IMG/VR virus record: IMGVR_UViG_3300009168_000013
Coordinates: 1-56,124 of that record
Length of the DNA stretch: 56,124 nt
Strand: one strand, 5' to 3'
Source of the DNA: a virus
Within the stretch, counting starts at the first letter, position 1; each line of letters starts with the position of its first letter. Of the stretch, positions 1 to 56,124 are shown piece after piece. The position numbers and the translations under genes were made by a program. The notes below the pieces were generated by a model. It was given only the letters and a program-made list of their open reading frames with translations. It had not been told where the DNA came from and made no database searches.

Positions 1-123
1 GCGTCGTGCTCTACGTGGACGACCCGGGTGAGACGCCCCGGGACAACCAGGGCTACCCGCTCGCGCAGGCTGCTCCGGCGCCGACCGCCACGCCGCCTCC
101 CCCGGCCCAGCCTCGCCACGCCC
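1..123. repeat. Left copy of exact terminal overlap
   Basis: These 123 bases are identical to the last 123 bases of the window. Reading from the end into the start keeps the MuF-like frame open, so this is overlap from a circular assembly rather than two biological repeats. The unit circle is about 56,001 bp. Confidence 0.95.
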
Positions 124-1004
124 CCAAGGCCGACCGTCCGTTGGGGCCTCCGGCGCCCCGCTCCACGTTCACGCCCACCACCTCCGCTCCGGCTCCCCCG
201 CCGAAGCCGCCCCCGCCCAAGGCGCCTCCTCCCGGCGCCTCGTTCAACACCGCTGGCTTCCACGTCGGGCGCATCTCCCACAAGAACCCCTGGGAGTTGA
301 CCGACGCCGCCAAGGTCGAGATGGACGGGCTCATGCGGGCCGTGCAGGACGACCTCGTCCGCATGTACGACACCCACCTGCGCCCGGTCGGCCTGCGGAC
401 CGACGGCCTCCAGTTCACCCACCACGGCGCCAACAACGTCGAGTGGCATGCGCGCATCGTCGACGCCGACGGCGAGTTCGTCGGCCACTTCGACCGGGGC
501 CTGTACCTCAACAACGACAACCGCTGGGAGGTCCACCACAACCTCTGGAGCCTCGAAGCCGAGGTGCAGGGTCAGGGCCTCGCCACCAAGATCAACGACG
601 CCGCCTTCGACCTCTACCGGGCCTGGGGAGTCGACGAGGTCACCCTCCTCGCCAACATCGACGTCGGCGGCTACGCCTGGGCGAAGCAGGGCTTCGCCTG
701 GGACCGCAGCGCCCACTCGGAGGTCATCACCATGTTCGGCCGGGTGGAGCGCCGCCTCGACGAGTACTTCGACACGTACCTGCCCGAGACGCTGGAGGCC
801 GCCCGGGCCGACCTCGCCGTGCTGCGGCAGCGGGCTCGGGACTTCGACCCCTCCCACCCCTCGTTCCCCTCGCCGTTCGACATCTCGCGCATCGGCTACC
901 GGGACGAGATCGCCGCCCTCCACCCCGCCAAGAAGGGGTACCGCTGGGTCGGCAAAGACGCCATGCTCGGCTCGACGTGGTACGGCGTGCTCCCCCTCGC
1001 CTGA
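3..1004 (+). CDS. MuF-like minor head protein, C-terminal part with GNAT-like domain
   Basis: This is the 3' continuation of the gene starting at 55263; the GTG at 6 is not a real start. It encodes a Pro/Ala-rich linker (about residues 272-326 of the joined protein), then ~250 residues resembling a GNAT acetyltransferase fold: QGQGLATKI (near 436-444) fits the acetyl-CoA-binding Q/R-x-x-G-x-G/A loop and GGYAWAKQGF fits the late GNAT motif. MuF C-termini in actinophages are often swapped effector domains, for example ADP-ribosyltransferases, so an injected acetyltransferase is plausible. The domain call rests on motifs, not a search; loss of activity cannot be excluded. Confidence 0.8.
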   Translation, partial: VVLYVDDPGETPRDNQGYPLAQAAPAPTATPPPPAQPRHAPKADRPLGPPAPRSTFTPTTSAPAPPPKPPPPKAPPPGASFNTAGFHVGRISHKNPWELTDAAKVEMDGLMRAVQDDLVRMYDTHLRPVGLRTDGLQFTHHGANNVEWHARIVDADGEFVGHFDRGLYLNNDNRWEVHHNLWSLEAEVQGQGLATKINDAAFDLYRAWGVDEVTLLANIDVGGYAWAKQGFAWDRSAHSEVITMFGRVERRLDEYFDTYLPETLEAARADLAVLRQRARDFDPSHPSFPSPFDISRIGYRDEIAALHPAKKGYRWVGKDAMLGSTWYGVLPLA

Positions 1005-1007
1005 CCT

Positions 1008-1013
1008 ATCCTG
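1008..1013 (+). promoter_or_regulatory. Possible -10 box TATCCT
   Basis: TANNNT hexamer ending 5 nt before the GTG at 1019, with no clear Shine-Dalgarno between them. It fits the leaderless pattern seen across the window but is weak alone. Confidence 0.35.
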
Positions 1014-1018
1014 GCCCG

Positions 1019-1261
1019 GTGCCCAAGTCGAAGCCCGCCAAGCCCACCGCCGTCGAGGTGGCCGAGGGCCGTCGTCGTCAGGCCGCCCTCTACCGGCTGC
1101 ACTCCGCCTGGACCGCCAAGCACGCCGATGCGACGGCCGTGCCCTCCCGCCCCGGCTCCGAGGACGTCTCCGTCCACCACCTCGACCTGGAGCCCTCCGT
1201 CGAGGCGGAGCGTGAGTTCCAGGCGGCGGCAGCCGCCCTGTACCCCTGGCCGCCCTCGTGA
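1019..1261 (+). CDS. Small hypothetical protein, 80 aa
   Basis: GTG start 14 bases after the MuF stop; the frame ends at TGA 1259-1261. The product starts with a basic Lys/Pro stretch (PKSKPAKP) followed by a helical segment rich in Ala, Arg and Glu. No domain recognised. It lies between the MuF-like gene and a small structural gene, so it may be a virion-associated or assembly protein, but nothing in the sequence shows this. Confidence 0.6.
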   Translation: MPKSKPAKPTAVEVAEGRRRQAALYRLHSAWTAKHADATAVPSRPGSEDVSVHHLDLEPSVEAEREFQAAAAALYPWPPS

Positions 1262-1293
1262 CGTAGGCTCGCCCCCGAACCCAGGGAGGTCAC

Positions 1294-1569
1294 ATGGGCG
1301 TAGCAGGCTGCATCGCGAACGTGCTCCAGTCGTGCGGAGGGGCTGTCGTCCCCTCCACCGGGGCGACGGCGGGGACGCCGGGCACCTGGGCGCCGGGCGG
1401 CTCGACGCCCCCGGCCAACGCCTCCGCTGCGAACACCGCCGGAGTGCTCGCCACCCCGGCGACGGCCTGGACCATCGGCCAGTACGTGCAGGGCTCGACG
1501 GCCGGTGCTGGCGGGGAGATGTTCTGGAACGGCACGGCCTGGAACATGGGCCGGAGCGTGACGCCGTAA
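1294..1569 (+). CDS. Small virion-like protein with FW-N-G-T-A-W motif, 91 aa
   Basis: Strong Shine-Dalgarno (GGGAGG) 6-7 nt before ATG. The protein is Gly/Ala/Thr-rich and ends in a module with YVQGSTAGAGGEMFWNGTAW. A related module (YVYVGATDQAASQFFWDGTAW) closes the probable major tail protein at 6083-6961. Its place directly before the capsid protease suggests a capsid decoration or accessory protein; that is inference. The stop overlaps the next ATG by one base (TAATG), implying translational coupling. Confidence 0.7.
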   Translation: MGVAGCIANVLQSCGGAVVPSTGATAGTPGTWAPGGSTPPANASAANTAGVLATPATAWTIGQYVQGSTAGAGGEMFWNGTAWNMGRSVTP

Positions 1570-3260
1570 TGCCCTGGCACGTGAGCGCCGAGGGTGCGGT
1601 GGAGGGCTGCGCCGGGTACGCCGTCGTCAAGGACGACGACGACTCGGTCGCCGGGTGCCACGCCACCCAGGACGAGGCCGAAGCGCAGATGGCCGCCCTG
1701 TATGCCGAGGAGGAGGCCTCGCTGGAGTCGCTGGCCGCCGCCCCCACCACCACCCCGCCCGCCGAGTTCCACGGCCCCCTGGCCTTCGAGGATCAGCCGA
1801 CGGGCGACGGTCGCCTGTTCATGCCGGGCTCGCTCCGCTGGCGGGAGCCGCCCCTCCCGCTCATGTGGCAGATCGAAGCCTGGGAGGGCCACTCCGGGGC
1901 CGTGCAGGTCGGCGTGCTCGACCGCCTCGTCAAGCGAGGCCCGGTCGTCTGGGGCTACGGCACGTTCGACCTCGGCTCCGAGGAGGGCCGGGAGGCTGCG
2001 CGCAGGCTCGACGAGGGCTACCTGCGGGGCAACTCAGTCGACATCGACTCCGACGCCGACGTGGAGGTCGTCATGCCGGAGCCGGAGGACGAGGAGGACG
2101 TCGCCGCCCTGTTCGCCATGCCCGAGGAGGTCCGCTTCCACGACGCCGCCATCATGGGCACGACGCTGGTCGCCTTCCCGGCCTTCGCCGGTGCCCATCT
2201 CCGCTCTGGCCCCGGCAACCCGGACGCCGAGGAGGAGGTCGACTCGCCGACCGTCGTGATGACCGCCTCCGGCGAGGTGGGCCTGCTGCTGGGCGGCTCC
2301 ATCGTCCCCGCCACCCTCGTCCGCATGTCGGGCGACCGCTTCACCGTCGACCTCGTGCCGCCGCTCGCCCCTCCGGGCCAGTCCTACGAGGAGTTCGTCG
2401 GCGCCCCGCCCTTCCCGCCCAAGGCGAAGGAGGACGAGGAGGCCCCTGAGGAGCCGGAGGAGGAGGAGAAGCCGTCCGGCGATGCGCTGGTGGCCCTGCT
2501 GGAGGAAGCCCTGGAGGCGGCAAAGAAGGCCGCCAAGGCGGGGGAAGCCGCCGTGCTGCCCGCCGCCCTGGAGGACACGCTGGTCGCCTCCGGCCTCCCG
2601 CACCTGCTGGCCCCGCCCCCGGAGTGGTTCAGTCCCCCGGTGCTCTCCGCCCCCACGCACCTCACCGTCGATGACGACGGCCGGGTCTACGGCCACCTGG
2701 CCCTCTGGGACTCGTGCCACACCTCGTTCGGCGATCGCTGCATCCGGGCTCCCCGGTCGTCCACGTCCTACGCCTACTTCCGCTCCGGGGAGGTCCTCTG
2801 CGCCGACGGCTCCCGCATCGCCACCGGGGCGATCACCCTCGACACCGACCACGCCCACATCTCCCTGGCCGCCTCGCCCGCCAAGGCGCACTACGACCAC
2901 ACCGGGGCAGCCGTAGCCGACGTGGCCGCCGGTGAGGACGCCTTCGGCATCTGGCTCGCCGGGTCGATGCGCCCGACGGCCTCGCCGGAGTCGGTGCGCG
3001 CACTCCGGGCGGCGGACGTCTCGGGCGACTGGCGGGGCATCCCCGGCATCGGCTCCGAGTTGGTCGCCGTGCTCGCCGTCAACGTGCCCGGCTTCCCCAT
3101 CCCCCGGGTCCACTCCCGCCACAAGGGCGACCGGCTCACGGCGCTGGTCGCCGGGGCCGCCCTGTTCACGCCCGAGTCGGAACGGGAGGCCATCGCCGCC
3201 TCCATCGGCCGGGACCCCTCCACCCGGCGGGCCGAGTTGGCCGCCCTCGTCCACGCCTAG
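1569..3260 (+). CDS. Capsid maturation protease, 563 aa
   Basis: The start overlaps the previous stop. Residues ~1-45 hold the CAGYAVVKDDDDSVAGCH module found at the head of many actinophage proteases. The protease-like part follows: HGPLAFEDQPTGDGR, LPLMWQ, a conserved WEGHSGAVQVG histidine and an LRGNSVDID serine region, the pattern expected of prohead serine proteases. A long acidic/Ala-rich stretch (roughly 250-340) may scaffold. The C-terminal half (GHLALWDSCHTSFGDRC, HAHISLAASP) is a second module common to this family. It should cleave the scaffold part of the major capsid protein. Position between MuF and capsid genes supports the call. Confidence 0.85.
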   Translation: MPWHVSAEGAVEGCAGYAVVKDDDDSVAGCHATQDEAEAQMAALYAEEEASLESLAAAPTTTPPAEFHGPLAFEDQPTGDGRLFMPGSLRWREPPLPLMWQIEAWEGHSGAVQVGVLDRLVKRGPVVWGYGTFDLGSEEGREAARRLDEGYLRGNSVDIDSDADVEVVMPEPEDEEDVAALFAMPEEVRFHDAAIMGTTLVAFPAFAGAHLRSGPGNPDAEEEVDSPTVVMTASGEVGLLLGGSIVPATLVRMSGDRFTVDLVPPLAPPGQSYEEFVGAPPFPPKAKEDEEAPEEPEEEEKPSGDALVALLEEALEAAKKAAKAGEAAVLPAALEDTLVASGLPHLLAPPPEWFSPPVLSAPTHLTVDDDGRVYGHLALWDSCHTSFGDRCIRAPRSSTSYAYFRSGEVLCADGSRIATGAITLDTDHAHISLAASPAKAHYDHTGAAVADVAAGEDAFGIWLAGSMRPTASPESVRALRAADVSGDWRGIPGIGSELVAVLAVNVPGFPIPRVHSRHKGDRLTALVAGAALFTPESEREAIAASIGRDPSTRRAELAALVHA

Positions 3261-3269
3261 GAGCGCCTC

Positions 3270-3458
3270 GTGGCCTGCGGCTGCATGAAGAAGAACACGC
3301 CCGGGGCCTCGCAGCGCCTCGTGGCTTCCGCTCCTCCCCCGGCCCGGGTCGGGCCGTGGAAGGTCACCTACACCAACGGCTCCACCGAGACGTTCCCCAC
3401 GCTGCTCCCGGCCCAGCGGGCCGTGCGCCGTCGTGGCGGGCGCATCGACGCCGCCTGA
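3270..3458 (+). CDS. Small CGC-motif protein, 62 aa
   Basis: GTG start after AGGAG (3261-3265). Begins MACGCMKKN and then has W-x-V-x-Y-x-N-G-S and a late Ala/Arg-rich helix ending in RRRGGRID. This layout (Cys-Gly-Cys start, short beta strands, terminal gly-basic tail) matches a family of tiny proteins beside actinophage capsid genes (DUF7196-like, from memory). Function unknown; possibly a capsid accessory protein. Confidence 0.7.
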   Translation: MACGCMKKNTPGASQRLVASAPPPARVGPWKVTYTNGSTETFPTLLPAQRAVRRRGGRIDAA

Positions 3459-3557
3459 CGTCTCGCGTTACGCTCCACCCCGCCTGGCCCGTAGTGGCTC
3501 GGCCCCCAGCCCGTAGCGGCCTCTCGTTCCCCACCGCTCGCCCACTGGAGGGCCGCC

Positions 3558-5225
3558 ATGCTCCGCTCCCGCCTCGATGCCTGGCTCACGCTCGGCAACC
3601 TGACCGCCGAGGGCGACCTCGTCGTGCCGGAGGACCTCACGCCGCTCTCCGATGCGGACCTGGCCTCCCTCCTGGCCGATGCTGTCGACTCGTTCGACTC
3701 CCTGTACGACGACGCTGATACCCCGGTCGCCGACCTCACGAACCTGGCCGAGGCCGTCAAGGCCATCAAGGCCGAGCAGGAGCAGCGGGCTGTCGCCGCC
3801 GAAGCCGACGCCGAAGCGCGCACCGCCCTCCTGGCCCAGGTGCATCCCGAGGGGATCGAGGACGCAGAGACGCCCGTCGAGCCCGATCCTGAGCCCGGCG
3901 AGCCCGACCCCGACGACCCTGAGGCCGAGGCCGAGGCCGTCACCGAGCCGGAGCCCGAGCCGGTCCTGGCCGCTGCCACGGTCGTCCGGCGCCCTTCGGC
4001 GGCGGCTGTCCGGCGCTCGGCGCCCGCCGTGCCCGCAGGCCCTTCCGGCCCCGGTGTCACCATCGTCGCTGCGGCTGACCTCCCCGGCATCGTCACCGGC
4101 TCCCGCCTCGGCTCCCTCGCCGAGGTGGCGGCGGCGGCCACGGCCCGGGCGCAGATGCTCAACGACCCCTCGCCCAACATGCCGGTCGCCCGGTTCAACC
4201 TGCCGATCCCCGAGACGCTCACCGCCTCCGGCTCGCAGGAGGACGATTGGGACGTGATCCAGCGCCTCGTCGGCCTCCCGGCCCAGGCGAACCTGCTGGC
4301 CTCGGGCGGCTGGTGCGCTCCGTCGACGCCGCTCTACGACCTGTACGCCATCGACGCCGCCTCCGGGCTGCTGGACCTCCCGACGGTGCGCGCACCCCGG
4401 GGCGGCCTGCTCATCCCCGAGTCGCCCGACATCTCCGACGTCATGGCCCACCCCTGGCTCTGGACCGAGGCCAACGACGAGAACCCGGCCACTCCGGCCA
4501 CCAAGCCCTGCATCAAGGTCCCCTGCCCGACGTGGAGCGACTGTCGGCTCGACGCCCACGGCATCTGCGTCACCGCCGGGAACCTGCAAGACCGGGCCTT
4601 CCCCGAGATGACCCGGCGCTTCATCGCCCTCGTGCTCAACGCCCACGCCCACGTCGTCTCGAAGCGCATGATCGACGCCATCGTGGCGGCCTCCGGTACG
4701 GCCGTGAACGTCACCGAGGGCACCTCCGGCATCACCGGGGAGTTGCTCGGCGCCGTCGACCTGGCCATCGCCGACTACAAGAGCAAGTACCGCATGGCGG
4801 AGGGCGCCGTGCTGGAGGTGCTGCTCCCCGCCTGGACGGAGGAGATCGTCCGCAGCGACCTGGCTCGCCGGGCCGGTGTCGACAACATGCTCAACATCTC
4901 CGACGCCCAGGTGCGAGCGTTCTTCACCGCCCGCAACGCTGCCCCGCAGTTCTTGCAGGACTACCAGCCGCTCTCGGTCGCCGGGACCCCGGTCACGGCC
5001 TGGCCCGCCGCCGTCAACTTCATCGTCATGTCGGCCGGGACCTACATCAAGGCCGACAACGGCACGCTCGACCTCGGCGTCGTGCGGGACTCGATCCTCA
5101 ACGAGACGAACGACCACACGGCCGCCTGGTCGGAGCAGTTCTTCTCCGTCTGCAAGGTCGGCTACGAGAGCCGCATCTACGCCGTCACCGGCGCCGCCTC
5201 CGGCATCACCGGCTGCTGCGCGTGA
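3558..5225 (+). CDS. Major capsid protein with N-terminal scaffold-like region, 555 aa
   Basis: TGGAGGG Shine-Dalgarno before ATG. Residues ~1-200 are acidic, Ala/Glu-rich and predicted helical (LAEAVKAIKAEQEQRAVAAEA), typical of a fused delta/scaffold domain removed by the protease. From ~210 the capsid domain starts (ARFNLPIPETL), with LPTVRAPRGGLLIP, the WLWTEANDENP loop, and the late AGTYIKADNGTLDLGVVRDS block typical of actinophage HK97-fold capsid proteins. The long leader (3459-3557) suggests strong, separate control. The paired Cys residues (CIKVPCPTWSDC, GITGCC) could form disulfides. Confidence 0.9.
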   Translation: MLRSRLDAWLTLGNLTAEGDLVVPEDLTPLSDADLASLLADAVDSFDSLYDDADTPVADLTNLAEAVKAIKAEQEQRAVAAEADAEARTALLAQVHPEGIEDAETPVEPDPEPGEPDPDDPEAEAEAVTEPEPEPVLAAATVVRRPSAAAVRRSAPAVPAGPSGPGVTIVAAADLPGIVTGSRLGSLAEVAAAATARAQMLNDPSPNMPVARFNLPIPETLTASGSQEDDWDVIQRLVGLPAQANLLASGGWCAPSTPLYDLYAIDAASGLLDLPTVRAPRGGLLIPESPDISDVMAHPWLWTEANDENPATPATKPCIKVPCPTWSDCRLDAHGICVTAGNLQDRAFPEMTRRFIALVLNAHAHVVSKRMIDAIVAASGTAVNVTEGTSGITGELLGAVDLAIADYKSKYRMAEGAVLEVLLPAWTEEIVRSDLARRAGVDNMLNISDAQVRAFFTARNAAPQFLQDYQPLSVAGTPVTAWPAAVNFIVMSAGTYIKADNGTLDLGVVRDSILNETNDHTAAWSEQFFSVCKVGYESRIYAVTGAASGITGCCA

Positions 5226-5253
5226 GCCTGACGGGACCTGAGGGGAGGCAGCC

Positions 5254-6072
5254 ATGACCACGGTGGACCCGCAGGTGCTCCTGCTGCCCGCCTCCGGGCC
5301 TGAGGTGCCCCCGCCGTCCTACGTCGGGCGGCCGGGCACCCTGCTCGACGTTGTCTCCGTCACCGACTCGGCGGAGCCGTCGTGGACCTCCGGCTTCATC
5401 ACCCGGGACCTCTGCCCCGGCTCCATCGACGTCGACCTGGGCTCCTGCCTCGCCGCCCCGGTGCCGAAGTCAGTCGGGACCGGCTCCATCTTCGACGGCT
5501 GGGCGCCGTTCACGGTGTACGCCTTCTACTCCTGCTCCCCGGCTGGCATCACCGAGGAGGAGGCCCGGGCGGCGGCCTCCGGCACCCTCACGGCGAAGCA
5601 GAGCATGGGAGTGGAGTTGGAGGTGCTCCTCGGCCCGGTGCGCGGAGCCGCCTTCGGTGCTCAGGCGCAAGCCACCGACCTCGGCCTGTTCCCCTCGGTC
5701 GATGCTCTCGCTGTCGTCTCCGGGGCCTACCACCAGGAGAACGGCGACGGGCAGGGAGTGATCCTGGTCGCCGTCTCGGCGGGCACGCAGTTGGCCGCCG
5801 CCCGGGCCATCGACCGTGTCTCGGGCCGGTGGACGGCGCCGTGCGGCTGCCCGGTCGTGCTCTCCTCCGCCCTCGACAACCGGACCCTGTTCCCCAAGCC
5901 GGAGATGTACCACTTCGGCGCCATGAAGGTGATGGCTGGCCCGGCCTTCGACCTCGGCGTCCACGTCAACAACGTGAACGACCGCACCGTCATCGTGGAG
6001 CGCACCTTCGGCGTGGCCTGGGCCTGCGACCCGATCATGGCGACCACGCCCGCCATCACCCAACTCTCCTGA
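5254..6072 (+). CDS. Probable virion structural protein, 272 aa
   Basis: GGGAGG Shine-Dalgarno before ATG; follows the major capsid gene. Contains SWTSGFITRDLCPGSIDVDL and FTVYAFYSCSPAGITEEEAR, a pattern I associate with a conserved protein found directly after the capsid gene in actinophages, sometimes annotated as a second capsid-type protein. C-terminal half has GCPVVLSSALDN and a beta-rich end. It is very likely a virion protein; whether pentamer, decoration or other head protein is not decided by the sequence. Confidence 0.7.
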   Translation: MTTVDPQVLLLPASGPEVPPPSYVGRPGTLLDVVSVTDSAEPSWTSGFITRDLCPGSIDVDLGSCLAAPVPKSVGTGSIFDGWAPFTVYAFYSCSPAGITEEEARAAASGTLTAKQSMGVELEVLLGPVRGAAFGAQAQATDLGLFPSVDALAVVSGAYHQENGDGQGVILVAVSAGTQLAAARAIDRVSGRWTAPCGCPVVLSSALDNRTLFPKPEMYHFGAMKVMAGPAFDLGVHVNNVNDRTVIVERTFGVAWACDPIMATTPAITQLS

Positions 6073-6082
6073 GGAGCACCCC

Positions 6083-6961
6083 ATGACTGGCTTCCCCTCC
6101 GTCAAGGCCAAGGTCATCCGCCTCACGAAGGTCGATGAGTGCGGCGAGGTCGTCTACGGCGAGTGCTCCTCCATCGTCTCCGACGGCTTCATCCGCATCG
6201 CCACCGCTCCCGAGTTGGAGACGGGCGAGGAGTTCATCCAGAAGAACGCCTGGGGCGACCTCTGCGTCAACGACAAGGACGCCGACCGGCTCAAGCGCCT
6301 CAACCTGACGGTCGAGTTGTGCCGGGTCGACCCGGCCCTGCTGGACTTCTTCCTCGGCTCCGACGTCATCGAGGACGCCGGGATGGTGGTCGGCGCCCAG
6401 ATCAGCGAGCAGGTGGCGGAGGGCGGCTTCGTGCTGGAGACGTGGACGAAGGTCGCCGGAGGGGCCTGCGGAGTGGCGGGGGCCTGGATCTACTGGCTCT
6501 GGCCCTGGGTCGTCAACGGCGCCCTCGGCGAGTTCACCATCGAGAACGGGCCGCTCACCATGAGCATCACCGCCAACACCCAGGGTGCCCCGGCGACGTT
6601 CGACACTGGGCCGTATGACCCGGCGGGCCTCCTCGTGCCGGTGCTGGAGGGTCGCCACCTGGCCTTCAACCAGACCTCGGTCGGGCCGCCCGACGTCACC
6701 GACGGCTGCGTGGAGTTGACCGCTCCGGGCGCGCAACTGGCGACGACCGCCACGGAGGTCGACGGCGACTCGGGCACGTTCGGCCCGGTCGGCTCCCGCC
6801 GCCCCGCCTCCAAGGCCGAGTTGGACACCATCATCGGCGCCAACGTCTCCCCGACGACGCCCTGGGGCCTCGACTCCTACGTCTACGTCGGCGCCACCGA
6901 CCAGGCCGCCAGCCAGTTCTTCTGGGACGGCACGGCCTGGGTCGCCGGGAAGGGCACCTGA
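6083..6961 (+). CDS. Probable major tail (tube) protein, 292 aa
   Basis: GAGGAG before ATG. The N-terminal ~180 residues follow an actinophage tail-tube pattern: VKAKVIRLTKVDECGEVVYG, VSDGFIRI, ELETGEEF, CVNDKDADRLKRLN, ELCRVDPALLDF, then a W-rich stretch and LGEFTIENGPLTMSIT. A C-terminal module (from ~230) carries SQFFWDGTAWVAG, shared with the small protein at 1294-1569. The position before the head-tail connectors is early for a tail tube gene, but the same order occurs in related phages as far as I recall. A connector or head role remains the main alternative. Confidence 0.65.
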   Translation: MTGFPSVKAKVIRLTKVDECGEVVYGECSSIVSDGFIRIATAPELETGEEFIQKNAWGDLCVNDKDADRLKRLNLTVELCRVDPALLDFFLGSDVIEDAGMVVGAQISEQVAEGGFVLETWTKVAGGACGVAGAWIYWLWPWVVNGALGEFTIENGPLTMSITANTQGAPATFDTGPYDPAGLLVPVLEGRHLAFNQTSVGPPDVTDGCVELTAPGAQLATTATEVDGDSGTFGPVGSRRPASKAELDTIIGANVSPTTPWGLDSYVYVGATDQAASQFFWDGTAWVAGKGT

Positions 6962-6981
6962 GCCTCTGGGAGGATGAGCCC

Positions 6982-7734
6982 ATGAGCGACACGCTGACCG
7001 GCCCCGGGTGCGAACCCTGGCCGATGGCGCCCTGCCCTCTCCCCGACAACACCCTCCCCGAGTTCCAGGCCTGGGCGCGCACCGCCGCCGAGGAGATGCT
7101 CTGGGCGGCCTCCGGGCGGCAGTTCGGCGTCTGCCGGGCCGTCGAGGCCTTCGGCGTGTACCGGGCTGTCGACTGTTCGGTGCCCTGGGGGCCGCAGGCC
7201 GCCGCTCTCGGCCCCTCGGTGCTGCCCGGGCTGGTCACCGGCGCCCCGCTGCGGGACCGCTGCTGCGCCCTGCTGCTCCGCTCGCCCGCCGTCGCCGTCC
7301 ACTCCGTCTCGGTCGACGGGCTCGGGCTCGACCCGGGCGAGTACGTCCTCGCCGGGGATCGGCTCCTCACCGCTGAGGGCGGCTGCTGGCCCTCGGTCGA
7401 CGGCTGCTCCCCGCCGGGCATCGTCGTCGACTACACCCGGGGAGTGGCCCCTCCGGCCGTGGCGGCGGGGGCGATGAGCGAGTTGTACGTGGAACTTCTC
7501 CGGGCCTGCTCCGGCGATGCCGGGTGCCGCCTGCCGACGCGCATCGTCAACCTGGCCCGCCAAGGTGTGCAGATGGTGCTCCTCGACCCGCAGGACTACC
7601 TCGACAACGGCCGCCTCGGCCTGCCCCTCTCCGACCTGTTCCTCGTCACCGTCAACCCCTCCCACCTCACCATGCCCTCCCGGGTCGTCTCCCCCGACTA
7701 CTTCGACGGCGGGCTCCGGGTCGTGGCACCGTGA
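6982..7734 (+). CDS. Head-to-tail adaptor, 250 aa
   Basis: GGGAGGA precedes ATG. N-terminal EFQAWARTAAEEMLWAASGRQFGVC is the hallmark helix of actinophage head-to-tail adaptors (gp6/gp15-like fold), followed by a beta region with LRDRCCALLLRSPAVAVHSVSVDG and PGIVVDYTRGV, and a late helix (AMSELYVELLRACSG). The adaptor ring bridges the portal and the stopper. Stop and next GTG overlap (GTGA). Confidence 0.8.
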   Translation: MSDTLTGPGCEPWPMAPCPLPDNTLPEFQAWARTAAEEMLWAASGRQFGVCRAVEAFGVYRAVDCSVPWGPQAAALGPSVLPGLVTGAPLRDRCCALLLRSPAVAVHSVSVDGLGLDPGEYVLAGDRLLTAEGGCWPSVDGCSPPGIVVDYTRGVAPPAVAAGAMSELYVELLRACSGDAGCRLPTRIVNLARQGVQMVLLDPQDYLDNGRLGLPLSDLFLVTVNPSHLTMPSRVVSPDYFDGGLRVVAP

Positions 7735-8252
7735 GCGTCCAGGTCCTCCCGGCCGTCTGGCCCTCGATGGCCTACGCCGCCGCTGACGAGTTGCTCTCCC
7801 GCTTCGTCGACACGGTCACGAGTGCTGGCCGCCCGGTCACGAGGGCCGAGGTCGTCCTGGGCGACCCGGCGCCCCTCGACTGTTGCGCGTACGCCTACTC
7901 GACGGTGCGCCGCCTGTTCCTCTCCTCGGCCTTCCCCCTCGACGACACCTTCGCCGCCGGGCTGGCCTTCGACCCGGTGCGCTGCATGACCGGCACCCCG
8001 GCCTGCACGCTCGACGTCGGCATCTTCCGCTGCATGCCCTCCCTCACCGACGGCGGCGACATGCCCTCGCTGGGCGAGCACGCCCTGGCCACCTCGGCCC
8101 TGTACGCCGACGCCGAGGCCCTCGTGGAGGCCCTCTCGTGCCAGGTGGACTTCGGCGTCTCCCCGGTCGCCGTCACCTTCGTCTCGCCGCTGGGCGGCTG
8201 CGGCAGCGTGTTCGGCTCCGTCACCGTCGACCTCGACCCGGTCGTCGGGTAG
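7731..8252 (+). CDS. Head-tail connector / tail terminator-like protein, 173 aa
   Basis: GTG start overlaps the adaptor stop by four bases. Pattern: early YAAADELLSRFVDTV helix, DPAPLDCCAYAYSTVRRLF, CMTGTPACTLDVGIFRCMP and the closing PLGGCGSVFGSVTVDL. This order and the conserved Cys pairs match the small actinophage proteins called tail terminator or stopper. Assignment to terminator rather than stopper is uncertain. Confidence 0.7.
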   Translation: MSVQVLPAVWPSMAYAAADELLSRFVDTVTSAGRPVTRAEVVLGDPAPLDCCAYAYSTVRRLFLSSAFPLDDTFAAGLAFDPVRCMTGTPACTLDVGIFRCMPSLTDGGDMPSLGEHALATSALYADAEALVEALSCQVDFGVSPVAVTFVSPLGGCGSVFGSVTVDLDPVVG

Positions 8253-8708
8253 GTGGCCGAGGCCTCGTTCACGGTCGAGTTGGAACCTCGGCAGGTGCAG
8301 GCCCTCCTGGCGGGCTCCTCCGGGCAGGTCATGGCCGACCTGCTGCGCCGGGGCCGCAACGTCGTCAACCGTGCCCGGGTGCTCTGCCCGGTCGACGAGG
8401 GGACGCTGCGCGCATCCATCGAGGCCGTGCCCTCTCGTGGCCCCGACGGCCTGCCGATGGTCCGGGTCGGCTCCCGGCTCCCCTACGCCATCTACGTCCA
8501 CGAGGGCACCGGCATCTACGGGCCTCGTGGCACGCCGATCCGCCCGGTGCGGGCCTCCATCCTCCGCTGGCCCGCCAAGAACAACTCTGGCGTCGGCCGC
8601 CGCCGGTACAAGGGCGGCTCGACGGCCAAGTGGATCTACGCCCGCCAGTCGTCGGGCTCGCCGCCCCGGCCCTTCCTGCGGGACGCCCTGCCCGAGGCCC
8701 AGCGGTAG
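8253..8708 (+). CDS. HK97 gp10-like tail completion protein, 151 aa
   Basis: GTG follows the previous stop with no gap. Contains RARVLCPVDEGTLRASIEAV and LPYAIYVHEGTGIYGPRG, the P-V-D-x-G-x-L-R-x-S and Y-x-x-x-V-H-E-G-T signatures of the HK97 gp10 family, and ends with RPFLRDALPEA. Such proteins sit at the head-tail junction. Length is normal for the family. Confidence 0.85.
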   Translation: MAEASFTVELEPRQVQALLAGSSGQVMADLLRRGRNVVNRARVLCPVDEGTLRASIEAVPSRGPDGLPMVRVGSRLPYAIYVHEGTGIYGPRGTPIRPVRASILRWPAKNNSGVGRRRYKGGSTAKWIYARQSSGSPPRPFLRDALPEAQR

Positions 8709-8738
8709 ATCGCAGGTGTGGGCACGCCTCCGGGCGGG

Positions 8739-8744
8739 TAGCCT
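8739..8744 (+). promoter_or_regulatory. -10 box TAGCCT of a leaderless start
   Basis: Follows CCTCCGGGCGGG, a half-conserved copy of the GC-rich spacer repeat, and ends 7 nt before the ATG at 8752. No Shine-Dalgarno is present. Confidence 0.5.
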
Positions 8745-8751
8745 GCCCCGC

Positions 8752-9192
8752 ATGGACGCTGTCGTGCTCCACCCCACCGACTACTTCGACGCCCTGCGGG
8801 AGACGGTGTTGACCCGGCTCAACACCGGGCTCGACTTCTCCCCCATGCTCCACGTCGTCACCGCCGCCCCCGAGGCCGAGGTGGCCGCCGTGCTCCGCTT
8901 CGATCCGCCCGGGGCCTCGTACCACGACCTGTTCGTCTCCACCCTCACCTACCTCGACGTCGACCGCTCTGCGCGCATCCTCCTGGCCTCGTTCGCCGCC
9001 CTCGTCGGCCGGGGCGACCTGCTCCTGCTCACCCAGCAGTTCGTCCGGCGTGGCGCTCCGCCCGTCTGCCTGGCCTGCGCCGTCTCCCGGGGCGACGACG
9101 GCGTCGTGACGCTGGGGCCGACCGGGCTGCTCCTGGCCGAGGACTTCTCCTCGCCCGCCCTCCCGGCGCTGGAGGCCCTGCTCAGGGACTAG
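8752..9192 (+). CDS. Hypothetical protein in connector cluster, 146 aa
   Basis: Apparent leaderless start. The protein alternates short beta and helical stretches (LHVVTAAPEAEVAAVLRFDP, SARILLASFAALVGRGDLLLLT) and ends with a late Leu-rich helix. It has no recognised motif. Following the gp10-like gene, it could be a tail terminator or tail-tube accessory protein, but the separate promoter next to the 9.2-10.7 kb accessory cassette leaves this open. Confidence 0.6.
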   Translation: MDAVVLHPTDYFDALRETVLTRLNTGLDFSPMLHVVTAAPEAEVAAVLRFDPPGASYHDLFVSTLTYLDVDRSARILLASFAALVGRGDLLLLTQQFVRRGAPPVCLACAVSRGDDGVVTLGPTGLLLAEDFSSPALPALEALLRD

Positions 9193-9194
9193 GT

Positions 9195-9258
9195 CGTTCG
9201 GCTCATCTGGGGAAACTTCGCCGAACAGGTTGCGTAGCCGCTGGGCGGCGGCTAGTCT
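9195..9258 (+). promoter_or_regulatory. Long repeated promoter, copy 1
   Basis: CGTTCGGC at 9195-9202, -35 TTGCGT at 9230-9235, 17-nt spacer with GCGGCGGC arm, TAGTCT at 9253-9258. ATG at 9267 lies 8 nt downstream, so the message is probably leaderless. Confidence 0.8.
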
Positions 9259-9266
9259 ATCCCCCT

Positions 9267-10052
9267 ATGACCACGACTCAGTTCACCTCCCCCGCCCGCC
9301 CCGAGTGCCCCGTCTGCGAGGGCTCCGGCATCGACGCCGCCTTCCGCTCCGTCTGCCATTGCGACGAGTTCATCGGCACCCTCGGCCGCTCGGCCTGGCG
9401 GGCCAACGCCCAGCGCAACATCGCTGTCGGCGGCCGCCAGGACCGCATCCACACCCCGGGCGAGCGCCTCGACGGGCGCACCTTCGGCACCGGCTCGGCC
9501 GCTCCCCGCCCCTCGACCCCTTCCGAGGCGCAGGTCAACTTCTGCCGCACCCTCCTCGCCGAGGTCTACCCGGGCCAGGAAGAACGTCAGGCCACGATGA
9601 TCGCCCGCTTCGCCGGGCTCACCCGCAAGGCCGCCTCGGAGGGCCTCGACCGCCTCATCGCCATGCGCGACGCTGGCCGCCAGGCCCGCCCGACCGTCGC
9701 CCCCGAGGCTGCCCCGGCTCGCCCGGCCGCCCCGGTCGCCGACGTGCCCGCCGGTCACTACGCCGTCGACAACGCCGAGGGCATCCTCCGCTTCTACGAG
9801 GTCGACCGCCCGACCGAGGGCCGCTGGGCCGGTCGCACCTTCGTCTCGGTGCTGGCCTCCGACGAGCGCCACCCGGTCAAGGGCGCAGCCGGTGCCGCCG
9901 TCCTGGCCAAGATCGCCGAGGACGTCACCGGGGCGATGCTCCGCTACGGCCAGGAGATCGGCCGGTGCGGCCATTGCAATCGCACCCTCACCGACGAGGC
10001 CTCCCGGGCTCGGGGGATCGGCCCCATCTGCGCCGGGCGGATGGGCCTCTGA
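9267..10052 (+). CDS. DUF6011-like zinc-binding protein, 261 aa
   Basis: Leaderless ATG behind long promoter copy 1. N-terminus has CPVCEGSG and a later CHC, a zinc-knuckle pattern. The middle part (STPSEAQVNFCRTLLAE) is helical. The C-terminus CGHCNRTLTDEASRARGIGP followed by C-x-G matches the DUF6011 signature (CxxC...GIGPxC), a zinc-binding tail common in actinophage accessory proteins. Residues ~165-230 resemble the lysine-rich or N-terminal module that often precedes DUF6011. Biochemical role unknown; nucleic acid binding is plausible. Confidence 0.75.
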   Translation: MTTTQFTSPARPECPVCEGSGIDAAFRSVCHCDEFIGTLGRSAWRANAQRNIAVGGRQDRIHTPGERLDGRTFGTGSAAPRPSTPSEAQVNFCRTLLAEVYPGQEERQATMIARFAGLTRKAASEGLDRLIAMRDAGRQARPTVAPEAAPARPAAPVADVPAGHYAVDNAEGILRFYEVDRPTEGRWAGRTFVSVLASDERHPVKGAAGAAVLAKIAEDVTGAMLRYGQEIGRCGHCNRTLTDEASRARGIGPICAGRMGL

Positions 10053-10130
10053 CGGCTCCCTGCTCGGCTCCGCCTCCGGGTGGAGCCGGGCGAGGTGCAA
10101 TCAGGCACCCGTCCCCCGAAAGGAACCCCC

Positions 10131-10268
10131 ATGACCACCATCAAGACCGAGGTCAAAGGTCGCTACTCGCTCACGCGCATCTTCCTGGCGTGCTGCACGT
10201 TCGGCCTCTCGCTGCCCTTCGCCGGTGTCCGCAAGCGGACCACCACCACCGTCCGCACGGTCGGCTGA
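10131..10268 (+). CDS. Small protein with hydrophobic segment, 45 aa
   Basis: AAAGGAA lies 6-7 nt before ATG, so this one is leadered. Sequence MTTIKTEVKGRYSLTRIF continues into a short hydrophobic stretch with CCTFGLSLPFAG and ends in Thr/Arg. A very short family with R-x-FLxxCTFGLSLPFAG and a basic tail occurs in actinobacteria and their phages; it is probably a membrane-associated peptide. Function unknown. Stop overlaps the next ATG. Confidence 0.65.
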   Translation: MTTIKTEVKGRYSLTRIFLACCTFGLSLPFAGVRKRTTTTVRTVG

Positions 10269-10531
10269 TGGCCGACTGGCTCGACCGCCTCGACCGGGGG
10301 GAGCCAGTCCTGGCTCCTACCCGGCGGCGGATCGCCGGGGAGTGGGACGTCTGGACGCCCGACGTAGTCGTCACCGTCGCCCTCCCCGGCCCCGAAGAAC
10401 GTTGCGGAGCCCGCCTCTGCCTGACGTGCGGGGCCGATCTACCCTCGCCCCCGCCCTCGGGCCGTCCCCGCCGGTACTGCTCCCCGGAGTGCCGCCCCTC
10501 CTCGTACCGGCAGCAGCACGGCGCCCGCTGA
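10268..10531 (+). CDS. Zinc-finger-like small protein, 87 aa
   Basis: ATG overlaps the previous TGA. The C-terminal half has CLTCGADL and YCSPECR, a CxxC...CxxxC arrangement as in short zinc ribbons (the pattern of bacterial FCS/MYM-like fingers that mark up RNA- or DNA-binding proteins). The N-terminal half is acidic with Trp residues. Role unknown. Translationally coupled to the HicA-like gene downstream. Confidence 0.65.
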   Translation: MADWLDRLDRGEPVLAPTRRRIAGEWDVWTPDVVVTVALPGPEERCGARLCLTCGADLPSPPPSGRPRRYCSPECRPSSYRQQHGAR

Positions 10532-10743
10532 TGCCGACCAACAACCCTCGCAAGGACCTCCGCCGCATCGCCCGCCTACTTGAGGCTCAAGGCTGGACCG
10601 TCGACATGGGCCACCCGCACCCCCGCTTCACCTCGCCCACCGGCAAGCGCATCTCCACGACGGACACCCGCTCTGGCGGCCGGGCCTGGCTCAACTTCCT
10701 CGCCGCCCTGCGACGGGCCGGGGCTGACCTCCCTCGTCGCTGA
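10531..10743 (+). CDS. HicA-like protein, 70 aa
   Basis: ATG overlaps the previous stop. RRIARLLEAQGWTVD, then HPHPRFTSPTGKRI, resemble the HicA/YcfA double-stranded RNA-binding fold, with a His in the G-H-x-x-F/Y region that is catalytic in HicA toxins. It ends with an LRRAGADLPRR helix. No HicB-like antitoxin is adjacent, so it may not be a toxin. Family call rests on motif and size. Confidence 0.6.
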   Translation: MPTNNPRKDLRRIARLLEAQGWTVDMGHPHPRFTSPTGKRISTTDTRSGGRAWLNFLAALRRAGADLPRR

Positions 10744-10764
10744 GACGGCACCTGAGGGGCCTCT
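10742..10764 (+). repeat. 23-bp dispersed repeat, copy 1
   Basis: GAGACGGCAYCTGAGG followed by GGCCTCT; other copies at 21334, 41249 and 48344. Here it begins in the stop codon of the HicA-like gene. Confidence 0.7.
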
Positions 10765-10766
10765 CC

Positions 10767-10799
10767 GTAGCCGCTGGCCCTGCCCGGGTCGGCGGCTAC
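10767..10799 (+). terminator. Hairpin, possible terminator
   Basis: GTAGCCGC at 10767-10774 pairs perfectly with GCGGCTAC at 10792-10799. No T-tract, as usual at this base composition. Closes the 9.2-10.7 kb cassette. Confidence 0.5.
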
Positions 10800-10811
10800 G
10801 GTCGTTCTGAG

Positions 10812-10850
10812 GGCGACGGCTCCGTTCTGGGGAGTGCCGGAGCCGCCGCC
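10812..10850 (+). terminator. Second hairpin, possible terminator
   Basis: GGCGACGGCTCCG pairs with CGGAGCCGCCGCC with one mismatch across a 13-nt loop. Lies just before the -10 box for the tail chaperone operon. Confidence 0.5.
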
Positions 10851-10857
10851 CTCCGGC

Positions 10858-10863
10858 TAGGGT
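10858..10863 (+). promoter_or_regulatory. -10 box TAGGGT of a leaderless start
   Basis: Preceded by CCCTCCGGC and followed 8 nt later by the ATG at 10872, with no Shine-Dalgarno. Starts the tail assembly operon. Confidence 0.55.
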
Positions 10864-10871
10864 CGCCGCCG

Positions 10872-11225
10872 ATGACGCTCCCCAACGGCACCTCCGCCCT
10901 CATCCCCGACTTCACCCCGGCGGCGGAAGCCGGGGCGCAGTTCGACCTCAACGGCCGCCGCTACACGTTGCTGGCCCGCCTCCCGCTCCCGCTGCTGGAA
11001 CGAGTGATGGTCGTGCAGAACATGGAGGGCCTGGAACGCCTGCAAGCCCTCCTCGACCTGCTGCCCGCCTTCCTCATCCCCGCCGACCGGGAGGAGTTCG
11101 CCGCCGCCCTCCGCTCCGACGACGACCCCATCGGCGTCAACGGCCTCACCGCCATGTTCACCTGGATCGTGGAGATGGTGACGGGCCGCCCTACGGAGTC
11201 GCCCTCGCCCTCGTCGGCTGGCTAG
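10872..11225 (+). CDS. Tail assembly chaperone, short form (gpG-like), 117 aa
   Basis: Leaderless ATG. The protein is a small helical tail chaperone type: beta start (FDLNGRRYTLLARLP), LLERVMVVQNMEGLERLQALLDLLP helix, a DREEFAAALR stretch and ITAMF/WIVEMVTGRP end. Position directly before the tape measure gene and the overlapping -1 frame downstream are diagnostic of the G/GT pair. It wraps the tape measure protein during tail assembly. Confidence 0.85.
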   Translation: MTLPNGTSALIPDFTPAAEAGAQFDLNGRRYTLLARLPLPLLERVMVVQNMEGLERLQALLDLLPAFLIPADREEFAAALRSDDDPIGVNGLTAMFTWIVEMVTGRPTESPSPSSAG

Positions 11226-11503
11226 TCGACGGCTGGCGCCTCCTCGACGGCTGGGCGCTAGGGCGAGGGCTCGACCTGGAGGGGCTCCCGCTGGTGAGGG
11301 TGCTGAACGTGCTGTCGTACCTCCGGGTCCGCTCGGCCGACGCCGCTGAGCGGGACGAGTTGGAGTCGCTCCTCGTGGCCCGCCCTGCCCCCGCTGCCGT
11401 GCGCGCAGCGGAGCCTGCTGCGCCCTGGTGGTGGACCGGCGAGGAGGACGCCGCCACCGAGGCCGCCCTGGCGATGGCCGCCTACCGCCAGGTGACCCGC
11501 TAG
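11180..11503 (+). CDS. Tail assembly chaperone, frameshift extension (GT)
   Basis: The -1 frame relative to the gene at 10872 is open here to TAG at 11501-11503, with no start codon that fits. Joining EMVTGRP of the upstream frame to YGVALALVGWLVDGWRLLDG of this frame gives the typical GT junction. The slip must fall around 11180-11195 (ACGGGCCGCCCTAC); no textbook X-XXY-YYZ heptamer is present, so the exact site is inferred. The extension ends with an Ala/Glu-rich region and WWWTGEEDAA. The long form is made at low ratio. Confidence 0.75.
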   Translation, partial: DGPPYGVALALVGWLVDGWRLLDGWALGRGLDLEGLPLVRVLNVLSYLRVRSADAAERDELESLLVARPAPAAVRAAEPAAPWWWTGEEDAATEAALAMAAYRQVTR

Positions 11504-11514
11504 CGCCTAGCGCC

Positions 11515-11520
11515 TAGGCT
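11515..11520 (+). promoter_or_regulatory. -10 box TAGGCT
   Basis: Lies after a short direct repeat (CTAGCGC twice) and 7 nt before the GTG of the tape measure gene. Suggests an additional leaderless start for that gene. Confidence 0.4.
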
Positions 11521-11527
11521 CTCGGTC

Positions 11528-14002
11528 GTGGCCGACCTGGGGAGCGCATCGGTACGGATCGTGCCGGACTTCTCCGGGTGGGAGCGGGAGATGCGCTCCG
11601 GCCTGGCTGGCGCCATGAAGGGCACCGTGGCCGACGCCGAGAAGGCGGGCGAGCGCATCGAGGACGCCTTCGTGGAGTCGGCCCGCCAGAGCGATGCGGC
11701 CTTCGAGAAGGTCGGCGGGGCCGACGCCTTCAACCAGGCCGTCACCTCCGCCGACAAGGCGGGCGAGCAGATCACCAGCCACTTCAAGGAGGCTGCCCGC
11801 CAGAGCGACTCCGCCCTCGGCGGCATCTCCAAGGGCGCAGGCGGCCTGGGCGGCCTCGTCGCCGGGCTCGGGCTCGGTGCGGCCGCCGGGCTGGTCACGA
11901 AGTTCGGCCTCGACACGGCGAAGTCTCTGGAGATGACGGAGGTCGGCTTCACCGGGCTCCTCGGCTCCGCCGACGAGGCCAAGAAGATGATGGGCGAACT
12001 GACCTCGTTCGCCGCCAAGACCCCGCTGGAGTTGCCCGGGCTGGCCGACATGACGCGCAACCTCGTCGCCCAGGGCGGCACCTTCGGCGTCACCAAGGAC
12101 AACGTCCTCGACTACGTCCAGACCATCGGCGACATGACGTCGGTGCTGGGCGGCGGGCAGGGCGAGATGGACGCCGTGACCCGGGCTCTGGGTCAGATGG
12201 GCGGCACCGGCCGGGTCACGGCCCAGGACATGAACCAGATCAGCAACGCCCTCCCGGGCTTCCCGGTGTGGCAGGCCCTCGCCGACGGCATGGGCATCAG
12301 CCAGGCGAAGGCTCGGGAGTTGTCGGAGGACGGGCTCATCCCCGCCTCCGAGGCCGTGCCGATCTTGCTGGCGAAGATGAAGGAGTTTCCCGGGGCGGCC
12401 GGGGCGATGGAACGCTCCTCCACGACCCTGACCGGCGTGCTGTCCACCTTCAAGGACACGATGGGCATTGCCCTCGCCGCCGGGCTGGGGCCGCTGGTCG
12501 GCTCGCTCAAGACCGTCCTCTCCGACCCGGCTCTCCTCGACACGCTCACGCAGTTCGGCAACTCATTCGGCGCCGCCCTGGGCGGCATCTTCGAGGCCCT
12601 CGGCCCCTCCATTCAGATCCTCGTCCGGCAGGTCACCTCGATCCTCGACGTCATGGGGCCTGCCCTCCTCTCGCTCGCCCCGCTCATCAGCCCCATCGTG
12701 CAGATCGTCGGCGTGCTGGCCAACGTCCTCGCCGAGGGGCTGGGCGCCGCCCTCACGGCCCTGGCGCCCATCTTCGGCATGATCGGCGCCTTCCTCGACA
12801 TCTTCGCGGAGCGCCTGGGGGAGTTCCTGTTCGGCGCCCTGGAGTCGATCATCCCCCTGTTCGACGAGTTGGTCCGGGTCCTCACGCCCATCTTCGCCCG
12901 GGTGCTGCCGATGCTCCTCGACGTGTTCGACGAGTTCGCCGGGATCATCATGCGGATCGTCGAGGCCGTGCTCCCGATCCTGGTGCGCCTGTTCACGGCC
13001 CTGGCGCCCATCGTCTCTCGCCTGGTCGACGCCTTCCTCGAACTGGTCGATCAGGCCCTCGCCGCCCTCATCCCGATCATCGACCTGCTGCTCCCCCTGT
13101 TCGAGCACCTCATCACGGTCCTCCTCGACGCCCTGCTGCCGATCCTCCCGCAACTGGTCGAGGCCCTCATCGCCGTCGCCACCTCGATGCTGACCATCAC
13201 GCTCGCCACGGCGCCGCTCATCCCGCCCATCGTCCAGTTGATCGACCTCCTCCTCGTCGGCCTGGTGCCGATCCTCGACATCCTGGCGAAGGCTCTCGTG
13301 ATCGTGGCGGAGGCCCTCGCCGTCGTCACCACCTTCATCTCCGAGCAGGTCGTCACCGTGTTCGAGTTCCTCGGCGAGAAGTTGCAGTGGGTCGTCGACC
13401 ACCTCGACGAGGTCGTCGTGTTCCTGCAAGAGACGTTCGGCCCCGCCTTCGAGGCCATCGTCGAGGTCATCACCGGCGTCGTCGACGAGATCATCGAGGT
13501 GGCGCAGAAGGTCATTGACTGGTTCACCAACACCTGGAGCACGATCAGCGACCTGCTGGAGGCTCCCTTCAACACCGCCAAGGACGTGATCGGCGACGTC
13601 ATCGACGGCATCAAGTCCGGCTTCAAGGGCGCCATCGACGTCATCAAGCGCATCTGGAACGCCTTTGCCGACTTCTGGAACGGCATTGACCTGGAGGTGC
13701 CCGGCATCGACCTGCCCTTCGGCAAGACGATCGGCGGCTTCACCATCGGCCTGCCCGAGGTGCCCCGGATGATGGCCACCGGCGGCCTGGTGCGCGCAAC
13801 GCCCGGCGGCACGCTGGCCCTCCTCGGCGAAGGCGGCCGGGACGAGTTGGTCACGCCCCTTCCGGCTCCGGCGCATCGCCCCTTCGGTGCCGCCGGGGCC
13901 GGGCTCGGCGTCCACTTCAACGGGCCGGTCACCTTCGGCGACCGCCGGGCTGTCGACGACCTCGACTGGTGGGTCCGCTTCCGCATGGGAACGGCCGCCT
14001 GA
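11528..14002 (+). CDS. Tape measure protein, 824 aa
   Basis: Longest gene in the window, right after the GT chaperones. The N-terminus SASVRIVPDFSGWEREM is a usual tape-measure start. Residues ~115-330 resemble the TP901-type core (MTEVGFTGLLGS, ELTSFAAKTPLELPG, GTGRVTAQDMNQISNALPG, FKDTMGIALAAGLGPL). Residues ~340-690 form long amphipathic, Leu/Ile/Val-rich helices with repeated ALxPIxxxL units. The C-terminus (ATGGLVRATPGGTLALLGEGG) is the usual conserved end. It sets tail length, and length should scale with the ~824 residues. GTG start placed by the -10 box and homology-like beginning. Confidence 0.92.
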   Translation: MADLGSASVRIVPDFSGWEREMRSGLAGAMKGTVADAEKAGERIEDAFVESARQSDAAFEKVGGADAFNQAVTSADKAGEQITSHFKEAARQSDSALGGISKGAGGLGGLVAGLGLGAAAGLVTKFGLDTAKSLEMTEVGFTGLLGSADEAKKMMGELTSFAAKTPLELPGLADMTRNLVAQGGTFGVTKDNVLDYVQTIGDMTSVLGGGQGEMDAVTRALGQMGGTGRVTAQDMNQISNALPGFPVWQALADGMGISQAKARELSEDGLIPASEAVPILLAKMKEFPGAAGAMERSSTTLTGVLSTFKDTMGIALAAGLGPLVGSLKTVLSDPALLDTLTQFGNSFGAALGGIFEALGPSIQILVRQVTSILDVMGPALLSLAPLISPIVQIVGVLANVLAEGLGAALTALAPIFGMIGAFLDIFAERLGEFLFGALESIIPLFDELVRVLTPIFARVLPMLLDVFDEFAGIIMRIVEAVLPILVRLFTALAPIVSRLVDAFLELVDQALAALIPIIDLLLPLFEHLITVLLDALLPILPQLVEALIAVATSMLTITLATAPLIPPIVQLIDLLLVGLVPILDILAKALVIVAEALAVVTTFISEQVVTVFEFLGEKLQWVVDHLDEVVVFLQETFGPAFEAIVEVITGVVDEIIEVAQKVIDWFTNTWSTISDLLEAPFNTAKDVIGDVIDGIKSGFKGAIDVIKRIWNAFADFWNGIDLEVPGIDLPFGKTIGGFTIGLPEVPRMMATGGLVRATPGGTLALLGEGGRDELVTPLPAPAHRPFGAAGAGLGVHFNGPVTFGDRRAVDDLDWWVRFRMGTAA

Positions 14003-15048
14003 TGGCCCTGTTCCCGCCGGGGCGGCTGACCCCCATCGACCTCATCGACCGGACGTACCGGGGAGCCCTGGCGGCCTCTGCGGCGGAGGCCGAGGCGATG
14101 GTGCCCCTGGTGGCCGCCTCGCCCCGGGCCGAGGTGCCCCAGGTGGCCTACGTGGACCTGCTCCGTTGGGACGCCAACCTGGCCCCGCTGGCCGACTGGC
14201 AGGTCGCCCTGGGCGCCATCACCTTCGGCCGGGGCACGCCCTACGGGATGCCCTCGTGGGAGGGCCTGGGCCTGCCCGACCAGCGCACCAACGACGTCGG
14301 CTTCCCCTCCCAGCACGGCGTCGTCGCCCTCGGCGACTTCCACGAGGGCCGCTCCCTCGTGTTCACCGTCTGCGTCTCCGAGGCCACCCCGGCGGCGGCC
14401 TGGGACCGGCTGCGCGCACTGGCGGGCTCCTGGCAGGCGGCCATCGTCTCCCAGCCGCTCCGCCTCGGCATCCCCGGCGTGGCGACCTTTGCCGTCATGG
14501 GCCGCCCCCGGCGCATGGAGGTCGACAACTCCCGGCTCTACCGGGGCCAGGCCGACGTCGCCCTGGAGTTCCTCGCCACCGACCCCCGCCTCTACTCCAT
14601 CGACGTCCGGGGCACCACGCTCACCCTGGCCGCCGTGGCGGCCGACACCGGGCTCTGCCTGGCCGACCCGGGCACCTGCTTCGACCTCTCCGGGTGCTCG
14701 CTCGACCTGCGGGGCTCCTCGTTCTCCGGGGCCGGAGTGGCCGACAACGGCGGCAACACCGCCACGCCCTTCGTCGCCGTGTTCCACGGCCCCGCTGTCG
14801 ACCCGGCGCTCCTCAACCTCTCCACCGGCGCCATCGTCGACTTCGAGGGCACCACCCTCCTCCCGACGGACGTGCTGGAGGTCGACGCCCATGCGCGCAG
14901 GATCGTGCTCAACGGCGATCCCCGCTACGACCTCCTCGCTCCGGGCTCGACGTTCTGGAAGTTGCTCCCGGGCCGCAACGACCTCCGCTACATCGCCGTC
15001 GCCGCCGAGGGCTCCGTCTCCGTCCGCTGGCGGGACGCCTGGCTATGA
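14002..15048 (+). CDS. Distal tail / minor tail protein, 348 aa
   Basis: ATG overlaps the tape measure stop. First gene after the tape measure, the usual place of the distal tail (Dit-like) hub protein. Contains YVDLLRWDANLAPLADWQVA, a beta-rich body, RRMEVDNSRLYRGQADVALE typical of the hub domain, and a C-terminal LTLAAVAADTGLC carbohydrate-binding-like part. Name based on position and general pattern. Confidence 0.75.
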   Translation: MALFPPGRLTPIDLIDRTYRGALAASAAEAEAMVPLVAASPRAEVPQVAYVDLLRWDANLAPLADWQVALGAITFGRGTPYGMPSWEGLGLPDQRTNDVGFPSQHGVVALGDFHEGRSLVFTVCVSEATPAAAWDRLRALAGSWQAAIVSQPLRLGIPGVATFAVMGRPRRMEVDNSRLYRGQADVALEFLATDPRLYSIDVRGTTLTLAAVAADTGLCLADPGTCFDLSGCSLDLRGSSFSGAGVADNGGNTATPFVAVFHGPAVDPALLNLSTGAIVDFEGTTLLPTDVLEVDAHARRIVLNGDPRYDLLAPGSTFWKLLPGRNDLRYIAVAAEGSVSVRWRDAWL

Positions 15049-15058
15049 AGGGACCCCC

Positions 15059-15547
15059 ATGACCGAAGTGCAGCCGCCCATGTTCGAGGCCGAGTGCTAC
15101 GACGCCGACGACATGCGGCTCCTCGTCAATGCGATGGCCCAGGGCACCGAGGGAGTCGTCGGCAACAACGACATGATCGTGACGGCGGCGGCCTCCGGGC
15201 TCGCCGTGGACGTCTCGGGCGGCTCAGTGTTCGTCGCCGGGGACACCGCCGGGCAGGGCATGTACCTCTGCGTCAACCAGGGCTCGACCCGGGTGCAGTT
15301 GGCCGCCGCCGGTGCCCAGGCCCGCACCGACCTCATCGTCGCCACCGTGTTCGACACGGCCTTCGGCGGGGCCTCCAACACCTGGCTCCTGGCCGACGTC
15401 ACCGGCACGCCGGGGGCCGGTGTCCCCGCCACCCCGCCCAACTCCACCGCCCTCGCCACGGTCGCTGTCGCCGCCGGTGCGCTGACCGTCACGGCGGGCA
15501 ACATCACCGACCAGCGAGAGAAGTCCAACGCACCCGTCTGGCAGTAG
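15059..15547 (+). CDS. Minor tail / baseplate-type protein, 162 aa
   Basis: AAGGGA lies ahead of ATG. The protein reads as the beta-rich N-terminal module of actinophage baseplate or fibre proteins: FEAECYDADDMRLLVNAMAQ, ASGLAVDVSGGSVFVAGD, ARTDLIVATVFDTA, VTGTPGAGVPATPP and GNITDQRE. Modules of this type usually attach a fibre to the tail tip. Complete in itself here, without a fused fibre. Confidence 0.75.
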   Translation: MTEVQPPMFEAECYDADDMRLLVNAMAQGTEGVVGNNDMIVTAAASGLAVDVSGGSVFVAGDTAGQGMYLCVNQGSTRVQLAAAGAQARTDLIVATVFDTAFGGASNTWLLADVTGTPGAGVPATPPNSTALATVAVAAGALTVTAGNITDQREKSNAPVWQ

Positions 15548-15550
15548 GGT
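15545..15550 (+). promoter_or_regulatory. -10 box TAGGGT overlapping a stop codon
   Basis: The TAG of the preceding gene is also the first three bases of the box. GTG follows 6 nt after it. One of several stop/-10 overlaps. Confidence 0.45.
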
Positions 15551-15556
15551 CCGGCC

Positions 15557-16612
15557 GTGCTGCTGCTGGCTGGCAACCTGCTCTCCGGCGTCATCGAGCA
15601 GGAGTTGGCCTGGGTCGAGGCCTCCTGGTCGTCAGCCCTCAACGGGCCTGGCTCCGCCTCGGTCAAGGTCCCCCTCACCCGGTACGGGGCCAACGCTGGC
15701 TCGGCGGCTGCGCCCTTCGTGGCGGCCTCCACGCTCTACATCGTCGAGGACGACGGCTCGGTCGCCTGGTGGGGAGTGGCCTGGTCGGCCGACGTCGACC
15801 CGGAGGGCCGCACCATCACCTTCGACTGTGCGGAGATTCACTCGGTCCTGGCCCGCCGGGTGCTCCGCCGGGACCTGCCCTTCGCGCAGGTGGACCAGGC
15901 CGACATCGCTGTCGCCCTCGTCACCGAGGCTCAGACCGGGACGGACCGGGACCTCCGCATCGACACCTCCCTGGTCGGCCCGACCGGCGTGCTGCGGGAC
16001 CGCAACTACCTCGGCGTGGAGCGCCCCAACCTGGGCGAGTTGCTCGGCTCGCTGGCCTCGGTCATCAACGGCTTCGACTACGACTTCCCGGCCGACTGGC
16101 CCGGCGGCGGCACCGCTCCGACGCCCCGCCTGCGCCTCGACTACCCCCGCCAGGGCCGGGTCCTCTCCCAGCCTCTCGTGGCGACCGGCCCGGTCATCCT
16201 CCGCTCGCTGTCGTACAACGGGACGGAGATGGCCTCCGACGTGGACGCTGTCGGCGACCAGGCCCTCACCGTGCCCCAGACGTCCTCCGGGCTCCTCGCC
16301 GGTCGTCCGGCGCTCGACTCGGTCGTCTCCCGCTCCACCGTCAAGGTCAACGCCACCCTGGCCGAGCACGCCGCCTCGTGGCGAGCCGACCACGATGAGC
16401 CCGCCCGCTCCGCTCAGGTGGAGGTCGCCCTCGAACCAGCCGACGCTCTCGGTGTGCGCGTAGGCGACGTCGTGCGCCTGATCGAGATGGACTCGGTCGG
16501 CCTCGACGCCCCCTTCCTCGTCACCGGCGTCTCGACCAACGTCGCCGGTGCGGGCCGCCTCGTCTCGCTGGCCCTCTCGTGGCCTGTTGCTCTCGGCGGG
16601 GAGGAGACGTGA
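15557..16612 (+). CDS. Minor tail protein (tail hub type), 351 aa
   Basis: GTG start behind TAGGGT. Beta-rich protein: SVKVPLTRYG, STLYIVEDDGSVAWWGVAW, TITFDCAEIHSVLARRVLR, LGELLGSLASVINGFDYDF, and a late VRVGDVVRLIEMD ... FLVTGVSTNVAGAG repeat of the hub fold. This pattern matches the second minor tail protein of actinophages, related to the siphophage hub/Tal N-terminal domain. No catalytic domain seen. Stop overlaps the next GTG. Confidence 0.75.
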   Translation: MLLLAGNLLSGVIEQELAWVEASWSSALNGPGSASVKVPLTRYGANAGSAAAPFVAASTLYIVEDDGSVAWWGVAWSADVDPEGRTITFDCAEIHSVLARRVLRRDLPFAQVDQADIAVALVTEAQTGTDRDLRIDTSLVGPTGVLRDRNYLGVERPNLGELLGSLASVINGFDYDFPADWPGGGTAPTPRLRLDYPRQGRVLSQPLVATGPVILRSLSYNGTEMASDVDAVGDQALTVPQTSSGLLAGRPALDSVVSRSTVKVNATLAEHAASWRADHDEPARSAQVEVALEPADALGVRVGDVVRLIEMDSVGLDAPFLVTGVSTNVAGAGRLVSLALSWPVALGGEET

Positions 16613-17382
16613 CGCTCGACCCGCTCGCCGCCGAACTGCTCCGCCTGGGCACGCACGTCTCCCGGCTGGAGCGCCGCCAACGCTCAGCGGGCTCGGGCGG
16701 CGGCGGCGGAGTCACTGACCACGGCCTGCTCACCGGCCTGGGCGACGACGACCACCCGCAGTACCTCCGCCCGGCCGAGGTGCTGGCGGGCACCGCCCTC
16801 ACGGCGCTCTACAACCCCGACGGGACGGTGCTGCTCTCCGTCGACACGGCCTCGCTCCCGCCGCCGACGGTGCCGAACGAGGTCGTCGTCTCCGCCACCG
16901 ACCCGATCGGCTCAGTGCCGGAGGCAGAACTGTGGTGGGACCCGGACGCTTCGCCTGCGCCCTTCTCCGGCGGCGGCGGCCTGGTCACCTCGCAGCGCAT
17001 CACCTTCACCTCGGTCGCCTTCGCCGGGACGGAGGTGGCCCTCTCGGGCATCACCGCCGTCTGGACGGCCGACCCGGGTCGGCGCTACAAGATCGGCGTC
17101 ACCGGGCTGCTCCAGTCGACGGTCGCCGCCGACGTCGTGTTCCTCCGGCTGCGCCTCGGCTCCGTCACCGGCACCCAGGTCGGCGGAGTCAACCACCTCT
17201 GCGCCGTGTCGACGCACGCCCTCACCTTCACCGGCACCACGTTCGTCTCCGGGCTCTCCGGGTCGCAGACCGCCGTGCTCACCGGGCAGCGCGCAGCGGG
17301 CACCGGCAACATCACCCAGGTCGCCACGGCGACCGCCCCGACCTGGCTCTGGGTCGAGGACATGGGACCGGGGGCCGTCTGA
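16609..17382 (+). CDS. Minor tail / fibre base protein, 257 aa
   Basis: GTG overlaps the hub stop. A short coiled start with LEAARLRR-like helix (LRLGTHVSRLERRQ) is followed by a Gly-rich hinge and HGLLTGLGDDDHPQYL, the HxxLxGLxDDDHPQY motif of phage fibres and tail tip proteins. The rest is beta-rich (TAVWTADPGRRYKIGVTGLL) and ends in WLWVEDMGPG, a jelly-roll-like pattern. It probably links the tail tip to the fibre made by the next gene. Confidence 0.75.
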   Translation: MTLDPLAAELLRLGTHVSRLERRQRSAGSGGGGGVTDHGLLTGLGDDDHPQYLRPAEVLAGTALTALYNPDGTVLLSVDTASLPPPTVPNEVVVSATDPIGSVPEAELWWDPDASPAPFSGGGGLVTSQRITFTSVAFAGTEVALSGITAVWTADPGRRYKIGVTGLLQSTVAADVVFLRLRLGSVTGTQVGGVNHLCAVSTHALTFTGTTFVSGLSGSQTAVLTGQRAAGTGNITQVATATAPTWLWVEDMGPGAV

Positions 17383-19484
17383 TGGGAGTGCTCTACGCCC
17401 GGGAGGGTGGCACCTGGGTCCCCATCAACGTCGGCGGGCCGAAGGGCGACCCGGGCACGCCTGGGGCGACGGGGCCTCCGGGCATGTCCTCCGCCCTCAC
17501 CTACACCTCGACCTGGCGCTGGCGGGCCGCCGTCATCTCCTCCGCCTCGCCCGGCCTGGTCGGCCTCAACAACGACGCTCCGGGCACGGCGACCCTCATG
17601 CACATCGCCGCCCGGGACACGCTCAACTTCGACTGGAGCATCACGGAGTTGGCCCTCCAGCCGGGCGACTACATCTACGTCCGCTCCGCCTCCGACCCGA
17701 CGCTGCGCTGGCGGACCTTCGTCGTCAACGGCGCCGCCATCAACAACGTCTCGTACATCTCCGTCCCCATCGCCACCGAGTCGCTCAGCGCGCAGGGCAC
17801 CGAGCCGATCGACGACGAGGTCGTCTACGTCGGCATGGCGATGGCGGCCTGGTCGCCTGCCGGGCTCCCGCCCAACGGCGGCCGGGAGTCGGTGTGGAAG
17901 TGGCAGACGGCCACCACGACGGCCCCGGTCGGCAACGGCGAGGTCGCCATGAACACCTCGTCCCCGGCGGCCGCCACCAACCTCTGGCTCCACCGCTCCG
18001 ACGTCTACAACACCTCGTTCGCCACCTTCCTCGCCACGCTGACCGCCGGGTGGAAGGTCCACGTCCGCCCGGTCGCCGACCCCTTCAAGGTCGGCTACGG
18101 CATGCAGTTCGACGTCACCGGGGCCGCCGTCGCGCAAGCCTCGAACAACTACACCATCCCGGTCGTGGCGACCGGCTCCCCCGGCGGGCTGGAGCCACTG
18201 GAGGACGCCGAGGTGTACGTCGGCTTCGTGCCGCCCGGCGTGCCCGGGCCTGCCGGGCCGGTCGTGCCGCTCGACTCCCTCACCGACGTCAACGCCCCCT
18301 CCCCGGCGGACTCCTCGGTGCTGACGTGGAACAACGCCTCGCAGACCTGGGTCGCCGCCTCGCCGCAGGTCGTCAACCTCAACCCGCTGGTGCTCCCCGA
18401 CGCTGTCGGCGTGGCCTACCCGGCGCTCCGGTTCGGCGCAGGCGACGGCTCCAACGGCACCAGCCCCAACCCGTACCACTACGAGTGGAACCTGCTCAAC
18501 GACACGCTGCGCCTGTTCTCCAACCGCCAGCCCGCCAAGGCGCTCGCCTCGTTCTACCGAGGGGCCGCCGACGTCGCCGAGTTCACCGTGCAGGACTGGA
18601 CGCTCCAGGCCTCCGCCACCGACGGCTACCTCCGATTCTTCTGGGGCGCCGACCGCACCGCCGCCGAGGGCTACATCAGCCAGGTGGGCGACTTCGGCGT
18701 CGGCCGCAACCTCATCGTGCCCGGCACCGCCACCGTCACCGGCCGGGTCCAGGCCAACGACCTCTACGCCACCGGCGGCTACCTCTACGGCAACGGCAAC
18801 CTCGTGGTGACGTCCAACGGCGGCGGCTATGTCGACGTGAACGCCTACAGCGGCCAGGCCTGCGTTCAGCCGGGCAACGCCTACGGCGTCGGCGCCCGGC
18901 CCAAGACCAGCATCACCTCGTACCCGCTCAGCGGCACGTATTGGGAACGGCCGCTGTCGATCCACCGGATCGGCGGGGCTGGCAACGTCGGCATGGGTTT
19001 CGCCGACCATACGACGGGCTGGACGAGCGGGCTCCAGATTCACAGTGACGGCACGCTCTACATGGGAGTCCTCAACGGCGACAACAGCGGCTACATCAAG
19101 TGCTACGCCTCGGCCTTCACGGTGCAGAGCAGCCGCCGGTTCAAGGCCGAGGTCGCACGGCTCGGCGCCCGGGCTCGCCAGGTGCTCGATCGGGTCGAGC
19201 CGGTGCTCTACCGGGACCTCCAGCACGAGTTGGCCTTCGGTGCTGACTCCACCGCTCCGCACCCCGACGGGACGCCTCGTGAGGCTCCGCTGGTCGAGCC
19301 TCGTTACCGCTTCGGGCTGGTCGCCGAGGAGGTCGAGGCAGCCGCCCCCGAACTGGTCGACCCGTCGCACCTCGGCCCCGGCATCGACCTCTCCGGCCTC
19401 GTCGCCGTGCTCTGGCAGGCCGTGCGCGACCTCTCGTCCGGGCTGGCGGCGGCGGAGGAGCGCCTCGCCGCCCTGGAGGCGTAG
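17382..19484 (+). CDS. Tail fibre with collagen-like start and S74 chaperone, 700 aa
   Basis: ATG overlaps the previous stop. A short collagen-like run (PKGDPGTPGATGPPG) comes first, then a beta-rich receptor-binding-like region with two related IPVA/YVG-type repeats (residues ~35-150 and ~150-290), and the SLTDVNAPSPADSSVLTWNN linker. The C-terminal ~110 residues form a Peptidase S74 intramolecular chaperone: SSRRFKAEVARLG at the expected self-cleavage Ser, RYRFGLVAEEVEAAAPELV and a closing coiled coil. The chaperone trimerises the fibre and is then cut off. Confidence 0.88.
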   Translation: MGVLYAREGGTWVPINVGGPKGDPGTPGATGPPGMSSALTYTSTWRWRAAVISSASPGLVGLNNDAPGTATLMHIAARDTLNFDWSITELALQPGDYIYVRSASDPTLRWRTFVVNGAAINNVSYISVPIATESLSAQGTEPIDDEVVYVGMAMAAWSPAGLPPNGGRESVWKWQTATTTAPVGNGEVAMNTSSPAAATNLWLHRSDVYNTSFATFLATLTAGWKVHVRPVADPFKVGYGMQFDVTGAAVAQASNNYTIPVVATGSPGGLEPLEDAEVYVGFVPPGVPGPAGPVVPLDSLTDVNAPSPADSSVLTWNNASQTWVAASPQVVNLNPLVLPDAVGVAYPALRFGAGDGSNGTSPNPYHYEWNLLNDTLRLFSNRQPAKALASFYRGAADVAEFTVQDWTLQASATDGYLRFFWGADRTAAEGYISQVGDFGVGRNLIVPGTATVTGRVQANDLYATGGYLYGNGNLVVTSNGGGYVDVNAYSGQACVQPGNAYGVGARPKTSITSYPLSGTYWERPLSIHRIGGAGNVGMGFADHTTGWTSGLQIHSDGTLYMGVLNGDNSGYIKCYASAFTVQSSRRFKAEVARLGARARQVLDRVEPVLYRDLQHELAFGADSTAPHPDGTPREAPLVEPRYRFGLVAEEVEAAAPELVDPSHLGPGIDLSGLVAVLWQAVRDLSSGLAAAEERLAALEA

Positions 19485-19487
19485 TCT
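19482..19487 (+). promoter_or_regulatory. -10 box TAGTCT overlapping a stop codon
   Basis: Shares TAG with the fibre stop (19482-19484) and lies 6 nt before the ATG at 19494. No Shine-Dalgarno. Confidence 0.5.
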
Positions 19488-19493
19488 CCGGCC

Positions 19494-19823
19494 ATGACCG
19501 CCTCCTCCATCTCCCGGGCCGCGCAGGACCCGGCGCTCCAGGCCCGGGTGCTGGCGATGGCCCACCGGGAGTTGATGTTCGACGAGGACAAGGCCACCTC
19601 CTCGTTCGGCAAGATGCTCGCCGCCGGGCAGGCCAACGCCTCCACGCTCATGTACCCGGTCGCCGTCGACACCGAGGCCGCCTACGAGACGGCCGTCAAC
19701 AGCGGCCGTGGCGCTCCGGGCCACGACCTCGACATCATCACCGACGCCGCCCTCACCTCCGCCATCAACGCCCACTGGCCCTGGGGGCCGGACGAGGGAC
19801 CCAACGCCCCCGGCGCTGGCTGA
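19494..19823 (+). CDS. Hypothetical protein between fibre genes, 109 aa
   Basis: Leaderless ATG. Helical N-terminus (ISRAAQDPALQARVLAMAHREL) then MLAAGQANASTLMYPVAV, and a GHDLDIITDAALTSAINAHWPW end. A family of ~110-residue proteins with this general order sits near tail genes in actinophages and may be virion-associated. Function not known. Confidence 0.65.
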   Translation: MTASSISRAAQDPALQARVLAMAHRELMFDEDKATSSFGKMLAAGQANASTLMYPVAVDTEAAYETAVNSGRGAPGHDLDIITDAALTSAINAHWPWGPDEGPNAPGAG

Positions 19824-19825
19824 TC

Positions 19826-19831
19826 TAGGCT
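19826..19831 (+). promoter_or_regulatory. -10 box TAGGCT of a leaderless start
   Basis: Lies just after the stop of the previous gene and 6 nt before the ATG at 19838. No Shine-Dalgarno. Confidence 0.5.
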
Positions 19832-19837
19832 CGCCGC

Positions 19838-20671
19838 ATGGCCTACCCTGCGCCGCTCGCCGACCTCGTCCCCCGGGTGACCCAGGTGCAGGCGGCCTGG
19901 GGCAATGCTGTCCGCAACCGCCTCGTCCACATCTTCGGCACCGCCCAGGACCGTGACGTCGCCCTCGGTGCGGGGCTCCCCGGCAACATCGCGTACACCT
20001 CCGGCAACCAGGTGTTCTGGTTCCGCTCGGCCGACCGCTGGGTCGGCCTCCAGTTCCAGGCGGAGTGGCTCCACCTCCTCAACCAGAGCCTCACCGTGAA
20101 CGCCCTCGGCGGCAACCAGCGGCTCTCGCTCAACGTCGTCGGCTCCGTCCAGGCCCAACGCTCCCGGGGCGCCGGGGCGGCGGGCGACTGGACCTCGGCG
20201 CAGTACATCGCCTACGACGGGACCGGCGTGGCGAGCATCGCCCTGCACTGTGGCTCGGCCGCCCCGCAGATGCAGACGTTCGTCAACTTCGGCAACCGGG
20301 TGTCCTTCGTCGACTCCACCAACACGATCTACGTGCCCTGCGTAGCGGCCTCGTTCAGCGTCGGCTCCGCTGACCGCTTCAAGGAGCAGGTCGCCCCCTA
20401 CGAGGGGGAGGCCTCCGTCGTGGACGCCCTGGAGGTCATCGAGTGGGACCCGGTGCCCGCTCGCCGTGACGCCACCCTCGACACTCAGCCGCCTCGGGAG
20501 GCCCGCCGTCTCGGCTTCCGGGCGGCCAACGTCGCCGCCGTGCTCCCGGTCGCCGTCTCCAGCGACGAGAACGATGAGCCGGTCGCCGTCGACCTGGCCG
20601 CCCTCCTCGCCGTCGCCGTCGCCGAACTCAAGGCGCTGCGCGCACGAGTGGCTGCCCTGGAAGGCGCCTGA
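19838..20671 (+). CDS. Second fibre-type protein with S74 chaperone, 277 aa
   Basis: Leaderless ATG. Short N-terminal segment (LADLVPRVTQVQAAWGNAVR) then FGTAQDRDVALGAGLPGNIAYTS, a tail-attachment-like start, and a small beta region. The C-terminus is again S74-like: VGSADRFKEQVAPYEG at the cleavage position, RRLGFRAANVAAVLP and a final LKALRARVAALE coiled coil. It is much shorter than the first fibre and may form a tip or a secondary host-binding fibre. Confidence 0.8.
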   Translation: MAYPAPLADLVPRVTQVQAAWGNAVRNRLVHIFGTAQDRDVALGAGLPGNIAYTSGNQVFWFRSADRWVGLQFQAEWLHLLNQSLTVNALGGNQRLSLNVVGSVQAQRSRGAGAAGDWTSAQYIAYDGTGVASIALHCGSAAPQMQTFVNFGNRVSFVDSTNTIYVPCVAASFSVGSADRFKEQVAPYEGEASVVDALEVIEWDPVPARRDATLDTQPPREARRLGFRAANVAAVLPVAVSSDENDEPVAVDLAALLAVAVAELKALRARVAALEGA

Positions 20672-20700
20672 CCTCTCGGCTAGGCTGCTCCCCGGGCATA

Positions 20701-20747
20701 GGGGCCGGGTGAGACGCAGGCGTCGTGGTCATCGTCTCCCCGGCCCT
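20701..20747 (+). terminator. Strong hairpin after the structural operon
   Basis: GGGGCCGGGTGAGACG (20701-20716) pairs with CGTCTCCCCGGCCC (20733-20746) with one bulged T. It lies in the 120-bp gap between tail and replication genes; no T-tract. Confidence 0.65.
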
Positions 20748-20779
20748 GGCTCGCCCTGGCGCTCCCGCCCTCCGGCGGC

Positions 20780-20785
20780 TAGGCT
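20780..20785 (+). promoter_or_regulatory. -10 box TAGGCT of a leaderless start
   Basis: Follows CTCCGGCGGC and lies 6 nt before the ATG at 20792, which favours that start over the GTG at 20789. Confidence 0.5.
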
Positions 20786-20791
20786 CTCGTG

Positions 20792-21289
20792 ATGGATCAC
20801 GACGCCTTGCTCGCCACGCTCTCGGCCACGGTCGCCGCCCTCGACGACCCGGCCGCCCTTGACCTCTCCGCCACCGACCTCGCCTTCATCGTGGCGGGCA
20901 TCGACGACGCTCTCCGCTCCCTCGCCAACGTCCGCTCGCTGCTGGTCAACGAGTTGACGGTCATCGCCGACGCCTGGCCGATCCTCCTGCCCGACGGCCG
21001 CCGCCTGGCCTACGACCCGGGCTCCCCGGGCTGGAAGATGGAGAAGGCCCAGGCGGAGCGCCTCGTCTCCGATGCCCGCTCCGCCATCGTCCAGCGCCTC
21101 GCCCTCGACCGCTCCACCGGCGAGGTGAACCCGGTCGTGCGCTCCATCGCCAACGAGGCCCTCGGCGAGATGCTGGCCCACTTCGCCGTCTCGCCCCGGT
21201 GGACCGGCATGGACGCCCTCGTCGGCGACCTCGACCAGTACCGCTCCCGCAAGCCGGGCACCTCCAAGATCGTCGTGGAGGCCTTCTGA
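20792..21289 (+). CDS. Hypothetical protein upstream of ERF gene, 165 aa
   Basis: ATG chosen because of its 6-nt spacing from the -10 box. Mostly helical protein with FIVAGIDDALRSLANVRSLLVNELTVIAD, a beta pair (PILLPDGRRLAYDPG), and RLALDRSTGEVNPVVRSIANEAL. Proteins of this general kind precede recombination genes in actinophages. Stop overlaps the ERF start, so the two are coupled and probably act in one process. Confidence 0.65.
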   Translation: MDHDALLATLSATVAALDDPAALDLSATDLAFIVAGIDDALRSLANVRSLLVNELTVIADAWPILLPDGRRLAYDPGSPGWKMEKAQAERLVSDARSAIVQRLALDRSTGEVNPVVRSIANEALGEMLAHFAVSPRWTGMDALVGDLDQYRSRKPGTSKIVVEAF

Positions 21290-22044
21290 TGGCCGCTGCG
21301 CCCTCGTCGTCGCCCGAGCCCGCTCCCGCCCCGGAGACGGCACCTGAGGCCCCTCTGAGCCATCCGAACGTGGAGGCCGCCTTCGTGGCCTTCGCCGCCG
21401 ACGTCGTGACCATCCCGCAGGACAAGGTCGCCGTGGTCGAGACTCGCTCGGGAGGGTCGTACACCTACCGCTACGCCGACCTGGCCGACGTGCTGGCCTC
21501 GGTGCGCCCGCTCCTCGCCCGCCACGGCCTCGCCCTCACCCAGGACGTCCGCACCGTCGACCGCTCGGTGGAGGTGACGACCTTCGTGCTCCACGTCTCG
21601 GGCGGCTCCCTGGCCTTCGGGCCGCTGGCCCTCCCGCTGGGCGACACGCCGCAGGGCACCGGCTCCGCCATCACCTACGCCCGGCGCTACGCCGTGCTCG
21701 CCGCCCTGGGCCTCGCCACCGAGGAGGACGACGACGGCCGGGCCGCTGCGCCCCGCTCCAACGGCACCGCCGCCCCGGCCCCGGCCCGGCGGGGCACCGC
21801 CAAGCGCGCAACGGGCTCGGGCTCCCGAGGGGAGGACGGCTCCAACCTGGCTCCCGGCGTCGGCAACCTCATCAACGCCCTCAACGGCATCAACCCTCCG
21901 GCGGCTCGGGCCTCGGCGATGCGGGACTTCCTCGCCACGTTCGGCACGCCCTCGTCGCTGGCGCCCGAGAGGGTGGCCGAGGCCGCCGAGTGGGTCGCCG
22001 AGCGGATCGACGCCCCGACCGAGGGCGACGGCGGCGGCTACTGA
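21289..22044 (+). CDS. erf: ERF-family single-strand annealing protein, 251 aa
   Basis: ATG overlaps the previous stop. After a Pro/Ala-rich start, the ERF core runs over residues ~25-150: VAVVETRSGGSYTYRYADL, DLADVLASVRPLLARHGLAL, then GTGSAITYARRYAVLAALGL followed by an acidic EEDDDG. This is the P22 Erf-type pattern. The C-terminus has a disordered Ala/Pro/Gly linker and a small helical domain. It anneals complementary single strands in phage recombination and genome circularisation. No exonuclease partner was recognised nearby. Confidence 0.85.
   Translation: MAAAPSSSPEPAPAPETAPEAPLSHPNVEAAFVAFAADVVTIPQDKVAVVETRSGGSYTYRYADLADVLASVRPLLARHGLALTQDVRTVDRSVEVTTFVLHVSGGSLAFGPLALPLGDTPQGTGSAITYARRYAVLAALGLATEEDDDGRAAAPRSNGTAAPAPARRGTAKRATGSGSRGEDGSNLAPGVGNLINALNGINPPAARASAMRDFLATFGTPSSLAPERVAEAAEWVAERIDAPTEGDGGGY
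21334..21356 (+). repeat. 23-bp dispersed repeat, copy 2
   Basis: GAGACGGCACCTGAGG with CCCCTCT, coding for ETAPEAPL inside the ERF N-terminal linker. Confidence 0.7.
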
Positions 22045-22046
22045 GC

Positions 22047-22087
22047 CGTTCGGCCTGGTGGCGCACACGCCGCCGGGCGGCTAGGGT
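22047..22087 (+). promoter_or_regulatory. Short-form repeated promoter
   Basis: CGTTCGGC at 22047-22054 is followed after a shorter gap by GCCGCCGGGCGGC and TAGGGT at 22082-22087. ATG lies 9 nt after the box. It lacks the TTG-type -35 of the long copies. Confidence 0.55.
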
Positions 22088-22096
22088 GGGCCTCCT

Positions 22097-23257
22097 ATGA
22101 CCACGACCCCGCTCGACTACGAGCATCCGATCCTGCGGAACGCTGCCCTCCCCGACCTCCGGGCGGCCCTCTCCGACCTCCACACCCTGCGGGACGACTC
22201 CATCGTCCCCGCCCGGGACCTCGCCCTCGACGGCTCCACCGATCGCCCGCTGGCGACGGTGCCCTACCCGACGCTCGACGACGACGGCGTCGGCCTGGGC
22301 CGCTTCATCGCCGGGATCGGCCCGGCCGCTCACGAGCACCTGGCCGACCGCACCCGCATCCCGCTCGCCTACTGGCGGCGCATGGCGGCGGAGGCCCCGG
22401 CGCTCCTGGCGGAGAACGCCAACCACTGGCTCGCCCTCGACGACCGCCTCGTCATGGTGCGCGCACTCCGGCGGCCCGACGAGAACGGCGGCTACCTGCG
22501 GGCCGTGCTCTCCAACCGCTACGCCGTCATCGACTCGCTCGACGTGATGATGGCCGCCCTCTCCGGCGTCCGCTCCACCGGGCTCGACCCGGGCGGCCTG
22601 ATCGTGGACGGCGACCTCTCGGAGCGCAACTTCCGCCTCCGCATCACCGCCCCGCAGATCGGCATGGAGGTCCCCGCCCTGCTCTCCCGCTACCGGGACC
22701 CGGCCACCGGCAACGACGACGACCGGGGCCTCGTCTGGGCCGGGCTGGTCATCGGCAACTCTGAGGTCGGCGGCGGGGCCTTCACGGTCACCCCGCGCAT
22801 CGTCGTGCGAGTCTGCTCCAACGGCATGACCCGCCCGTTCGACGCCCTGCGGGCCGTCCACGTCGGCGGCCGCATGGACGAGGGGCCGGTCGTCTGGTCG
22901 GCCGACACCCAGCGCATCGCCCTCGACCTCGTGGAGGCCAAGACCCGGGACGCCGTCGCCGCCTACCTCTCCCCCGGCTACCTGGCCCGGGTGCTGGTCG
23001 ATTGGGAGCAGGCGGCCGGTGTGCGGCTCTCCTCCCCGGCCGACACGCTGGCCTCGGTCGGCAAGGCGCTCACCTACTCCGACGCCCAGCAGGACGCCAT
23101 CATGGCGGCCTTCGTCTCCGGCGGCGACGTCTCCGCCTTCGGTGTGGCGCAGGCCGTGACGTTCGTGGCGGGCCAGTTGCTCGACCCGGACGCCGCCTCG
23201 GCCCTGGAGGACTCCGCCCACGAGGCGATGCGGCTGGCGGCCATCCATGCCGCATGA
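22097..23257 (+). CDS. DUF932-like phage protein, 386 aa
   Basis: Leaderless ATG. The order of blocks fits DUF932: an HEHLADRTRIPLAYWRRM segment, LRAVLSNRYAVIDSLDVMMAAL, VPALLSRYRDPATGNDDDRGLVWAGLVIGNSEVGGGAFTV (read as successive short strands) and an RVCSNGMTRPFDALRAVHVGG segment, then a helical end. DUF932 proteins are common in phages and plasmids beside recombination or replication genes; a role in DNA metabolism is likely but undefined. Confidence 0.75.
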   Translation: MTTTPLDYEHPILRNAALPDLRAALSDLHTLRDDSIVPARDLALDGSTDRPLATVPYPTLDDDGVGLGRFIAGIGPAAHEHLADRTRIPLAYWRRMAAEAPALLAENANHWLALDDRLVMVRALRRPDENGGYLRAVLSNRYAVIDSLDVMMAALSGVRSTGLDPGGLIVDGDLSERNFRLRITAPQIGMEVPALLSRYRDPATGNDDDRGLVWAGLVIGNSEVGGGAFTVTPRIVVRVCSNGMTRPFDALRAVHVGGRMDEGPVVWSADTQRIALDLVEAKTRDAVAAYLSPGYLARVLVDWEQAAGVRLSSPADTLASVGKALTYSDAQQDAIMAAFVSGGDVSAFGVAQAVTFVAGQLLDPDAASALEDSAHEAMRLAAIHAA

Positions 23258-23459
23258 CTTCACCGACCTCTCCCCGGTCGAGGCTCAGCAGTTGGCCTCC
23301 GCCCTGACGGCCCGGGTCACCCTGCTGGAGGAACGGCTTGCCCTCCGCCCGACGCCCCTCGACCAGGACGCCCTGCTGTCGTGCAAGGCGCTCCGGGTGG
23401 CGGCTCTCGATGCGATGGCCCAGCACGCCGTCGCCCTCGCCGCTCGCCATGCCCGCTGA
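23247..23459 (+). CDS. Small helical protein, 70 aa
   Basis: ATG lies within the end of the DUF932 gene. The product is almost wholly helical (LSPVEAQQLASALTARVTLLEERL; then CKALRVAALDAMAQHAVALAARHAR) and may form a coiled coil. No motif recognised. It overlaps the next small gene, so the three are probably read together. Confidence 0.55.
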   Translation: MPHDFTDLSPVEAQQLASALTARVTLLEERLALRPTPLDQDALLSCKALRVAALDAMAQHAVALAARHAR

Positions 23460-23601
23460 CCCCGACCTCAACATCACCCTGGAGGAGGCTGTCGAGGTGG
23501 CTCTGGCCACCGAGGCCCTTCCCCAACGGATCGCCGCCGGGAGGACCGTGCGCCTCGTGCCACGCTCCCGGCGCCCCTACGACTGGCAGCGTGACGAGTA
23601 G
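23449..23601 (+). CDS. Small hypothetical protein, 50 aa
   Basis: ATG overlaps the previous gene by 11 bases. An acidic start (MPADPDLNITLEEAVEVAL) is followed by a basic, Arg-rich end (GRTVRLVPRSRRPYDWQRDE). Nothing recognisable; confidence rests on overlap and position. Confidence 0.5.
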   Translation: MPADPDLNITLEEAVEVALATEALPQRIAAGRTVRLVPRSRRPYDWQRDE

Positions 23602-23617
23602 GGAGCGTGGCGCTCCC
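23601..23617 (+). terminator. Short hairpin after gene stop
   Basis: GGGAGCG-TGG-CGCTCCC, a perfect 7-bp stem directly after the stop of the 50-aa gene. Possible terminator or RNA-processing end. Confidence 0.5.
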
Positions 23618-23672
23618 TCGGCAGGGTTCGGTAGACCGCCCTTCCCCGCCTCACTCCACCGCAGCCAGTCCG

Positions 23673-23717
23673 GCGGCCCCGCCCACGGTGCTCTCACAAT
23701 CACCCGGGCGGGGCCGC
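23673..23717 (+). terminator. 12-bp perfect hairpin, probable terminator
   Basis: GCGGCCCCGCCC (23673-23684) and GGGCGGGGCCGC (23706-23717) pair perfectly around a 21-nt loop. It fills the gap before the gene at 23743, with a TACCCT box just beyond. Confidence 0.65.
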
Positions 23718-23742
23718 TCTGCGCGTACCCTCGGAGGCTGTT

Positions 23743-24003
23743 GTGGACCTGATCGTGCTCTGCTCCTGGTGCTCCGCCCCGGCGACCCGGGTGGAGGGCT
23801 CTGCGGCTCTCTGCGGGCCGTCGTGCCCCGCCCGGCCACTCCCGCCGCCCCCGGTCGACCTGGCTGCCGTGGCGGGCCTCCTGGGCCGCTCTCCGGCGCC
23901 CTGCACCTCCTGCGGGGCCGTCCACTTCCTCCCGCCCCGGCAGACGACGGGCCGCCGCTGCCTGCTCACCCCCGGCTGCGACGGCTGGCACCGTGTCCGC
24001 TGA
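23743..24003 (+). CDS. Zinc-ribbon-like protein, 86 aa
   Basis: GTG with GGAGG at 23733-23737. Has CSWCSAPA, ALCGPSCPA, PCTSCGAVHF and RRCLLTPGCDGWH, that is, four paired Cys clusters suited to one or two zinc-binding sites. Its end overlaps the PLP enzyme start, so they are co-translated. Function unknown; possibly nucleic acid or partner binding. Confidence 0.65.
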   Translation: MDLIVLCSWCSAPATRVEGSAALCGPSCPARPLPPPPVDLAAVAGLLGRSPAPCTSCGAVHFLPPRQTTGRRCLLTPGCDGWHRVR

Positions 24004-25012
24004 GCGCCTCGCCGGGACGCTGACCGGCTGGGAGGCCCTCGCCCGGGCCGTCACCCCGGTCCACGTCCTCGGCGGCCACCCCGTCAAGCGTGACGACCTG
24101 TTCGCCCCGCTCGGCGTCGGCTCGATCAACGGCTCGAAGTTGCGCCAGTTGCTCTACCTCGTCGGCCATGCTGCGCGCAACGGGGCGGACGGGATCGTGA
24201 CGGCGGCCTCGGTCCTCTCGCCGCAGGTCCCGATGACCGCTGCTGTCGCCGCCCACTTCGGCCTCCCCTGCCACATCATCCTCGGCGGGACGGTGCTGGA
24301 GCGGGCTCGCCGCAACCCGGGAGTCGCCCTGGCGGAGTCGTTCGGCGCCACCTTCGGCTTCACCTCGGTCGGCTACAACCCGGCGCTCCAGGCGGCCTGC
24401 CGACGGGCTCTCGACGAGCGCCCGGGCTGGTCGAGGGTCCCTTACGCGATCAGCCTGCCCGAGCGGGGCGACATCGGCGACATCGAGGCACTCGGCGACA
24501 TCGGCGACTTCCACCGGCTAGGCGCGCAACAGGTGGCGAACCTGGGCGACGTCCGCACGCTCTACGTCCCCTTCGGCTCCGGCAACTCTGCGGCCTCGAT
24601 CCTCTACGGCCTCGCCCTCGCCCCCGAGACGGCCGTGGAGAAGGTCGTCCTGGTCGGTGTGGGTCCGTCTCGCCTCGACTGGCTGGCACGGCGCCTGGGG
24701 ACGCTGAGCGCCCTCTCCGGGGCCGACGTGGAGGGCTGGCTCGCCCGGGTCGAGCATCACGACCTGCACGGCCTCGGCCTCGTCGCCTACCACGACCGCC
24801 GGGTCGCCTCCCTGGGCGGCCTGCGCCTGCACCCGACCTACGAGGGCAAGGTGCTCTGGTGGCTCCGCAAGCACGCCGACCCGGCCTCGCCGTGGCACCG
24901 TGACCCCCGGGGCTCCGGCCTCTGGGTCGTCGGCTCGGAGCCTGTTGCGCCCCGCCAGCCCGCCGTGCGAAAGTCGACGGGCCGCCCCCGCAGGGACGGC
25001 CCAACCGACTGA
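23993..25012 (+). CDS. PLP-dependent enzyme, ACC deaminase / D-cysteine desulfhydrase-like, 339 aa
   Basis: GTG overlaps the previous stop. The fold is the tryptophan-synthase-beta (type II PLP) kind. VKRDDLF (31-37) and SINGSKLRQL (45-54) carry the predicted Schiff-base Lys49; SVLSPQ and YNPALQ stand where the substrate loop of the family lies, and FGSGNSAAS (194-202) fits the phosphate-binding Gly/Ser loop. Such enzymes deaminate or exchange small amino acids. In a phage, roles in modifying a base-linked amino acid or in making a building block for one are possible, but its own locus lies 10 kb from the dioxygenase operon. Substrate unknown. Confidence 0.75.
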   Translation: MSAERLAGTLTGWEALARAVTPVHVLGGHPVKRDDLFAPLGVGSINGSKLRQLLYLVGHAARNGADGIVTAASVLSPQVPMTAAVAAHFGLPCHIILGGTVLERARRNPGVALAESFGATFGFTSVGYNPALQAACRRALDERPGWSRVPYAISLPERGDIGDIEALGDIGDFHRLGAQQVANLGDVRTLYVPFGSGNSAASILYGLALAPETAVEKVVLVGVGPSRLDWLARRLGTLSALSGADVEGWLARVEHHDLHGLGLVAYHDRRVASLGGLRLHPTYEGKVLWWLRKHADPASPWHRDPRGSGLWVVGSEPVAPRQPAVRKSTGRPRRDGPTD

Positions 25013-25044
25013 CCATCATTCTGGGACCTACAACCCGATGGTCA
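25010..25044 (+). other. Hairpin after the PLP enzyme gene
   Basis: TGACCATC (25010-25017, starting in the stop codon) pairs perfectly with GATGGTCA (25037-25044) across a 19-nt loop. It may be a terminator or an RNA stabiliser. Confidence 0.5.
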
Positions 25045-25179
25045 GGGTAACAGGCGGGCCTCGCCGCCGCCACCCGGATATGGCCTCCGGCCCGGCTCTC
25101 GCCGGTGTCACACCCGTCGTAGGGGAAACGACGGCTGTCCGCAGTTGCGCCGTGGATGCCGGAGCGTGGCAGCCGTCAT

Positions 25180-25205
25180 GGGGGAGGGGGATCAGGGGGA
25201 GGGGG
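25180..25205 (+). other. Four runs of five G (G-quadruplex motif)
   Basis: GGGGG-A-GGGGG-ATCA-GGGGG-A-GGGGG, with 1, 4 and 1 nt between runs. It meets the usual G4 pattern exactly and stands alone in the window by eye. Confidence 0.7.
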
Positions 25206-25312
25206 ACTCGGTGCCCTGCACGTCTCGCTGGCCCTCCCCCTGGTCTGGACCGAACCGACGGGGCATCTCTCCGTAGGCCGTCTGACCCAGCCGGGGCTCC
25301 GGCCGGGCGGCT

Positions 25313-25318
25313 AGGCTC
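25313..25318 (+). promoter_or_regulatory. -10 box TAGGCT with leader and Shine-Dalgarno
   Basis: Preceded by CCGGCCGGGCGGC. Unlike most copies it is followed by a ~25-nt leader containing GAAGGAAA before ATG 25345, so this gene is translated from a leadered mRNA. Confidence 0.5.
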
Positions 25319-25344
25319 CGGCCGCTGACTCCCGAAGGAAACCG

Positions 25345-26595
25345 ATGCAACTACGCCGAGGTGCCGCCCTGCTCTCCCTCTCCGGCGTGCTGCTCTGGGG
25401 GGCCTCGTCGGCGGCTCTCGCTGGTGGCTCCGAGCCCGACGTCGTCGTGGAGACGGTCGGCGAGGACCACTACCCGACGACGACGCATGAGCCGTCCACC
25501 GCCCCGACGGAGCCCTCCACCGCCCCGACCGAGCCGACCACGAGCCCGACGACGGAGCCTCCCGGCACCAACCCGCTCACTGTCCCCACCACGGCGGGCT
25601 CCACCACCACGGTCGAGGGCTCCCCGACCTCGGTGGAGCGCAAGGTCACCATCTGCCACCTGCCCCCGGGCAACCCGCCGAACTTCCAGATCATCGAGAT
25701 CGGCGTCTCGGCGCTCCCGGCCCACCTCGCGCACGGCGATATCTTCCCGGTGCCCGCCTCCGGCATCTGCTTCGTGCCGCCCACCACGACGCTCCCGGTC
25801 GGCACCAACCCGCTCACCGTCCCCACCGGCCCCACCACCTCCACGCTCCCCGGGGCGACCACCACCCTGCCCGGCGGCTCCACCACGGCTCCTCCCGGCA
25901 CCAACCCGCTGACGGTGCCCACCGGCCCGACGACGCTGCCCGGGGCGACGACGCTCCCCGGCGCCACCACGACGGCGCCCTTCGCCGACACGCTCTCCCT
26001 CGGCTCCGTCGCCTCGACGTGCTCGCGCAACGTGCCCTTCATCGACATCACCTTCGGCAACCAGCCGCAACTCAACGGCCTGGTCGGCACCATCACCTTC
26101 ACGACGCTGGACGGCGACTTCGTGGAGACGGTGGAGGTCGTCTACCAGGCCAACACGACGCTGCGCCTCCTCTACCCCGGGGCGGAGATTGACCCGCTCA
26201 CCGGGGAGGCCACGGACTGGCCCGGCTGGCGCCTCAACGACGACGGCTTCTGGGTCCTCGACTCCTCCGACGCCGAGTTCAGGGACGGCCTCGTCGTCTC
26301 CGCCTCGCTGCCCATCCCGCTCGGCGGCCTCGGTCAGAGCCTCCCTCGGCAGGTCCCCGGGGAGACGCTGACGGCCACGGCGATCGTCTCGTACCCGCCG
26401 GAGACGTCGGCCTGCGCCTCGCCGGACGGCCCCTTCCCGCCGGGCGGAGCGACGGCGGCCGAGGGGACCCTGTTCTCGACGCTGCCGGAGACGGGGCGCA
26501 ACTTCGGCCTGCTGCTGCTGGCGGCCGGGCTCCTGGGCCTGCTGGGGCTGGGGCTCCGCAACCTCGACCGTGAGGACGAGCAGCACCCCCTCTAG
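25345..26595 (+). CDS. LPETG-anchored surface protein, 416 aa
   Basis: Signal peptide at 1-27 (basic start, hydrophobic core, ALAGG). Then Thr/Pro-rich low-complexity regions with three PPGTNPLTVPT-type repeats, between them VTICHLPPGNPPNFQIIEIG ... PAHLAHGDIFP, a module I know from secreted actinobacterial proteins. A beta-rich domain follows (~215-370; SLGSVASTCSRNVPFIDITF). The end has STLPETG (LPETG ~380-384), a hydrophobic segment LLLLAAGLLGLLGLGL, and a charged tail: a complete sortase signal. It should be exported and fixed to the host wall during infection, for instance to change adsorption of other phages or surface properties. No phage sortase is present. Confidence 0.85.
   Translation: MQLRRGAALLSLSGVLLWGASSAALAGGSEPDVVVETVGEDHYPTTTHEPSTAPTEPSTAPTEPTTSPTTEPPGTNPLTVPTTAGSTTTVEGSPTSVERKVTICHLPPGNPPNFQIIEIGVSALPAHLAHGDIFPVPASGICFVPPTTTLPVGTNPLTVPTGPTTSTLPGATTTLPGGSTTAPPGTNPLTVPTGPTTLPGATTLPGATTTAPFADTLSLGSVASTCSRNVPFIDITFGNQPQLNGLVGTITFTTLDGDFVETVEVVYQANTTLRLLYPGAEIDPLTGEATDWPGWRLNDDGFWVLDSSDAEFRDGLVVSASLPIPLGGLGQSLPRQVPGETLTATAIVSYPPETSACASPDGPFPPGGATAAEGTLFSTLPETGRNFGLLLLAAGLLGLLGLGLRNLDREDEQHPL
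25563..25927 (+). repeat. Three diverged repeats within the surface protein gene
   Basis: GGCACCAACCCGCT and neighbouring bases occur near 25565, 25801 and 25900, each coding for GTNPLTVPT. They mark flexible wall-spanning stalk repeats. Confidence 0.7.
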
Positions 26596-26597
26596 GT

Positions 26598-26663
26598 CGT
26601 TCGGCCCCTTCGCGCAGAATCTTCGTCGATCAGGTTGTCTGCCCGCCGGGTGGCGGCTAGTCT
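26598..26663 (+). promoter_or_regulatory. Long repeated promoter, copy 2
   Basis: CGTTCGGC at 26598-26605, AATCTTCGTCGATCAGG, -35 TTGTCT at 26635-26640, 17-nt spacer GCCCGCCGGGTGGCGGC, TAGTCT at 26658-26663, ATG 7 nt later at 26671. Confidence 0.85.
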
Positions 26664-26670
26664 GATCTAC

Positions 26671-26985
26671 ATGACCACGACCACCTTCATCCTCCGCCCC
26701 GGCACCTCGGCCATCGGCCCGGTGTTCCGCATCTTCGCCGGTACCAACTCCGTCGAGTTCTTCGACTTCCCCTCGGCCCGCTCCGCCCTGGTCGCCCTGA
26801 CCACCGGCGCCATCTCCTGGGACGACCTCCTGTTCGACCTCTACGGCTCCGGCCCCGACGACGTCGGCTGCGAGTGCGAACTGGATTGGCGCTGCGGCCT
26901 CCACGCCGGGATGCACACCCCGCTGGAACTCATCAACGACGCCTTCGCCACGGCCGAGGCCGACCTCGATCGGTACGGCTTCTGA
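26671..26985 (+). CDS. Hypothetical protein in repeated-promoter regulon, 104 aa
   Basis: Leaderless ATG. Contains TFILRPGTSAIGPVFRIFAG, an aromatic stretch (VEFFDFPSARSALVAL), and CECELDWRCGLHAG, with a CxC...C pattern possibly binding a metal. No family recognised. Stop overlaps the next gene, giving a three-gene unit up to 27460. Confidence 0.65.
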   Translation: MTTTTFILRPGTSAIGPVFRIFAGTNSVEFFDFPSARSALVALTTGAISWDDLLFDLYGSGPDDVGCECELDWRCGLHAGMHTPLELINDAFATAEADLDRYGF

Positions 26986-27296
26986 TGGCCCGCCGTCCCC
27001 GCTCCATCCCCGCCCGGGTCGCTGCGGCGACCCCGGCGCAGGCCTTCAACGCCTACTTCGGCGTGGCCGACGAGGTGTACGAGGCGATCCTCTCGGGCCG
27101 CCCGCTCAACGAGCCCACGCTCGACTTCATGGCCCCCGGCCTCACGCTCGCCGACCTCGACAACTTCTGGGTCGCCCTCGCGCAGCGGGCCGCCACCGAC
27201 CTCGACCTGCCCTGGCCGCCGTACCTCCCGGCCGCCGAGGAGTGGGCACTCGACCACCGGGACCTCCTCCTGGCCCTCGACAAGGACCCGGCATGA
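26985..27296 (+). CDS. Hypothetical helical protein, 103 aa
   Basis: ATG overlaps the previous stop. Basic N-terminus (MARRPRSIPARV), then a mostly helical body with YFGVADEVYEAILSG, LDFMAPGLTLADLDNFWVALAQRAA and LPAAEEWALDHRDLLLALDKD. No motif. Second gene in the unit starting at 26671. Confidence 0.6.
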   Translation: MARRPRSIPARVAAATPAQAFNAYFGVADEVYEAILSGRPLNEPTLDFMAPGLTLADLDNFWVALAQRAATDLDLPWPPYLPAAEEWALDHRDLLLALDKDPA

Positions 27297-27460
27297 CCGC
27301 CGACCCGCTCCTCCTCGTCTACCTGCCCCGCTCGGTCGTGCTGCGCCTGGCGGAGTGGCACGGCGAGGCCGCCCTCGACGCCGACGGCGGGGCTGACGAC
27401 CTCGACCACGCCGTCATCGCCGCCGCCTGCACCGCCGCCCTGGACCCTCTCCGCCCCTGA
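27293..27460 (+). CDS. Small hypothetical protein, 55 aa
   Basis: ATG overlaps the previous gene by four bases. The product, with LLLVYLPRSVVLRLAEWHGE and a final DLDHAVIAAACTAAL helix, has no recognisable motif. Third gene of the unit. Confidence 0.5.
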   Translation: MTADPLLLVYLPRSVVLRLAEWHGEAALDADGGADDLDHAVIAAACTAALDPLRP

Positions 27461-27492
27461 CCAGCGGGGATTCCCGCCGGTTGGAAGAATGA

Positions 27493-27531
27493 GCCGTTCG
27501 GCCTAGCCAAGGCGCAAAGGACGGGCTAGCC
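27493..27531 (+). promoter_or_regulatory. Degenerate repeated promoter with long leader
   Basis: CGTTCGGCC at 27493-27501, then AAGGCGCAAAGGACGGGC and TAGCCT at 27526-27531. About 85 nt of leader with a CCGCC/GGCGG hairpin (27549-27562) and AAAGGGAGG follow before the GTG at 27616. It differs from the leaderless copies. Confidence 0.45.
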
Positions 27532-27615
27532 TCCCTGCCCTGCCCGCCGTCTGGCGGAGCCCCGAGGGACCTAGGCACGGCCCCCCGGGGCAGACAACCT
27601 GAAAGGGAGGTTGCC

Positions 27616-28422
27616 GTGCCCAACGTTACGATCCCGGCGTCCATCGAGGACGCCAAGGAGCGCCTGGAGGGCCTGGGCGCCCTCCTCACGGCGAGGGGCT
27701 GGGAGAGGGCTGCCATCGTGTTCGCCTTCACCGCCCCGCAACAGGGTCGCCGCAACATCGGCGGGAACCCGCCGAAGTTGACGATCCGAGAGTTCTGCGC
27801 CCTCGGCATCACCGGCCTGCGGGACCACGAGGCTGTTGCCTTCCACCGCCGCACCGTCGAGCAGGCGATCAGGGACGGCCTCATGGTCGAGCCGGTCCCC
27901 GGCGCTCGCCTGGTGCTCCCCACCGTCACCTACCCGCCGGAGACGAACGGGCAGGGCGCCCAGCCCAACGCTGGAGGTCGTGGCGACCCGGTCGCCGTGG
28001 AGCGTCGGGCGGCGGCCGACCCGGACTACGCCCGGGACGTGGCTGAGCGTCTGGCCCGGGTCGCCCCCGATCCTGTGGCGGAGGCCGTGGCCGAGCACCG
28101 ACCGGCCCGAGAGGCCACCTTCCGGGCCTCGGCTCGGCGCCTGCCGGAGCAGCCCTTCACGTCTCCGCCGGTCGTCGGCGACAGCGAGGCTGTCGGGCTC
28201 ATCATGGAGGCCGACGCCATCGTGCGCCGCATCGACACCCAGGTCTACGCCGCCACCCTCCACCTGGAGGCTCATCGGGAGGCCTGGGGCGACGGCGCCT
28301 TCGGGACGCCCTTGCAGCGGCTCCGAGAGAAGGCCGAGCGCCTGACGACGCTGGTGGACCTGGCCTCCGGGCTCACCGAGGGCGACCTGGCGGCTCTCCT
28401 GGCGGATGGTGGTGACGCATGA
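27616..28422 (+). CDS. Putative DNA-binding protein, 268 aa
   Basis: GTG with AAAGGGAGG 5-6 nt before. The N-terminal half has VTIPASIEDAKERLEGLGAL, then KLTIREFCALGITGLRDHEAV and AFHRRTVEQAIRDGLM, which reads as a helix-turn-helix (LTxxEFxALGIxGLRxxxAV) of a type seen in actinobacterial plasmid and phage regulators. The rest is helical, acidic and Arg-rich with EADAIVRRIDTQVYAATLHLEAH and a late coiled stretch. Leader and strong ribosome site suggest high translation. Regulator or replication protein; unclear. Confidence 0.6.
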   Translation: MPNVTIPASIEDAKERLEGLGALLTARGWERAAIVFAFTAPQQGRRNIGGNPPKLTIREFCALGITGLRDHEAVAFHRRTVEQAIRDGLMVEPVPGARLVLPTVTYPPETNGQGAQPNAGGRGDPVAVERRAAADPDYARDVAERLARVAPDPVAEAVAEHRPAREATFRASARRLPEQPFTSPPVVGDSEAVGLIMEADAIVRRIDTQVYAATLHLEAHREAWGDGAFGTPLQRLREKAERLTTLVDLASGLTEGDLAALLADGGDA

Positions 28423-28895
28423 CCACGCGCATGAACATCACCTGCGACTGGCAGAACCCTCGGACGTTCCTCGACCGCACGGCGGCCGGGATGATGGACG
28501 CCGTGACGGCGACCACCGGCCGGGTGCTGGTGCGGGACGTGGACGCCGCCATCCTCCGGCACGGCGGCCGGGTCAACTTGAAGGCTGACGCCATCAAGGC
28601 GCTGCACAACGGCGGGCACACGATCACCTGCCGCAAGGCTCGCCACCTTTCGTCCTACCTCTACATCGGGACGGCCAGCGAGTACGAGGAGTACCGGCTC
28701 CGCCTCGTGGACGATGGCTACTCGCAGACGATCAGCACCGTGCGGCTCCTCGCCGGGGCCGTCGCGCAGGCGCCCTCGGACCCGCTGATCGCCAGCGTCC
28801 ACGCCACGCTGGAACTGGCGGCCATCAACCTCGGCCGCATGAAGGTTCCGGCCCTCTCCACGGCTGAGGTGCTGGCCGACTGTCAGGTCATCTAG
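28419..28895 (+). CDS. Hypothetical protein, 158 aa
   Basis: ATG overlaps the preceding stop. Has DRTAAGMMDAVTATTGRVLV, LKADAIKALHNGGHTITC and RKARHLSSYLYIGTASEYEEY, and a helical end with AQAPSDPLIASVHATLELAAINL. Similar wording recurs in no other gene here. Genes before and after suggest DNA metabolism, but no function can be read from the sequence. Confidence 0.6.
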   Translation: MTTRMNITCDWQNPRTFLDRTAAGMMDAVTATTGRVLVRDVDAAILRHGGRVNLKADAIKALHNGGHTITCRKARHLSSYLYIGTASEYEEYRLRLVDDGYSQTISTVRLLAGAVAQAPSDPLIASVHATLELAAINLGRMKVPALSTAEVLADCQVI

Positions 28896-28915
28896 CGCCC
28901 CCGCCTCCGGGCGGC

Positions 28916-28921
28916 TAGGGT
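28916..28921 (+). promoter_or_regulatory. -10 box TAGGGT of a leaderless start
   Basis: Follows CCTCCGGGCGGC, the conserved spacer repeat, and is 9 nt before the ATG at 28931. Confidence 0.5.
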
Positions 28922-28930
28922 CCCGAGTCC

Positions 28931-29320
28931 ATGACCACGGCCCCTGCCCGCCCGGAGGAGAGCGCCGACTTCGTCGCCTTCTACCAGGCCTTCCCCCGCC
29001 ACGTCGGACGCCCAGCCGCTCTGCGGGCCTGGCGCACCGCCACCAAGACCACCGAGCCCGCCGTCATCATCGGCGGGCTCCTCTGCGCGATGGCGGAGTT
29101 GCTCGGCCGCCCGCCGCAGTACCGGCCCCACCCGGCCACCTGGCTCAACCAGCGGAGGTGGGAGGACCCGGTGCTCGCCCCGGTCGGCGTCCCCAACCGG
29201 CACCTCGCCTCGTCTCGCCCGGGGCTGGAGCCCGACCTGGCCGCCGTGCTCGACGGCACCGCTCCGCCCTCGGCCGCCTCCCTGTTCCGCCCTCGCCCGG
29301 CTCCGGCGCTCGATGCCTGA
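28931..29320 (+). CDS. Possible replication initiator / helicase-loader-type protein, 129 aa
   Basis: Leaderless ATG. FVAFYQAFPRHVGRPAALRAWRTA and YRPHPATWLNQRRWEDPV follow the pattern (FPR/K, Ala-x-Arg-x-W, PATWLNQxRWED) seen in the C-terminal part of phage replication proteins and DnaT-like primosomal factors. Here it stands alone without the N-terminal winged helix, so it is shorter than usual. With the next gene it may form a two-part loader, consistent with reliance on host replisome. Confidence 0.6.
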   Translation: MTTAPARPEESADFVAFYQAFPRHVGRPAALRAWRTATKTTEPAVIIGGLLCAMAELLGRPPQYRPHPATWLNQRRWEDPVLAPVGVPNRHLASSRPGLEPDLAAVLDGTAPPSAASLFRPRPAPALDA

Positions 29321-30035
29321 CCACGCCGAGGCCGTCGCCAACCTGATCGCCATGCTGCGCCGGGGCTACGCCCCCGGGTGGACGCCCTGGACCGACCTGG
29401 AGGCCACCCAGGCCGCCGCCATGTCGTCGGAGTGGATGGACGCCCTCGCCCCGTTCGGCGCCGACGTGCTCGCTGTCGCCTTCGCCCGCCACATGGAAGG
29501 GGAGGACGGTGCGCGACACCCGTCCCTCATCGCCGTCCTGCGCCTCGCGCAAGAGGTCGCCCGGGAGCGGGCCTCGGCTGGCGGGCCTGCGGCCTCGGCC
29601 ACCTGCGACGGCTCCGGCTGGCTCCCGCCTCCTGACGGGCCGTGCCCCTCGTGCGCCCCGGCCCTCTACGACCTCTGGCGGGACCCTGACCGCTGGGCGG
29701 CCTACACCCGGGGCACCCACCTCTCGGTGCTCCACCCCGGCGTGGAGTTGCTCCGGGGCGGCGGGACCCGGCTGCGCGATCGGGTGACGCCCCGGCCGTG
29801 CTCGCCGAGCCCTGCCGAGACGGTGTACCCGGTCGGGCGAGTGCTGGCCGCCGCCCGGGCAGAGGTCGTCGCCTGGGTCGCTGAGCACCCGCCTCGGCCC
29901 CGCACCGGCAACCGGGGCTACGACCTGGCTGTCGCCCGGGCTCATGCCGCCGACCGGGCGGAGGTCGGCTCTGTTGCTGTCCACAACGCTCTCCACAACC
30001 TGACCACAGGCCCGGCTCCGCCAGTGGACGACTAG
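29313..30035 (+). CDS. Possible helicase loader / replication accessory protein, 240 aa
   Basis: ATG overlaps the previous gene by eight bases. Its N-terminal half (AVANLIAMLRRGYAPGW; MSSEWMDALAPFGADVLAVAFARHM; RHPSLIAVLRLAQEVARERA) resembles a helicase-loader/inhibitor family start in which helices lead to a xHPS motif. A Cys pair (CDGSGWLPPPDGPCPSC) may bind zinc. The C-terminus is less ordered with AEVVAWVAEHPPRP. The call rests on pattern and coupling to the previous gene. Confidence 0.5.
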   Translation: MPDHAEAVANLIAMLRRGYAPGWTPWTDLEATQAAAMSSEWMDALAPFGADVLAVAFARHMEGEDGARHPSLIAVLRLAQEVARERASAGGPAASATCDGSGWLPPPDGPCPSCAPALYDLWRDPDRWAAYTRGTHLSVLHPGVELLRGGGTRLRDRVTPRPCSPSPAETVYPVGRVLAAARAEVVAWVAEHPPRPRTGNRGYDLAVARAHAADRAEVGSVAVHNALHNLTTGPAPPVDD

Positions 30036-30043
30036 CGCGCAAG

Positions 30044-30286
30044 GTGCGCTGGGCCGAGGTGCGCGAGGTCGTCCTCGAACGGGACGGCGGCTGTCGGGCT
30101 CGCCTCCTCGCCCCCGGCCGGTGCTCCGGCCACGCCGAGGTGCATCACCTCCGCCGCCGCTCCCAGGGCCGTGACGACTCGCCCGACAACCTCATCGCCC
30201 TCTGCTCCGCCCACCACCGCTGGGTCACCGAGCACCCGCAGGCTGCTCACGACCTCGGCCTCGCCCGCTGGTCGTGGGAGAGGTAG
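30044..30286 (+). CDS. HNH endonuclease, 80 aa
   Basis: GTG start; a small stand-alone HNH nuclease. RDGGCRARLLAPGRCSGHAE is followed by VHHLRRRSQGRDDSPDNLIALCSAHH... read as the two conserved blocks: H-H at the first beta hairpin, Asn in SPDNL, and the closing HH. All three HNH positions are present, so activity is plausible. Not near the terminase, unlike many phage HNH genes. Confidence 0.85.
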   Translation: MRWAEVREVVLERDGGCRARLLAPGRCSGHAEVHHLRRRSQGRDDSPDNLIALCSAHHRWVTEHPQAAHDLGLARWSWER

Positions 30287-30289
30287 CGT
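30284..30289 (+). promoter_or_regulatory. -10 box TAGCGT overlapping a stop codon
   Basis: Shares TAG with the HNH stop and lies 6 nt before the ATG at 30296. Confidence 0.4.
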
Positions 30290-30295
30290 CCGGCC

Positions 30296-30481
30296 ATGCT
30301 CCTCGCAGACATCGCCTCCGGCGAAGTGGACGCCGCCGACATCTTCTTCCTCCTGGCGACCATCCTCGCTGTCGTGGCAGGCGTGCTGGCCCTGGCCCTC
30401 CCGACGCTGGCGCCCCGGGTCATCACCGCCTTCATCGCCTTCGCCATCGCCTGCACGGCCTTCGCCCTCCTCCTGCTCTGA
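30296..30481 (+). CDS. Two-helix membrane protein, 61 aa
   Basis: Leaderless ATG. An acidic start (LLADIASGEVDAADI) then two hydrophobic segments (FFLLATILAVVAGVLALAL and VITAFIAFAIACTAFALLLL) with a Pro/Arg turn between. Size and layout are holin-like, but it lies 2.8 kb from the endolysin, so this is only a possibility. Stop overlaps the next ATG. Confidence 0.6.
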   Translation: MLLADIASGEVDAADIFFLLATILAVVAGVLALALPTLAPRVITAFIAFAIACTAFALLLL

Positions 30482-30675
30482 TGGGCCGGAGGCGACGGCG
30501 GCCTCGTCGCCCGGCGCCTCGCACCGCCGACCTCCTCGTCCATTGGGCCTGGCAGGTGATCGCCAACGCCTCCTGGGACGACGCCACCCCGGAGTGGCGG
30601 GACGCCGCCGTCACCTGGCGGGACGCTTACCACCGCTACCTCGACGCCTTGCCCCCGCCGCCACCGGGCGGCTAG
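30481..30675 (+). CDS. Small basic protein, 64 aa
   Basis: ATG overlaps the previous stop. Starts with an Arg-rich run (MGRRRRRPRRPAPR), then a Trp-rich helix (LLVHWAWQVIANASWDDATPEWRDAAVTW), and ends in Pro/Gly. No family known. The basic start could bind nucleic acid or membrane. Confidence 0.5.
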   Translation: MGRRRRRPRRPAPRTADLLVHWAWQVIANASWDDATPEWRDAAVTWRDAYHRYLDALPPPPPGG

Positions 30676-30678
30676 GGT
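30673..30678 (+). promoter_or_regulatory. -10 box TAGGGT overlapping a stop codon
   Basis: Follows CCACCGGGCGGC and lies 6 nt before the GTG at 30685. Confidence 0.45.
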
Positions 30679-30684
30679 CGCCTG

Positions 30685-30930
30685 GTGACCACGCATCCCA
30701 CCGGCGATGCCCTCCTCGATGCCCTGGAGGCCGCCGCCTCCGTCGCCATCGAGGAGTGCGAGGACTACGAGCACCTCGGCGCCGCCCTCTCCACCGTCGA
30801 GGACCTGGCCGACCGGATCATCGCGCAACGCCACGCCCTGTTCGCCGTCCCTGACGACGTCGCCGCCCGCCGCCTCCGGCTCCTCCACCCCGGCGACCCG
30901 TCCGGCGCTCCCGGCGAACTCGGCTCCTGA
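30685..30930 (+). CDS. Small acidic helical protein, 81 aa
   Basis: Leaderless GTG. Helical and acidic (LLDALEAAASVAIEECEDYEHLG), with ALSTVEDLADRIIAQRHALF. No motif. Overlaps the next small gene at the stop. Confidence 0.5.
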   Translation: MTTHPTGDALLDALEAAASVAIEECEDYEHLGAALSTVEDLADRIIAQRHALFAVPDDVAARRLRLLHPGDPSGAPGELGS

Positions 30931-31025
30931 TGACCCGGGCTCAGATCGTGCTGCTCCTCCGGGCCGTCGCCTCCCTGGCGACGCTCCTGGCTGACCACCT
31001 CGAAGCCGCCCCGGTGTACGCATGA
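30930..31025 (+). CDS. Mini-protein, 31 aa
   Basis: ATG in the previous TGA and the stop overlaps the next ATG by four bases. Product is one amphipathic helix (TRAQIVLLLRAVASLATLLA followed by DHLEAA). Supported mainly by tight overlaps. Confidence 0.4.
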   Translation: MTRAQIVLLLRAVASLATLLADHLEAAPVYA

Positions 31026-31156
31026 CCGGCATCGTCCCCGACGAAGGGACCTGCGACGGCTGCGGCAAGTGGCTCTCCAGCGACGACGGCTACGTCGTTA
31101 TCGAGGACGGTGTGCGCTACCGCTTCTGCGACGAATGCCCGGAGGACGACGCATGA
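31022..31156 (+). CDS. Mini zinc-binding protein, 44 aa
   Basis: ATG overlaps the previous stop; its own stop overlaps the methyltransferase start. Has TCDGCGKWL and FCDECPEDDA, two CxxC pairs ~22 residues apart, enough for one zinc site, with a beta hairpin between (GYVVIEDGVRYRF). Similar tiny ribbons appear often in actinophages. Confidence 0.6.
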   Translation: MTGIVPDEGTCDGCGKWLSSDDGYVVIEDGVRYRFCDECPEDDA

Positions 31157-32124
31157 GGCCCCTGTTCCCCTACTTCGGCTCCAAGGGACGTGCCGCTGCC
31201 CTCGTCTGGGAAGCCCTGGGCGACCCCGACCTGTACCTGGAGCCCTTCGCCGGGTCGCTCGCCGTGCTCCTCGCCCGGCCCTCCGTCCCCCGGGTGGAGG
31301 TCGCCGTCGACACCGACGGGCTCATCGTCAACTTCTACCGCACGCTCCGCTCCGACCCGGGTGCCCTCCTCGACGCCGTGCCGCTCCCGGTCGCCGAGGT
31401 CGACGTCTGGGCCGCGCAAGTGAGGCTGATCGAGCGGGCCGAGGGCCTCACCGAGCACCTGCGGACGTCGCCCTACTACTTCAACGCACCGCTGGCGGGC
31501 CTCTGGTGGTACGGCGTCTCCTCGTGGCTGGGCTCGGGCTTCCCTGGTCGGCGCCCGGCCCGGCAGCGTCCCCACATCGACCGCTCTCTCAAAGGACTCC
31601 ACGCCCGGGGCATGCACGACGACCGGGTGCTCTCCGTCGCCGCCCGCCTCGCCAACGTCGTGCTCCTCGCCGACGACTGGCAGGAGGGCTGGCTGCGCGT
31701 GTTCGGCGGGGCTCGCAACCCTGACTCGGTCATCGACCGCTGGGCCAAGCACGATCCTCCGGGCTCGGTCGGCGTGTTCCTCGACCCGCCCTACGCCCGG
31801 GTCACGGCGGGCTCGGCCCGCTCCGGCGGCCTGTACCGCCGGGAGTGGGACGCCGACATGACGGCCCGGCTGCGCGCATGGTGCGTCGACCACACCGAGA
31901 TGCCGCACGTCTCGGTCGTGCTCGCCGGGTACGACGACGAGTACGAACTGCCCGGGTGGAACGGCGTGGAGTGGCACGCCCCCAACGGCTACGCCCAGGA
32001 GGGCAACGCCCGTCGCCACCGTGAGGTGCTCCTGATGAACCCGGCGGCCTGGCGCCGCTTCGAGGGCACCCACCTCGCCCCCGGCGTCCACCCCAACCAG
32101 ATGCACCTGGAGCCGCTGTCGTGA
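31153..32124 (+). CDS. dam: D12-class DNA adenine methyltransferase, 323 aa
   Basis: ATG overlaps the small gene upstream. RPLFPYFGSKGRAA (2-15) is motif X/I of the D12 (Dam-type) family, DLYLEPFAGSLAVLL holds the AdoMet-binding loop, and VFLDPPYA (DPPY at 211-214) is the catalytic motif. N6-adenine methylation is expected, protecting phage DNA from host nucleases or marking it. It is not a C5-cytosine enzyme: no PC/ENV pair is seen. The C-terminus (YEL PGWNGVEWHAPNG) is near the target-recognition region. Partner for the TET-like dioxygenase by itself is therefore unlikely. Confidence 0.85.
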   Translation: MRPLFPYFGSKGRAAALVWEALGDPDLYLEPFAGSLAVLLARPSVPRVEVAVDTDGLIVNFYRTLRSDPGALLDAVPLPVAEVDVWAAQVRLIERAEGLTEHLRTSPYYFNAPLAGLWWYGVSSWLGSGFPGRRPARQRPHIDRSLKGLHARGMHDDRVLSVAARLANVVLLADDWQEGWLRVFGGARNPDSVIDRWAKHDPPGSVGVFLDPPYARVTAGSARSGGLYRREWDADMTARLRAWCVDHTEMPHVSVVLAGYDDEYELPGWNGVEWHAPNGYAQEGNARRHREVLLMNPAAWRRFEGTHLAPGVHPNQMHLEPLS

Positions 32125-32498
32125 CCGACACCATGCACGTCCTCTCCCAGGCGGAGGTGGAGCACCAGATCGTCCAGGTGGACTCGGCCCTCGCCGCCGA
32201 GACGGCCCGGTACGCCGGGCTGGCCGAGGCCGCCGCCGACGCCGAAGCCGACTACAAGTTGGCCCAGGCTCAGGGCGCCATGACGATCGCCGCCCGGGGC
32301 GACCCACCGGCCAACCGGGGCGGCCCTTCCGTCGCCGAGAAGGACGCTGAGGTGCTCCTCGGCTGCCACCGGGAGTACCGCTCGCACCTGCTCCTCGCCG
32401 CCCGCCTGGACGCCACCCGGGAGGCTCTCCGCTCGCTCCGCACCCGCCTCGACGCCCTGCGGACCATCGCAGCGAACATTCGGGCGGCTGGCGGCTAA
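32121..32498 (+). CDS. Coiled-coil-like protein, 125 aa
   Basis: GTG overlaps the methyltransferase stop. Almost all helical: MHVLSQAEVEHQIVQVDSAL, AETARYAGLAEAAADAEADY, and LLAARLDATREALRSLRTRL with heptad-like Leu spacing. No catalytic motif. Could be an assembly or accessory protein of the methyltransferase operon. Confidence 0.55.
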   Translation: MTDTMHVLSQAEVEHQIVQVDSALAAETARYAGLAEAAADAEADYKLAQAQGAMTIAARGDPPANRGGPSVAEKDAEVLLGCHREYRSHLLLAARLDATREALRSLRTRLDALRTIAANIRAAGG

Positions 32499-32501
32499 GG
32501 T
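32496..32501 (+). promoter_or_regulatory. -10 box TAAGGT overlapping a stop codon
   Basis: TAA of the preceding stop doubles as the box; GTG 6 nt later at 32508. Confidence 0.4.
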
Positions 32502-32507
32502 CGGGCC

Positions 32508-32750
32508 GTGACCGACACGCCCCCGGTCGACGACGACTTCGGCGACTTCACCGACGACGACGCTGTCGACTCCGCCCCGCCCGACGCTGAGGCCCTCGCC
32601 CGCCGCTTCTACGCAGAGCGCCACCGCCTCGCCCCCGACCCGACCCGGGCCGCCTCCCTCGACGACCTCCACCCGTTCGAGCGCGCACTGGTCGTCTACG
32701 TGTTCGCCGTGCTGATCGTGCGGCTCGCCCGGGAGTGGCGGCCCACCTGA
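32508..32750 (+). CDS. Small acidic protein, 80 aa
   Basis: Leaderless GTG. Strongly acidic N-terminal half (PPVDDDFGDFTDDDAVDSAP), then a helical end with FERALVVYVFAVLIVRLARE. Could mask a basic partner or mimic DNA, but only composition supports this. Confidence 0.5.
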   Translation: MTDTPPVDDDFGDFTDDDAVDSAPPDAEALARRFYAERHRLAPDPTRAASLDDLHPFERALVVYVFAVLIVRLAREWRPT

Positions 32751-33127
32751 TGGGCGCCATCTGTCGGGAATACATGGGCTACCGGGACCCCAAGGGCTAC
32801 GGGCAGCGAGCCCGGGGCCGCTGGGGCACCGGCCAGGTCCACCGGCAGGTGTGGATCATGGCCTTCGGCCCGATCCCGCCCGGCCTCGTCGTCATGCACA
32901 CCTGCGACAACCCGCCCTGCTTCCTCCTGGCCCACCTTCGTCTCGGGACGACGACCGAGAACCAGGCCGACATGGCCGCCAAGGGACGGGGCAGGCCCCG
33001 GCTCCTGCCCGACGACGACCCCTGCTCCGAGTGCGGCCTGCCCCGCTCCCGCCGTCCCGACGGGCGGCTCCGCTGTCTCCCCTGCCACGCTCGAAGGAGG
33101 GCCGAATCATTGGCGCCATCTGGCTAG
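32750..33127 (+). CDS. HNH endonuclease with zinc tail, 125 aa
   Basis: ATG overlaps the preceding stop. GQVHRQVWIMAFGPIPPGLV and VMHTCDNPPCFLLAHL fit the phage HNH_3 family (HRxVW, HxCDNPxCxxxxHL), with the Asn in TTENQADMAAKGR. The C-terminus CSECGLPRSRRPDGRLRCLPC adds a zinc ribbon. Similar free-standing HNH genes are self-spreading. Its end overlaps the start region of the endolysin gene. Confidence 0.8.
   Translation: MGAICREYMGYRDPKGYGQRARGRWGTGQVHRQVWIMAFGPIPPGLVVMHTCDNPPCFLLAHLRLGTTTENQADMAAKGRGRPRLLPDDDPCSECGLPRSRRPDGRLRCLPCHARRRAESLAPSG
33094..33100 (+). promoter_or_regulatory. Strong Shine-Dalgarno before an unusual start
   Basis: AAGGAGG, eight nt before the in-frame ATT at 33109 of the endolysin gene. 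No ATG, GTG or TTG in that frame lies at a suitable distance. Confidence 0.6.
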
Positions 33128-34029
33128 ACGGCTCGACCCCCGGCTACCCCAACCTGCTCTCCGTCCTGACGTCGGGCGGCATGTCGGCCTCCGGCTACCC
33201 GGGCTGGGAGCGCAACTCGCGCAGCAGCGGCGGCTTCGAGCAGTTGCTCGGCATCGTCGCCCACCACACCGCCTCCGACACCTCTCCCGCCAACGACCTC
33301 AACTACATGGTCAACGGCCCGGACAACCCGATCAGCAACGGCCTCCTCGACCGCTCCGGCCACTTCACGATCATCGCCGGGGGAGCCTCCAACCACGCAG
33401 GGAAGGGCGGCGGCTCGGCGGAGGGCGGCGGCACCACCTGGCACTGCTCCAAGGGGACCGTCCCCGCCGACTCCGGCAACTCCCGCTGCTTCGGCATCGA
33501 GGCCGCCAACAACGGCGTCGGCCAGCCCTGGCCGCAGGACCAGCAGGACGCCTACACGCTGATGTGCGCCCTCCTCTCCAACGCCTACGGCCTGGTGATG
33601 CCCTCCGACCTCCGAAGCCACGCAGAGTGGTCGCCACCCCGCAAGATCGACCCTCGTGGCCCCGCCAAGTGGCAGCCCGCCAACGCCAACTCCCCCTGGG
33701 CGATGGACGGCTTCCGCTCCGACGTCGCTGCGCGCATGGTCGGCGTGCCGCCCGGCCCCTCCCCGACTGGAGACTTGATGCTCACCCTGTTCCACTCCAA
33801 GCAGTTCAACGCGAAGTTCATGGGGCTGGTCGACTCCCGGGGCTTCGGCCACACCGTCTCCTGGGTCGACAACGAGTCGATCTACAACTGGTACAAGAAC
33901 GACCTCAAGACCCGGATGCAGGAGGTGGCCCTCTCCGACATGGGCAACCTGTTCCTCGTCGGCATGCTGCCCGAGGGCGACGCCCTGCACACCTGGGTCC
34001 CCTCCGACTTCGCCCCCTGGTCACACTGA
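33109..34029 (+). CDS. Endolysin, N-acetylmuramoyl-L-alanine amidase, 306 aa
   Basis: Amidase_2 family. Zinc ligands are visible: IVAHHTAS (first His), ASNHAGKGG, and HAEWSPPRKIDPRG (third ligand and catalytic Lys). GIEAANNGVGQPWP is a typical core block. The C-terminal ~90 residues (TLFHSKQFNAKFMGLVDSRG, LSDMGNLFLVG) form a separate domain that may bind the cell wall. An in-frame ATT at 33109 has AAGGAGG at ideal distance and adds the plausible WLDGSTPGYPNLL segment; the first ATG, at 33181, has no ribosome site. No signal peptide, so release needs a holin. Cleaves the bond between muramic acid and L-alanine. Confidence 0.85.
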   Translation: MGAIWLDGSTPGYPNLLSVLTSGGMSASGYPGWERNSRSSGGFEQLLGIVAHHTASDTSPANDLNYMVNGPDNPISNGLLDRSGHFTIIAGGASNHAGKGGGSAEGGGTTWHCSKGTVPADSGNSRCFGIEAANNGVGQPWPQDQQDAYTLMCALLSNAYGLVMPSDLRSHAEWSPPRKIDPRGPAKWQPANANSPWAMDGFRSDVAARMVGVPPGPSPTGDLMLTLFHSKQFNAKFMGLVDSRGFGHTVSWVDNESIYNWYKNDLKTRMQEVALSDMGNLFLVGMLPEGDALHTWVPSDFAPWSH

Positions 34030-34056
34030 GGCAGCCATGCCAGGTGGCGATCCGCC

Positions 34057-34076
34057 GCTCAGCGGCTATGCTGAGC
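34057..34076 (+). promoter_or_regulatory. Operator-like inverted repeat around the -10 box TATGCT
   Basis: GCTCAG (34057-34062) and CTGAGC (34071-34076) form a perfect 6-bp repeat around CGGCTATG. TATGCT at 34067-34072 is the -10, 6 nt before the ATG at 34079. A regulator bound here would cover the box, and the first gene encodes an HTH protein. Confidence 0.5.
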
Positions 34077-34078
34077 CC

Positions 34079-34375
34079 ATGCCTACCGCAACCCTCTCCA
34101 CGCCCACCCGGCGGCGCAACCCTCGTGGTCAGCCGCTCACGCCCGAGGCCCGCTCCCTCCTCGTCGACCTGACCCAGACGCAGCACCGCATCAACGAAGG
34201 TGCGCGCATGGTCGCCGAAGGTACGGAGGCCCGGCGCCGCCTGCTCTGGGACCTCTACCACGAGCGGGGCATCAGCCAGACCGACCTCGCCGAGTGGCTC
34301 TCCGCCGCCGGGGAGCCCATCGGCCCCGACCTCGTGCAGAAGGCGCTCCGGGCCGTGCGGGAGACGGGCCTGTAG
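34079..34375 (+). CDS. Helix-turn-helix regulator, first gene of the hypermodification operon, 98 aa
   Basis: Leaderless ATG. RRRLLWDLYHERGISQTDLAEW continues with LSAAGEPIGPDLVQKALR, a standard two-helix unit where GISQ and IGPD lead into the turn and the recognition helix. Similar to the short HTH proteins before phage operons. A preceding basic segment (TRRRNPRG) could also bind DNA. With the inverted repeat at its own -10, negative autoregulation of the operon is the likely role. Confidence 0.7.
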   Translation: MPTATLSTPTRRRNPRGQPLTPEARSLLVDLTQTQHRINEGARMVAEGTEARRRLLWDLYHERGISQTDLAEWLSAAGEPIGPDLVQKALRAVRETGL

Positions 34376-34379
34376 CCCG

Positions 34380-35000
34380 ATGGCTGTCCTGGCTCAGACC
34401 TACGAGCCTGCCTGCCCCATCGACTCCCTCTCCGAGCACCCCGCCAACCCCCGGGTCGGCGACATGGAGGCCCTCGGCGAGTCGATCCGGGTCAACGGCT
34501 TCTACGGGGCCGTCGTGGCGCAGGTGTCCACCCGCCACGTCCTGGCGGGCAACCACCGCCTCCGCAAGGACGCCGAGCAGGGCGCCACCACGATCCCGGT
34601 GCTCTGGGTCGACGTGGACGACGACCTGGCCCTCCGCATCCTCGTCGGCGACAACCGCTTCCCGGCCCTCGCCGGGTACGACGACTCCGGGCTGGCCCGG
34701 CTCCTCGGCTCGCTCCTCGGCGTGCCCGCCGGGCTCCTCGGCACCGGCTACTCGGCCGACGCTGCGGACCTCCTGCTGCGCCTCCTGGCCGAGGGGGACT
34801 CGCATGGTGCTGTCGCCCCGGGGCTGACGCCGGGGGAGCGAGAGGAAGCCTGGGCGGCCTCTGCGATGCAATCCCTGGTGCTGCCCTACCCGCCCGCCGA
34901 CCACGACGCCGTCGCCTCCGCCATCGACGCCGCCGGGCACCCTGCGGAATCACGCTCGGACACGGTGCTGCGCCTCCTCCGGGCGGCCACCAGTGCGTGA
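34380..35000 (+). CDS. ParB-like nuclease-domain protein 1, 206 aa
   Basis: ATG five bases after the HTH gene. ParB/Srx-type fold: CPIDSLSEHPANPRVGDMEA, LGESIRVNGFYGAVVAQ, HVLAGNHRLRKDAEQG (GxHRxxA-like box) and DLALRILVGDNRFPALAGYD. The C-terminal half has LRLLAEGDSHG and SLVLPYPPADHDAVASAIDA. ParB-like domains accompany TET/JBP genes in predicted phage DNA-modification clusters, where they may bring the enzymes to DNA or act as CTP/ATP switches. Overlaps the dioxygenase gene by eight bases. Paralogue of the gene at 35841. Confidence 0.8.
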   Translation: MAVLAQTYEPACPIDSLSEHPANPRVGDMEALGESIRVNGFYGAVVAQVSTRHVLAGNHRLRKDAEQGATTIPVLWVDVDDDLALRILVGDNRFPALAGYDDSGLARLLGSLLGVPAGLLGTGYSADAADLLLRLLAEGDSHGAVAPGLTPGEREEAWAASAMQSLVLPYPPADHDAVASAIDAAGHPAESRSDTVLRLLRAATSA

Positions 35001-35844
35001 GGTCGCCCTGTACCGCTGCCCGGTCAACGTCGCCCCTCGCTCGCAGGCCGACCCCCCGGGGCCAGGTGCTGTCGTGCTCGACGGCGACGTGCTCCTGCGG
35101 GACGCCGACTCCGGGGCCGCCGTCGCCCTCCAGGCTGTCGCCGCCCGAGGCCCCGCCACCATCATCGCCTCGCTGCTGCGCCACCTGGCCTGGGCGGAGC
35201 GCGCACCCCGGTACGGGGCCGTGGCGACGGGGGAGTCTCGCCTCTCGGGCATCGCCGTCTCCAACAGCGTGTTCGGCGCTCTCCCGCCGGTGCCGCTGCG
35301 CCGCCGGTACGGCTGCTGCCGGGCCGCCCTCGACACCGACCGGCCCGACCTCGTCTCCCACCTCTCCCATGTCGCCGTGCTCTCCGCCGCCCTCGCCGCC
35401 GACGTCCTCCCCGACGAGTTCGCCGCCTGGGCCGCCGCCGTGGAGGCCCGGGTCCCTGCGGCCTGGCGCATGGCCGACACCCTCTGGACCTCCGGCGTCA
35501 TCAACAACAACTCTGCCCACCCCTACCACCGGGACGCCTCCAACGTCCGGGGCTCCTGGTCGGCGATGCTCTCGATGAAGGCGCACCTGGAGGGCGGCTG
35601 GCTCCACCTGCCCGACTACGGCTGCTACCTCGCCGTGCCCGACGGCGCCCTCACCCTGTTCGACGGCGGGCTCCTCCTCCACGGCGTCACGCCCTTCCGG
35701 CTCACCAAGCCCTCCGGGTACCGCTTCACCGTCGTCTACTACGCCCGGGCCGGGCTCTCCGCCTGCGCGCAAGACCCGGCGGAGGAGCCTGCGAGAGCCG
35801 CGAGAGTCGCCTACGAGGCCGCACGAGCCCGGGTCCAGCCATGA
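34993..35844 (+). CDS. TET/JBP-type 2-oxoglutarate, Fe(II) DNA dioxygenase, 283 aa
   Basis: GTG overlaps the first ParB-like gene. The conserved double-stranded beta-helix core lies at ~165-252. HPYHRDASN (176-184) gives the iron ligands His179 and Asp181, and Asn184 is typical of the TET/JBP group; HGVTPF holds the distal ligand His230; GYRFTVVYY has Arg244 for 2-oxoglutarate. GGWLHLPDYG (201-210) is the expected strand. The N-terminal ~100 residues include FGALPPVPLRRR, also seen in this group. These enzymes hydroxylate 5-methylcytosine (TET) or thymine (JBP) in DNA. Which base is used here is open, because no C5 methyltransferase is seen. Confidence 0.85.
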   Translation: MREVALYRCPVNVAPRSQADPPGPGAVVLDGDVLLRDADSGAAVALQAVAARGPATIIASLLRHLAWAERAPRYGAVATGESRLSGIAVSNSVFGALPPVPLRRRYGCCRAALDTDRPDLVSHLSHVAVLSAALAADVLPDEFAAWAAAVEARVPAAWRMADTLWTSGVINNNSAHPYHRDASNVRGSWSAMLSMKAHLEGGWLHLPDYGCYLAVPDGALTLFDGGLLLHGVTPFRLTKPSGYRFTVVYYARAGLSACAQDPAEEPARAARVAYEAARARVQP

Positions 35845-36419
35845 TCGAGCGCCAGACGTTCCACGCCGACTACCCGCTCGCAGACCTCGTGCCCCACCCG
35901 GACAACCCTCGCCGGGGCGACGTGCTCTCCCTGGCGGAGGCCATCGAGGCCCTCGGCTTCTACGGGGCGATCTACCTCCACGGCGACTCCTCCGTCGTGC
36001 TGGCGGGCTGGCACCGGGTCCTGGCCCTCCACGCCACCGGCGTCACCGCCGCCCCGGTCATCCGCCTCTACTGCTCCGACGCCACCGCCCTCCGGGTGAT
36101 GCTGGCCGACAACCGCATCGGCGACCTCGGCCATGAGGACCCGCTGCTCCTCGGCGACGCCCTGGCCGCCCTGGCCGCCTCGCCGCTGGGCCTGGCGGGC
36201 ACCGGGTACACGGAGGACGACCTGGCCGACCTGATGGCCGCCGCCGAGGCCGCCTCGCCCTGGGGCTCCTCGGTCGCTCAGGGCGGCGAGTCACGCTCCC
36301 TGGTGCTCCTGTACGACGCCGCCGGGCTGCGCGAGGTCGTCGGCCACATCGACGCTCTCTGCTCCCGCTGGGGCCTCGACTCGGCTGCTGCTGTCGTGCG
36401 CCGCCTCGTGCTCTCGTGA
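35841..36419 (+). CDS. ParB-like nuclease-domain protein 2, 192 aa
   Basis: ATG overlaps the dioxygenase stop by four bases. Contains PLADLVPHPDNPRRGDVL, EALGFYGAIYLHGDSSVVLA, GWHRVLALHATG and ALRVMLADNRIGDLGHED, the same order as the gene at 34380. C-termini are also alike (SLVLLYDAAGLREVVGHIDA against SLVLPYPPADHDAV). The pair probably arose by duplication and may form a heterodimer clamp around the modified DNA. The box here is GWHR instead of GNHR. Confidence 0.8.
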   Translation: MIERQTFHADYPLADLVPHPDNPRRGDVLSLAEAIEALGFYGAIYLHGDSSVVLAGWHRVLALHATGVTAAPVIRLYCSDATALRVMLADNRIGDLGHEDPLLLGDALAALAASPLGLAGTGYTEDDLADLMAAAEAASPWGSSVAQGGESRSLVLLYDAAGLREVVGHIDALCSRWGLDSAAAVVRRLVLS

Positions 36420-36967
36420 GGGGAGCCCTGTACGTCATCGGCCCTCCCGGCTCCGGCAAGTCTCTCGGCCTCGTGACGGCTCTCGGCCTCGCCGGGCTCC
36501 TGCCCCAGACCTCCGCCGATCAGCCCTTCGCCATGACGCTGCACAACTCCCTCGACGGCACCCGGCCCACCTGGGTCCTGGGCCGCCCTGGTGGCCCCTT
36601 CTCCGGCACCGACGCTCTCGCCATGAACGTCGCCCCTCGTGTCAGAGAGTGGCTCCTGGGGGCCTCTCCGGCGGCCGTGGCGGCTGAGGGCGACCGCCTC
36701 GCCAACCCGGTCACCCTCGACGCCCTCTGGCACGCCTTCCCGACGGGCCGCCTCGCCGTGCTCGACCTCCCGCCCGCCCTCTCCTGGGACCGCATGGTGC
36801 GCCGGGCCGAAGCCCTGGGCCGCCCGCCGCAGAGCGAATCCTGGTGGAAGGGGAGGGTCACCAAGACCCTGAACCTGGCTGCGCGCTACGCCGACATCGC
36901 CGTCCGGGTCGACGCCACCGGCTCGCCCGACGACGTCGCCGAGGCCCTCGTGCCGCTCCTCCCGTAG
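36416..36967 (+). CDS. P-loop kinase, putative modified-base kinase, 183 aa
   Basis: GTG overlaps the ParB-like stop. Walker A is GPPGSGKS (9-16). The rest follows the phage DNA base kinase type: NSLDGTRPTWVLGR, a long insert with MNVAPRVREWL, TGRLAVLDLPPALSWDRMV, and an ADIAVRVDATGSPDDVAEAL end. Such kinases activate 5-hydroxymethyl pyrimidines in DNA with a (pyro)phosphate for the next enzyme. Direct coupling to an aGPT-PPlase-like gene is the strongest argument for this role. Confidence 0.75.
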   Translation: MRGALYVIGPPGSGKSLGLVTALGLAGLLPQTSADQPFAMTLHNSLDGTRPTWVLGRPGGPFSGTDALAMNVAPRVREWLLGASPAAVAAEGDRLANPVTLDALWHAFPTGRLAVLDLPPALSWDRMVRRAEALGRPPQSESWWKGRVTKTLNLAARYADIAVRVDATGSPDDVAEALVPLLP

Positions 36968-38070
36968 TGGACCTCTCCGGCGTCGACCTGCGCGCAACGG
37001 CCTACCGCCGGGAGACGTTCCTCCGCTCCTGGGAGTTCACCCTCACCTACGGCACCCACCCGGGCTGCGTCTACCTGGCCTGGCCCACCCTCACCCGGCT
37101 CCTCTCCTGGTCGCCGGAGGAGGCCCTCTGGTACGCCTTCATCAACGGCAACACCCAGCACCCCGCCACCTCCCTCGTGCTCTGGCACGCTGCCCCGCTG
37201 CCCCGCCACGCCGACCGCCTGGTCGACGCCTGGCGCTCCCTGTACGGCTCCCTGGCCTTCGACACCGACCGCCGGTACCACCGCAAGGCGCTCCCCGCCG
37301 CCGTGCTGTCGTACCTCGGCCTCATCGGCGGCGGAAGCCAGGAGGCCTTCTGGCGGGCTCGGGCTGGGGAGGGCTGGGCCTCGTGCTGGGCCTCGGCCCG
37401 CTCCGTCGCCACCTTCGGCCGCCTCTCGGCCTGGTCGTACCTGGAGTACGTCCGGCTCTGCGGCATCGCCCTCGACGCCGACTCGCTCATGCTCACCGAC
37501 CGTGACGGCTCCCGCTCGCACCGCAACGGCCTGGCCATCGTCGAGGGCTCCGACGACCTGGACTGGCACGCCTCCAACCTCGGCTACCGTGGCTACCAGG
37601 CGGCGGACCTGGAGCGTCTGGCGGACCTGGGGGAGGGCCTGCTGGCCGACATGCACCTGCGCGCAGCGGGGCAGCCCTGGGCCGCCGACGTCTCCCGGCT
37701 CACGCTGGAGTCGGCCCTCTGCACGTACAAGGGATGGCACCGCCCCGACCGGCGCTACCCCAACGTCTACGCCGACATGATGCACGACCGCCTGGTCGCC
37801 GCCGAGGCCGCCCATCCGACGGTCGACTTCTCCCCTCTCTGGGCCGCCCGGGCCGCCGTGCTGCCCGCCACGCTGCGGCTGGAAGATTCCCCCGGGGACC
37901 CGGGGCTGGGGCCTCTCAAGCAGAACTTCTACCGGCTCTCCGGGCGGCAGCACACCCTCGGCCTCCGCTGGCCCGATATGCTGTCTGACCTGGACGGACG
38001 CCTCGCCGACGGCTCGCTCGGGACCTTCCGCTCTCCCCGGGACATAGGCCGTTCGGCTCATCTCGCGTAG
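36967..38070 (+). CDS. Alpha-glutamyl/putrescinyl-thymine pyrophosphorylase-like protein, 367 aa
   Basis: GTG overlaps the kinase stop. Residues: LTYGTHPGCVYLAW (~26-39), FINGNTQHPATSL (58-70), LAFDTDRRYHRKALP (96-110), FGRLSAWSYLEYVR (150-163), LTDRDGSRSHRNGLA (176-190) and ESALCTYKGWHRPDRRYP (248-265). These are the blocks of the aGPT-PPlase family, which replaces a pyrophosphate on 5-hydroxymethyl-pyrimidine in DNA with an amine or amino acid. Conserved Arg/His/Asp residues appear intact. It would be the last step after dioxygenase and kinase. The amine donor is not known here; the 23993 enzyme or host metabolites are possibilities. Confidence 0.8.
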   Translation: MDLSGVDLRATAYRRETFLRSWEFTLTYGTHPGCVYLAWPTLTRLLSWSPEEALWYAFINGNTQHPATSLVLWHAAPLPRHADRLVDAWRSLYGSLAFDTDRRYHRKALPAAVLSYLGLIGGGSQEAFWRARAGEGWASCWASARSVATFGRLSAWSYLEYVRLCGIALDADSLMLTDRDGSRSHRNGLAIVEGSDDLDWHASNLGYRGYQAADLERLADLGEGLLADMHLRAAGQPWAADVSRLTLESALCTYKGWHRPDRRYPNVYADMMHDRLVAAEAAHPTVDFSPLWAARAAVLPATLRLEDSPGDPGLGPLKQNFYRLSGRQHTLGLRWPDMLSDLDGRLADGSLGTFRSPRDIGRSAHLA

Positions 38071-38115
38071 AATCTTCGCGCAGAGGTTGTGTTCCCGCCG
38101 GGCGGCGGCTAATCT
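38050..38115 (+). promoter_or_regulatory. Long repeated promoter, copy 3
   Basis: CGTTCGGC at 38050-38057, -35 TTGTGT at 38087-38092, spacer TCCCGCCGGGCGGCGGC (17 nt), TAATCT at 38110-38115, ATG 6 nt later. It begins inside the last codons of the previous gene. Confidence 0.85.
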
Positions 38116-38121
38116 ACCTAC

Positions 38122-39162
38122 ATGACCGTTCAACTCACCTCCGCTCGGGCCTTCGGCGTCGAGATCGAGTGCCACTCCCGGCTGTCGTTCGACACCCTCG
38201 CCCGTACCCTCTCGGCTGCCACCGGCCTCCAGTTTGAAGTTCAGGGCTGGTCGCAGCACACCACCGCTGCCCGGGGCCACAACCGGGGCACCTGGAAGAT
38301 CGTCCCCGACGGCTCGCTGAGCCACACCACCGGCAAGGAGGTCGTCTCCCCGGTGCTGTCGGGCGACGAGGGTGCCCGCCAGGTCACCGCCGTCCTGACC
38401 GCCCTTCGGGACGCCGGGGCGACCGTCGACCGGGCCTGCGGCATGCACGTCCACCACGACGCCAACGACATCACGGTCGACGGCATGGTGCGGCTGGTCG
38501 AGGGCTTCGCCGCCCGCCAGGTCAGCCTCATGGACCGCTTCGTCTCCCCGAGCCGCCGCAACGGCCGCTGGGCCTCACGGCTCTCCGGGGCCGAGGTCCG
38601 CACGGCGACCAACGCCCTCTCCAACGGCTACGCCGCTGCCCAGCGTGGCACCTGCGGAGTGGACCGCTACCGGGCACTCAACCTCCTCGCCTACGCCTCC
38701 TACGGCACGGTGGAGTTCCGCCAGCACCAGGGGACGCTGAACGCCTCCAAGGTGCTCGCCTGGGTCGCCCTCGGCCAGGCCATCGTCGAGGCCGCCATCG
38801 ACGGGACGCTCCCGGGGATGCAGACCTCGATCGAGTTCCTCAACGAGGCTGTCGGCTCCGGGCTCATGCACGGCTCGGCCGCCCGCTCGCTCACCCGCCG
38901 GGCCGCCGCCTTCGGCTTCGACGCTCCGGCCATCACGGCTCGCTCCTCGATGAGCCGCGCAGCGCAGGGTCGCCGCACCCGGGTCGCCAACGTCTCGGAG
39001 GAGACGGATGCCGAGGCCTTCCACCTCCGCTCGGCGGGGCGCACCTGGCGTCAGGTCGCCGAGGCACTCGGGCTCGCCCGGGAGTCGTCGGCCCGCACGG
39101 CCGCCGGTCGCCACTCGGCCCGCATCGGCGCCTCGGTCGGGTACGTCCCGACCGGGGCCTGA
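38122..39162 (+). CDS. Amidoligase-family protein (COOH-NH2 ligase), 346 aa
   Basis: Leaderless ATG. FGVEIECHS (11-19), CGMHVHHDA (106-114) and VEFRQHQGTLN (197-207) are the three signature blocks of the phage amidoligase family (glutamine-synthetase-like fold): metal-binding Glu pair, H-x-H and the E-x-R...G strand. They join an amine to a carboxylate using ATP. The C-terminal ~70 residues, with LRSAGRTWRQVAEALGLAR, read as a helix-turn-helix, an added domain that may bind DNA. Family neighbourhoods with glutamine amidotransferase and cyclotransferase are known from comparative genomics; the substrate is not. Confidence 0.8.
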   Translation: MTVQLTSARAFGVEIECHSRLSFDTLARTLSAATGLQFEVQGWSQHTTAARGHNRGTWKIVPDGSLSHTTGKEVVSPVLSGDEGARQVTAVLTALRDAGATVDRACGMHVHHDANDITVDGMVRLVEGFAARQVSLMDRFVSPSRRNGRWASRLSGAEVRTATNALSNGYAAAQRGTCGVDRYRALNLLAYASYGTVEFRQHQGTLNASKVLAWVALGQAIVEAAIDGTLPGMQTSIEFLNEAVGSGLMHGSAARSLTRRAAAFGFDAPAITARSSMSRAAQGRRTRVANVSEETDAEAFHLRSAGRTWRQVAEALGLARESSARTAAGRHSARIGASVGYVPTGA

Positions 39163-39187
39163 CCCCCCAGGAATCTCCGCCGCCAGG

Positions 39188-39216
39188 TTGTGTTCCCGCC
39201 TGGCGGCGGCTAGTCT
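39188..39216 (+). promoter_or_regulatory. Long repeated promoter, copy 4 (no upstream box)
   Basis: -35 TTGTGT at 39188-39193, spacer TCCCGCCTGGCGGCGGC (17 nt), TAGTCT at 39211-39216. AATCTCCGCCGCCAGG is kept upstream, but CGTTCGGC is missing. A ~37-nt leader with AAAGGA precedes GTG 39254, so this copy is leadered. Confidence 0.75.
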
Positions 39217-39253
39217 ACCCCTACCACCACGACGTCTCGAAAGGACTCCGCCA

Positions 39254-40195
39254 GTGTGCGGCATCGCAGGTTTCTCACGCAGGGGCTCCGGCTCCACCTT
39301 CCCCGCCGGGGATCTATCCCTGGCCCTCGCCCTCGCCATCGAGGCCCGAGGCCCCCACGCCACCGGCTACGGCTGGATCGACGAGGCCTCCGCCTGGCCC
39401 TACTTCTGGAAGGAGCAGGGGCGGGCCTCCCTGGTCGCCGACCTCTGCGCCGTCACCCGGGACCCCGAGGTGCGGACGCTCATCGCTCACACCCGGTACG
39501 CCACCCAGGGCTCGCCCTCGGTCGCCGCCAACAACCACCCGGTCGTCGCTCCCGGCATCGTCCTGGTGCACAACGGCGTCGTCACCAACGACGACGCCCT
39601 GTTCCGCACCCTCGGCGTGGAGCGCATGGCGGAGGTCGACTCCGAGGTCATCGCCGCCCTGCTGTCGTACTCGGGCATGGACCCCTGGCTCGCCCTCGCC
39701 GAGTTGCGCGGACGGGCCGCTGTCGCCTGGCTCGACGCCGACTCGCCCGACACGCTGCACCTCGCCCGGGTCACCGACTCGCCCCTCCACTACGCCCACA
39801 CCAAGGGCGGAGCGTTCATCTTCGCCTCCACGGCCAAGGCCATCAACGACGCCGCCGGGCTGGCCCAGGTTCGCCTGGTGGGCCGGGTGCGCTCGGTGGA
39901 CGAGGGCACCTACCTCCGGGTCGTGCGGGGCGACATCACCGTCGTCCGCCGCATCGCCATCACCCGCACCGCCACGACCGGGCCTCGGCTCGACCAGGGC
40001 GCCGCCCCCGCCAAGAAGAAGGGCAAGAAGGGACGCCACGCCAACCAGGGCCGCCTGCTCTCCGTCGCCCCCGACCCGGCGACCTGGGACTGGACGGACG
40101 GCCGGGGCATCACCGACCGCTTCGCCCGCCCGGCGACCGCCACCCAGCCGCCGGAGCCCTACTGGGCCTGGCGCAACCGGGACGAGGGCAAGTGA
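39254..40195 (+). CDS. Class II glutamine amidotransferase, 313 aa
   Basis: GTG is followed at once by the catalytic Cys2 (VCGIAGFSRRG), as Ntn hydrolases need after removal of the initiator Met; AAGGA lies about 9 nt before. GPHATGYGWID, IAHTRYATQG, NNHPVV and VLVHNGVV are conserved GATase II blocks. The glutaminase domain covers about 1-220. No synthase domain follows; instead there is a Lys-rich segment (AAPAKKKGKKGRHANQGR) and a short end. It would release ammonia from glutamine for the amidoligase or for another transferase. Confidence 0.85.
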   Translation: MCGIAGFSRRGSGSTFPAGDLSLALALAIEARGPHATGYGWIDEASAWPYFWKEQGRASLVADLCAVTRDPEVRTLIAHTRYATQGSPSVAANNHPVVAPGIVLVHNGVVTNDDALFRTLGVERMAEVDSEVIAALLSYSGMDPWLALAELRGRAAVAWLDADSPDTLHLARVTDSPLHYAHTKGGAFIFASTAKAINDAAGLAQVRLVGRVRSVDEGTYLRVVRGDITVVRRIAITRTATTGPRLDQGAAPAKKKGKKGRHANQGRLLSVAPDPATWDWTDGRGITDRFARPATATQPPEPYWAWRNRDEGK

Positions 40196-40374
40196 CCTCC
40201 CGCCTCTCGCCCGCCGCCCAGGTGCAGGCCGCCCTGGGCCGCCTGGCCGCCACCACCCGCTCCCTCCGGGCCGAACCCTGGGGGGAGCGCAGCGACGTGG
40301 AGGCGCAGGCCGCCCTCGACGTCGTCCACGCCGCCCACCGCCTGCTCCGCTCGCTCACGAAAGACACGCCATGA
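40192..40374 (+). CDS. Small helical protein, 60 aa
   Basis: GTG overlaps the amidotransferase stop. The product is helical (LSPAAQVQAALGRLAATTRSL; then EAQAALDVVHAAHRLLRSL) with no motif; end overlaps the next ATG. Supported by tight overlaps. Confidence 0.5.
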   Translation: MTSRLSPAAQVQAALGRLAATTRSLRAEPWGERSDVEAQAALDVVHAAHRLLRSLTKDTP

Positions 40375-40652
40375 AGCCCCAGAAGTACCCGGTACCGCTC
40401 CGCTCCCGCTGGAGCGTGCTCATCGAGTTCGACAACGCCATCCAGGTCAGCGGCACCTCCGCCACCGACCTCCTCGCCCGGCTGGGCACCGTCCAGTGGC
40501 TCGCCGACTGGAAGCCGGTGCCCGAGATGAAGCGCCTCCTGGCCCACCGGGTCGAGGTGCTCACCAGCACCGTCGTCGACCCGGCGATGGACGACGACGA
40601 CTTCCTCGACGCCTGCGGGGCGGCCGGGGCCTTCCGGGTCGTGCGCCGATGA
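40371..40652 (+). CDS. Hypothetical protein, 93 aa
   Basis: ATG overlaps the previous stop by four bases. Basic N-terminus (MKPQKYPVPLRSRWSVLIEF), then QVSGTSATDLLARLGTVQWLADWKPV and an acidic patch (DPAMDDDDFLDACG). No known domain. Part of the operon downstream of the amidotransferase. Confidence 0.55.
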   Translation: MKPQKYPVPLRSRWSVLIEFDNAIQVSGTSATDLLARLGTVQWLADWKPVPEMKRLLAHRVEVLTSTVVDPAMDDDDFLDACGAAGAFRVVRR

Positions 40653-40852
40653 GCGAGCCCGAGCGCCGTCCTCGGACGGTGTACGACGAGCAACTGCCCC
40701 GCATCATCGCCGCCGCCGAGGCCCGGGCCGCCGCCGTGCGCGCAGCCGGGCTCCGGCGCCGGTGCGTCGTCTGCGGCCGGGCGATGCTGGTGCAGCCCGC
40801 CGACTGGGACCGCCACAAGACCTGCCGCACTCCCCAACACGAAGGAACCTGA
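40649..40852 (+). CDS. Small zinc-finger-like protein, 67 aa
   Basis: ATG overlaps the previous gene. After a helix (LPRIIAAAEARAAAVRAAGL) it has RRCVVCGRAMLVQPADWDRH and KTCRTPQH, a CxxC...H...C arrangement for one zinc. Resembles short FCS-type fingers. Function unknown. Confidence 0.6.
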   Translation: MSEPERRPRTVYDEQLPRIIAAAEARAAAVRAAGLRRRCVVCGRAMLVQPADWDRHKTCRTPQHEGT

Positions 40853-41250
40853 TGGACACCGACCACGACACCGCTCCCGCCTCCCGGGGCCTCACCGCCG
40901 AGGAGCACGCCGCCCTGGCCTCCCGGGTCGCCGCCCGGCTCTCCGCCGACGGCCGGGTGACGGCCAACGCTGCCCAGACGCTCGCCGCCGTCGCCCAGGC
41001 CCACGCTGCTGCGGCCGCCGCCCTCCGGGCCAACCCTGCCCTCGCCTACGCGCACGCCGGGCTCCCGCCGTGCGGGGCGACGGTGCAGGACGGCCGGGGC
41101 TCCGCCTGGTGCTCCCGGCGCTCCGGGCCGTGCCCCTACCCCGGGGCCGCCCACGGCTACGTGACCGTCGTGGCCACCGGGGAGCACCGCTACACGCCCT
41201 GCGCCGCAACGGGGGACCTCCTCGCCCACGAGAACGACGATCATGGCTGA
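40852..41250 (+). CDS. Hypothetical protein, 132 aa
   Basis: ATG overlaps the previous stop; GAAGGAA just ahead can act as ribosome site. Ala-rich helices (EEHAALASRVAARL; AHAAAAAALRANPAL) come first, then a Cys/His-rich end with PCGATVQDGRGSAWCSRRSG, PCPYPGAAHGYVTVV and YTPCAATGD. Possibly metal-binding. Overlaps the next start. Confidence 0.55.
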   Translation: MDTDHDTAPASRGLTAEEHAALASRVAARLSADGRVTANAAQTLAAVAQAHAAAAAALRANPALAYAHAGLPPCGATVQDGRGSAWCSRRSGPCPYPGAAHGYVTVVATGEHRYTPCAATGDLLAHENDDHG

Positions 41251-41650
41251 GACGGCATCTGAGGGGCCTCTGCGGCATCCCTCGTGCGACGTCTCCCGGT
41301 GCGGCCGGGCCGCCGTGCTCCGGGTCCGCTTCCACCGGGCCTGGCGGCCGTACTGCGCCTTCCACGGCCTCGACCGTCGTGGCGCCGTCCGCTGGCCCGG
41401 GTACGACGTGGAGCCGCTGGGTCGTTCGGCCCATTCCTCAGGAATCTCGCCGGAGAGGTTGTCTGGCCGCCGCCCGGCGGCTAGTCTACCTCACATGACC
41501 ACAACCCCGACGTACCGGGTCCTCACCGAGGACATGGAAGGCGCCGTGGACGTGCTGGCCCGCAACCTCTCCGAGGCCCAGGCCGATGCGCTCCTCGCCA
41601 ACGCCCGCCGTGAATCCCACGTCGCCTTCGCCTGGAAAGAGGCCCGCTAA
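41243..41650 (+). CDS. Long in-frame form: zinc-like module reading into the 51-aa gene, 135 aa
   Basis: ATG overlaps the previous gene. HPSCDVSRCGRAAVLRVRFH and YCAFHGLDR suggest a small zinc module. No stop occurs before the second promoter or the ATG at 41495, so translation from here passes through the promoter region (RRPAASLPH) into the shorter protein. Either a 135-aa fusion is made as well, or the promoter invaded the gene end. The same arrangement recurs at 43207-43662. Confidence 0.5.
   Translation: MAETASEGPLRHPSCDVSRCGRAAVLRVRFHRAWRPYCAFHGLDRRGAVRWPGYDVEPLGRSAHSSGISPERLSGRRPAASLPHMTTTPTYRVLTEDMEGAVDVLARNLSEAQADALLANARRESHVAFAWKEAR
41249..41271 (+). repeat. 23-bp dispersed repeat, copy 3
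   Basis: GAGACGGCATCTGAGG with GGCCTCT, coding for ETASEGPL right after the start codon of the 41243 frame. Confidence 0.7.
41423..41487 (+). promoter_or_regulatory. Long repeated promoter, copy 5
   Basis: CGTTCGGC at 41423-41430, CCTCAGGAATCTCGCC, -35 TTGTCT at 41459-41464, spacer GGCCGCCGCCCGGCGGC (17 nt), TAGTCT at 41482-41487, ATG 7 nt later at 41495. Confidence 0.85.
41495..41650 (+). CDS. Small protein from leaderless start, 51 aa
   Basis: ATG 7 nt after TAGTCT; begins MTTTPTYRVLTEDMEGAVDV and continues with a helix (LARNLSEAQADALLANARRE). Similar starts (MTTTP, MTTPA) follow other copies of the promoter. First gene of the unit that also includes the cyclotransferase. Function unknown. 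Confidence 0.65.
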   Translation: MTTTPTYRVLTEDMEGAVDVLARNLSEAQADALLANARRESHVAFAWKEAR

Positions 41651-41652
41651 TC

Positions 41653-41769
41653 ATGGACATCTACGACCGCATCTGCCCCGAGTGCCTGGGCGACGTATTC
41701 GACACCTTCGGCCTCACCGGCCACGGCTGCGATTGCACGCCCGAGGTGGACGAGGAGGAGGACGCATGA
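41653..41769 (+). CDS. Mini Cys-rich protein, 38 aa
   Basis: ATG three bases after the stop of the 51-aa gene; stop overlaps the next ATG. Contains ICPECLGDVFDTFG and HGCDCTPEVDEEED, a CxxC...CxC pattern, with an acidic tail. Probably one zinc site. Role unknown. Confidence 0.55.
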   Translation: MDIYDRICPECLGDVFDTFGLTGHGCDCTPEVDEEEDA

Positions 41770-42296
41770 GCGACCTCGACCCCTTCGGCCCCGCCCTCAC
41801 CTCGCTGGAGGAGGAGGGCTGGGGCGAGTGCGCCACCTGCGGCTCGCTCACCCAGGCGGAGGGCTCCGTCTGCGCCGTCTGCCTGGCGCTGGCCTTCGCC
41901 CCCGCTCCCCCGGCCGACGACGCCGTGTTCGTCTACGGCACGCTCCGCCCGGGCTGCGGCAACGACCGCCTCTGGCAGGGCACCGGGACGACCGCGCACC
42001 TCGCCGTCGCCACCGGCATCCGCCTCCACGGCCTCGGCCGGGCCTTCCCCTACGCCGTCGAGGCCACCGAGGACGTCACCTTCGGCACGCTCCTCATCTT
42101 CCCCGAGGCCGAGCGCGCAGCCCTGCTGCAACGCTTCGACTGGCTGGAGGGCACGCCCCACCACTACGTCCGGCAGACTGTCCGGGTCGCCACCTTCGAC
42201 GGCCACCGCTCGGCCTGGGTCTACCTGGCCGCCGACGAGGCCCGGGCCACGGCCCTCCCGCCGGTGCCCGGCAACGACTGGACGAACGTCCGGTAG
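41766..42296 (+). CDS. Gamma-glutamylcyclotransferase-like protein with zinc N-terminus, 176 aa
   Basis: ATG overlaps the previous stop. CATCGSLTQAEGSVCAVC (residues ~20-37) is a zinc ribbon. The GGCT/AIG2-like domain follows: VFVYGTLRPGCGNDRLWQG (phosphate/substrate loop YGTLRxG), GRAFPYAVEATEDVTFGTLL, and LEGTPHHYVRQTVRV. A catalytic Glu is expected on the FPEAERAALLQRFDWLEG helix. Such enzymes cut gamma-glutamyl bonds. With the amidoligase and amidotransferase it completes a known co-occurring trio. Confidence 0.8.
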   Translation: MSDLDPFGPALTSLEEEGWGECATCGSLTQAEGSVCAVCLALAFAPAPPADDAVFVYGTLRPGCGNDRLWQGTGTTAHLAVATGIRLHGLGRAFPYAVEATEDVTFGTLLIFPEAERAALLQRFDWLEGTPHHYVRQTVRVATFDGHRSAWVYLAADEARATALPPVPGNDWTNVR

Positions 42297-42323
42297 GCTC
42301 GCCTCGCTTCACCAGAGGCGCCT

Positions 42324-42367
42324 GAGGCCCCGCTCTCCCACTGAACGGTCAGGGAGGGCGGGGCCTC
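42324..42367 (+). terminator. 16-bp hairpin, probable terminator
   Basis: GAGGCCCCGCTCTCCC pairs with GGGAGGGCGGGGCCTC with one mismatch around a 12-nt loop. It is followed at once by GCTGCGCGCA, as is the hairpin at 52035. It ends the cyclotransferase operon; the 300-bp gap to 42504 also holds the next promoter. Confidence 0.7.
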
Positions 42368-42431
42368 GCTGCGCGCACCGGGACGGGCTCGGGCTGAGGA
42401 CCTGCGAACCACGCCAGCAAGGGAGGTGGGC

Positions 42432-42496
42432 CGTTCGGCCTGTTCCTCAGGAATCTTCCCGATCAGGTTGCTTCCCCGCCGCCCGGCGGCTAGTCT
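42432..42496 (+). promoter_or_regulatory. Long repeated promoter, copy 6
   Basis: CGTTCGGC at 42432-42439, CCTCAGGAATCTTCCCGATC, -35 TTGCTT at 42468-42473, spacer CCCCGCCGCCCGGCGGC (17 nt), TAGTCT at 42491-42496, ATG 7 nt later. Confidence 0.85.
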
Positions 42497-42503
42497 GATC
42501 CTC

Positions 42504-42704
42504 ATGACCACCCCCGCAACCTTCCTCCTCGTCGCCGCCAACGGCGCCGTCCTCCACGGCAACACCAACCCCCACTACCTCCGCATGTTCGTGGCGGGCG
42601 ACCTCAACGACGCCAAGGTCATCGAGGTCGCCACCGGCGCCGACGTGACCGCCTACGGCACGCTGCCCGGCGACACCCGCCCCGGCTACGAGGTGGCGGC
42701 ATGA
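42504..42704 (+). CDS. Small hypothetical protein, 66 aa
   Basis: Leaderless ATG. MTTPATFLLVAANGAVLHG, then FVAGDLNDAKVIEVATGADV and a closing GTLPGDTRPGYEVAA: a short beta-rich protein. No family. Overlaps the next gene by four bases; start of a unit to 43210 or beyond. Confidence 0.6.
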   Translation: MTTPATFLLVAANGAVLHGNTNPHYLRMFVAGDLNDAKVIEVATGADVTAYGTLPGDTRPGYEVAA

Positions 42705-42955
42705 GCACCGTCACCCTCCCCACCCGGGCGGCCTCGCCCTTCGCCGTCGTCTACGTCGGCGAGTTCGGGACGACCATCGTCTCGTTCCACCGCTCCGCCG
42801 AGGGCGCCTACCGCCGGGCTCGCCGCAGCCCCAACTACTTCGCCCGCCCCGTCGTGGACGGCGCCGTCACCATCACCCTCACGCAGGCCCAGATCGACCG
42901 GCAGGCCGCCGCCTCCCGGCGCCTGGCCGCCCGCTGCCCCGGGCTGGAGGGCTGA
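42701..42955 (+). CDS. Small hypothetical protein, 84 aa
   Basis: ATG overlaps the previous stop. FAVVYVGEFGTTIVSFHRSA begins a beta hairpin, then GAYRRARRSPNYFARPVVDG and a helix (LTQAQIDRQAAASRRLAARC). No motif. Confidence 0.55.
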   Translation: MSTVTLPTRAASPFAVVYVGEFGTTIVSFHRSAEGAYRRARRSPNYFARPVVDGAVTITLTQAQIDRQAAASRRLAARCPGLEG

Positions 42956-42958
42956 GCG

Positions 42959-43210
42959 ATGGACGCCTTCGCCACCCCCACCGTCACCTGGCACGGCCCC
43001 GACCGTGCCCGCCCCGGCGCCGACGCCTTCAAGGTGATCGTCCGCCACGGCTCCCGGGTCGCCCACCACGACCGGCTCTCGGTCGAGCAGTACGACGCCC
43101 TCCTGGCCTCGCCCTCGCTCACCAAGCCTGCCCGCACGCAGGAGGCCCCGACCGTCCTGGTCGACCGGCTCTACGCCGGGATGGGGCTGCCCGCCCCGGT
43201 GCGCGCATGA
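42959..43210 (+). CDS. Small hypothetical protein, 83 aa
   Basis: ATG three bases after the previous stop. TPTVTWHGPDRARPGADAFK, VIVRHGSRVAHHDRLSVEQY and DALLASPSLTKPARTQEAP suggest a small beta-helix fold. No known family. Stop overlaps the next ATG. Confidence 0.55.
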   Translation: MDAFATPTVTWHGPDRARPGADAFKVIVRHGSRVAHHDRLSVEQYDALLASPSLTKPARTQEAPTVLVDRLYAGMGLPAPVRA

Positions 43211-43662
43211 AGCCGCACCCGGACCCCAAGGCCGAGGAGGCCTGGGCGCACGAGGGCTGGGCGGAGACGCTCGCCTCGCCGCTGCCTGGGCCGTCCGGCC
43301 CATCTTCGGATTCTTCGTCGAACAGGTTGCTTCCCCGCCGCCCGGCGGCTAGTCTACTCCCTATGACCACGACCCCCGAAGCCAAGACCATCGTCATCGC
43401 CCGCACCCACGGCGGCGACCTCCACGCGCACCTCGCCGGGTGCTCCGACCTCCGCAAGCGCAACCGCTACCAGTCAGACGACGGCTACCCCTGGACCGTC
43501 TCGGCCACCTCGGTCGACGACGTCACCTTCGAGGCCTGGGGCGCCTCCGGTGTCGCCTCCGACGACTGTGACGCCGCCTGGGACTCGCCCGAGTACCGGG
43601 CCTACACCCTCGCCAACTACGACGGCCAGGTCCGCTGCTTCCCTTGTGCGGGGCTCCGATGA
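43207..43662 (+). CDS. Long in-frame form reading into the 99-aa gene, 151 aa
   Basis: ATG overlaps the previous gene; MKPHPDPKAEEAWAHEGWAE looks like a genuine protein start. The frame then passes through the promoter (RRPAASLLP) into the leaderless gene at 43363 with no stop. Same nesting as 41243-41650. The short form is the more certain product. Confidence 0.4.
   Translation: MKPHPDPKAEEAWAHEGWAETLASPLPGPSGPSSDSSSNRLLPRRPAASLLPMTTTPEAKTIVIARTHGGDLHAHLAGCSDLRKRNRYQSDDGYPWTVSATSVDDVTFEAWGASGVASDDCDAAWDSPEYRAYTLANYDGQVRCFPCAGLR
43292..43355 (+). promoter_or_regulatory. Long repeated promoter, copy 7
   Basis: Box is CGTCCGGC (one change) at 43292-43299; GATTCTTCGTCGAACAGG follows; -35 TTGCTT at 43327-43332; spacer CCCCGCCGCCCGGCGGC (17 nt); TAGTCT at 43350-43355; ATG 7 nt later. 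Confidence 0.85.
43363..43662 (+). CDS. Hypothetical protein from leaderless start, 99 aa
   Basis: ATG 7 nt after TAGTCT. MTTTPEAKTIVIARTHGGDL, HAHLAGCSDLRKRNRYQSDD, SATSVDDVTFEAWGASGV and VRCFPCAGLR: a beta-rich start and two separated Cys sites. No family. It begins a unit running to about 45246. Confidence 0.65.
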   Translation: MTTTPEAKTIVIARTHGGDLHAHLAGCSDLRKRNRYQSDDGYPWTVSATSVDDVTFEAWGASGVASDDCDAAWDSPEYRAYTLANYDGQVRCFPCAGLR

Positions 43663-43850
43663 GCGCCTGCGTCGAGATGGTGCAGACCCGTCGCCCGTCC
43701 ATCATGGCCAAGGGCACGGAGTCCAACCGCATCGTCGGCTGGCACCGCTGCACCCGCCCCGCCCTCCCCGGCGACGAGGTGTGCGCGCAGCACGCCGCCG
43801 CCCGGGTGACCGTCCGGGCCGAACTGGCCCGCAGGCGGGCCGCCCGATGA
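43659..43850 (+). CDS. Small zinc-like protein, 63 aa
   Basis: ATG overlaps the previous stop. GWHRCTRPALPGDEVCAQHA has a C...C-x-x-H pattern like the small phage zinc proteins elsewhere here; the ends are basic. Function unknown. Overlaps the next gene. Confidence 0.55.
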   Translation: MSACVEMVQTRRPSIMAKGTESNRIVGWHRCTRPALPGDEVCAQHAAARVTVRAELARRRAAR

Positions 43851-44140
43851 ACGGCGACGACGCCCTGTTCGGCCGCATGGAGCGGGCCGAGATGGCGCCG
43901 GTCGAGGTGACCGCCGCCGACTTCACCTCCTGGGTCGAGGACGAGGGCTACGCCCACCAGGTCATCGACCTGCCCGAGGGCCTCCCCTTCGACGAGGCCA
44001 CCTGCGCCTGCGGCAACCCCATCGGCGCCTCGCTCGGCGAGGACGACGACGGCCGCTGCCACGGCGGCTGGGCCACCACCTTCGCCCTCCCCGACGGGAC
44101 CTTCCTCTGCGAGGACTGCGCTCTGGGGGAGGCGGAGTGA
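43847..44140 (+). CDS. Zinc-like acidic protein, 97 aa
   Basis: ATG overlaps the previous stop. Acidic N-terminal half (MAPVEVTAADFTSWVEDEGY), then TCACGNPIGASLGEDDDGRC and FLCEDCALGEAE, giving CxCG...C...CxxC for a zinc site. Role unknown; overlaps the 369-aa gene. Confidence 0.6.
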   Translation: MNGDDALFGRMERAEMAPVEVTAADFTSWVEDEGYAHQVIDLPEGLPFDEATCACGNPIGASLGEDDDGRCHGGWATTFALPDGTFLCEDCALGEAE

Positions 44141-45246
44141 CGTCGGGCCGCTACCCCTACGGCTCCCCGGGTGCTGCCCTGGAGGCGCACCTGAGGAGGC
44201 TCTCCGCCGTCGAGACGGCCTCGCCCCTCGCCGTCCGGGCCACCGAGACGCTCCTCAAGTCCATCAGCCGCCGCCTCCACGGCGGGGCCGAGTCGATGCT
44301 CCGCCAGGAGTCCATCATCCTCAACCGGGCCGTCACCCACTACGTCTCGCCCGACCTCGTGGACCTGGCCCTCAACGACGACCGCCCGCCCCGGCCGCTC
44401 GACGTCGTGGAGTACGGGCTGCCCTCGTGCGGCATCGCATTCTTCGGCAAGCCGGTCGTCATCTCCGGCTACCCGGAGGGCGGGCTCCGCATGGCGGCCT
44501 GCGCCTGGCAGGTCACCCGGGTCAGCATCACCCGGCTCGACCTCTCCGGCAACGAGGTCGTCCCCGGCGGCGACATCGAGCCTGACCCCAACGACCCGGA
44601 TGCGATCCTGGTGCCCGGCGTCGTGCTCCTCTGCTACCTCTCCATCGCCGACGCCGAGCCCTTCCTCCTCGACTCTCCCCCGGCCGACCCGGCCGACCGG
44701 CACGCCCGGGAGGAGATGAAGGGCGGCCTCGACCTGCTCCGGGGCCTCGGCGACCTGGCGATGTACGACGTGCAGGGCTGGGCCGACGGCACCCACTGGC
44801 ACGAGGGGGCGGAGGACCTGTTCGTCAACGGCGAGCGGGCCGAGCCCTCCGGCGCCGTCCGGCCGGTCGTCGCGCAACTGCGCCTGTTCCTCCAGGCCTT
44901 CTGGAGCCTCCTCAACGAGCACATCGTCGTCGGCGAGCGCCCGGAGTTTGACCGGCCCACCCGCCGCCGCCTCGCCCGGTTCGGCCGGTCGCTGGAGGAG
45001 GACGGCGGCATCAAGGTGCTGCGCCTCCGCCGGGTCGACTACCCGCACGGCTCCGAGCCTCGCCCCTCCGACGCCGGGTGGACGCTCGACCACCGCATCA
45101 TCGTGCGGGAGTACTACAAGAGGGTCCGCTACAAGGACGCCAACGGCGACTGGTGCTGGCGCCGCATGAAGATCGCCCCGCACGTCCGGGGACCGGCCGA
45201 CGCCCCGCTCATCCTCAAGCACAACCTCACCACGGTCACCCGGTAG
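44137..45246 (+). CDS. Large protein of unknown function, 369 aa
   Basis: GTG overlaps the preceding stop. N-terminal half is helical (GAALEAHLRRLSAVETASPL; LLKSISRRLHGGAESMLRQE), followed by beta-rich MAACAWQVTRVSITRLDLSG and VLLCYLSIADAEPF, then VVAQLRLFLQAFWSLLNEHI, and a basic C-terminal part with VREYYKRVRYKDANGDWCWR and KIAPHVRGPADAPL. The last block looks like an end seen in several actinophage unknowns. No catalytic motif I can name. It is the only large gene in this small-gene stretch. Confidence 0.65.
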   Translation: MTSGRYPYGSPGAALEAHLRRLSAVETASPLAVRATETLLKSISRRLHGGAESMLRQESIILNRAVTHYVSPDLVDLALNDDRPPRPLDVVEYGLPSCGIAFFGKPVVISGYPEGGLRMAACAWQVTRVSITRLDLSGNEVVPGGDIEPDPNDPDAILVPGVVLLCYLSIADAEPFLLDSPPADPADRHAREEMKGGLDLLRGLGDLAMYDVQGWADGTHWHEGAEDLFVNGERAEPSGAVRPVVAQLRLFLQAFWSLLNEHIVVGERPEFDRPTRRRLARFGRSLEEDGGIKVLRLRRVDYPHGSEPRPSDAGWTLDHRIIVREYYKRVRYKDANGDWCWRRMKIAPHVRGPADAPLILKHNLTTVTR

Positions 45247-45273
45247 TGCCTGGCGCCGCCGCCGCCGGGCGGC

Positions 45274-45279
45274 TAGTCT
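45274..45279 (+). promoter_or_regulatory. -10 box TAGTCT with spacer repeat
   Basis: GCCGCCGCCGGGCGGC stands right before; the upstream box and -35 of the long form are lacking. ATG 8 nt after, at 45288. Confidence 0.5.
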
Positions 45280-45287
45280 CCCGGGTG

Positions 45288-45698
45288 ATGACCACGACCT
45301 ACGACGTGGAGTCGCCCCTCGACTCCCTGCTGGCCGCCGCCGGGGACGGCTGGATCACCTACGACGCCCGGTGCTGGAGCCTCAACGAGCGCCTCCACCC
45401 GCTCCGCCTCCACGCTCTCCGCTCGGAGTGGCGGGCCGACTTCGGCACCCTCGGCCTGGCCGCCCTGCGCGAGGGCCGGGCTCGGCGGCTGGAGCGGGCC
45501 GTCGTGCTGGCCTGGCCCCGGTACGCCTCCCGCCCGCTCGACCCGGGCAACGAGGCCTCGGCCGTCAAGGCCGCCCTCGACGGCCTGGTCGACGCCGGGC
45601 TCCTCCCGGGGGACACGCCCGCCTTCGTCGCCGCCCTCGTCCACGTCTCCCCGGAGCGTGGCCCCGACCGCCTCCGCATGGCCCTGGTGCGCGCATGA
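45288..45698 (+). CDS. RusA-like Holliday junction resolvase, 136 aa
   Basis: ATG preferred over the nearby GTG at 45285. CWSLNERLHPLRLHALRSEW fits the N-terminal (NxxxH) start of phage RusA proteins; DPGNEASAVKAALDGLVDAG and LLPGDTPAFVAALVHVSP carry the D-x-x-N...K-x-x-x-D-G-L and the later acidic D of the family. These Asp residues bind metal for cutting. It would resolve recombination or replication branches before packaging. Somewhat long for RusA but in range for actinophage forms. Confidence 0.75.
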   Translation: MTTTYDVESPLDSLLAAAGDGWITYDARCWSLNERLHPLRLHALRSEWRADFGTLGLAALREGRARRLERAVVLAWPRYASRPLDPGNEASAVKAALDGLVDAGLLPGDTPAFVAALVHVSPERGPDRLRMALVRA

Positions 45699-45895
45699 GC
45701 CGGGGCCTGCCCAACCCGGGCTCCAAGCCGCTGCAACTGGCGTGCTCCGCCTGCCCGCAGACCGTCGTCACCCGGGCCTGCCCCGACCCGGCTCAGGGCC
45801 TCGGCTGGCCACTGCACCGCTGCACCGGCGGCGAGGTGCGCCCGTTCGACTCGGCCGTGGAGGTCGACGCCTTCCGGCTCGGTGCGGGCCGATGA
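45695..45895 (+). CDS. Small zinc-like protein, 66 aa
   Basis: ATG overlaps the resolvase stop. LACSACPQTVVTRACPDPAQ and LHRCTGGEV: CxxC then two spaced Cys plus His. Likely one zinc site. Function unknown; overlaps the next gene. Confidence 0.55.
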   Translation: MSRGLPNPGSKPLQLACSACPQTVVTRACPDPAQGLGWPLHRCTGGEVRPFDSAVEVDAFRLGAGR

Positions 45896-46179
45896 CCGAC
45901 GACCTGTTCCACTGGAGCGTCGTCATCGACGGCGAGGACGAGCGCCCCCACCTGGAGGCCGCCGCCCAGCAGGCCGAGGCCCACGCCGACGACTGGCTGC
46001 GGGAGGCCCTCATCGGCTTCCTCGTCAACGTCGTCTCCGACCCGGACCTGCCCTCCGAGGGCACCCTGGCCACCGATGCGCGCACCGTGCTCTGCGGAGT
46101 GGAGCCCTGGGGCGACTACGGCTGGGAGTTCACCTACCGGCTGGAGATGACCACGCTGGAACTCTGGGGGCCGTCGTGA
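45892..46179 (+). CDS. Hypothetical protein, 95 aa
   Basis: ATG overlaps the previous stop. FHWSVVIDGEDERPHLEAAA, QQAEAHADDWLREALIGFLV, and CGVEPWGDYGWEFTYRLEMT suggest an alpha/beta protein with acidic surface. No recognised family. Overlaps the next small gene. Confidence 0.55.
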   Translation: MTDDLFHWSVVIDGEDERPHLEAAAQQAEAHADDWLREALIGFLVNVVSDPDLPSEGTLATDARTVLCGVEPWGDYGWEFTYRLEMTTLELWGPS

Positions 46180-46268
46180 GGTGGGACGTGCTGGTCGGCG
46201 GAGTGCTCTGGATCGTCGCCATCTGGCTCCTCGCCTACCTCATCACCTCCCGGCTGGTCGACCGATGA
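46176..46268 (+). CDS. Single-helix membrane peptide, 30 aa
   Basis: GTG overlaps the preceding stop; own stop overlaps the next ATG. One hydrophobic helix (VLVGGVLWIVAIWLLAYLIT) with Arg on both ends. Probably a small membrane peptide. Confidence 0.45.
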   Translation: MRWDVLVGGVLWIVAIWLLAYLITSRLVDR

Positions 46269-46570
46269 TCGTCCACCTCCTCGTGGCCTCCACCGCCTCG
46301 CAGGGCGGCCGGACGGGCTGCGGCCTCGCCCTGGACCGCAAGGCGCTCGACGCTCACCGCCGGGCCGGGACGGTCACCTCCTGGGCCGTCGAGGTCACCT
46401 GCCCGGCCTGTCAGGCCCGCACCCCCAAGACCGACGTAGGGCAACGGGCTCGGGCGAACATGGACCGCCTGGGCATCCCGGTCGGCACCGACGACCCGCT
46501 CCTCCTCGCCCTCGGCGCCACGCCGCTGCCCGAGACGACCTGCGAGGGCATGGTCGGCCCCGATGCCTGA
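46265..46570 (+). CDS. Hypothetical protein, 101 aa
   Basis: ATG overlaps the previous stop. IVHLLVASTASQGGRTGCGL starts; CPACQARTPKTDVGQRARAN may bind zinc with an earlier Cys; ends in LPETTCEGMVGPDA. No known family. Overlaps the following gene. Confidence 0.55.
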   Translation: MIVHLLVASTASQGGRTGCGLALDRKALDAHRRAGTVTSWAVEVTCPACQARTPKTDVGQRARANMDRLGIPVGTDDPLLLALGATPLPETTCEGMVGPDA

Positions 46571-47015
46571 CCCCGACCTCCTCGCCCGGGTGCGCGCACT
46601 CCAAGCCTCCCGCTCCGCCCCGGTCCAAGCGCACCAGCACGCCCTCTGGCTCTCCACCTCCCTCGACCGCACCTGGACGCTCCTCGCCCCCGGCGCCGAC
46701 GGTCAGGCCTGGGGCGGCCGCATCCGGGGCCAACCCCTCATCGTCATCTGGAGCGCCGCCACCGAGGACGACGGCCTCGTCTGGCTCCACGCCTCCGCTG
46801 TCGCCGGTCCCCGCCGGGCTCCCCGGCTCCCCACCTACGACGAGATGGCGATGGTCAAGCGACTGTTCTGCGGGACCCACCGCCCCGCCCTCTCCGTCTG
46901 GCCCCGAGAGTCGGAGCACGTCAACCTCCATCCCCACGCCCTCCACGTCTGGGCGCCCTTCGACGCCACCACCTGGCCCCTTCCCCGCTTCGACGCCCAC
47001 ACCGGGAGCATCTGA
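46563..47015 (+). CDS. DUF7694-like hypothetical protein, 150 aa
   Basis: ATG overlaps the previous gene. After a helical start, a beta sheet region (LDRTWTLLAPGADGQAWGGR; LIVIWSAATEDDGLVWLHAS) and the block PTYDEMAMVKRLFCGTHRPA, then VNLHPHALHVWAPFDATTWP. The order (P-x-x-x-E-M-x-x-V-K, then V-N-x-H-P-x-x-L-H-x-W) matches a family I recall from many actinophages (DUF7694). Function unknown. Confidence 0.65.
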   Translation: MPDPDLLARVRALQASRSAPVQAHQHALWLSTSLDRTWTLLAPGADGQAWGGRIRGQPLIVIWSAATEDDGLVWLHASAVAGPRRAPRLPTYDEMAMVKRLFCGTHRPALSVWPRESEHVNLHPHALHVWAPFDATTWPLPRFDAHTGSI

Positions 47016-47348
47016 GTGCCGCCCCTCCACATCGTCGCCACCAATGTCAGCCCTCCGCCGTACCCTCTGGCCTGCGAACTGTGCCCCTGGGCGAAGCCAG
47101 CCCACCACGCCACCACCTGCCGGGTCACCTTCGACGGGCAACGCCACCCGCCCTCCGCCACCGCTGCCCAACGGCGTGCTCACGGCCCCGGCTGGTGGCT
47201 CCCGCTGATGTGCGCGCAGATCGTGGACGGCCGCTCCGTCGTCGTCGAGGGCAACCAGGCCGCCGTCCCCACCTGCTCCGGCGACCTCGTGTTCGTCGAC
47301 ATGGAGCCGCCCCGAGCCCGGGCCGAGCCCCCGCCGAGCCTGTTCTGA
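47016..47348 (+). CDS. Hypothetical protein, 110 aa
   Basis: GTG right after the previous stop. LACELCPWAKPAHHATTCRV contains a C-x-x-C/H-H-C set; GWWLPLMCAQIVDGRSVVVEG follows. Pro-rich end. Perhaps a zinc protein; no family. Confidence 0.5.
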   Translation: MPPLHIVATNVSPPPYPLACELCPWAKPAHHATTCRVTFDGQRHPPSATAAQRRAHGPGWWLPLMCAQIVDGRSVVVEGNQAAVPTCSGDLVFVDMEPPRARAEPPPSLF

Positions 47349-47394
47349 CACAACAACCTGCACCGGGGCGAGTAGACGTGCCACATCAACCCGC

Positions 47395-47400
47395 TACGCT
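47395..47400 (+). promoter_or_regulatory. -10 box TACGCT of a leaderless start
   Basis: Lies 7 nt before the GTG at 47408 in a short gap with no Shine-Dalgarno. Probable start of the packaging operon. Confidence 0.45.
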
Positions 47401-47407
47401 CCCGGCC

Positions 47408-47611
47408 GTGCCCGAGGCCCCGCTCCCGCAGGTCGCCCTCACCCTCAACGTCGTCCTCTCGGAGGAGTGCTTCGCCTGGCTGGAGGTGGAGTGCCAAGGG
47501 CGGGACCTCTCGCTGGACGCCCTCACCGGCGCCGTGCTCGACTACTGGACGTACCAGCAGGGCCGCCGCCCGCTGTCGGCCTCGGCCAGGAGTGTTCGCC
47601 ATGCCGGATGA
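47408..47611 (+). CDS. Small protein before terminase, 67 aa
   Basis: GTG behind TACGCT. PLPQVALTLNVVLSEECFAW, LEVECQGRDLSLDALTGAVL and DYWTYQQGRRPLSASARSVR: strand-helix-helix similar to ribbon-helix-helix DNA-binding proteins, with a basic tail. It overlaps the small terminase gene. A role in packaging or regulation is possible. Confidence 0.5.
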   Translation: MPEAPLPQVALTLNVVLSEECFAWLEVECQGRDLSLDALTGAVLDYWTYQQGRRPLSASARSVRHAG

Positions 47612-48185
47612 CAACGTGCTCTCGTTCCCCGGGGCCGGGGCTCCGGCTCCTCCCCGAGGCGAGGAGCCCATCGACGTCGACCTGGACCCGGTCGCCCCTC
47701 CGCCCGGTGCCGAGCGTCCGGGGCAGCGGGCCGTGCGCGGAGTCACCCTCGTCCGCAACCCGGTCGTCACCGACTCGATCCTGACCGCCATCCGGGCCGG
47801 TGTGCCCCACTCGGTCGCCGCCGCCCTCGCCGGTGTGCCCCCGGCCACGTTCCACAAGTGGCGTCAGCGGGCTCTCGCCCACCTGGAGGCCCGGGACGCT
47901 GGCCGCCCGCTCAAGCCTGCCGACTCGCCCTACGCCGTGTTCTGGATGGAGGTCGAGAAGGCCAGCGCCCACTCGGAGAGCCGCCTCGTCTCCCTCATCG
48001 CCGTCGCCGCCCAGCGGGACTGGCGGGCTGCGGCCTGGATGCTGGAGCGCCGCTTCCCCGAGCGCTACGCCCTGGCCGCCGCCCCCGCTCCGGCCTCGCT
48101 CGACGTGCCCGCCGGGGAGGATGCGCGCACCGCTCTCGCCGCCCGCATCGACGCCATCCAGAAGCGCACCGGCACCTCCGGGTGA
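47601..48185 (+). CDS. terS: Terminase small subunit, 194 aa
   Basis: ATG with AGGAG 8 nt before, preferred over GTG 47592. After a disordered acidic/Pro-rich start, VTDSILTAIRAGVPHSVAAA, LAGVPPATFHKWRQRALAHL is the HTH used for DNA recognition, and YAVFWMEVEKASAHSESRLV, RDWRAAAWMLERRFPERYAL the helical core common in actinophage small terminases. It recognises the packaging site. The large subunit lies about 1 kb downstream, unusually far. Confidence 0.85.
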   Translation: MPDDNVLSFPGAGAPAPPRGEEPIDVDLDPVAPPPGAERPGQRAVRGVTLVRNPVVTDSILTAIRAGVPHSVAAALAGVPPATFHKWRQRALAHLEARDAGRPLKPADSPYAVFWMEVEKASAHSESRLVSLIAVAAQRDWRAAAWMLERRFPERYALAAAPAPASLDVPAGEDARTALAARIDAIQKRTGTSG

Positions 48186-48367
48186 GCGACCACTTCGCCC
48201 GTCATTGCCCGGCCGCCTGGTGCGCTACGGGCCACGGCGTCTCGACCGTCGTGTTCCCCAACGGCTCCACGGCCTCCTGCTGGGGCGAGCACCCGCTCAC
48301 GCCCGTCCTGGCCCAAGTGGCCCTCGAAGCCTGGTACGCCCGGGAGACGGCATCTGAGGGGCTCTGA
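48182..48367 (+). CDS. Small hypothetical protein, 61 aa
   Basis: GTG overlaps the terminase stop. FARHCPAAWCATGHGVSTVV and FPNGSTASCWGEHPLTPVLA: C...C...H and a later C; ends with the ETASEGL peptide encoded by the 23-bp repeat. No family. Confidence 0.5.
   Translation: MSDHFARHCPAAWCATGHGVSTVVFPNGSTASCWGEHPLTPVLAQVALEAWYARETASEGL
48344..48365 (+). repeat. 23-bp dispersed repeat, copy 4
   Basis: GAGACGGCATCTGAGG with GGCTCT (one base shorter), coding for ETASEGL and running into the stop. Confidence 0.65.
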
Positions 48368-48472
48368 GTGCTACGAGAGGCCCTGCTCCGCCCCGACCTC
48401 TGGGTCGCCCTGGCCGCCGGGCTGGTCGTCGGCGCCTTCCTCGGCTGGATGCTCACCGACCGTGGCCCGTAA
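48368..48472 (+). CDS. Single-helix membrane peptide, 34 aa
   Basis: GTG follows the previous stop directly. LWVALAAGLVVGAFLGWMLT is one hydrophobic helix, with Arg-rich start. Overlaps the next gene. Probably a membrane peptide. Confidence 0.45.
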   Translation: MLREALLRPDLWVALAAGLVVGAFLGWMLTDRGP

Positions 48473-48734
48473 GCCCTCCGGCCGCCCGCCGGGCCGCCCC
48501 ACCCCCGACGAGCCGCTCGACCAGACGCTCCACGTCCGCCTCTCCACCGCGCAGCGCACCTGGATCGAGGCCTATGCCGCCGAGCGGGGCCTGGCCTCCG
48601 CCTCCGACGGCCTGCGCCACGTCCTGGCCCGGGTCATCGCCGGGACGCCGCCCCCGGGGCCGCCCGCTCCTCGCCCGGTCGCCCCTCGCCGGGTCTACGG
48701 CTCGCTCAACCCGCCGACTAGCGTGGACCCATGA
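48462..48734 (+). CDS. Ribbon-helix-helix-like protein, 90 aa
   Basis: GTG overlaps the previous gene. After a basic Pro/Arg start (RKPSGRPPGRPTPDEPLDQT), LHVRLSTAQRTWIEAYAAER and SASDGLRHVLARVIAG follow the strand-helix-helix order of RHH/CopG regulators. A Pro-rich tail ends it. May control late packaging genes. Overlaps the next gene. Confidence 0.6.
   Translation: MARKPSGRPPGRPTPDEPLDQTLHVRLSTAQRTWIEAYAAERGLASASDGLRHVLARVIAGTPPPGPPAPRPVAPRRVYGSLNPPTSVDP
48719..48724 (+). promoter_or_regulatory. -10 box TAGCGT of a leaderless start
   Basis: 6 nt before the ATG at 48731, inside the end of the previous gene. Confidence 0.4.
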
Positions 48735-49006
48735 CCGTCACCGTCACGCTCCCCGACGACCTCGCCCGTCGCCTCGACGCCATCCGCCTCGACGAGGAGT
48801 CACGCTCCGCCCTGGCCACCCGCCTCCTCGAAGGCACCCTCGACGAGCCTCCTCCGCCCGCCCCGCTCATGGAGGTGCTCGCCGTCAAGCCGCCCACCTC
48901 GGGCCATCGCCGCCACGAGGCTGTCGCCACCGCCTTCGACGGCCGGGCCGCCCTCTGCGCCTGCGGGGCCGTGCGCGCAGGCGCCGGACCCTGGTACATG
49001 GCGTGA
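48731..49006 (+). CDS. Second ribbon-helix-helix-like protein, 91 aa
   Basis: MTVTVTLPDDLARRLDAIRL, DEESRSALATRLLEG reads as a CopG-type strand-helix-helix. The C-terminal part (HEAVATAFDGRAALCACGAV) has a Cys pair. Two RHH-like genes in a row between the terminase subunits suggest a small regulatory unit. Confidence 0.6.
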   Translation: MTVTVTLPDDLARRLDAIRLDEESRSALATRLLEGTLDEPPPPAPLMEVLAVKPPTSGHRRHEAVATAFDGRAALCACGAVRAGAGPWYMA

Positions 49007-49215
49007 GGACGTTCGTGCTCCAGCGGGACGCCGACGCCACCGGCGTCTCCGGCACCGGCATCGTCGCCGAGGGAGTCGAGTTCAGCGACGGCGTCGTCTG
49101 CCTGCACTGGATCGGCGCCTGGCCCTCCTCGGTCGTCCACTACGAGCGGGGCATGGACTCGGTGCTCCACGTCCACGGCCACGACGGGCAGACCCGGGTC
49201 ATCTGGACGTCGTGA
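49003..49215 (+). CDS. Small beta-rich protein, 70 aa
   Basis: GTG overlaps the previous stop and its own stop overlaps the large terminase start. TFVLQRDADATGVSGTGIVA, EGVEFSDGVVCLHWIGAWPS and VLHVHGHDGQTRVIWTS: a small beta protein. Short proteins with W-x-G-x-W-P/S and a Val-Val-His end occur widely near phage DNA genes. Function unknown. Confidence 0.55.
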   Translation: MRTFVLQRDADATGVSGTGIVAEGVEFSDGVVCLHWIGAWPSSVVHYERGMDSVLHVHGHDGQTRVIWTS

Positions 49216-50624
49216 CCGCCACCCTGGCCGACTTCCACCGGGACCCGGCCGACTTCTCCGACGCCGAGGCCTTCGCCGGGCTGCCCGCCGCCGTGCGGGC
49301 CGAGGCCATCGACTCCCTCACCGACGATCAGGTCGCCGACCTCCTGGTCGACTGGCACTGGTGGCGCCGCCCCCGCCAGGTCGTGCCGGACGGGCCGTGG
49401 CGAGTCGCCTGGTACCGGGCCGGTCGTGGCGCCGGTAAGACCCGCACCGGGGCCGAGGAGGTCCTCGACCGGGTCCGCTCGGGCCGCCTGCGCCGTGGCG
49501 CCCTCGTCGCCCCCACCGTCGCCGACTACCGGGACACCATGATCGAGGGAGTCACCGGCATCCTGGCCTGCCTGCGCGCACACCGGGGCGAGACGGCCGA
49601 CTACCAGGCCACCCGCCGCCGGGTCGTGTTCTGGAACGGGGCCGTCGCCTACTGCTACTCCGGCCAGCACCCCGACCGCCTTCGTGGCCCCCAGCACGAC
49701 TTCCTCTGGTGGGACGAGCCCGCCGCCACCCGCTACGGCCAACTCTGCTGGGAGAACGCCGACTTCGGGCTGCGCCTCGGCCCCCAGCCGCAGGCCCTCC
49801 TCACCGGCACCCCCAAGCCGATCACCTGGCTGCGGGAACTGTCGGACGACCCGGGCACCGTCACCCTGCGGGGCTCCCTGTTCGACAACCTCCTCAACCT
49901 GCCCGAGCCGTTCGTCGCTGCGATCCTCCGCCGGTACGAGGGCACCCGCCTGGGCGCGCAGGAGATTCACGGCGACTTCCTCGAAGGTGCTGAGGGCGCC
50001 CTCTGGGTCATCCACACCATCGACGAGCACCGCTGGACGGCGGCTCCTCCCGGGTGGAGGGTCGTGGTCGGTGTCGATCCGCCGGGGGAGACGGCCGAGT
50101 GCGGCATCGTCGTCGTGGCGGGGCCTCGCCAGGCGACCACCACGACCCACGCCGCTGTCGTGGACGACCGCTCCCGCCGGGGCTCGCCCGAAGTCTGGGG
50201 AGCCGCTGTCGTGCAGGCCTGGCGGGACCACGCTGCGGAGAAGGTCGTCGTGGAGAAGAACCAGGGTGGGGACATGGTCCGGGCCGTCATCCACGCCATC
50301 GACTCCTCCTGCCCGGTCGAGAAGATCACCGCAGTTGGCTCCAAGGCGGAGCGGGCCTTCCCGGTCGCCGCTCAGTACACCCAGGGCCGGGTCCACCACG
50401 TCGGCGTGCTGGGCGACCTGGAGGCTCAGCAGATCACCTGGGTCCCCACGGAGGGCAAGAGCCCGGACCGCATCGACGCCCTCGTCCACGCTCTCGCCGA
50501 GGTGCTCCCGGTCGAGCCCATCCCGCCGTCGGCCGTGGACTCGCCCGCTGCGCGCACCCTGACGGGCCTGCCCGCCCCGGGCTCCGTCTCGGCGCTCTCC
50601 CTGCCCGGGGCTCGCCGCCGCTGA
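49212..50624 (+). CDS. terL: Terminase large subunit, 470 aa
   Basis: GTG overlaps the preceding stop. The ATPase part has WYRAGRGAGKTRTGAEEV (Walker A GRGAGKT, 71-77) and FLWWDEPAA (Walker B with Asp-Glu 168-169), plus LTGTPKPITWL as coupling motif. The nuclease part starts at VVVGVDPPGE (~285), with VVVEKNQGGDMVRAVIHAID and a late DRIDALVHALAE carrying acidic metal ligands. It cuts and pumps DNA into the procapsid through the portal. Confidence 0.92.
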   Translation: MTATLADFHRDPADFSDAEAFAGLPAAVRAEAIDSLTDDQVADLLVDWHWWRRPRQVVPDGPWRVAWYRAGRGAGKTRTGAEEVLDRVRSGRLRRGALVAPTVADYRDTMIEGVTGILACLRAHRGETADYQATRRRVVFWNGAVAYCYSGQHPDRLRGPQHDFLWWDEPAATRYGQLCWENADFGLRLGPQPQALLTGTPKPITWLRELSDDPGTVTLRGSLFDNLLNLPEPFVAAILRRYEGTRLGAQEIHGDFLEGAEGALWVIHTIDEHRWTAAPPGWRVVVGVDPPGETAECGIVVVAGPRQATTTTHAAVVDDRSRRGSPEVWGAAVVQAWRDHAAEKVVVEKNQGGDMVRAVIHAIDSSCPVEKITAVGSKAERAFPVAAQYTQGRVHHVGVLGDLEAQQITWVPTEGKSPDRIDALVHALAEVLPVEPIPPSAVDSPAARTLTGLPAPGSVSALSLPGARRR

Positions 50625-50658
50625 CCGCCATGCCTGGCTCTCGCCGCTGACCATCGGC

Positions 50659-50664
50659 TAGCCT
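50659..50664 (+). promoter_or_regulatory. -10 box TAGCCT of a leaderless start
   Basis: In CATCGGCTAGCCTGGG; 6 nt before the ATG at 50671. No ribosome site. Confidence 0.5.
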
Positions 50665-50670
50665 GGGTCG

Positions 50671-51315
50671 ATGCCCACGAACAAGACCAAGAAGGTGCTG
50701 GCCGCTCTGGCCCTCGCCACCACTCTGACCGGGACGGCGGCGACCTTCGCCCCCTCGGCTGGCGCCCAGGCGGCCTGCTCCGTCGACCACCGGCTGCGCC
50801 TCGGCCAGCGAGGCTCCAGTGACGTCCGCTGCCTCCAGATCGCCCTGGAGGCCGCAGGCGTCAACCCGGGGCCGGTCGACGGCTACTTCGGCCCGGTCAC
50901 CCGGGCCGCTGTCGTCGCCTACCAGACGGCCAAGGGACTCACGGTCGACGGCTGGGTCGGCCCGCAGACCGCCGGGTCGCTCGGCATCTGGTGGGCGCCC
51001 ACCTCCCGCTCGGCCTCGGCCCCCGCCCCCCGGGCTCCCCGGACCTCGGCGCCTCGCCCTGCTCCGGCGACCAACAGCGGAGTCGACTGGGACCGCCTCG
51101 CGCAATGCGAGTCGGGCGGCAACTGGAGCATCAACACCGGCAACGGCTACTACGGCGGCCTCCAGTTCCTCGCCTCGACCTGGCGGGCCTACGGCGGCAC
51201 CGGCCTCCCCCACCAGCACTCCCGGGAGACGCAGATCGCCATTGCCGAGCGTGTTCGGGCCGACGTCGGGATGCGGGCCTGGCCCGGGTGCTCCCGCAAG
51301 TTCGGCTGGATCTAG
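50671..51315 (+). CDS. Secreted Rpf-like lytic transglycosylase with peptidoglycan-binding domain, 214 aa
   Basis: Leaderless ATG. Signal peptide at 1-34 ([20 protein letters not shown] ... GAQA). Peptidoglycan-binding domain 1 at ~38-107 ([39 protein letters not shown]). Pro/Ala linker, then the Rpf-type domain: [20 protein letters not shown] with catalytic Glu147, [17 protein letters not shown], and a closing [15 protein letters not shown]. It would cut glycan strands from outside after export by the host. Roles: wall remodelling, entry as a virion enzyme, or release. Unlike the amidase at 33109 it needs no holin. Confidence 0.85.
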
Positions 51316-51317
51316 GC

Positions 51318-51382
51318 CGTTCGGCTCATCCTCAGGAAAGTTCGTGGAACAGGTTGTCTGGCCGCCGGGTGGCGGCTAGTCT
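51318..51382 (+). promoter_or_regulatory. Long repeated promoter, copy 8
   Basis: CGTTCGGC at 51318-51325, CCTCAGGAAAGTTCGTGGAA, -35 TTGTCT at 51354-51359, spacer GGCCGCCGGGTGGCGGC (17 nt, perfect 6-bp arms), TAGTCT at 51377-51382, ATG 6 nt later at 51389. Confidence 0.88.
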
Positions 51383-51388
51383 ATCCCC

Positions 51389-51586
51389 ATGAGCAACAAC
51401 CTCCCCGCCGAGCGCAAGCAGGTCGGCCTCGTCGTCGCCCTCTGCGAGGTCTACGAGGACTTCGCCCGGGGCCTTCCCGAGGCCCGCATCGCCGCCCTCA
51501 TCACCACCAGGGCTCGCCGCAAGGGCATCACCCTCGCCGACTCGGCCATCGCTGCTCTCGTCCACGACCACTTCATCAACGCCTGA
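51389..51586 (+). CDS. Small helical protein, 65 aa
   Basis: Leaderless ATG. AERKQVGLVVALCEVYEDFA, LPEARIAALITTRARRKGIT and ADSAIAALVHDHFINA form three or four helices, perhaps an HTH-like protein. No family. First of three genes behind promoter copy 8. Confidence 0.6.
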   Translation: MSNNLPAERKQVGLVVALCEVYEDFARGLPEARIAALITTRARRKGITLADSAIAALVHDHFINA

Positions 51587-51598
51587 GGAGGCACTCCC

Positions 51599-51859
51599 AT
51601 GACCACCAACCTCTCCACCCTCACCACCCTGGCGCACGCCGCCGACGTTCACCCGATGATCCGGTACAAGGCCGCCAAGGCCGCCCGGCGCCTCGTGGAC
51701 GTCACCACGGCGGGCTGGCTCGCCGAGGAGGACGCCTGCATGGCGGAGCCCTCCCGCCCGCAGAACGGCCTCGACCGCTGCGCCTGCGGCTGCAAATACT
51801 GGACCCCGCAGGACCGCTGCTTCGATTGCGGCGACGCCTTCGGCCCCGAGGGGCGGTAG
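51599..51859 (+). CDS. Small zinc-finger protein, 86 aa
   Basis: ATG with GAGGAGG about 8 nt before. Helical first half (VHPMIRYKAAKAARRLVDVT), then CACGCKYWTPQDRCFDCGDA, a CxCxC...CxxC cluster. Similar double-Cys ends occur in phage transcription or DNA-binding proteins. Role unknown. Confidence 0.65.
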   Translation: MTTNLSTLTTLAHAADVHPMIRYKAAKAARRLVDVTTAGWLAEEDACMAEPSRPQNGLDRCACGCKYWTPQDRCFDCGDAFGPEGR

Positions 51860-51861
51860 TC

Positions 51862-52020
51862 GTGCTCGCCTACTGCGACCTGCCCCACCCCGGCGACGAC
51901 CGGGAGGCGGCCGACTGGTGCCGCCGCTACCACCGGGTCACCCTGCCCCGCATCCCCGACGACCTCGTCCTCGGCTGCTGGGAGCCCGGCGACTACGCCG
52001 CTCGCCAGCCGCAGTTGTAG
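51862..52020 (+). CDS. Small hypothetical protein, 52 aa
   Basis: GTG two bases after the previous stop. AYCDLPHPGDDREAADWCRR, YHRVTLPRIPDDLVLGCWEP: three Cys and two His, no clear pattern. Supported by position only. Confidence 0.4.
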   Translation: MLAYCDLPHPGDDREAADWCRRYHRVTLPRIPDDLVLGCWEPGDYAARQPQL

Positions 52021-52034
52021 GTTCGCCCCCATCC

Positions 52035-52076
52035 AGAGAGGCCCCGCCCCGTCGCCCGCCGGAGCGGGGCCTCTCT
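52035..52076 (+). terminator. 13-bp perfect hairpin, probable terminator
   Basis: AGAGAGGCCCCGC (52035-52047) and GCGGGGCCTCTCT (52064-52076) around a 16-nt loop, followed by GCGCGCA. Closes the unit behind promoter copy 8. Confidence 0.7.
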
Positions 52077-52108
52077 GCGCGCAGCGTGTAGTCGCCCGGC
52101 GTGGCGGG

Positions 52109-52114
52109 TACGGT
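52109..52114 (+). promoter_or_regulatory. -10 box TACGGT of a leaderless start
   Basis: 6 nt before the ATG at 52121, directly beyond the terminator. Confidence 0.45.
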
Positions 52115-52120
52115 CGGCGC

Positions 52121-52270
52121 ATGACCAAGGACAAGGACGAACGCCGGACCCCTCTCGCCGAGGAGACGGACAAGCAGCGTGCCGCTCGGGAGAAGGAAGA
52201 AGCCGAGCAGCGCCACACCTACCCGCGCAACATGCCGGAGATGCCGCAGGACGAGCCCAAGGCCAAGTAG
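52121..52270 (+). CDS. Small, highly charged protein, 49 aa
   Basis: Leaderless ATG. Almost all polar: TKDKDERRTPLAEETDKQRA followed by AREKEEAEQRHTYPRNMPEM and a Lys end. Likely a helix with a disordered tail. It lies between two hairpins as its own transcription unit. Function unknown. Confidence 0.55.
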   Translation: MTKDKDERRTPLAEETDKQRAAREKEEAEQRHTYPRNMPEMPQDEPKAK

Positions 52271-52276
52271 CCGCCC

Positions 52277-52316
52277 GCCCCGGGGCACGGTCGCTCCTCC
52301 CTCGGTGCCCCGGGGC
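52277..52316. terminator. 12-bp perfect hairpin between convergent units
   Basis: GCCCCGGGGCAC (52277-52288) and GTGCCCCGGGGC (52305-52316), 16-nt loop. It lies between a plus-strand gene and the end of the only minus-strand operon, so it can stop both. Confidence 0.7.
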
Positions 52317-52379
52317 TAACCTCCGCTGCCGGGGGGAGGCCCTGACCCCGCCGAGCCCGGCACCCCTCCGGGCCTCCCC

Positions 52380-53130
<751 letters not shown>

Positions 53131-53160
53131 GGCTGCTCCCTGGGCACGGCCTCCCCTCGG

Positions 53161-53170
53161 AGACTACCCT
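53161..53170. promoter_or_regulatory. Divergent promoter with shared TA in two -10 boxes
   Basis: AGACTACCCT reads TACCCT on the plus strand (53165-53170, 7 nt before GTG 53178) and TAGTCT on the minus strand (complement of 53161-53166, upstream of the ATG at 53130). Both boxes use the same TA pair at 53165-53166. Confidence 0.55.
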
Positions 53171-53177
53171 CGGCCTC

Positions 53178-53498
53178 GTGGACGGCTTCCTGCTCCTGGT
53201 CGCCTTCGTGCTGGCGGCCTACCGCCTCAGCCGCCTGGTGACGACCGATCGCATCACGATGGGGCCTCGGCACGCCATCATCCACAAGGCCAAGGAGGAC
53301 GACCCCGACCCCCTCCTCGCCACCTTCGTCACCTGCGACTGGTGCGTCTCCGTCTACACCTCGGCTCTCGTGGTCGGCCTCTCGTGGCTGTTCATCGACC
53401 CCGGGCTCGACCTGCCCTTCCTCTGGTGGGCGGCCACGGCTGGCGGGGCGGGCATCACCGCCTCCGTCGTCGACCGGATCGAGGGGATGGACGACTGA
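53178..53498 (+). CDS. DUF1360-like membrane protein, 106 aa
   Basis: Leaderless GTG. FLLLVAFVLAAYRLSRLVTT, TDRITMGPRHAIIHKAKEDD, VTCDWCVSVYTSALVVGLSW and LPFLWWAATAGGAGITASVV: three hydrophobic segments with the R-x-x-R-L-x-x-x-D and TCxWCxS blocks of DUF1360. Such genes are often beside terminase or portal genes in actinophages. Function unknown; stop overlaps the portal start. Confidence 0.75.
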   Translation: MDGFLLLVAFVLAAYRLSRLVTTDRITMGPRHAIIHKAKEDDPDPLLATFVTCDWCVSVYTSALVVGLSWLFIDPGLDLPFLWWAATAGGAGITASVVDRIEGMDD

Positions 53499-55279
53499 TG
53501 GCCGCCGGGGATCGCCGCCGCCCTCGTGGCGTCAACTCAGCCCTGACGGCCTCGGCCCAGATCGTCAGCGGGATGCGCCTGCCCTCCTCGTTCCTGGCGG
53601 AGGACTGGCAGGCGGAGGCCTGGGCCTTCTACGACTCGATGGGCGAACTGCGCTTCGCCTCGAACTGGATGGGCAACGCCTGCTCTCGCGCACTCCTCGT
53701 CCCCTCGCTGATCCCCGCCACCCCGGGCGACGACCCCGAGCCCGACGAATCCGCCATCGGCCAGCAAGCCCTCGCCATGCTGGGCGGCGGGGCCGCCGGG
53801 CAGGCCCAGGTGCTCCTCGACATCGCCATCCACCTGTTCGTGGCTGGCGCCTCGTACCTCGTCGGCGAGCCCGCCGAGGACGACCCGGAGGGGGAGGGGC
53901 CTCTCGTCTCGTGGAACGTCTACAGCACCGACGACATCGCCTCGGCCGGGGCTGACGCCTTCCGGGTGCGGGACGAGTCGACGCCGGGCGGCTACCGGGG
54001 CCTCTCCCCGGCCGCTCTCGTCGTCCGCATCTGGCGGCCCCATCCCCGCTGGCGCTGGCAGGCCGACGCCCCGACCCGGGCTGCTCTGCCCGCCCTGCGC
54101 GAGGTGGCGCTCCTTTCGGGCCGGGTGCGGGCCGAGGCTCTCTCCCGGCTCGCCGGGGCTGGCGTGTTCGTCGTCCCCTCCGAGGCTTCCCTGCCCCCGG
54201 CCCGGGACCCGGTCACCGGGGCCGAGGTGCACCGGGACCTCCTCGACGTGCTGGTCGAGTCGATGACCGTGCCCATCGGCGACCCGGAGTCGGCCTCCGC
54301 CGTCGTGCCGCTGCTGCTGCGCGTACCCGGGGCTCTGGCCGAGGCCGTCCGCCACGTCTCGTTCGCCACGCCCTTCGACGAGCGCATCATCGAACTGCGG
54401 GACTCGGCGATCCGTCGCGTAGCCACGGCGCTCGACATGCCCGCCGAGGTGCTCCTCGGCCTGGGCGAGTCGAACCACTGGTCGGCGTGGCAGATCGAGG
54501 AGGCCGCCGTCACGATCCATGTGGAGCCCACCCTCGACCTCATGTGCTACGGGCTCACGGTCGGCTTCTACCGCCCGGTGCTCGAAGCCCTCGGCCTGGC
54601 CGACGTCGAGGGCCGGATGCTCTGGTACGACTCCTCGGCGCTGCGCCTCCGGCCCGACCGCTCCGAGGACGCCGTCTCCGCCTACGACCGGCTCCTCATC
54701 GGCACCGAAGCGACCCGGCGGGAGGTCGGCTTCGACGAGACGGACGCCCCCGAGCAGGCCGAGTTCCTGCGGATGCTCGGCGTCAAGTTGGCCCTCCTCG
54801 ACCCGGCCAACGCTCCCTCGTACCTCCGCATGGGCGGCATCGACGTCGGCCCCATCGCTGTCGCCCCCGCCCCGGCTGCGCCTCCGGCGCTCCCGGCCGC
54901 CCCGGAGGCTCCGGCCCCTCCCGGTCCTCCGGCTGGCGGCCCTGCCCAACCGGCGCCTGCGCCGCTGCCCGCCGGGGAGGCCGCTGTCGAGGCCGGGCTG
55001 GTCGCCGCCTGCGACGCCCTCGTGCTCCGGGCTCTGGAGCGGGCTGAGGCTCGGTCGCGCACGCTGGAGAAGGCGGGACGGGCCTGCTCCCTCGACGACC
55101 TCCTGCACTCGGCGTGGGACCGGGTGCCGGAGGTCGCTCTCCGGTACGGCTGCGACCCGGCGCCGCTGCTCACCGCCCTCGACGCCTACACCCGGGGCCT
55201 GCTCATCTACGACAAGCCCTACGCCTACGCCGACCTGGCCCTGGCCCTGGGGGCCTACGTCGATGCCCTCCCGGGCTGA
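53498..55279 (+). CDS. Portal protein, 593 aa
   Basis: ATG overlaps the preceding stop. Actinophage portal pattern: MRLPSSFLAEDWQAEAWAFY, ELRFASNWMGNACSRALLVP near the start, IHLFVAGASYLVGEP, then SVATPFDERIIELRDSAIRR-like core (FATPFDERIIELRDSAIRRV), ATALDMPAEVLLGLGESNHW and QIEEAAVTIHVEPTLDLMCY. These match the clip/crown-forming middle of the family. An Ala/Pro-rich linker (~455-510) and a helical end follow. It forms the 12-fold ring at the vertex through which DNA enters. Overlaps the MuF-like gene. Confidence 0.9.
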   Translation: MAAGDRRRPRGVNSALTASAQIVSGMRLPSSFLAEDWQAEAWAFYDSMGELRFASNWMGNACSRALLVPSLIPATPGDDPEPDESAIGQQALAMLGGGAAGQAQVLLDIAIHLFVAGASYLVGEPAEDDPEGEGPLVSWNVYSTDDIASAGADAFRVRDESTPGGYRGLSPAALVVRIWRPHPRWRWQADAPTRAALPALREVALLSGRVRAEALSRLAGAGVFVVPSEASLPPARDPVTGAEVHRDLLDVLVESMTVPIGDPESASAVVPLLLRVPGALAEAVRHVSFATPFDERIIELRDSAIRRVATALDMPAEVLLGLGESNHWSAWQIEEAAVTIHVEPTLDLMCYGLTVGFYRPVLEALGLADVEGRMLWYDSSALRLRPDRSEDAVSAYDRLLIGTEATRREVGFDETDAPEQAEFLRMLGVKLALLDPANAPSYLRMGGIDVGPIAVAPAPAAPPALPAAPEAPAPPGPPAGGPAQPAPAPLPAGEAAVEAGLVAACDALVLRALERAEARSRTLEKAGRACSLDDLLHSAWDRVPEVALRYGCDPAPLLTALDAYTRGLLIYDKPYAYADLALALGAYVDALPG

Positions 55280-56124
55280 GTTCGTCGACGAGTACGAGGC
55301 CGCCCTCGACGCCTTCACCTCCGAGTTCCTCGCCGTGTTCATGCGGGGCATGCGGAAGGTGCTGGCGCCCGCTGTCGTCTCCGCCGCCACCCAGACGTTC
55401 GTGGCCTCCGCCGTGGAGGAGCCCTGGGAGGAGTTCGTCTCCGCCAACCTCAACCCGCTCCTCGTCGCCGACTACGGGGCGGCGGGGCTCTCGGCCTGGG
55501 TCGGCCGGGGCCAGGACCTCGCCTACGCGCAGGCCGACCATGCCGCCGGTGCCCTCGTCCGCACGCACGCCTCCTCCGCTGTCCGCCACGCCGCCGCCGC
55601 CCAGAACCGGATGGTGCGCTTCTCCGACTCCCTCTGGCTCCACGCCCGGGGCCAGATCGCCGAGGGCATCGCCTCCGGCAAGACCATCGAGGAGATGAAG
55701 AACGTCCTGTGGAGGGACTTCGGCCCGGCTGGCGTCTACGAGCAGCGGGCCGAGGTCGTCGCCCGCACCGAGGTTCACGCCGCCGTCAACGCTGGCCACG
55801 AGGAGGGGATGGCGCTCCTCGGCGCCCACGGCCCCAAGTTCAAGGAGTGGCTCTCCACCTCCGACGGCCGCACCCGCCCGACGCACGCCGCCGCTGACGG
55901 TCAGGCCGTCCCCCGGGACTCGCACTTCGTCGTCGGCGGGGCTCGCCTCCGCTTCCCCGGCGACCCGTCCGGCCCGGCGGAGGAGGTCATCCAGTGCCGC
56001 TGCGTCGTGCTCTACGTGGACGACCCGGGTGAGACGCCCCGGGACAACCAGGGCTACCCGCTCGCGCAGGCTGCTCCGGCGCCGACCGCCACGCCGCCTC
56101 CCCCGGCCCAGCCTCGCCACGCCC
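55263..56124 (+). CDS. MuF-like minor head protein, N-terminal part (continues at base 3)
   Basis: ATG lies inside the last codons of the portal gene, the usual portal-MuF coupling. The N-terminal ~250 residues look like a Mu gpF-type head morphogenesis domain: a helical start, a VVARTEVHAAVNAG stretch, the WLSTSDGRTRPTHAAADGQ block and a closing CRC motif near residue 247. MuF proteins sit on the inner face of the capsid near the portal and can be ejected with the DNA. The frame is open at the window end and is the same frame as the open one at base 3, so the full product is about 580 residues, with a Pro-rich linker and a GNAT-like C-terminus encoded by bases 3-1004. Confidence 0.9.
   Translation, partial: MPSRAEFVDEYEAALDAFTSEFLAVFMRGMRKVLAPAVVSAATQTFVASAVEEPWEEFVSANLNPLLVADYGAAGLSAWVGRGQDLAYAQADHAAGALVRTHASSAVRHAAAAQNRMVRFSDSLWLHARGQIAEGIASGKTIEEMKNVLWRDFGPAGVYEQRAEVVARTEVHAAVNAGHEEGMALLGAHGPKFKEWLSTSDGRTRPTHAAADGQAVPRDSHFVVGGARLRFPGDPSGPAEEVIQCRCVVLYVDDPGETPRDNQGYPLAQAAPAPTATPPPPAQPRHA
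56002..56124. repeat. Right copy of exact terminal overlap
   Basis: Identical to bases 1-123. It implies circular permutation (headful packaging) or physical ends joined during assembly; the sequence alone does not tell which. Confidence 0.95.

Follow-up and report, generated by a model that had tools for sequence, protein, structure and literature searches.

A TET/JBP dioxygenase operon and a distant PLP-enzyme gene as a probable post-replicative thymidine hypermodification pathway in an uncultured phage

Introduction

Salmonella phage ViI (Vi01), a member of the Ackermannviridae, carries 5-NeOmdU (PMC11721090), and the gene set of this family includes a PLP enzyme, kinases, aGPT-PPlases, and a dUMP hydroxymethyltransferase (PMC6336734). 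In ViI, the last of these enzymes makes 5-hmdU at the nucleotide level. Pseudomonas phage PaMx has a transferase of solved structure, named 5-PmdU glycinyltransferase (PUGT) by its depositors (PDB codes: 8z2m and 8z2n). Rhodococcus phage Tonitrus and Gordonia phage Wooper contain an operon of ParB, TET/JBP, aGPT-PPlase2, and kinase genes, described in Tonitrus as a possible thymidine hypermodification system (PMC11955845), and Mycobacterium Coopervirus-type phages (Prince, Zemanar, and Hangman) contain ParB, TET, amino acid:DNA transferase (ADDT), and kinase genes. Other phages combine TET with a glycosyltransferase; in Arthrobacter phage Bolt007, the hydroxymethyl group is presumably glycosylated, not phosphorylated and aminated, and a TAGT-like protein (below cut-off) is encoded together with a PIG-L deacetylase. 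The general system was predicted previously, and similar operons are already annotated in the cultured actinophages Tonitrus and Wooper.

Here, we analyzed a 56,124-nucleotide stretch of viral DNA (IMG/VR record IMGVR_UViG_3300009168_000013; hereafter, the window), the source of which is an uncultured phage, probably an actinobacterial one. Judging from its sequence, a six-gene operon together with a PLP-enzyme gene at 23993 probably constitutes a post-replicative thymidine hypermodification pathway leading to an amine product, that is, a phage DNA disguise of a known kind assembled in a less-studied way. The genes are as follows:

34079..34375, + strand: putative small helix-turn-helix (HTH) protein of 98 aa (the ORF is open from 34037; dN/dS 0.12 vs relative)
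34380..35000, + strand: ParB-like protein 1 (ParB1), candidate TET partner (phrog_723, 3e-30)
34993..35844, + strand: TET/JBP-type Fe(II)/2-oxoglutarate dioxygenase, proposed DNA thymine hydroxylase (GTG start; PF12851, 1e-13)
35841..36419, + strand: ParB-like protein 2 (ParB2), sharing 38% identity with ParB1 across 180 aa (phrog_723, 2e-22)
36416..36967, + strand: P-loop nucleotide kinase that would phosphorylate 5-hydroxymethyl-dU in DNA (PF18751, 6e-17)
36967..38070, + strand: ADDT, formerly aGPT-PPlase2 (PF18724, 5e-14)
23993..25012, + strand: pathway gene displaced from the operon, encoding a PLP-dependent enzyme of fold type II that would trim the amino acid on the DNA (PF00291, 1e-9)

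The ADDT and PLP pair is common to ViI and the window (ADDT homologue orf247, 27% identity, E = 4e-24; PLP homologue orf226, 31% identity, E = 2e-48), as is a P-loop kinase step. Unlike ViI, the window is proposed to use a TET enzyme on DNA, adds ParB-like partners, and yielded no PF00303 (thymidylate-synthase/hydroxymethylase family) match in a profile search of the record; the ViI kinase is HMUD2 (PF18747), whereas that of the window matches PF18751 and not PF18747. Tonitrus and Wooper differ in having a transferase of the aGPT2 branch, one ParB, and an oxidoreductase-like gene after the kinase with no PLP gene, and in the position of the cassette near the terminase. The Coopervirus-type ADDTs are 47–48% identical to that of the window, but their loci contain a single ParB, follow a different gene order, and adjoin terminase; a PLP homologue was not found in Prince. 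PUGT shares the transferase fold (probability 1.00, TM 0.54/0.66) and a family profile match, but only 11–13% identity with the window transferase in structural alignment. With Bolt007, the window shares the ParB and TET front end.

Results

The compact operon proved real. All six ORFs lie on the plus strand with the overlaps and tiny gaps given in the initial annotation: a 4 b gap between the HTH and ParB1 genes, an 8-b overlap between ParB1 and TET, an ATGA overlap between TET and ParB2, and overlaps of 4 b and 1 b at the ParB2–kinase and kinase–transferase junctions. Comparison with a related phage contig (81–96% aa identity) gave dN/dS values of 0.12–0.48 and zero stops for the six genes, which indicates purifying selection. 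In a Pfam profile search, the first protein matched no family convincingly (lowest E-value 0.12), so its HTH label reflects its appearance. A scan for promoters and terminators found nothing.

The dioxygenase falls inside the TET/JBP family, scoring 51.3 bits against a curated cut-off of 34.9 for Tet_JBP, and its family profile matched NgTet1 (PDB code: 5cg8; 3e-4) and TET2 (2e-3). The HxD...H iron triad and the 2-oxoglutarate-binding arginine were read correctly at the outset (H179, D181, H230, and R244) and are identical in 95/95 homologues. The enzyme is predicted to oxidise a 5-methylpyrimidine in DNA, and the genomic context favours T.

The ParB N-terminal domain fold was confirmed by two approaches. 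The ParB1 profile matched ParB/Spo0J structures (best 5e-11), and the ParB1 model (pLDDT 83) matched CDP-bound ParB (PDB code: 6sdk) in Foldseek at E = 3e-7, placing it with CTP-binding ParB. In Pfam, ParB_N was matched at 0.0014, below cut-off (19.1 vs 26.3). Relative to the canonical GERR and EN..R CTP motifs, the pair shows GERR changed to GNHR/GWHR and EN changed to DN. Both proteins are short (about 190–207 aa), and model confidence is low to medium in the C-terminal third; they look to be without the dimerisation domain that chromosomal ParB has at its C-terminus. Despite the matching fold, the DNA clamp role proposed initially is only a guess. As ParB lies near TET in 58/59 TET clusters, whatever the downstream chemistry, we assigned it to the oxidation step; in the thymidylate-synthase-type loci examined, ADDT had no ParB nearby. 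A tentative reading, which we rate as unlikely, is that the ParB-like proteins are dedicated TET partners, forming a nucleotide-switched, DNA-tracking subunit that would load or target the dioxygenase and direct thymine oxidation along DNA or to sites on it. If true, a DNA-base oxidase would be steered by a switch of the ParB type, which would be mechanistically new.

The kinase matched Ploopntkinase3 at 62.3 bits (cut-off 27) and contains the previously reported Walker A motif GPPGSGKS. Of the 26 TET clusters that include a transferase, 25 contained a PF18751 kinase, as did 7 of the 33 that lack one (Fisher p = 4.6e-9), and we propose that this enzyme phosphorylates 5-hmdU in DNA. The PHROG name, terminase small subunit, was rejected because the protein is a PF18751 member and Kharcho has this kinase plus a separate terminase small subunit.

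The transferase was placed in the aGPT-PPlase family from the start, and its PF18724 score (53 bits; curated cut-off 26.2) bears this out; the family now bears the name amino acid:DNA transferase. The stretch ESALCTYKGWHRPDRRYP singled out initially is a true family signature: E248, S249, C252, K255, W257, R262, R263, and Y264 do not vary across 28 aligned family members, that of the window among them. The top Foldseek matches of the model (pLDDT 91.8) were 8z2m/8z2n (E = 0.02–0.17), and a broader family profile (A2) matched 25qc (1e-13) and 8z2m (4e-9); the single sequence and a narrow profile (A4) retrieved nothing useful from the PDB. On the Pfam, fold, and family-profile results, the name aGPT-PPlase is better replaced by amino acid:DNA transferase, with PUGT as a relative of solved structure, and the enzyme is predicted to swap the 5-PmdU phosphate for an amino acid.

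All six genes of the proposed set are present, but a seventh had been overlooked. The PLP gene lies about 10 kb upstream of the operon, not adjacent to it, and shows 46% identity (E = 8e-84) with the gene that follows ADDT in L068; in related loci, such a homologue usually lies between the transferase and the kinase. PLP homologues occurred in 14/21 ADDT records and in 0/29 TET records without ADDT, and an independent contig from this phage keeps the gene at identical spacing. In cultured phages, the distributions of ADDT and PLP homologues almost coincide (162 vs 158 records for Salmonella, 62 vs 61 for Vibrio, 44 vs 44 for Klebsiella, 29 vs 29 for Escherichia, and 19 vs 19 for Dickeya); those inspected are Ackermannviridae. 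These comparisons support membership of the PLP enzyme in the predicted pathway. Pathway genes may thus lie far from the operon, and operon-only surveys would undercount such systems.

The computational results show which families the proteins belong to, their predicted folds, which genes occur together, and that selection on the operon is purifying, and the profile, fold, and co-occurrence data support the originally suggested hydroxylation, phosphorylation, and amino-acid transfer on DNA. We infer the individual reactions, the modified base, the attached amino acid, the final product, and the purpose as follows. The TET/JBP enzyme, with its ParB-like DNA-binding partners, would convert the thymine 5-methyl group in phage DNA to 5-hydroxymethyl-dU, and the P-loop kinase would convert this to 5-phosphomethyl-dU. 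ADDT would then put an amino acid in place of the phosphate, with the ViI analogy pointing to serine; as the two ADDTs are just 27% identical, the amino acid may differ from that of ViI. The PLP enzyme would trim the appended amino acid to an amine. Its cellular fold-type II relatives are deaminases and desulfhydrases (D-cysteine desulfhydrase and ACC deaminase), so that assigning decarboxylation relies on the ViI pathway, whose PLP step we take to be a decarboxylation. The end product would perhaps be the 5-(2-aminoethoxy)methyl-dU of ViI or a close relative, presumably serving as protection against host nucleases.

Discussion

The base was examined in 40 transferase-bearing records (31 TET-positive and 9 TET-negative). 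PF00303 was found in 0/31 TET-positive and 7/9 TET-negative ADDT records (Fisher 1.9e-6, relatedness ignored); on the ADDT tree the TET-negative state accounts for 7 changes, and well-supported branches carry just 2 independent TET/PF00303 contrasts, too few for significance. The cultured Glutamicibacter phage Montesquieu encodes ADDT and PLP with an annotated thymidylate synthase/pyrimidine hydroxymethylase a few kb away, and no TET was found within the 11-kb stretch read. Some phage TETs act on 5mC, the base named in the initial annotation, and on this route 5mC would be taken by TET to 5-hmC, with phosphorylation and amination following on cytosine. N184, three residues past D181, is invariant in 95/95 homologues, and its TET2 equivalent presumably contacts 5mC; its amide can, however, face either base. 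Against cytosine, no C5-methyltransferase was found in the window, the enzyme is missing from 45/50 TET records and 28/31 TET-positive ADDT records (one of the 3/31 matches being weak), TET stands in for a thymidylate-synthase-family enzyme across ADDT phages, and the solved ADDT relative acts, by its depositors' naming, on 5-PmdU. Although 5mC could in principle be supplied by the host or by a genome part outside the record, the cytosine route is improbable, and the TET substrate is most likely thymine.

Given thymine, the pathway might stop at the amino-acid adduct, the PLP gene serving unrelated metabolism. Its distance from the operon and its cellular relatives would fit this, as would Prince, in which TET, ADDT, and kinase occur without PLP and an intact amino acid is expected; but the gene is a specific homologue of the one adjoining ADDT in most ADDT loci, is confined to ADDT records, and is retained on the independent contig, and we consider an intact adduct unlikely. 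At the other extreme, the amidoligase (38122) and GATase (39236) genes could extend the DNA-linked amino acid through amide bonds into a peptide-like base. There is a precedent in CmoY, an amide ligase from a phage whose target is a modified base (PMC12783734), and amidoligase and GATase adjoin ADDT in the window and contigs L095–L097 and are also found close to TET in Kharcho, L073, and L088. Among 62 amidoligase loci, however, TET or ADDT occurred only in the window's own phage group, no other ADDT cluster contained an amidoligase, Waltz has GGACT, amidoligase, and GATase with no TET annotated nearby, and PF12224 was present in just 2/50 TET records. On the locus survey, Waltz, and the PF12224 count, we rejected amidoligase, GATase, and GGACT as conserved pathway components; the neighbouring amidoligase/GATase is a separate module, and such extension is very unlikely. 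Slighter still is the chance that the operon is a non-functional remnant, as partial sets in related phages might suggest (Nigel and Terij without the transferase, Vincenzo without TET and ADDT), given that the six genes are open, overlapping, and constrained, with catalytic residues intact.

If thymidine hypermodification to an amine is right, these enzymes would allow thymine in already finished DNA to receive a reactive amine, with no need for a modified dNTP pool. TET/JBP and nucleotide-level hydroxymethylases would then be interchangeable suppliers of 5-hydroxymethyl-dU for one amino-acid-transfer chemistry, and phage TET oxidation of thymine becomes a testable question in cultured Mycobacterium smegmatis phages. 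Among 84,980 genomes of bacteria and archaea searched with the transferase, there was one match, an actinobacterial MAG contig bearing the same module with terminase.

A probable DNA base modification operon maintained by selection

The window is a complete IMG/VR virus record of 56,124 bases (composition C 0.41, G 0.32), in which the following genes were considered.

23993-25012: PLP-dependent fold-type II enzyme gene (PLP gene)
31153-32124: D12-class N6-adenine methyltransferase (weak match, 24 bits against a cut-off of 22)
34079-38070, + strand: six-gene operon, genes overlapping or almost touching (putative HTH, ParB-like 1, TET/JBP dioxygenase, ParB-like 2, P-loop kinase, ADDT)
38122-40195 and 41586-42296: Amidoligase_2, glutamine amidotransferase (GATase) and gamma-glutamyl cyclotransferase (GGACT), downstream of the operon

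The catalytic residues and motifs quoted in the initial annotation were found exactly as quoted in the operon proteins. Against one related phage contig (81-96% protein identity), all six genes showed dN/dS values of 0.12-0.48 and no stops, indicating that the operon is maintained by selection. Profile searches bore out the proposed TET/JBP-type oxygenase and aGPT-PPlase-like last protein: the former is TET_JBP and the latter ADDT (amino acid:DNA transferase) in Pfam, and both, like the kinase (Ploopntkinase3), exceeded their own cut-offs. The TET profile matched Naegleria Tet1 and human TET2 structures in the PDB. The ParB-like identity was given by PHROGs assignment and a profile match to ParB/Spo0J structures, with a fold match to CDP-bound ParB. 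The predicted ADDT structure (pLDDT 91.8) resembled most closely 8z2m and 8z2n (prob 1.00, TM 0.54/0.66, E 0.02-0.17), both of them structures of a Pseudomonas phage (PaMx) enzyme, 5-phosphomethyl-dU glycinyltransferase. From sequence alone, a wider-family ADDT profile matched 25qc ('Amino acid:DNA transferase domain-containing protein') at 1e-13 and 8z2m at 4e-9.

In the proposed route, thymine in DNA would be hydroxylated by TET together with ParB, the hydroxyl would be activated by the kinase, ADDT would put an amino acid in the phosphate's place, and the PLP enzyme would trim the attached amino acid. The choice of amino acid and the PLP step would follow, by analogy, the pathway of Salmonella phage ViI (Vi01), reportedly described by Lee et al. 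in 2018 and 2021/2022.

A displaced PLP gene

A PLP gene was present in 36/47 ADDT clusters, mostly right after ADDT; none was found in that position in the window. The initial annotation overlooked the gene at 23993-25012, a homologue of the PLP gene of viral locus L068 (46% over 324 aa, E 8e-84). A second, independent contig of the same phage carries it at equal distance. Whole-record searches found the gene in 14/21 ADDT records and in 0/29 TET records lacking ADDT (hypergeometric p about 1e-7), and the cultured phages with PLP homologues were almost exactly the ADDT-bearing ones. The Ackermannviridae gene set for the ViI-type route comprises a PLP enzyme, kinases, aGPT-PPlases and a dUMP hydroxymethyltransferase (PMC6336734), and about 40% of thymidines in Vi01 and CBA120 DNA are 5-(2-aminoethoxy)methyl-dU (PMC11721090). 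The PLP protein matches ViI orf226 (31%, E 2e-48), and the window thus contains homologues of both enzymes regarded here as the signature of this route.

In Mycobacterium phage Vincenzo (L234, 1-3152), ParB, PLP enzyme and kinase genes are grouped, with neither TET nor ADDT detectable in the 7.3-kb stretch; this gene set represents a decayed or different pathway.

The base probably oxidised by TET

Among 40 ADDT records, none of the 31 with TET had a thymidylate-synthase-family gene, and 7/9 TET-less records, including ViI, had one (Fisher 1.9e-6), although two of these seven (L217, L218) are near-copies and profile PF00303 cannot tell a hydroxymethylase from an ordinary thymidylate synthase. 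Montesquieu, outside this set, follows the same pattern: it carries ADDT and PLP together with a gene annotated as thymidylate synthase/pyrimidine hydroxymethylase, and TET and ParB are absent from the 11-kb stretch read. The exchange seems to have occurred repeatedly, because the TET-negative state requires 7 changes on the ADDT tree (bootstrap 6-7), with only two independent contrasts on well-supported branches. A C5-methyltransferase was absent from the window, from 28/31 TET and ADDT records and from 45/50 TET records of all classes. The mutual exclusion and the scarcity of C5-methyltransferases together make thymine the likelier TET substrate, judging from gene content. Locus L207 carries ADDT, PLP, kinase and ParB genes, and neither TET nor a thymidylate-synthase-family gene was detectable in its 93.8-kb record (G082).

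TET neighbourhoods and ParB-like partners

Viral contigs were scanned with TET and transferase alignments (80 loci each), and loci were collapsed into clusters at 85% identity with cultured phages added; cluster gene counts came from small custom-built HMMs and carry their errors. ParB lay near TET in 58/59 TET clusters. ParB goes with TET, not with the transferase, because the thymidylate-synthase-type ADDT loci (L216, L217, L220, L222, L230) had no ParB within reach. The window ParB-like proteins may act as a DNA clamp, but they have altered CTP motifs and a short, poorly modelled C-terminal part.

The tailoring sets behind ParB-TET differ, with a glycosyltransferase in 17 clusters, an FkbM-type methyltransferase in 4, or the transferase together with the kinase. 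The kinase was present in 25/26 TET clusters with the transferase versus 7/33 without (Fisher 4.6e-9). An FkbM-family gene adjoins ParB-TET at L012 (3808-4509), L044, L045, L073, L074, L077 and L088, and O-methylation is a possible third fate of the hydroxymethyl base. At L089, within a 327-kb viral record, and L092, two ParB-TET pairs lie next to an aGPT2-type transferase, an oxidoreductase-like gene and a kinase. The sole transferase match among 84,980 bacterial and archaeal genomes was actinobacterial MAG contig RGDC01000007.1 (L231); it is probably a phage contig, since its ParB-TET-ADDT-PLP-kinase-terminase module is complete, terminase included.

Neighbouring genes and relation to known systems

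Other phages that lack both TET and ADDT carry the same amidoligase, GATase and GGACT module, which was therefore rejected as a conserved part of the pathway. The independent module was also seen in Arthrobacter phage Waltz, and its amidoligase and GATase in Arthrobacter phage Kharcho. Given the D12-class match, the phage may also methylate adenine.

This kind of system is already known. Iyer reportedly predicted it by comparative analysis in 2013. It has been annotated in Tonitrus (PMC11955845) and in Wooper, and the layout of ParB, TET, transferase and kinase is annotated in these, Prince and other cultured phages. In the uncultured viral contigs fetched, TET, ADDT and a ViI-type PLP enzyme occurred together in at least 24/47 ADDT clusters, and the full combination was not seen among the cultured phages examined; TET-supplied 5-hmdU joined to ADDT and this PLP enzyme would thus be common in such contigs. 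The window is further set apart by its gene order, the two ParB genes flanking TET and the displaced PLP gene. Public records, such as NC_011044.1 (Nigel_2 and Nigel_3) and NC_028934.1 (gene 2), contain apparent misannotations, with TET labelled 'queuine tRNA-ribosyltransferase', the kinase 'terminase small subunit' and the PLP enzyme 'carboxylate deaminase' or 'nucleoside deaminase'.

Follow-up and report, generated by a model that had tools for sequence, protein, structure and literature searches.

Gene content of the locus

The window analysed here, the whole 56,124-nt stretch of the viral record IMGVR_UViG_3300009168_000013, carries a TET/JBP-type gene within a tight run of genes that reads ParB (34200), TET, ParB (35841), PF18751 kinase (36416) and amino acid:DNA transferase (ADDT, 36967), then amidoligase and glutamine amidotransferase (GATase). 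The features that matter for its interpretation are listed below.

23993–25012, plus strand: PLP-dependent enzyme, ViI type, proposed to process the amino acid once it is attached (PF00291, 1e-9)
31069–32124: D12 methylase (DPPY motif)
34200–35000, plus strand: ParB-like protein, upstream partner of TET (phrog_723, 5e-30)
34993–35844, plus strand: TET/JBP dioxygenase, proposed thymine hydroxylase (283 aa; Pfam Tet_JBP, 1e-13; AlphaFold2 pLDDT 91; TET2 Z 20.1)
35841–36419, plus strand: second ParB-like protein (phrog_723, 2e-22)
36416–36967, plus strand: P-loop kinase PF18751, proposed kinase of the hydroxymethyl base in DNA (Ploopntkinase3, 6e-17)
36967–38070, plus strand: amino acid:DNA transferase (ADDT, PF18724; ADDT, 6e-14)
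38122–39162, plus strand: amidoligase, perhaps a further tailoring enzyme, weak link (Amidoligase_2, 1e-29)
39008–40195, plus strand: glutamine amidotransferase, amidoligase partner, weak link (GATase_6, 7e-20)
41586–42296, plus strand: gamma-glutamyl cyclotransferase-like protein, weak link (GGACT, 3e-17)

The ADDT reading frame opens at 36844, and its likely start is a GTG at 36967 that overlaps the TAG stop codon of the kinase gene. A ParB-like gene also adjoins TET in the majority of relatives, as seen in the flanks of the TET loci, and no TET-associated glycosyltransferase was found in the flanks of the window TET. The PLP gene lies 10 kb upstream of the TET cassette; its product contains the NGSK lysine motif and is 44% identical to the PLP enzyme encoded within the cassette of another viral contig, L158.

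The amidoligase, GATase and gamma-glutamyl cyclotransferase-like genes (38122–42296) come after the cassette. The idea that amidoligase and GATase belong to the cassette proper was considered and dropped: the pair is present in 3 of 70 TET loci, occurring with TET in Kharcho (L012) and L071/L086, and it is also found in phages that have no TET match, such as Arthrobacter phage Salgado (L094).

A dioxygenase with a TET fold

Tet_JBP is the sole Pfam match of the protein encoded at 34993–35844, with an E-value of 1e-13 that passes the cut-off; the same search of the 283-aa product found no J-DNA-binding domain. No substitutions occur among 54 aligned homologues at the iron-binding residues H179, D181 and H230, at the arginine for 2-oxoglutarate, R244, or at N184 and Y250, and the iron triad (HxD...H) and the 2-oxoglutarate arginine align with those of TET2 and NgTet1. 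An AlphaFold2 model built from 46 window or viral sequences reached a pLDDT of 91. In structure it comes closest to TET2 (Z 20.1) and NgTet1 (Z 19.9), with CMD1 and CcTet next, whereas other dioxygenases score at most 14 (AlkB and FTO at 13–14). Alignment and predicted fold thus confirm the assignment to the TET/JBP family of dioxygenases, with the iron triad present, and the predicted activity is oxidation of the 5-methyl group of a DNA pyrimidine.

A comparison of the active site with known enzymes had been suggested as a way of telling which base is acted on. Run against TET2 and NgTet1, it places N184 at the position of TET2 N1387 and R252 at that of TET2 H1904 and NgTet1 H297. Across 70 non-redundant relatives, the R252 position is Leu, Lys, Met, Arg, Ile or Ser and never His. 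We dropped this position as a marker of thymine versus cytosine: it is not diagnostic, because the C5 methylase-linked phage TETs (L029, L043 and L158) also have no His there. As far as residues go, the base contacts are not decisive between thymine and cytosine.

Enzymes missing from an apparently complete genome

A perfect direct repeat of 123 bp links the end of the record to its start (1–123 and 56002–56124), and one open reading frame runs across the junction. The record looks like a complete phage genome of ~56.0 kb, probably circular or permuted, and the absence of an enzyme family from it is therefore meaningful. Profile searches of the full record in six frames found neither the C5 methylase family PF00145 nor the thymidylate synthase/hydroxymethylase family PF00303 at E ≤ 1, and a profile search of the whole record found no ThyX (PF02511). 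This bears out the statement in the initial annotation that no C5-cytosine methyltransferase or hydroxymethylase is seen. That annotation had also described the only methyltransferase, placed at 31153, as a D12 adenine type, in agreement with the gene called at 31069–32124, which is an amino-methylase rather than a C5 enzyme because it has the DPPY motif. A 369-aa gene at 44137, put forward as a place where a C5 methyltransferase might hide, turned out to hold none: it has no Pfam match, all of the C5 motifs PCQ, ENV and QRRxR are missing and a scan of viral_contigs found no relatives of it.

Exchange of TET for a thymidylate-synthase homologue

The transferase offers a view of the pathway that does not start from TET. 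Eighty loci were chosen with the window-type transferase clade alone as query, ignoring neighbouring genes. TET was present in 64 of them, a PF18751-type kinase like that of the window in 68, a PLP enzyme in 64 and ParB in 61; a C5 methylase was within reach in one. Five of the 80 have a thymidylate-synthase homologue, all of them together with a 5-hmdU-type kinase, and not one locus has both TET and the synthase homologue (p ~2e-4, several loci being near copies). Whole records divide in the same manner—PF00303 in none of 32 with TET and in 5/5 without it, in 6/6 of the ViI-type phages, all of which lack TET, and in 8/8 of the hydroxymethylase-type phages tested—with PF00145 in 4 of the 32 TET-bearing records, although many of the compared phages are related and the counts overstate the number of independent events. 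In these genomes, TET and the thymidylate-synthase homologue substitute for each other on a shared backbone of transferase and PLP enzyme.

This backbone is kin to that of the ViI-type phages. The window PLP enzyme matches 347 of 50,697 phage records (best E 2e-54), mostly from ViI-type groups (Salmonella, Vibrio, Klebsiella, Escherichia and Dickeya), and the window transferase matches 374, with a list much like that of the PLP enzyme. The link between PLP enzyme and TET is no accident of the window, because relatives have the gene for this enzyme within the TET cassette itself (L066, L079, L083, L088, L158 and others). Its family and kinship newly mark the PLP enzyme at 23993–25012 as a probable third pathway gene beyond kinase and ADDT. 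The family profile of the window ADDT matches the transferases of ViI (8e-33), Vibrio phage 1.255.O (1e-38) and M6 (gp51, 3e-21). On the transferase tree, the window enzyme groups with the transferases of TET cassettes that carry a PLP gene, in a clade sister to the ViI-type transferases with 100/99 support; the same relation is recovered at 100/100 when the longest branches are left out, the branches that join the two groups being long.

The initial annotation had ascribed both the kinase and the aGPT-PPlase-like protein to thymine hypermodification. For the latter this holds, the protein being an ADDT (PF18724) of a clade sister to the ViI type. For the kinase it needs a correction: the window enzyme belongs to PF18751 rather than to the 5-hmdU kinase family PF18748, which comprises the kinases of M6 (gp54) and of the ViI-type Vibrio phage 1.255.O, and direct BLAST gave no match between the window kinase and M6 gp54. 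Judged by family, the window kinase is a replacement too, a different enzyme from the PF18748 kinase.

The simplest account of the exchange is that TET stands in for the hydroxymethylase as the source of 5-hydroxymethyluracil, which would be made in DNA from thymine. The transferase and PLP steps are shared, and only the hydroxymethyl source and the kinase change. The early suggestion that the enzyme may hydroxylate thymine in DNA like JBP thus draws support from the gene context, namely the ViI-sister transferase, the PLP enzyme and the TET/synthase swap.

The same suggestion had left room for cytosines methylated by the host. In that case, the window TET would oxidise 5-methylcytosine laid down by a host C5 methylase, giving hypermodified cytosine at a few host-methylated sites. 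TETs that oxidise 5-methylcytosine do share the fold—TET2, NgTet1 and CcTet are among the best structural matches—and the alignment of N184 with TET2 N1387 is compatible with this substrate. Yet a host may methylate few of the cytosines in phage DNA, as illustrated by T4 GT7 DNA from Dcm+ cells with 0.3% 5-methylcytosine (PMC7653180), the transferase and PLP enzymes are kin to enzymes of a thymidine pathway, and a cassette spread over many phages would hinge on the methylase of each host. Host-methylated cytosine is therefore possible but decidedly unlikely as the substrate, and thymine is the better supported option. Three observations weigh against thymine: a kinase family other than that of M6, the 10 kb that separate the PLP gene from the cassette in the window, and the C5 methylase near the closest relative of the TET, described below.

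C5 methylases and other partners of phage TETs

Among records selected for TET, PF00303 was found in 0/42 and PF00145 in 0/14 and 6/50, mostly far from TET; within the fetched TET flanks, a C5 methylase is present in L029 and L043 only. Because PF00145 is rare in TET-selected records, most TETs of the window family appear to act without a phage-encoded C5 methylase.

The closest relative of the window TET, that of L158 (42% identical, sister with 99/94 support), does have such a neighbour: a C5 methylase lies 3 kb upstream of a ParB–TET–ADDT–PLP–kinase run, an arrangement whose weight is inflated because this TET was first found via a C5-methylase query. In L029, from the same nine-row TET clade as the window, a C5 methylase is ~4 kb from TET. 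These two neighbourhoods speak for a phage 5-methylcytosine dioxygenase of the C5 methylase–TET type, with the methylase of the window lost or too diverged to detect. Against this, PF00145 is absent at E ≤ 1 from the window, and the records of L016, L017 and L024, all of this clade, gave no match to it; the C5 methylase at a single one of the 80 transferase-anchored loci also counts against it, as does the fact that similar methylases are common in phages generally (at least 1641 of 50,697 phage records). We regard a lost or diverged methylase as very unlikely.

The L158 cassette is of interest in its own right. C5 methylase, ParB, TET, ADDT, PLP enzyme and kinase lie close together (7986–16924 of a 49.7-kb viral contig), and the target could be cytosine, thymine or both.

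The genes that accompany TET vary in a regular way. A glycosyltransferase is present in 27 of 70 non-redundant TET loci and an ADDT/aGPT-type transferase in 28, with no locus having both (Fisher p 6e-9), and on the TET tree loci of the two kinds are intermixed. This shuffling of partners fits two ways to finish one hydroxymethyl base. It also bears on whether the window cassette is decayed or has a target that is not a DNA base, for instance RNA or a protein. The substrate of the cassette is deduced rather than observed, and the nearby amidoligase and GATase are tailoring enzymes of a general kind, both of which leave some room for such a role. However, the use of either glycosyltransferase or transferase is what would be expected of alternative finishes of one base, and decay is at odds with catalytic residues that are all kept and with homologues at 85–93% identity that retain the cassette. 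A non-DNA target or a decayed cassette is thus extremely improbable.

Several further TET settings came to light. In cyanophage MED4-117 and viral contigs, TET lies beside an FkbM-type methyltransferase (L013:5808–6509; also L042, L043, L072 and L075), a setting that would yield an O-methylated hydroxymethyl base. Arthrobacter phage Bolt007 has TET, a glycosyltransferase with a weak TAGT match and a PIG-L-type deacetylase in a row (L007:5776–8047), which suggests an aminosugar analogue of base J. A 327-kb viral contig contains two TET genes 2.5 kb apart (L087:7884–11286); a survey of jumbo phages reports no TET/JBP (PMC7824862). Names in GenBank records of relatives (e.g. NC_011044, PQ184799, NC_049504) can mislead: TET is called queuine tRNA-ribosyltransferase, the kinase adenylate kinase or terminase small subunit, the ADDT DNA glycosylase and the PLP enzyme threonine ammonia lyase. 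One record of a relative names TET a thymidine hydroxylase.

A proposed route to hypermodified thymine

From the gene set, the families, the absences and the swap pattern, we infer a substrate base, an order of steps and a product. Once the phage DNA is replicated, the dioxygenase would add a hydroxyl to the 5-methyl group of its thymines and so produce 5-hydroxymethyluracil; a methylase or nucleotide hydroxymethylase would be dispensable because thymine already bears the methyl group. The P-loop kinase encoded next to TET would phosphorylate the hydroxyl of 5-hydroxymethyluracil, and the amino acid:DNA transferase would swap the phosphate for an amino acid. Processing of this amino acid would fall to the PLP enzyme (23993)—by decarboxylation, if the analogy with ViI holds. 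The ParB-like proteins probably aid site choice.

The end product would be a bulky, protective base like the 5-(2-aminoethoxy)methyl-uracil of ViI; that it is this very base, as predicted by analogy from the ViI-type transferase and PLP enzyme, has roughly an even chance. It is unlikely, though conceivable, that a true thymidine hydroxylase of a bacterial virus is here combined with the amidoligase, amidotransferase and gamma-glutamyl cyclotransferase, which would acylate or trim the amine of the finished base to give a still larger thymine bearing an amide or peptide, of a kind new to biology. For the central step, we consider it highly probable that the window TET hydroxylates thymine in the phage's own DNA and so feeds a ViI-type hypermodification without a hydroxymethylase.

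If so, hypermodified thymine can arise without an altered nucleotide pool, and bacterial-virus counterparts of the trypanosome JBP would be small, single-domain thymine hydroxylases useful for DNA labelling.

Relation to known DNA modification systems

To our knowledge, the sole published activity of a phage TET is on 5-methylcytosine. Some phage TETs are known to act on cytosine in concert with C5 methylases (Burke 2021, as cited in PMC12730594), and the C5 methylase–TET–glycosyltransferase system of cytosine hypermodification resembles the window in placing a phage TET in a DNA-tailoring cassette. It needs the C5 methylase, however, whereas the window has neither this enzyme nor a TET-associated glycosyltransferase nearby. 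Base J of kinetoplastids shares with the window a TET/JBP enzyme (JBP1/JBP2) proposed to hydroxylate thymine in DNA; a second enzyme then decorates the hydroxylated thymine (PMC10276184). Unlike JBP, the window has no J-binding domain and no glycosyltransferase, but a kinase and a transferase instead.

The window also resembles actinophage cassettes with ParB, TET, kinase and ADDT-type genes, as in Rhodococcus phage Tonitrus, Gordonia phage CaiB and mycobacteriophage Prince; mycobacteriophage Hangman carries such a set as well. In addition to these genes, the window has a PLP enzyme of the ViI type and a second ParB, and its TET differs considerably from theirs (only ~33–35% identical). The TET–kinase–transferase cassette of Tonitrus has been described as likely thymine hypermodification (PMC11955845) and the CaiB genes as nucleotide modification enzymes (PMC9302106). 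That annotation is thus already known, and in the literature we found no experiment establishing which base these actinophage cassettes modify. New here, at the level of gene families and trees, are three points: a PLP enzyme of the ViI type as partner, a transferase clade that is sister to the ViI type, and a clean exchange of TET for hydroxymethylase. Annotators assign thymine hypermodification to many TET cassettes with no experiment behind the label; the swap sharpens the substrate question.

The products of Salmonella phage ViI and Pseudomonas phage M6 are 5-NeOmdU and 5-NedU. The DNA of both contains bases derived from 5hmdU and made through a 5hmdU kinase (PMC6449724). With this thymidine hypermodification the window shares the families of the amino acid:DNA transferase and PLP enzyme, but it has a TET dioxygenase where that pathway has the PF00303 hydroxymethylase and a PF18751 kinase where that pathway has one of PF18748, and the hydroxymethyl group, which ViI and M6 make on the nucleotide, would be made in DNA. 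We do not file the window under the hydroxymethylase-fed pathway, because the defining enzyme is absent; in all likelihood, its pathway stands outside that one as a TET-fed variant of thymidine hypermodification.
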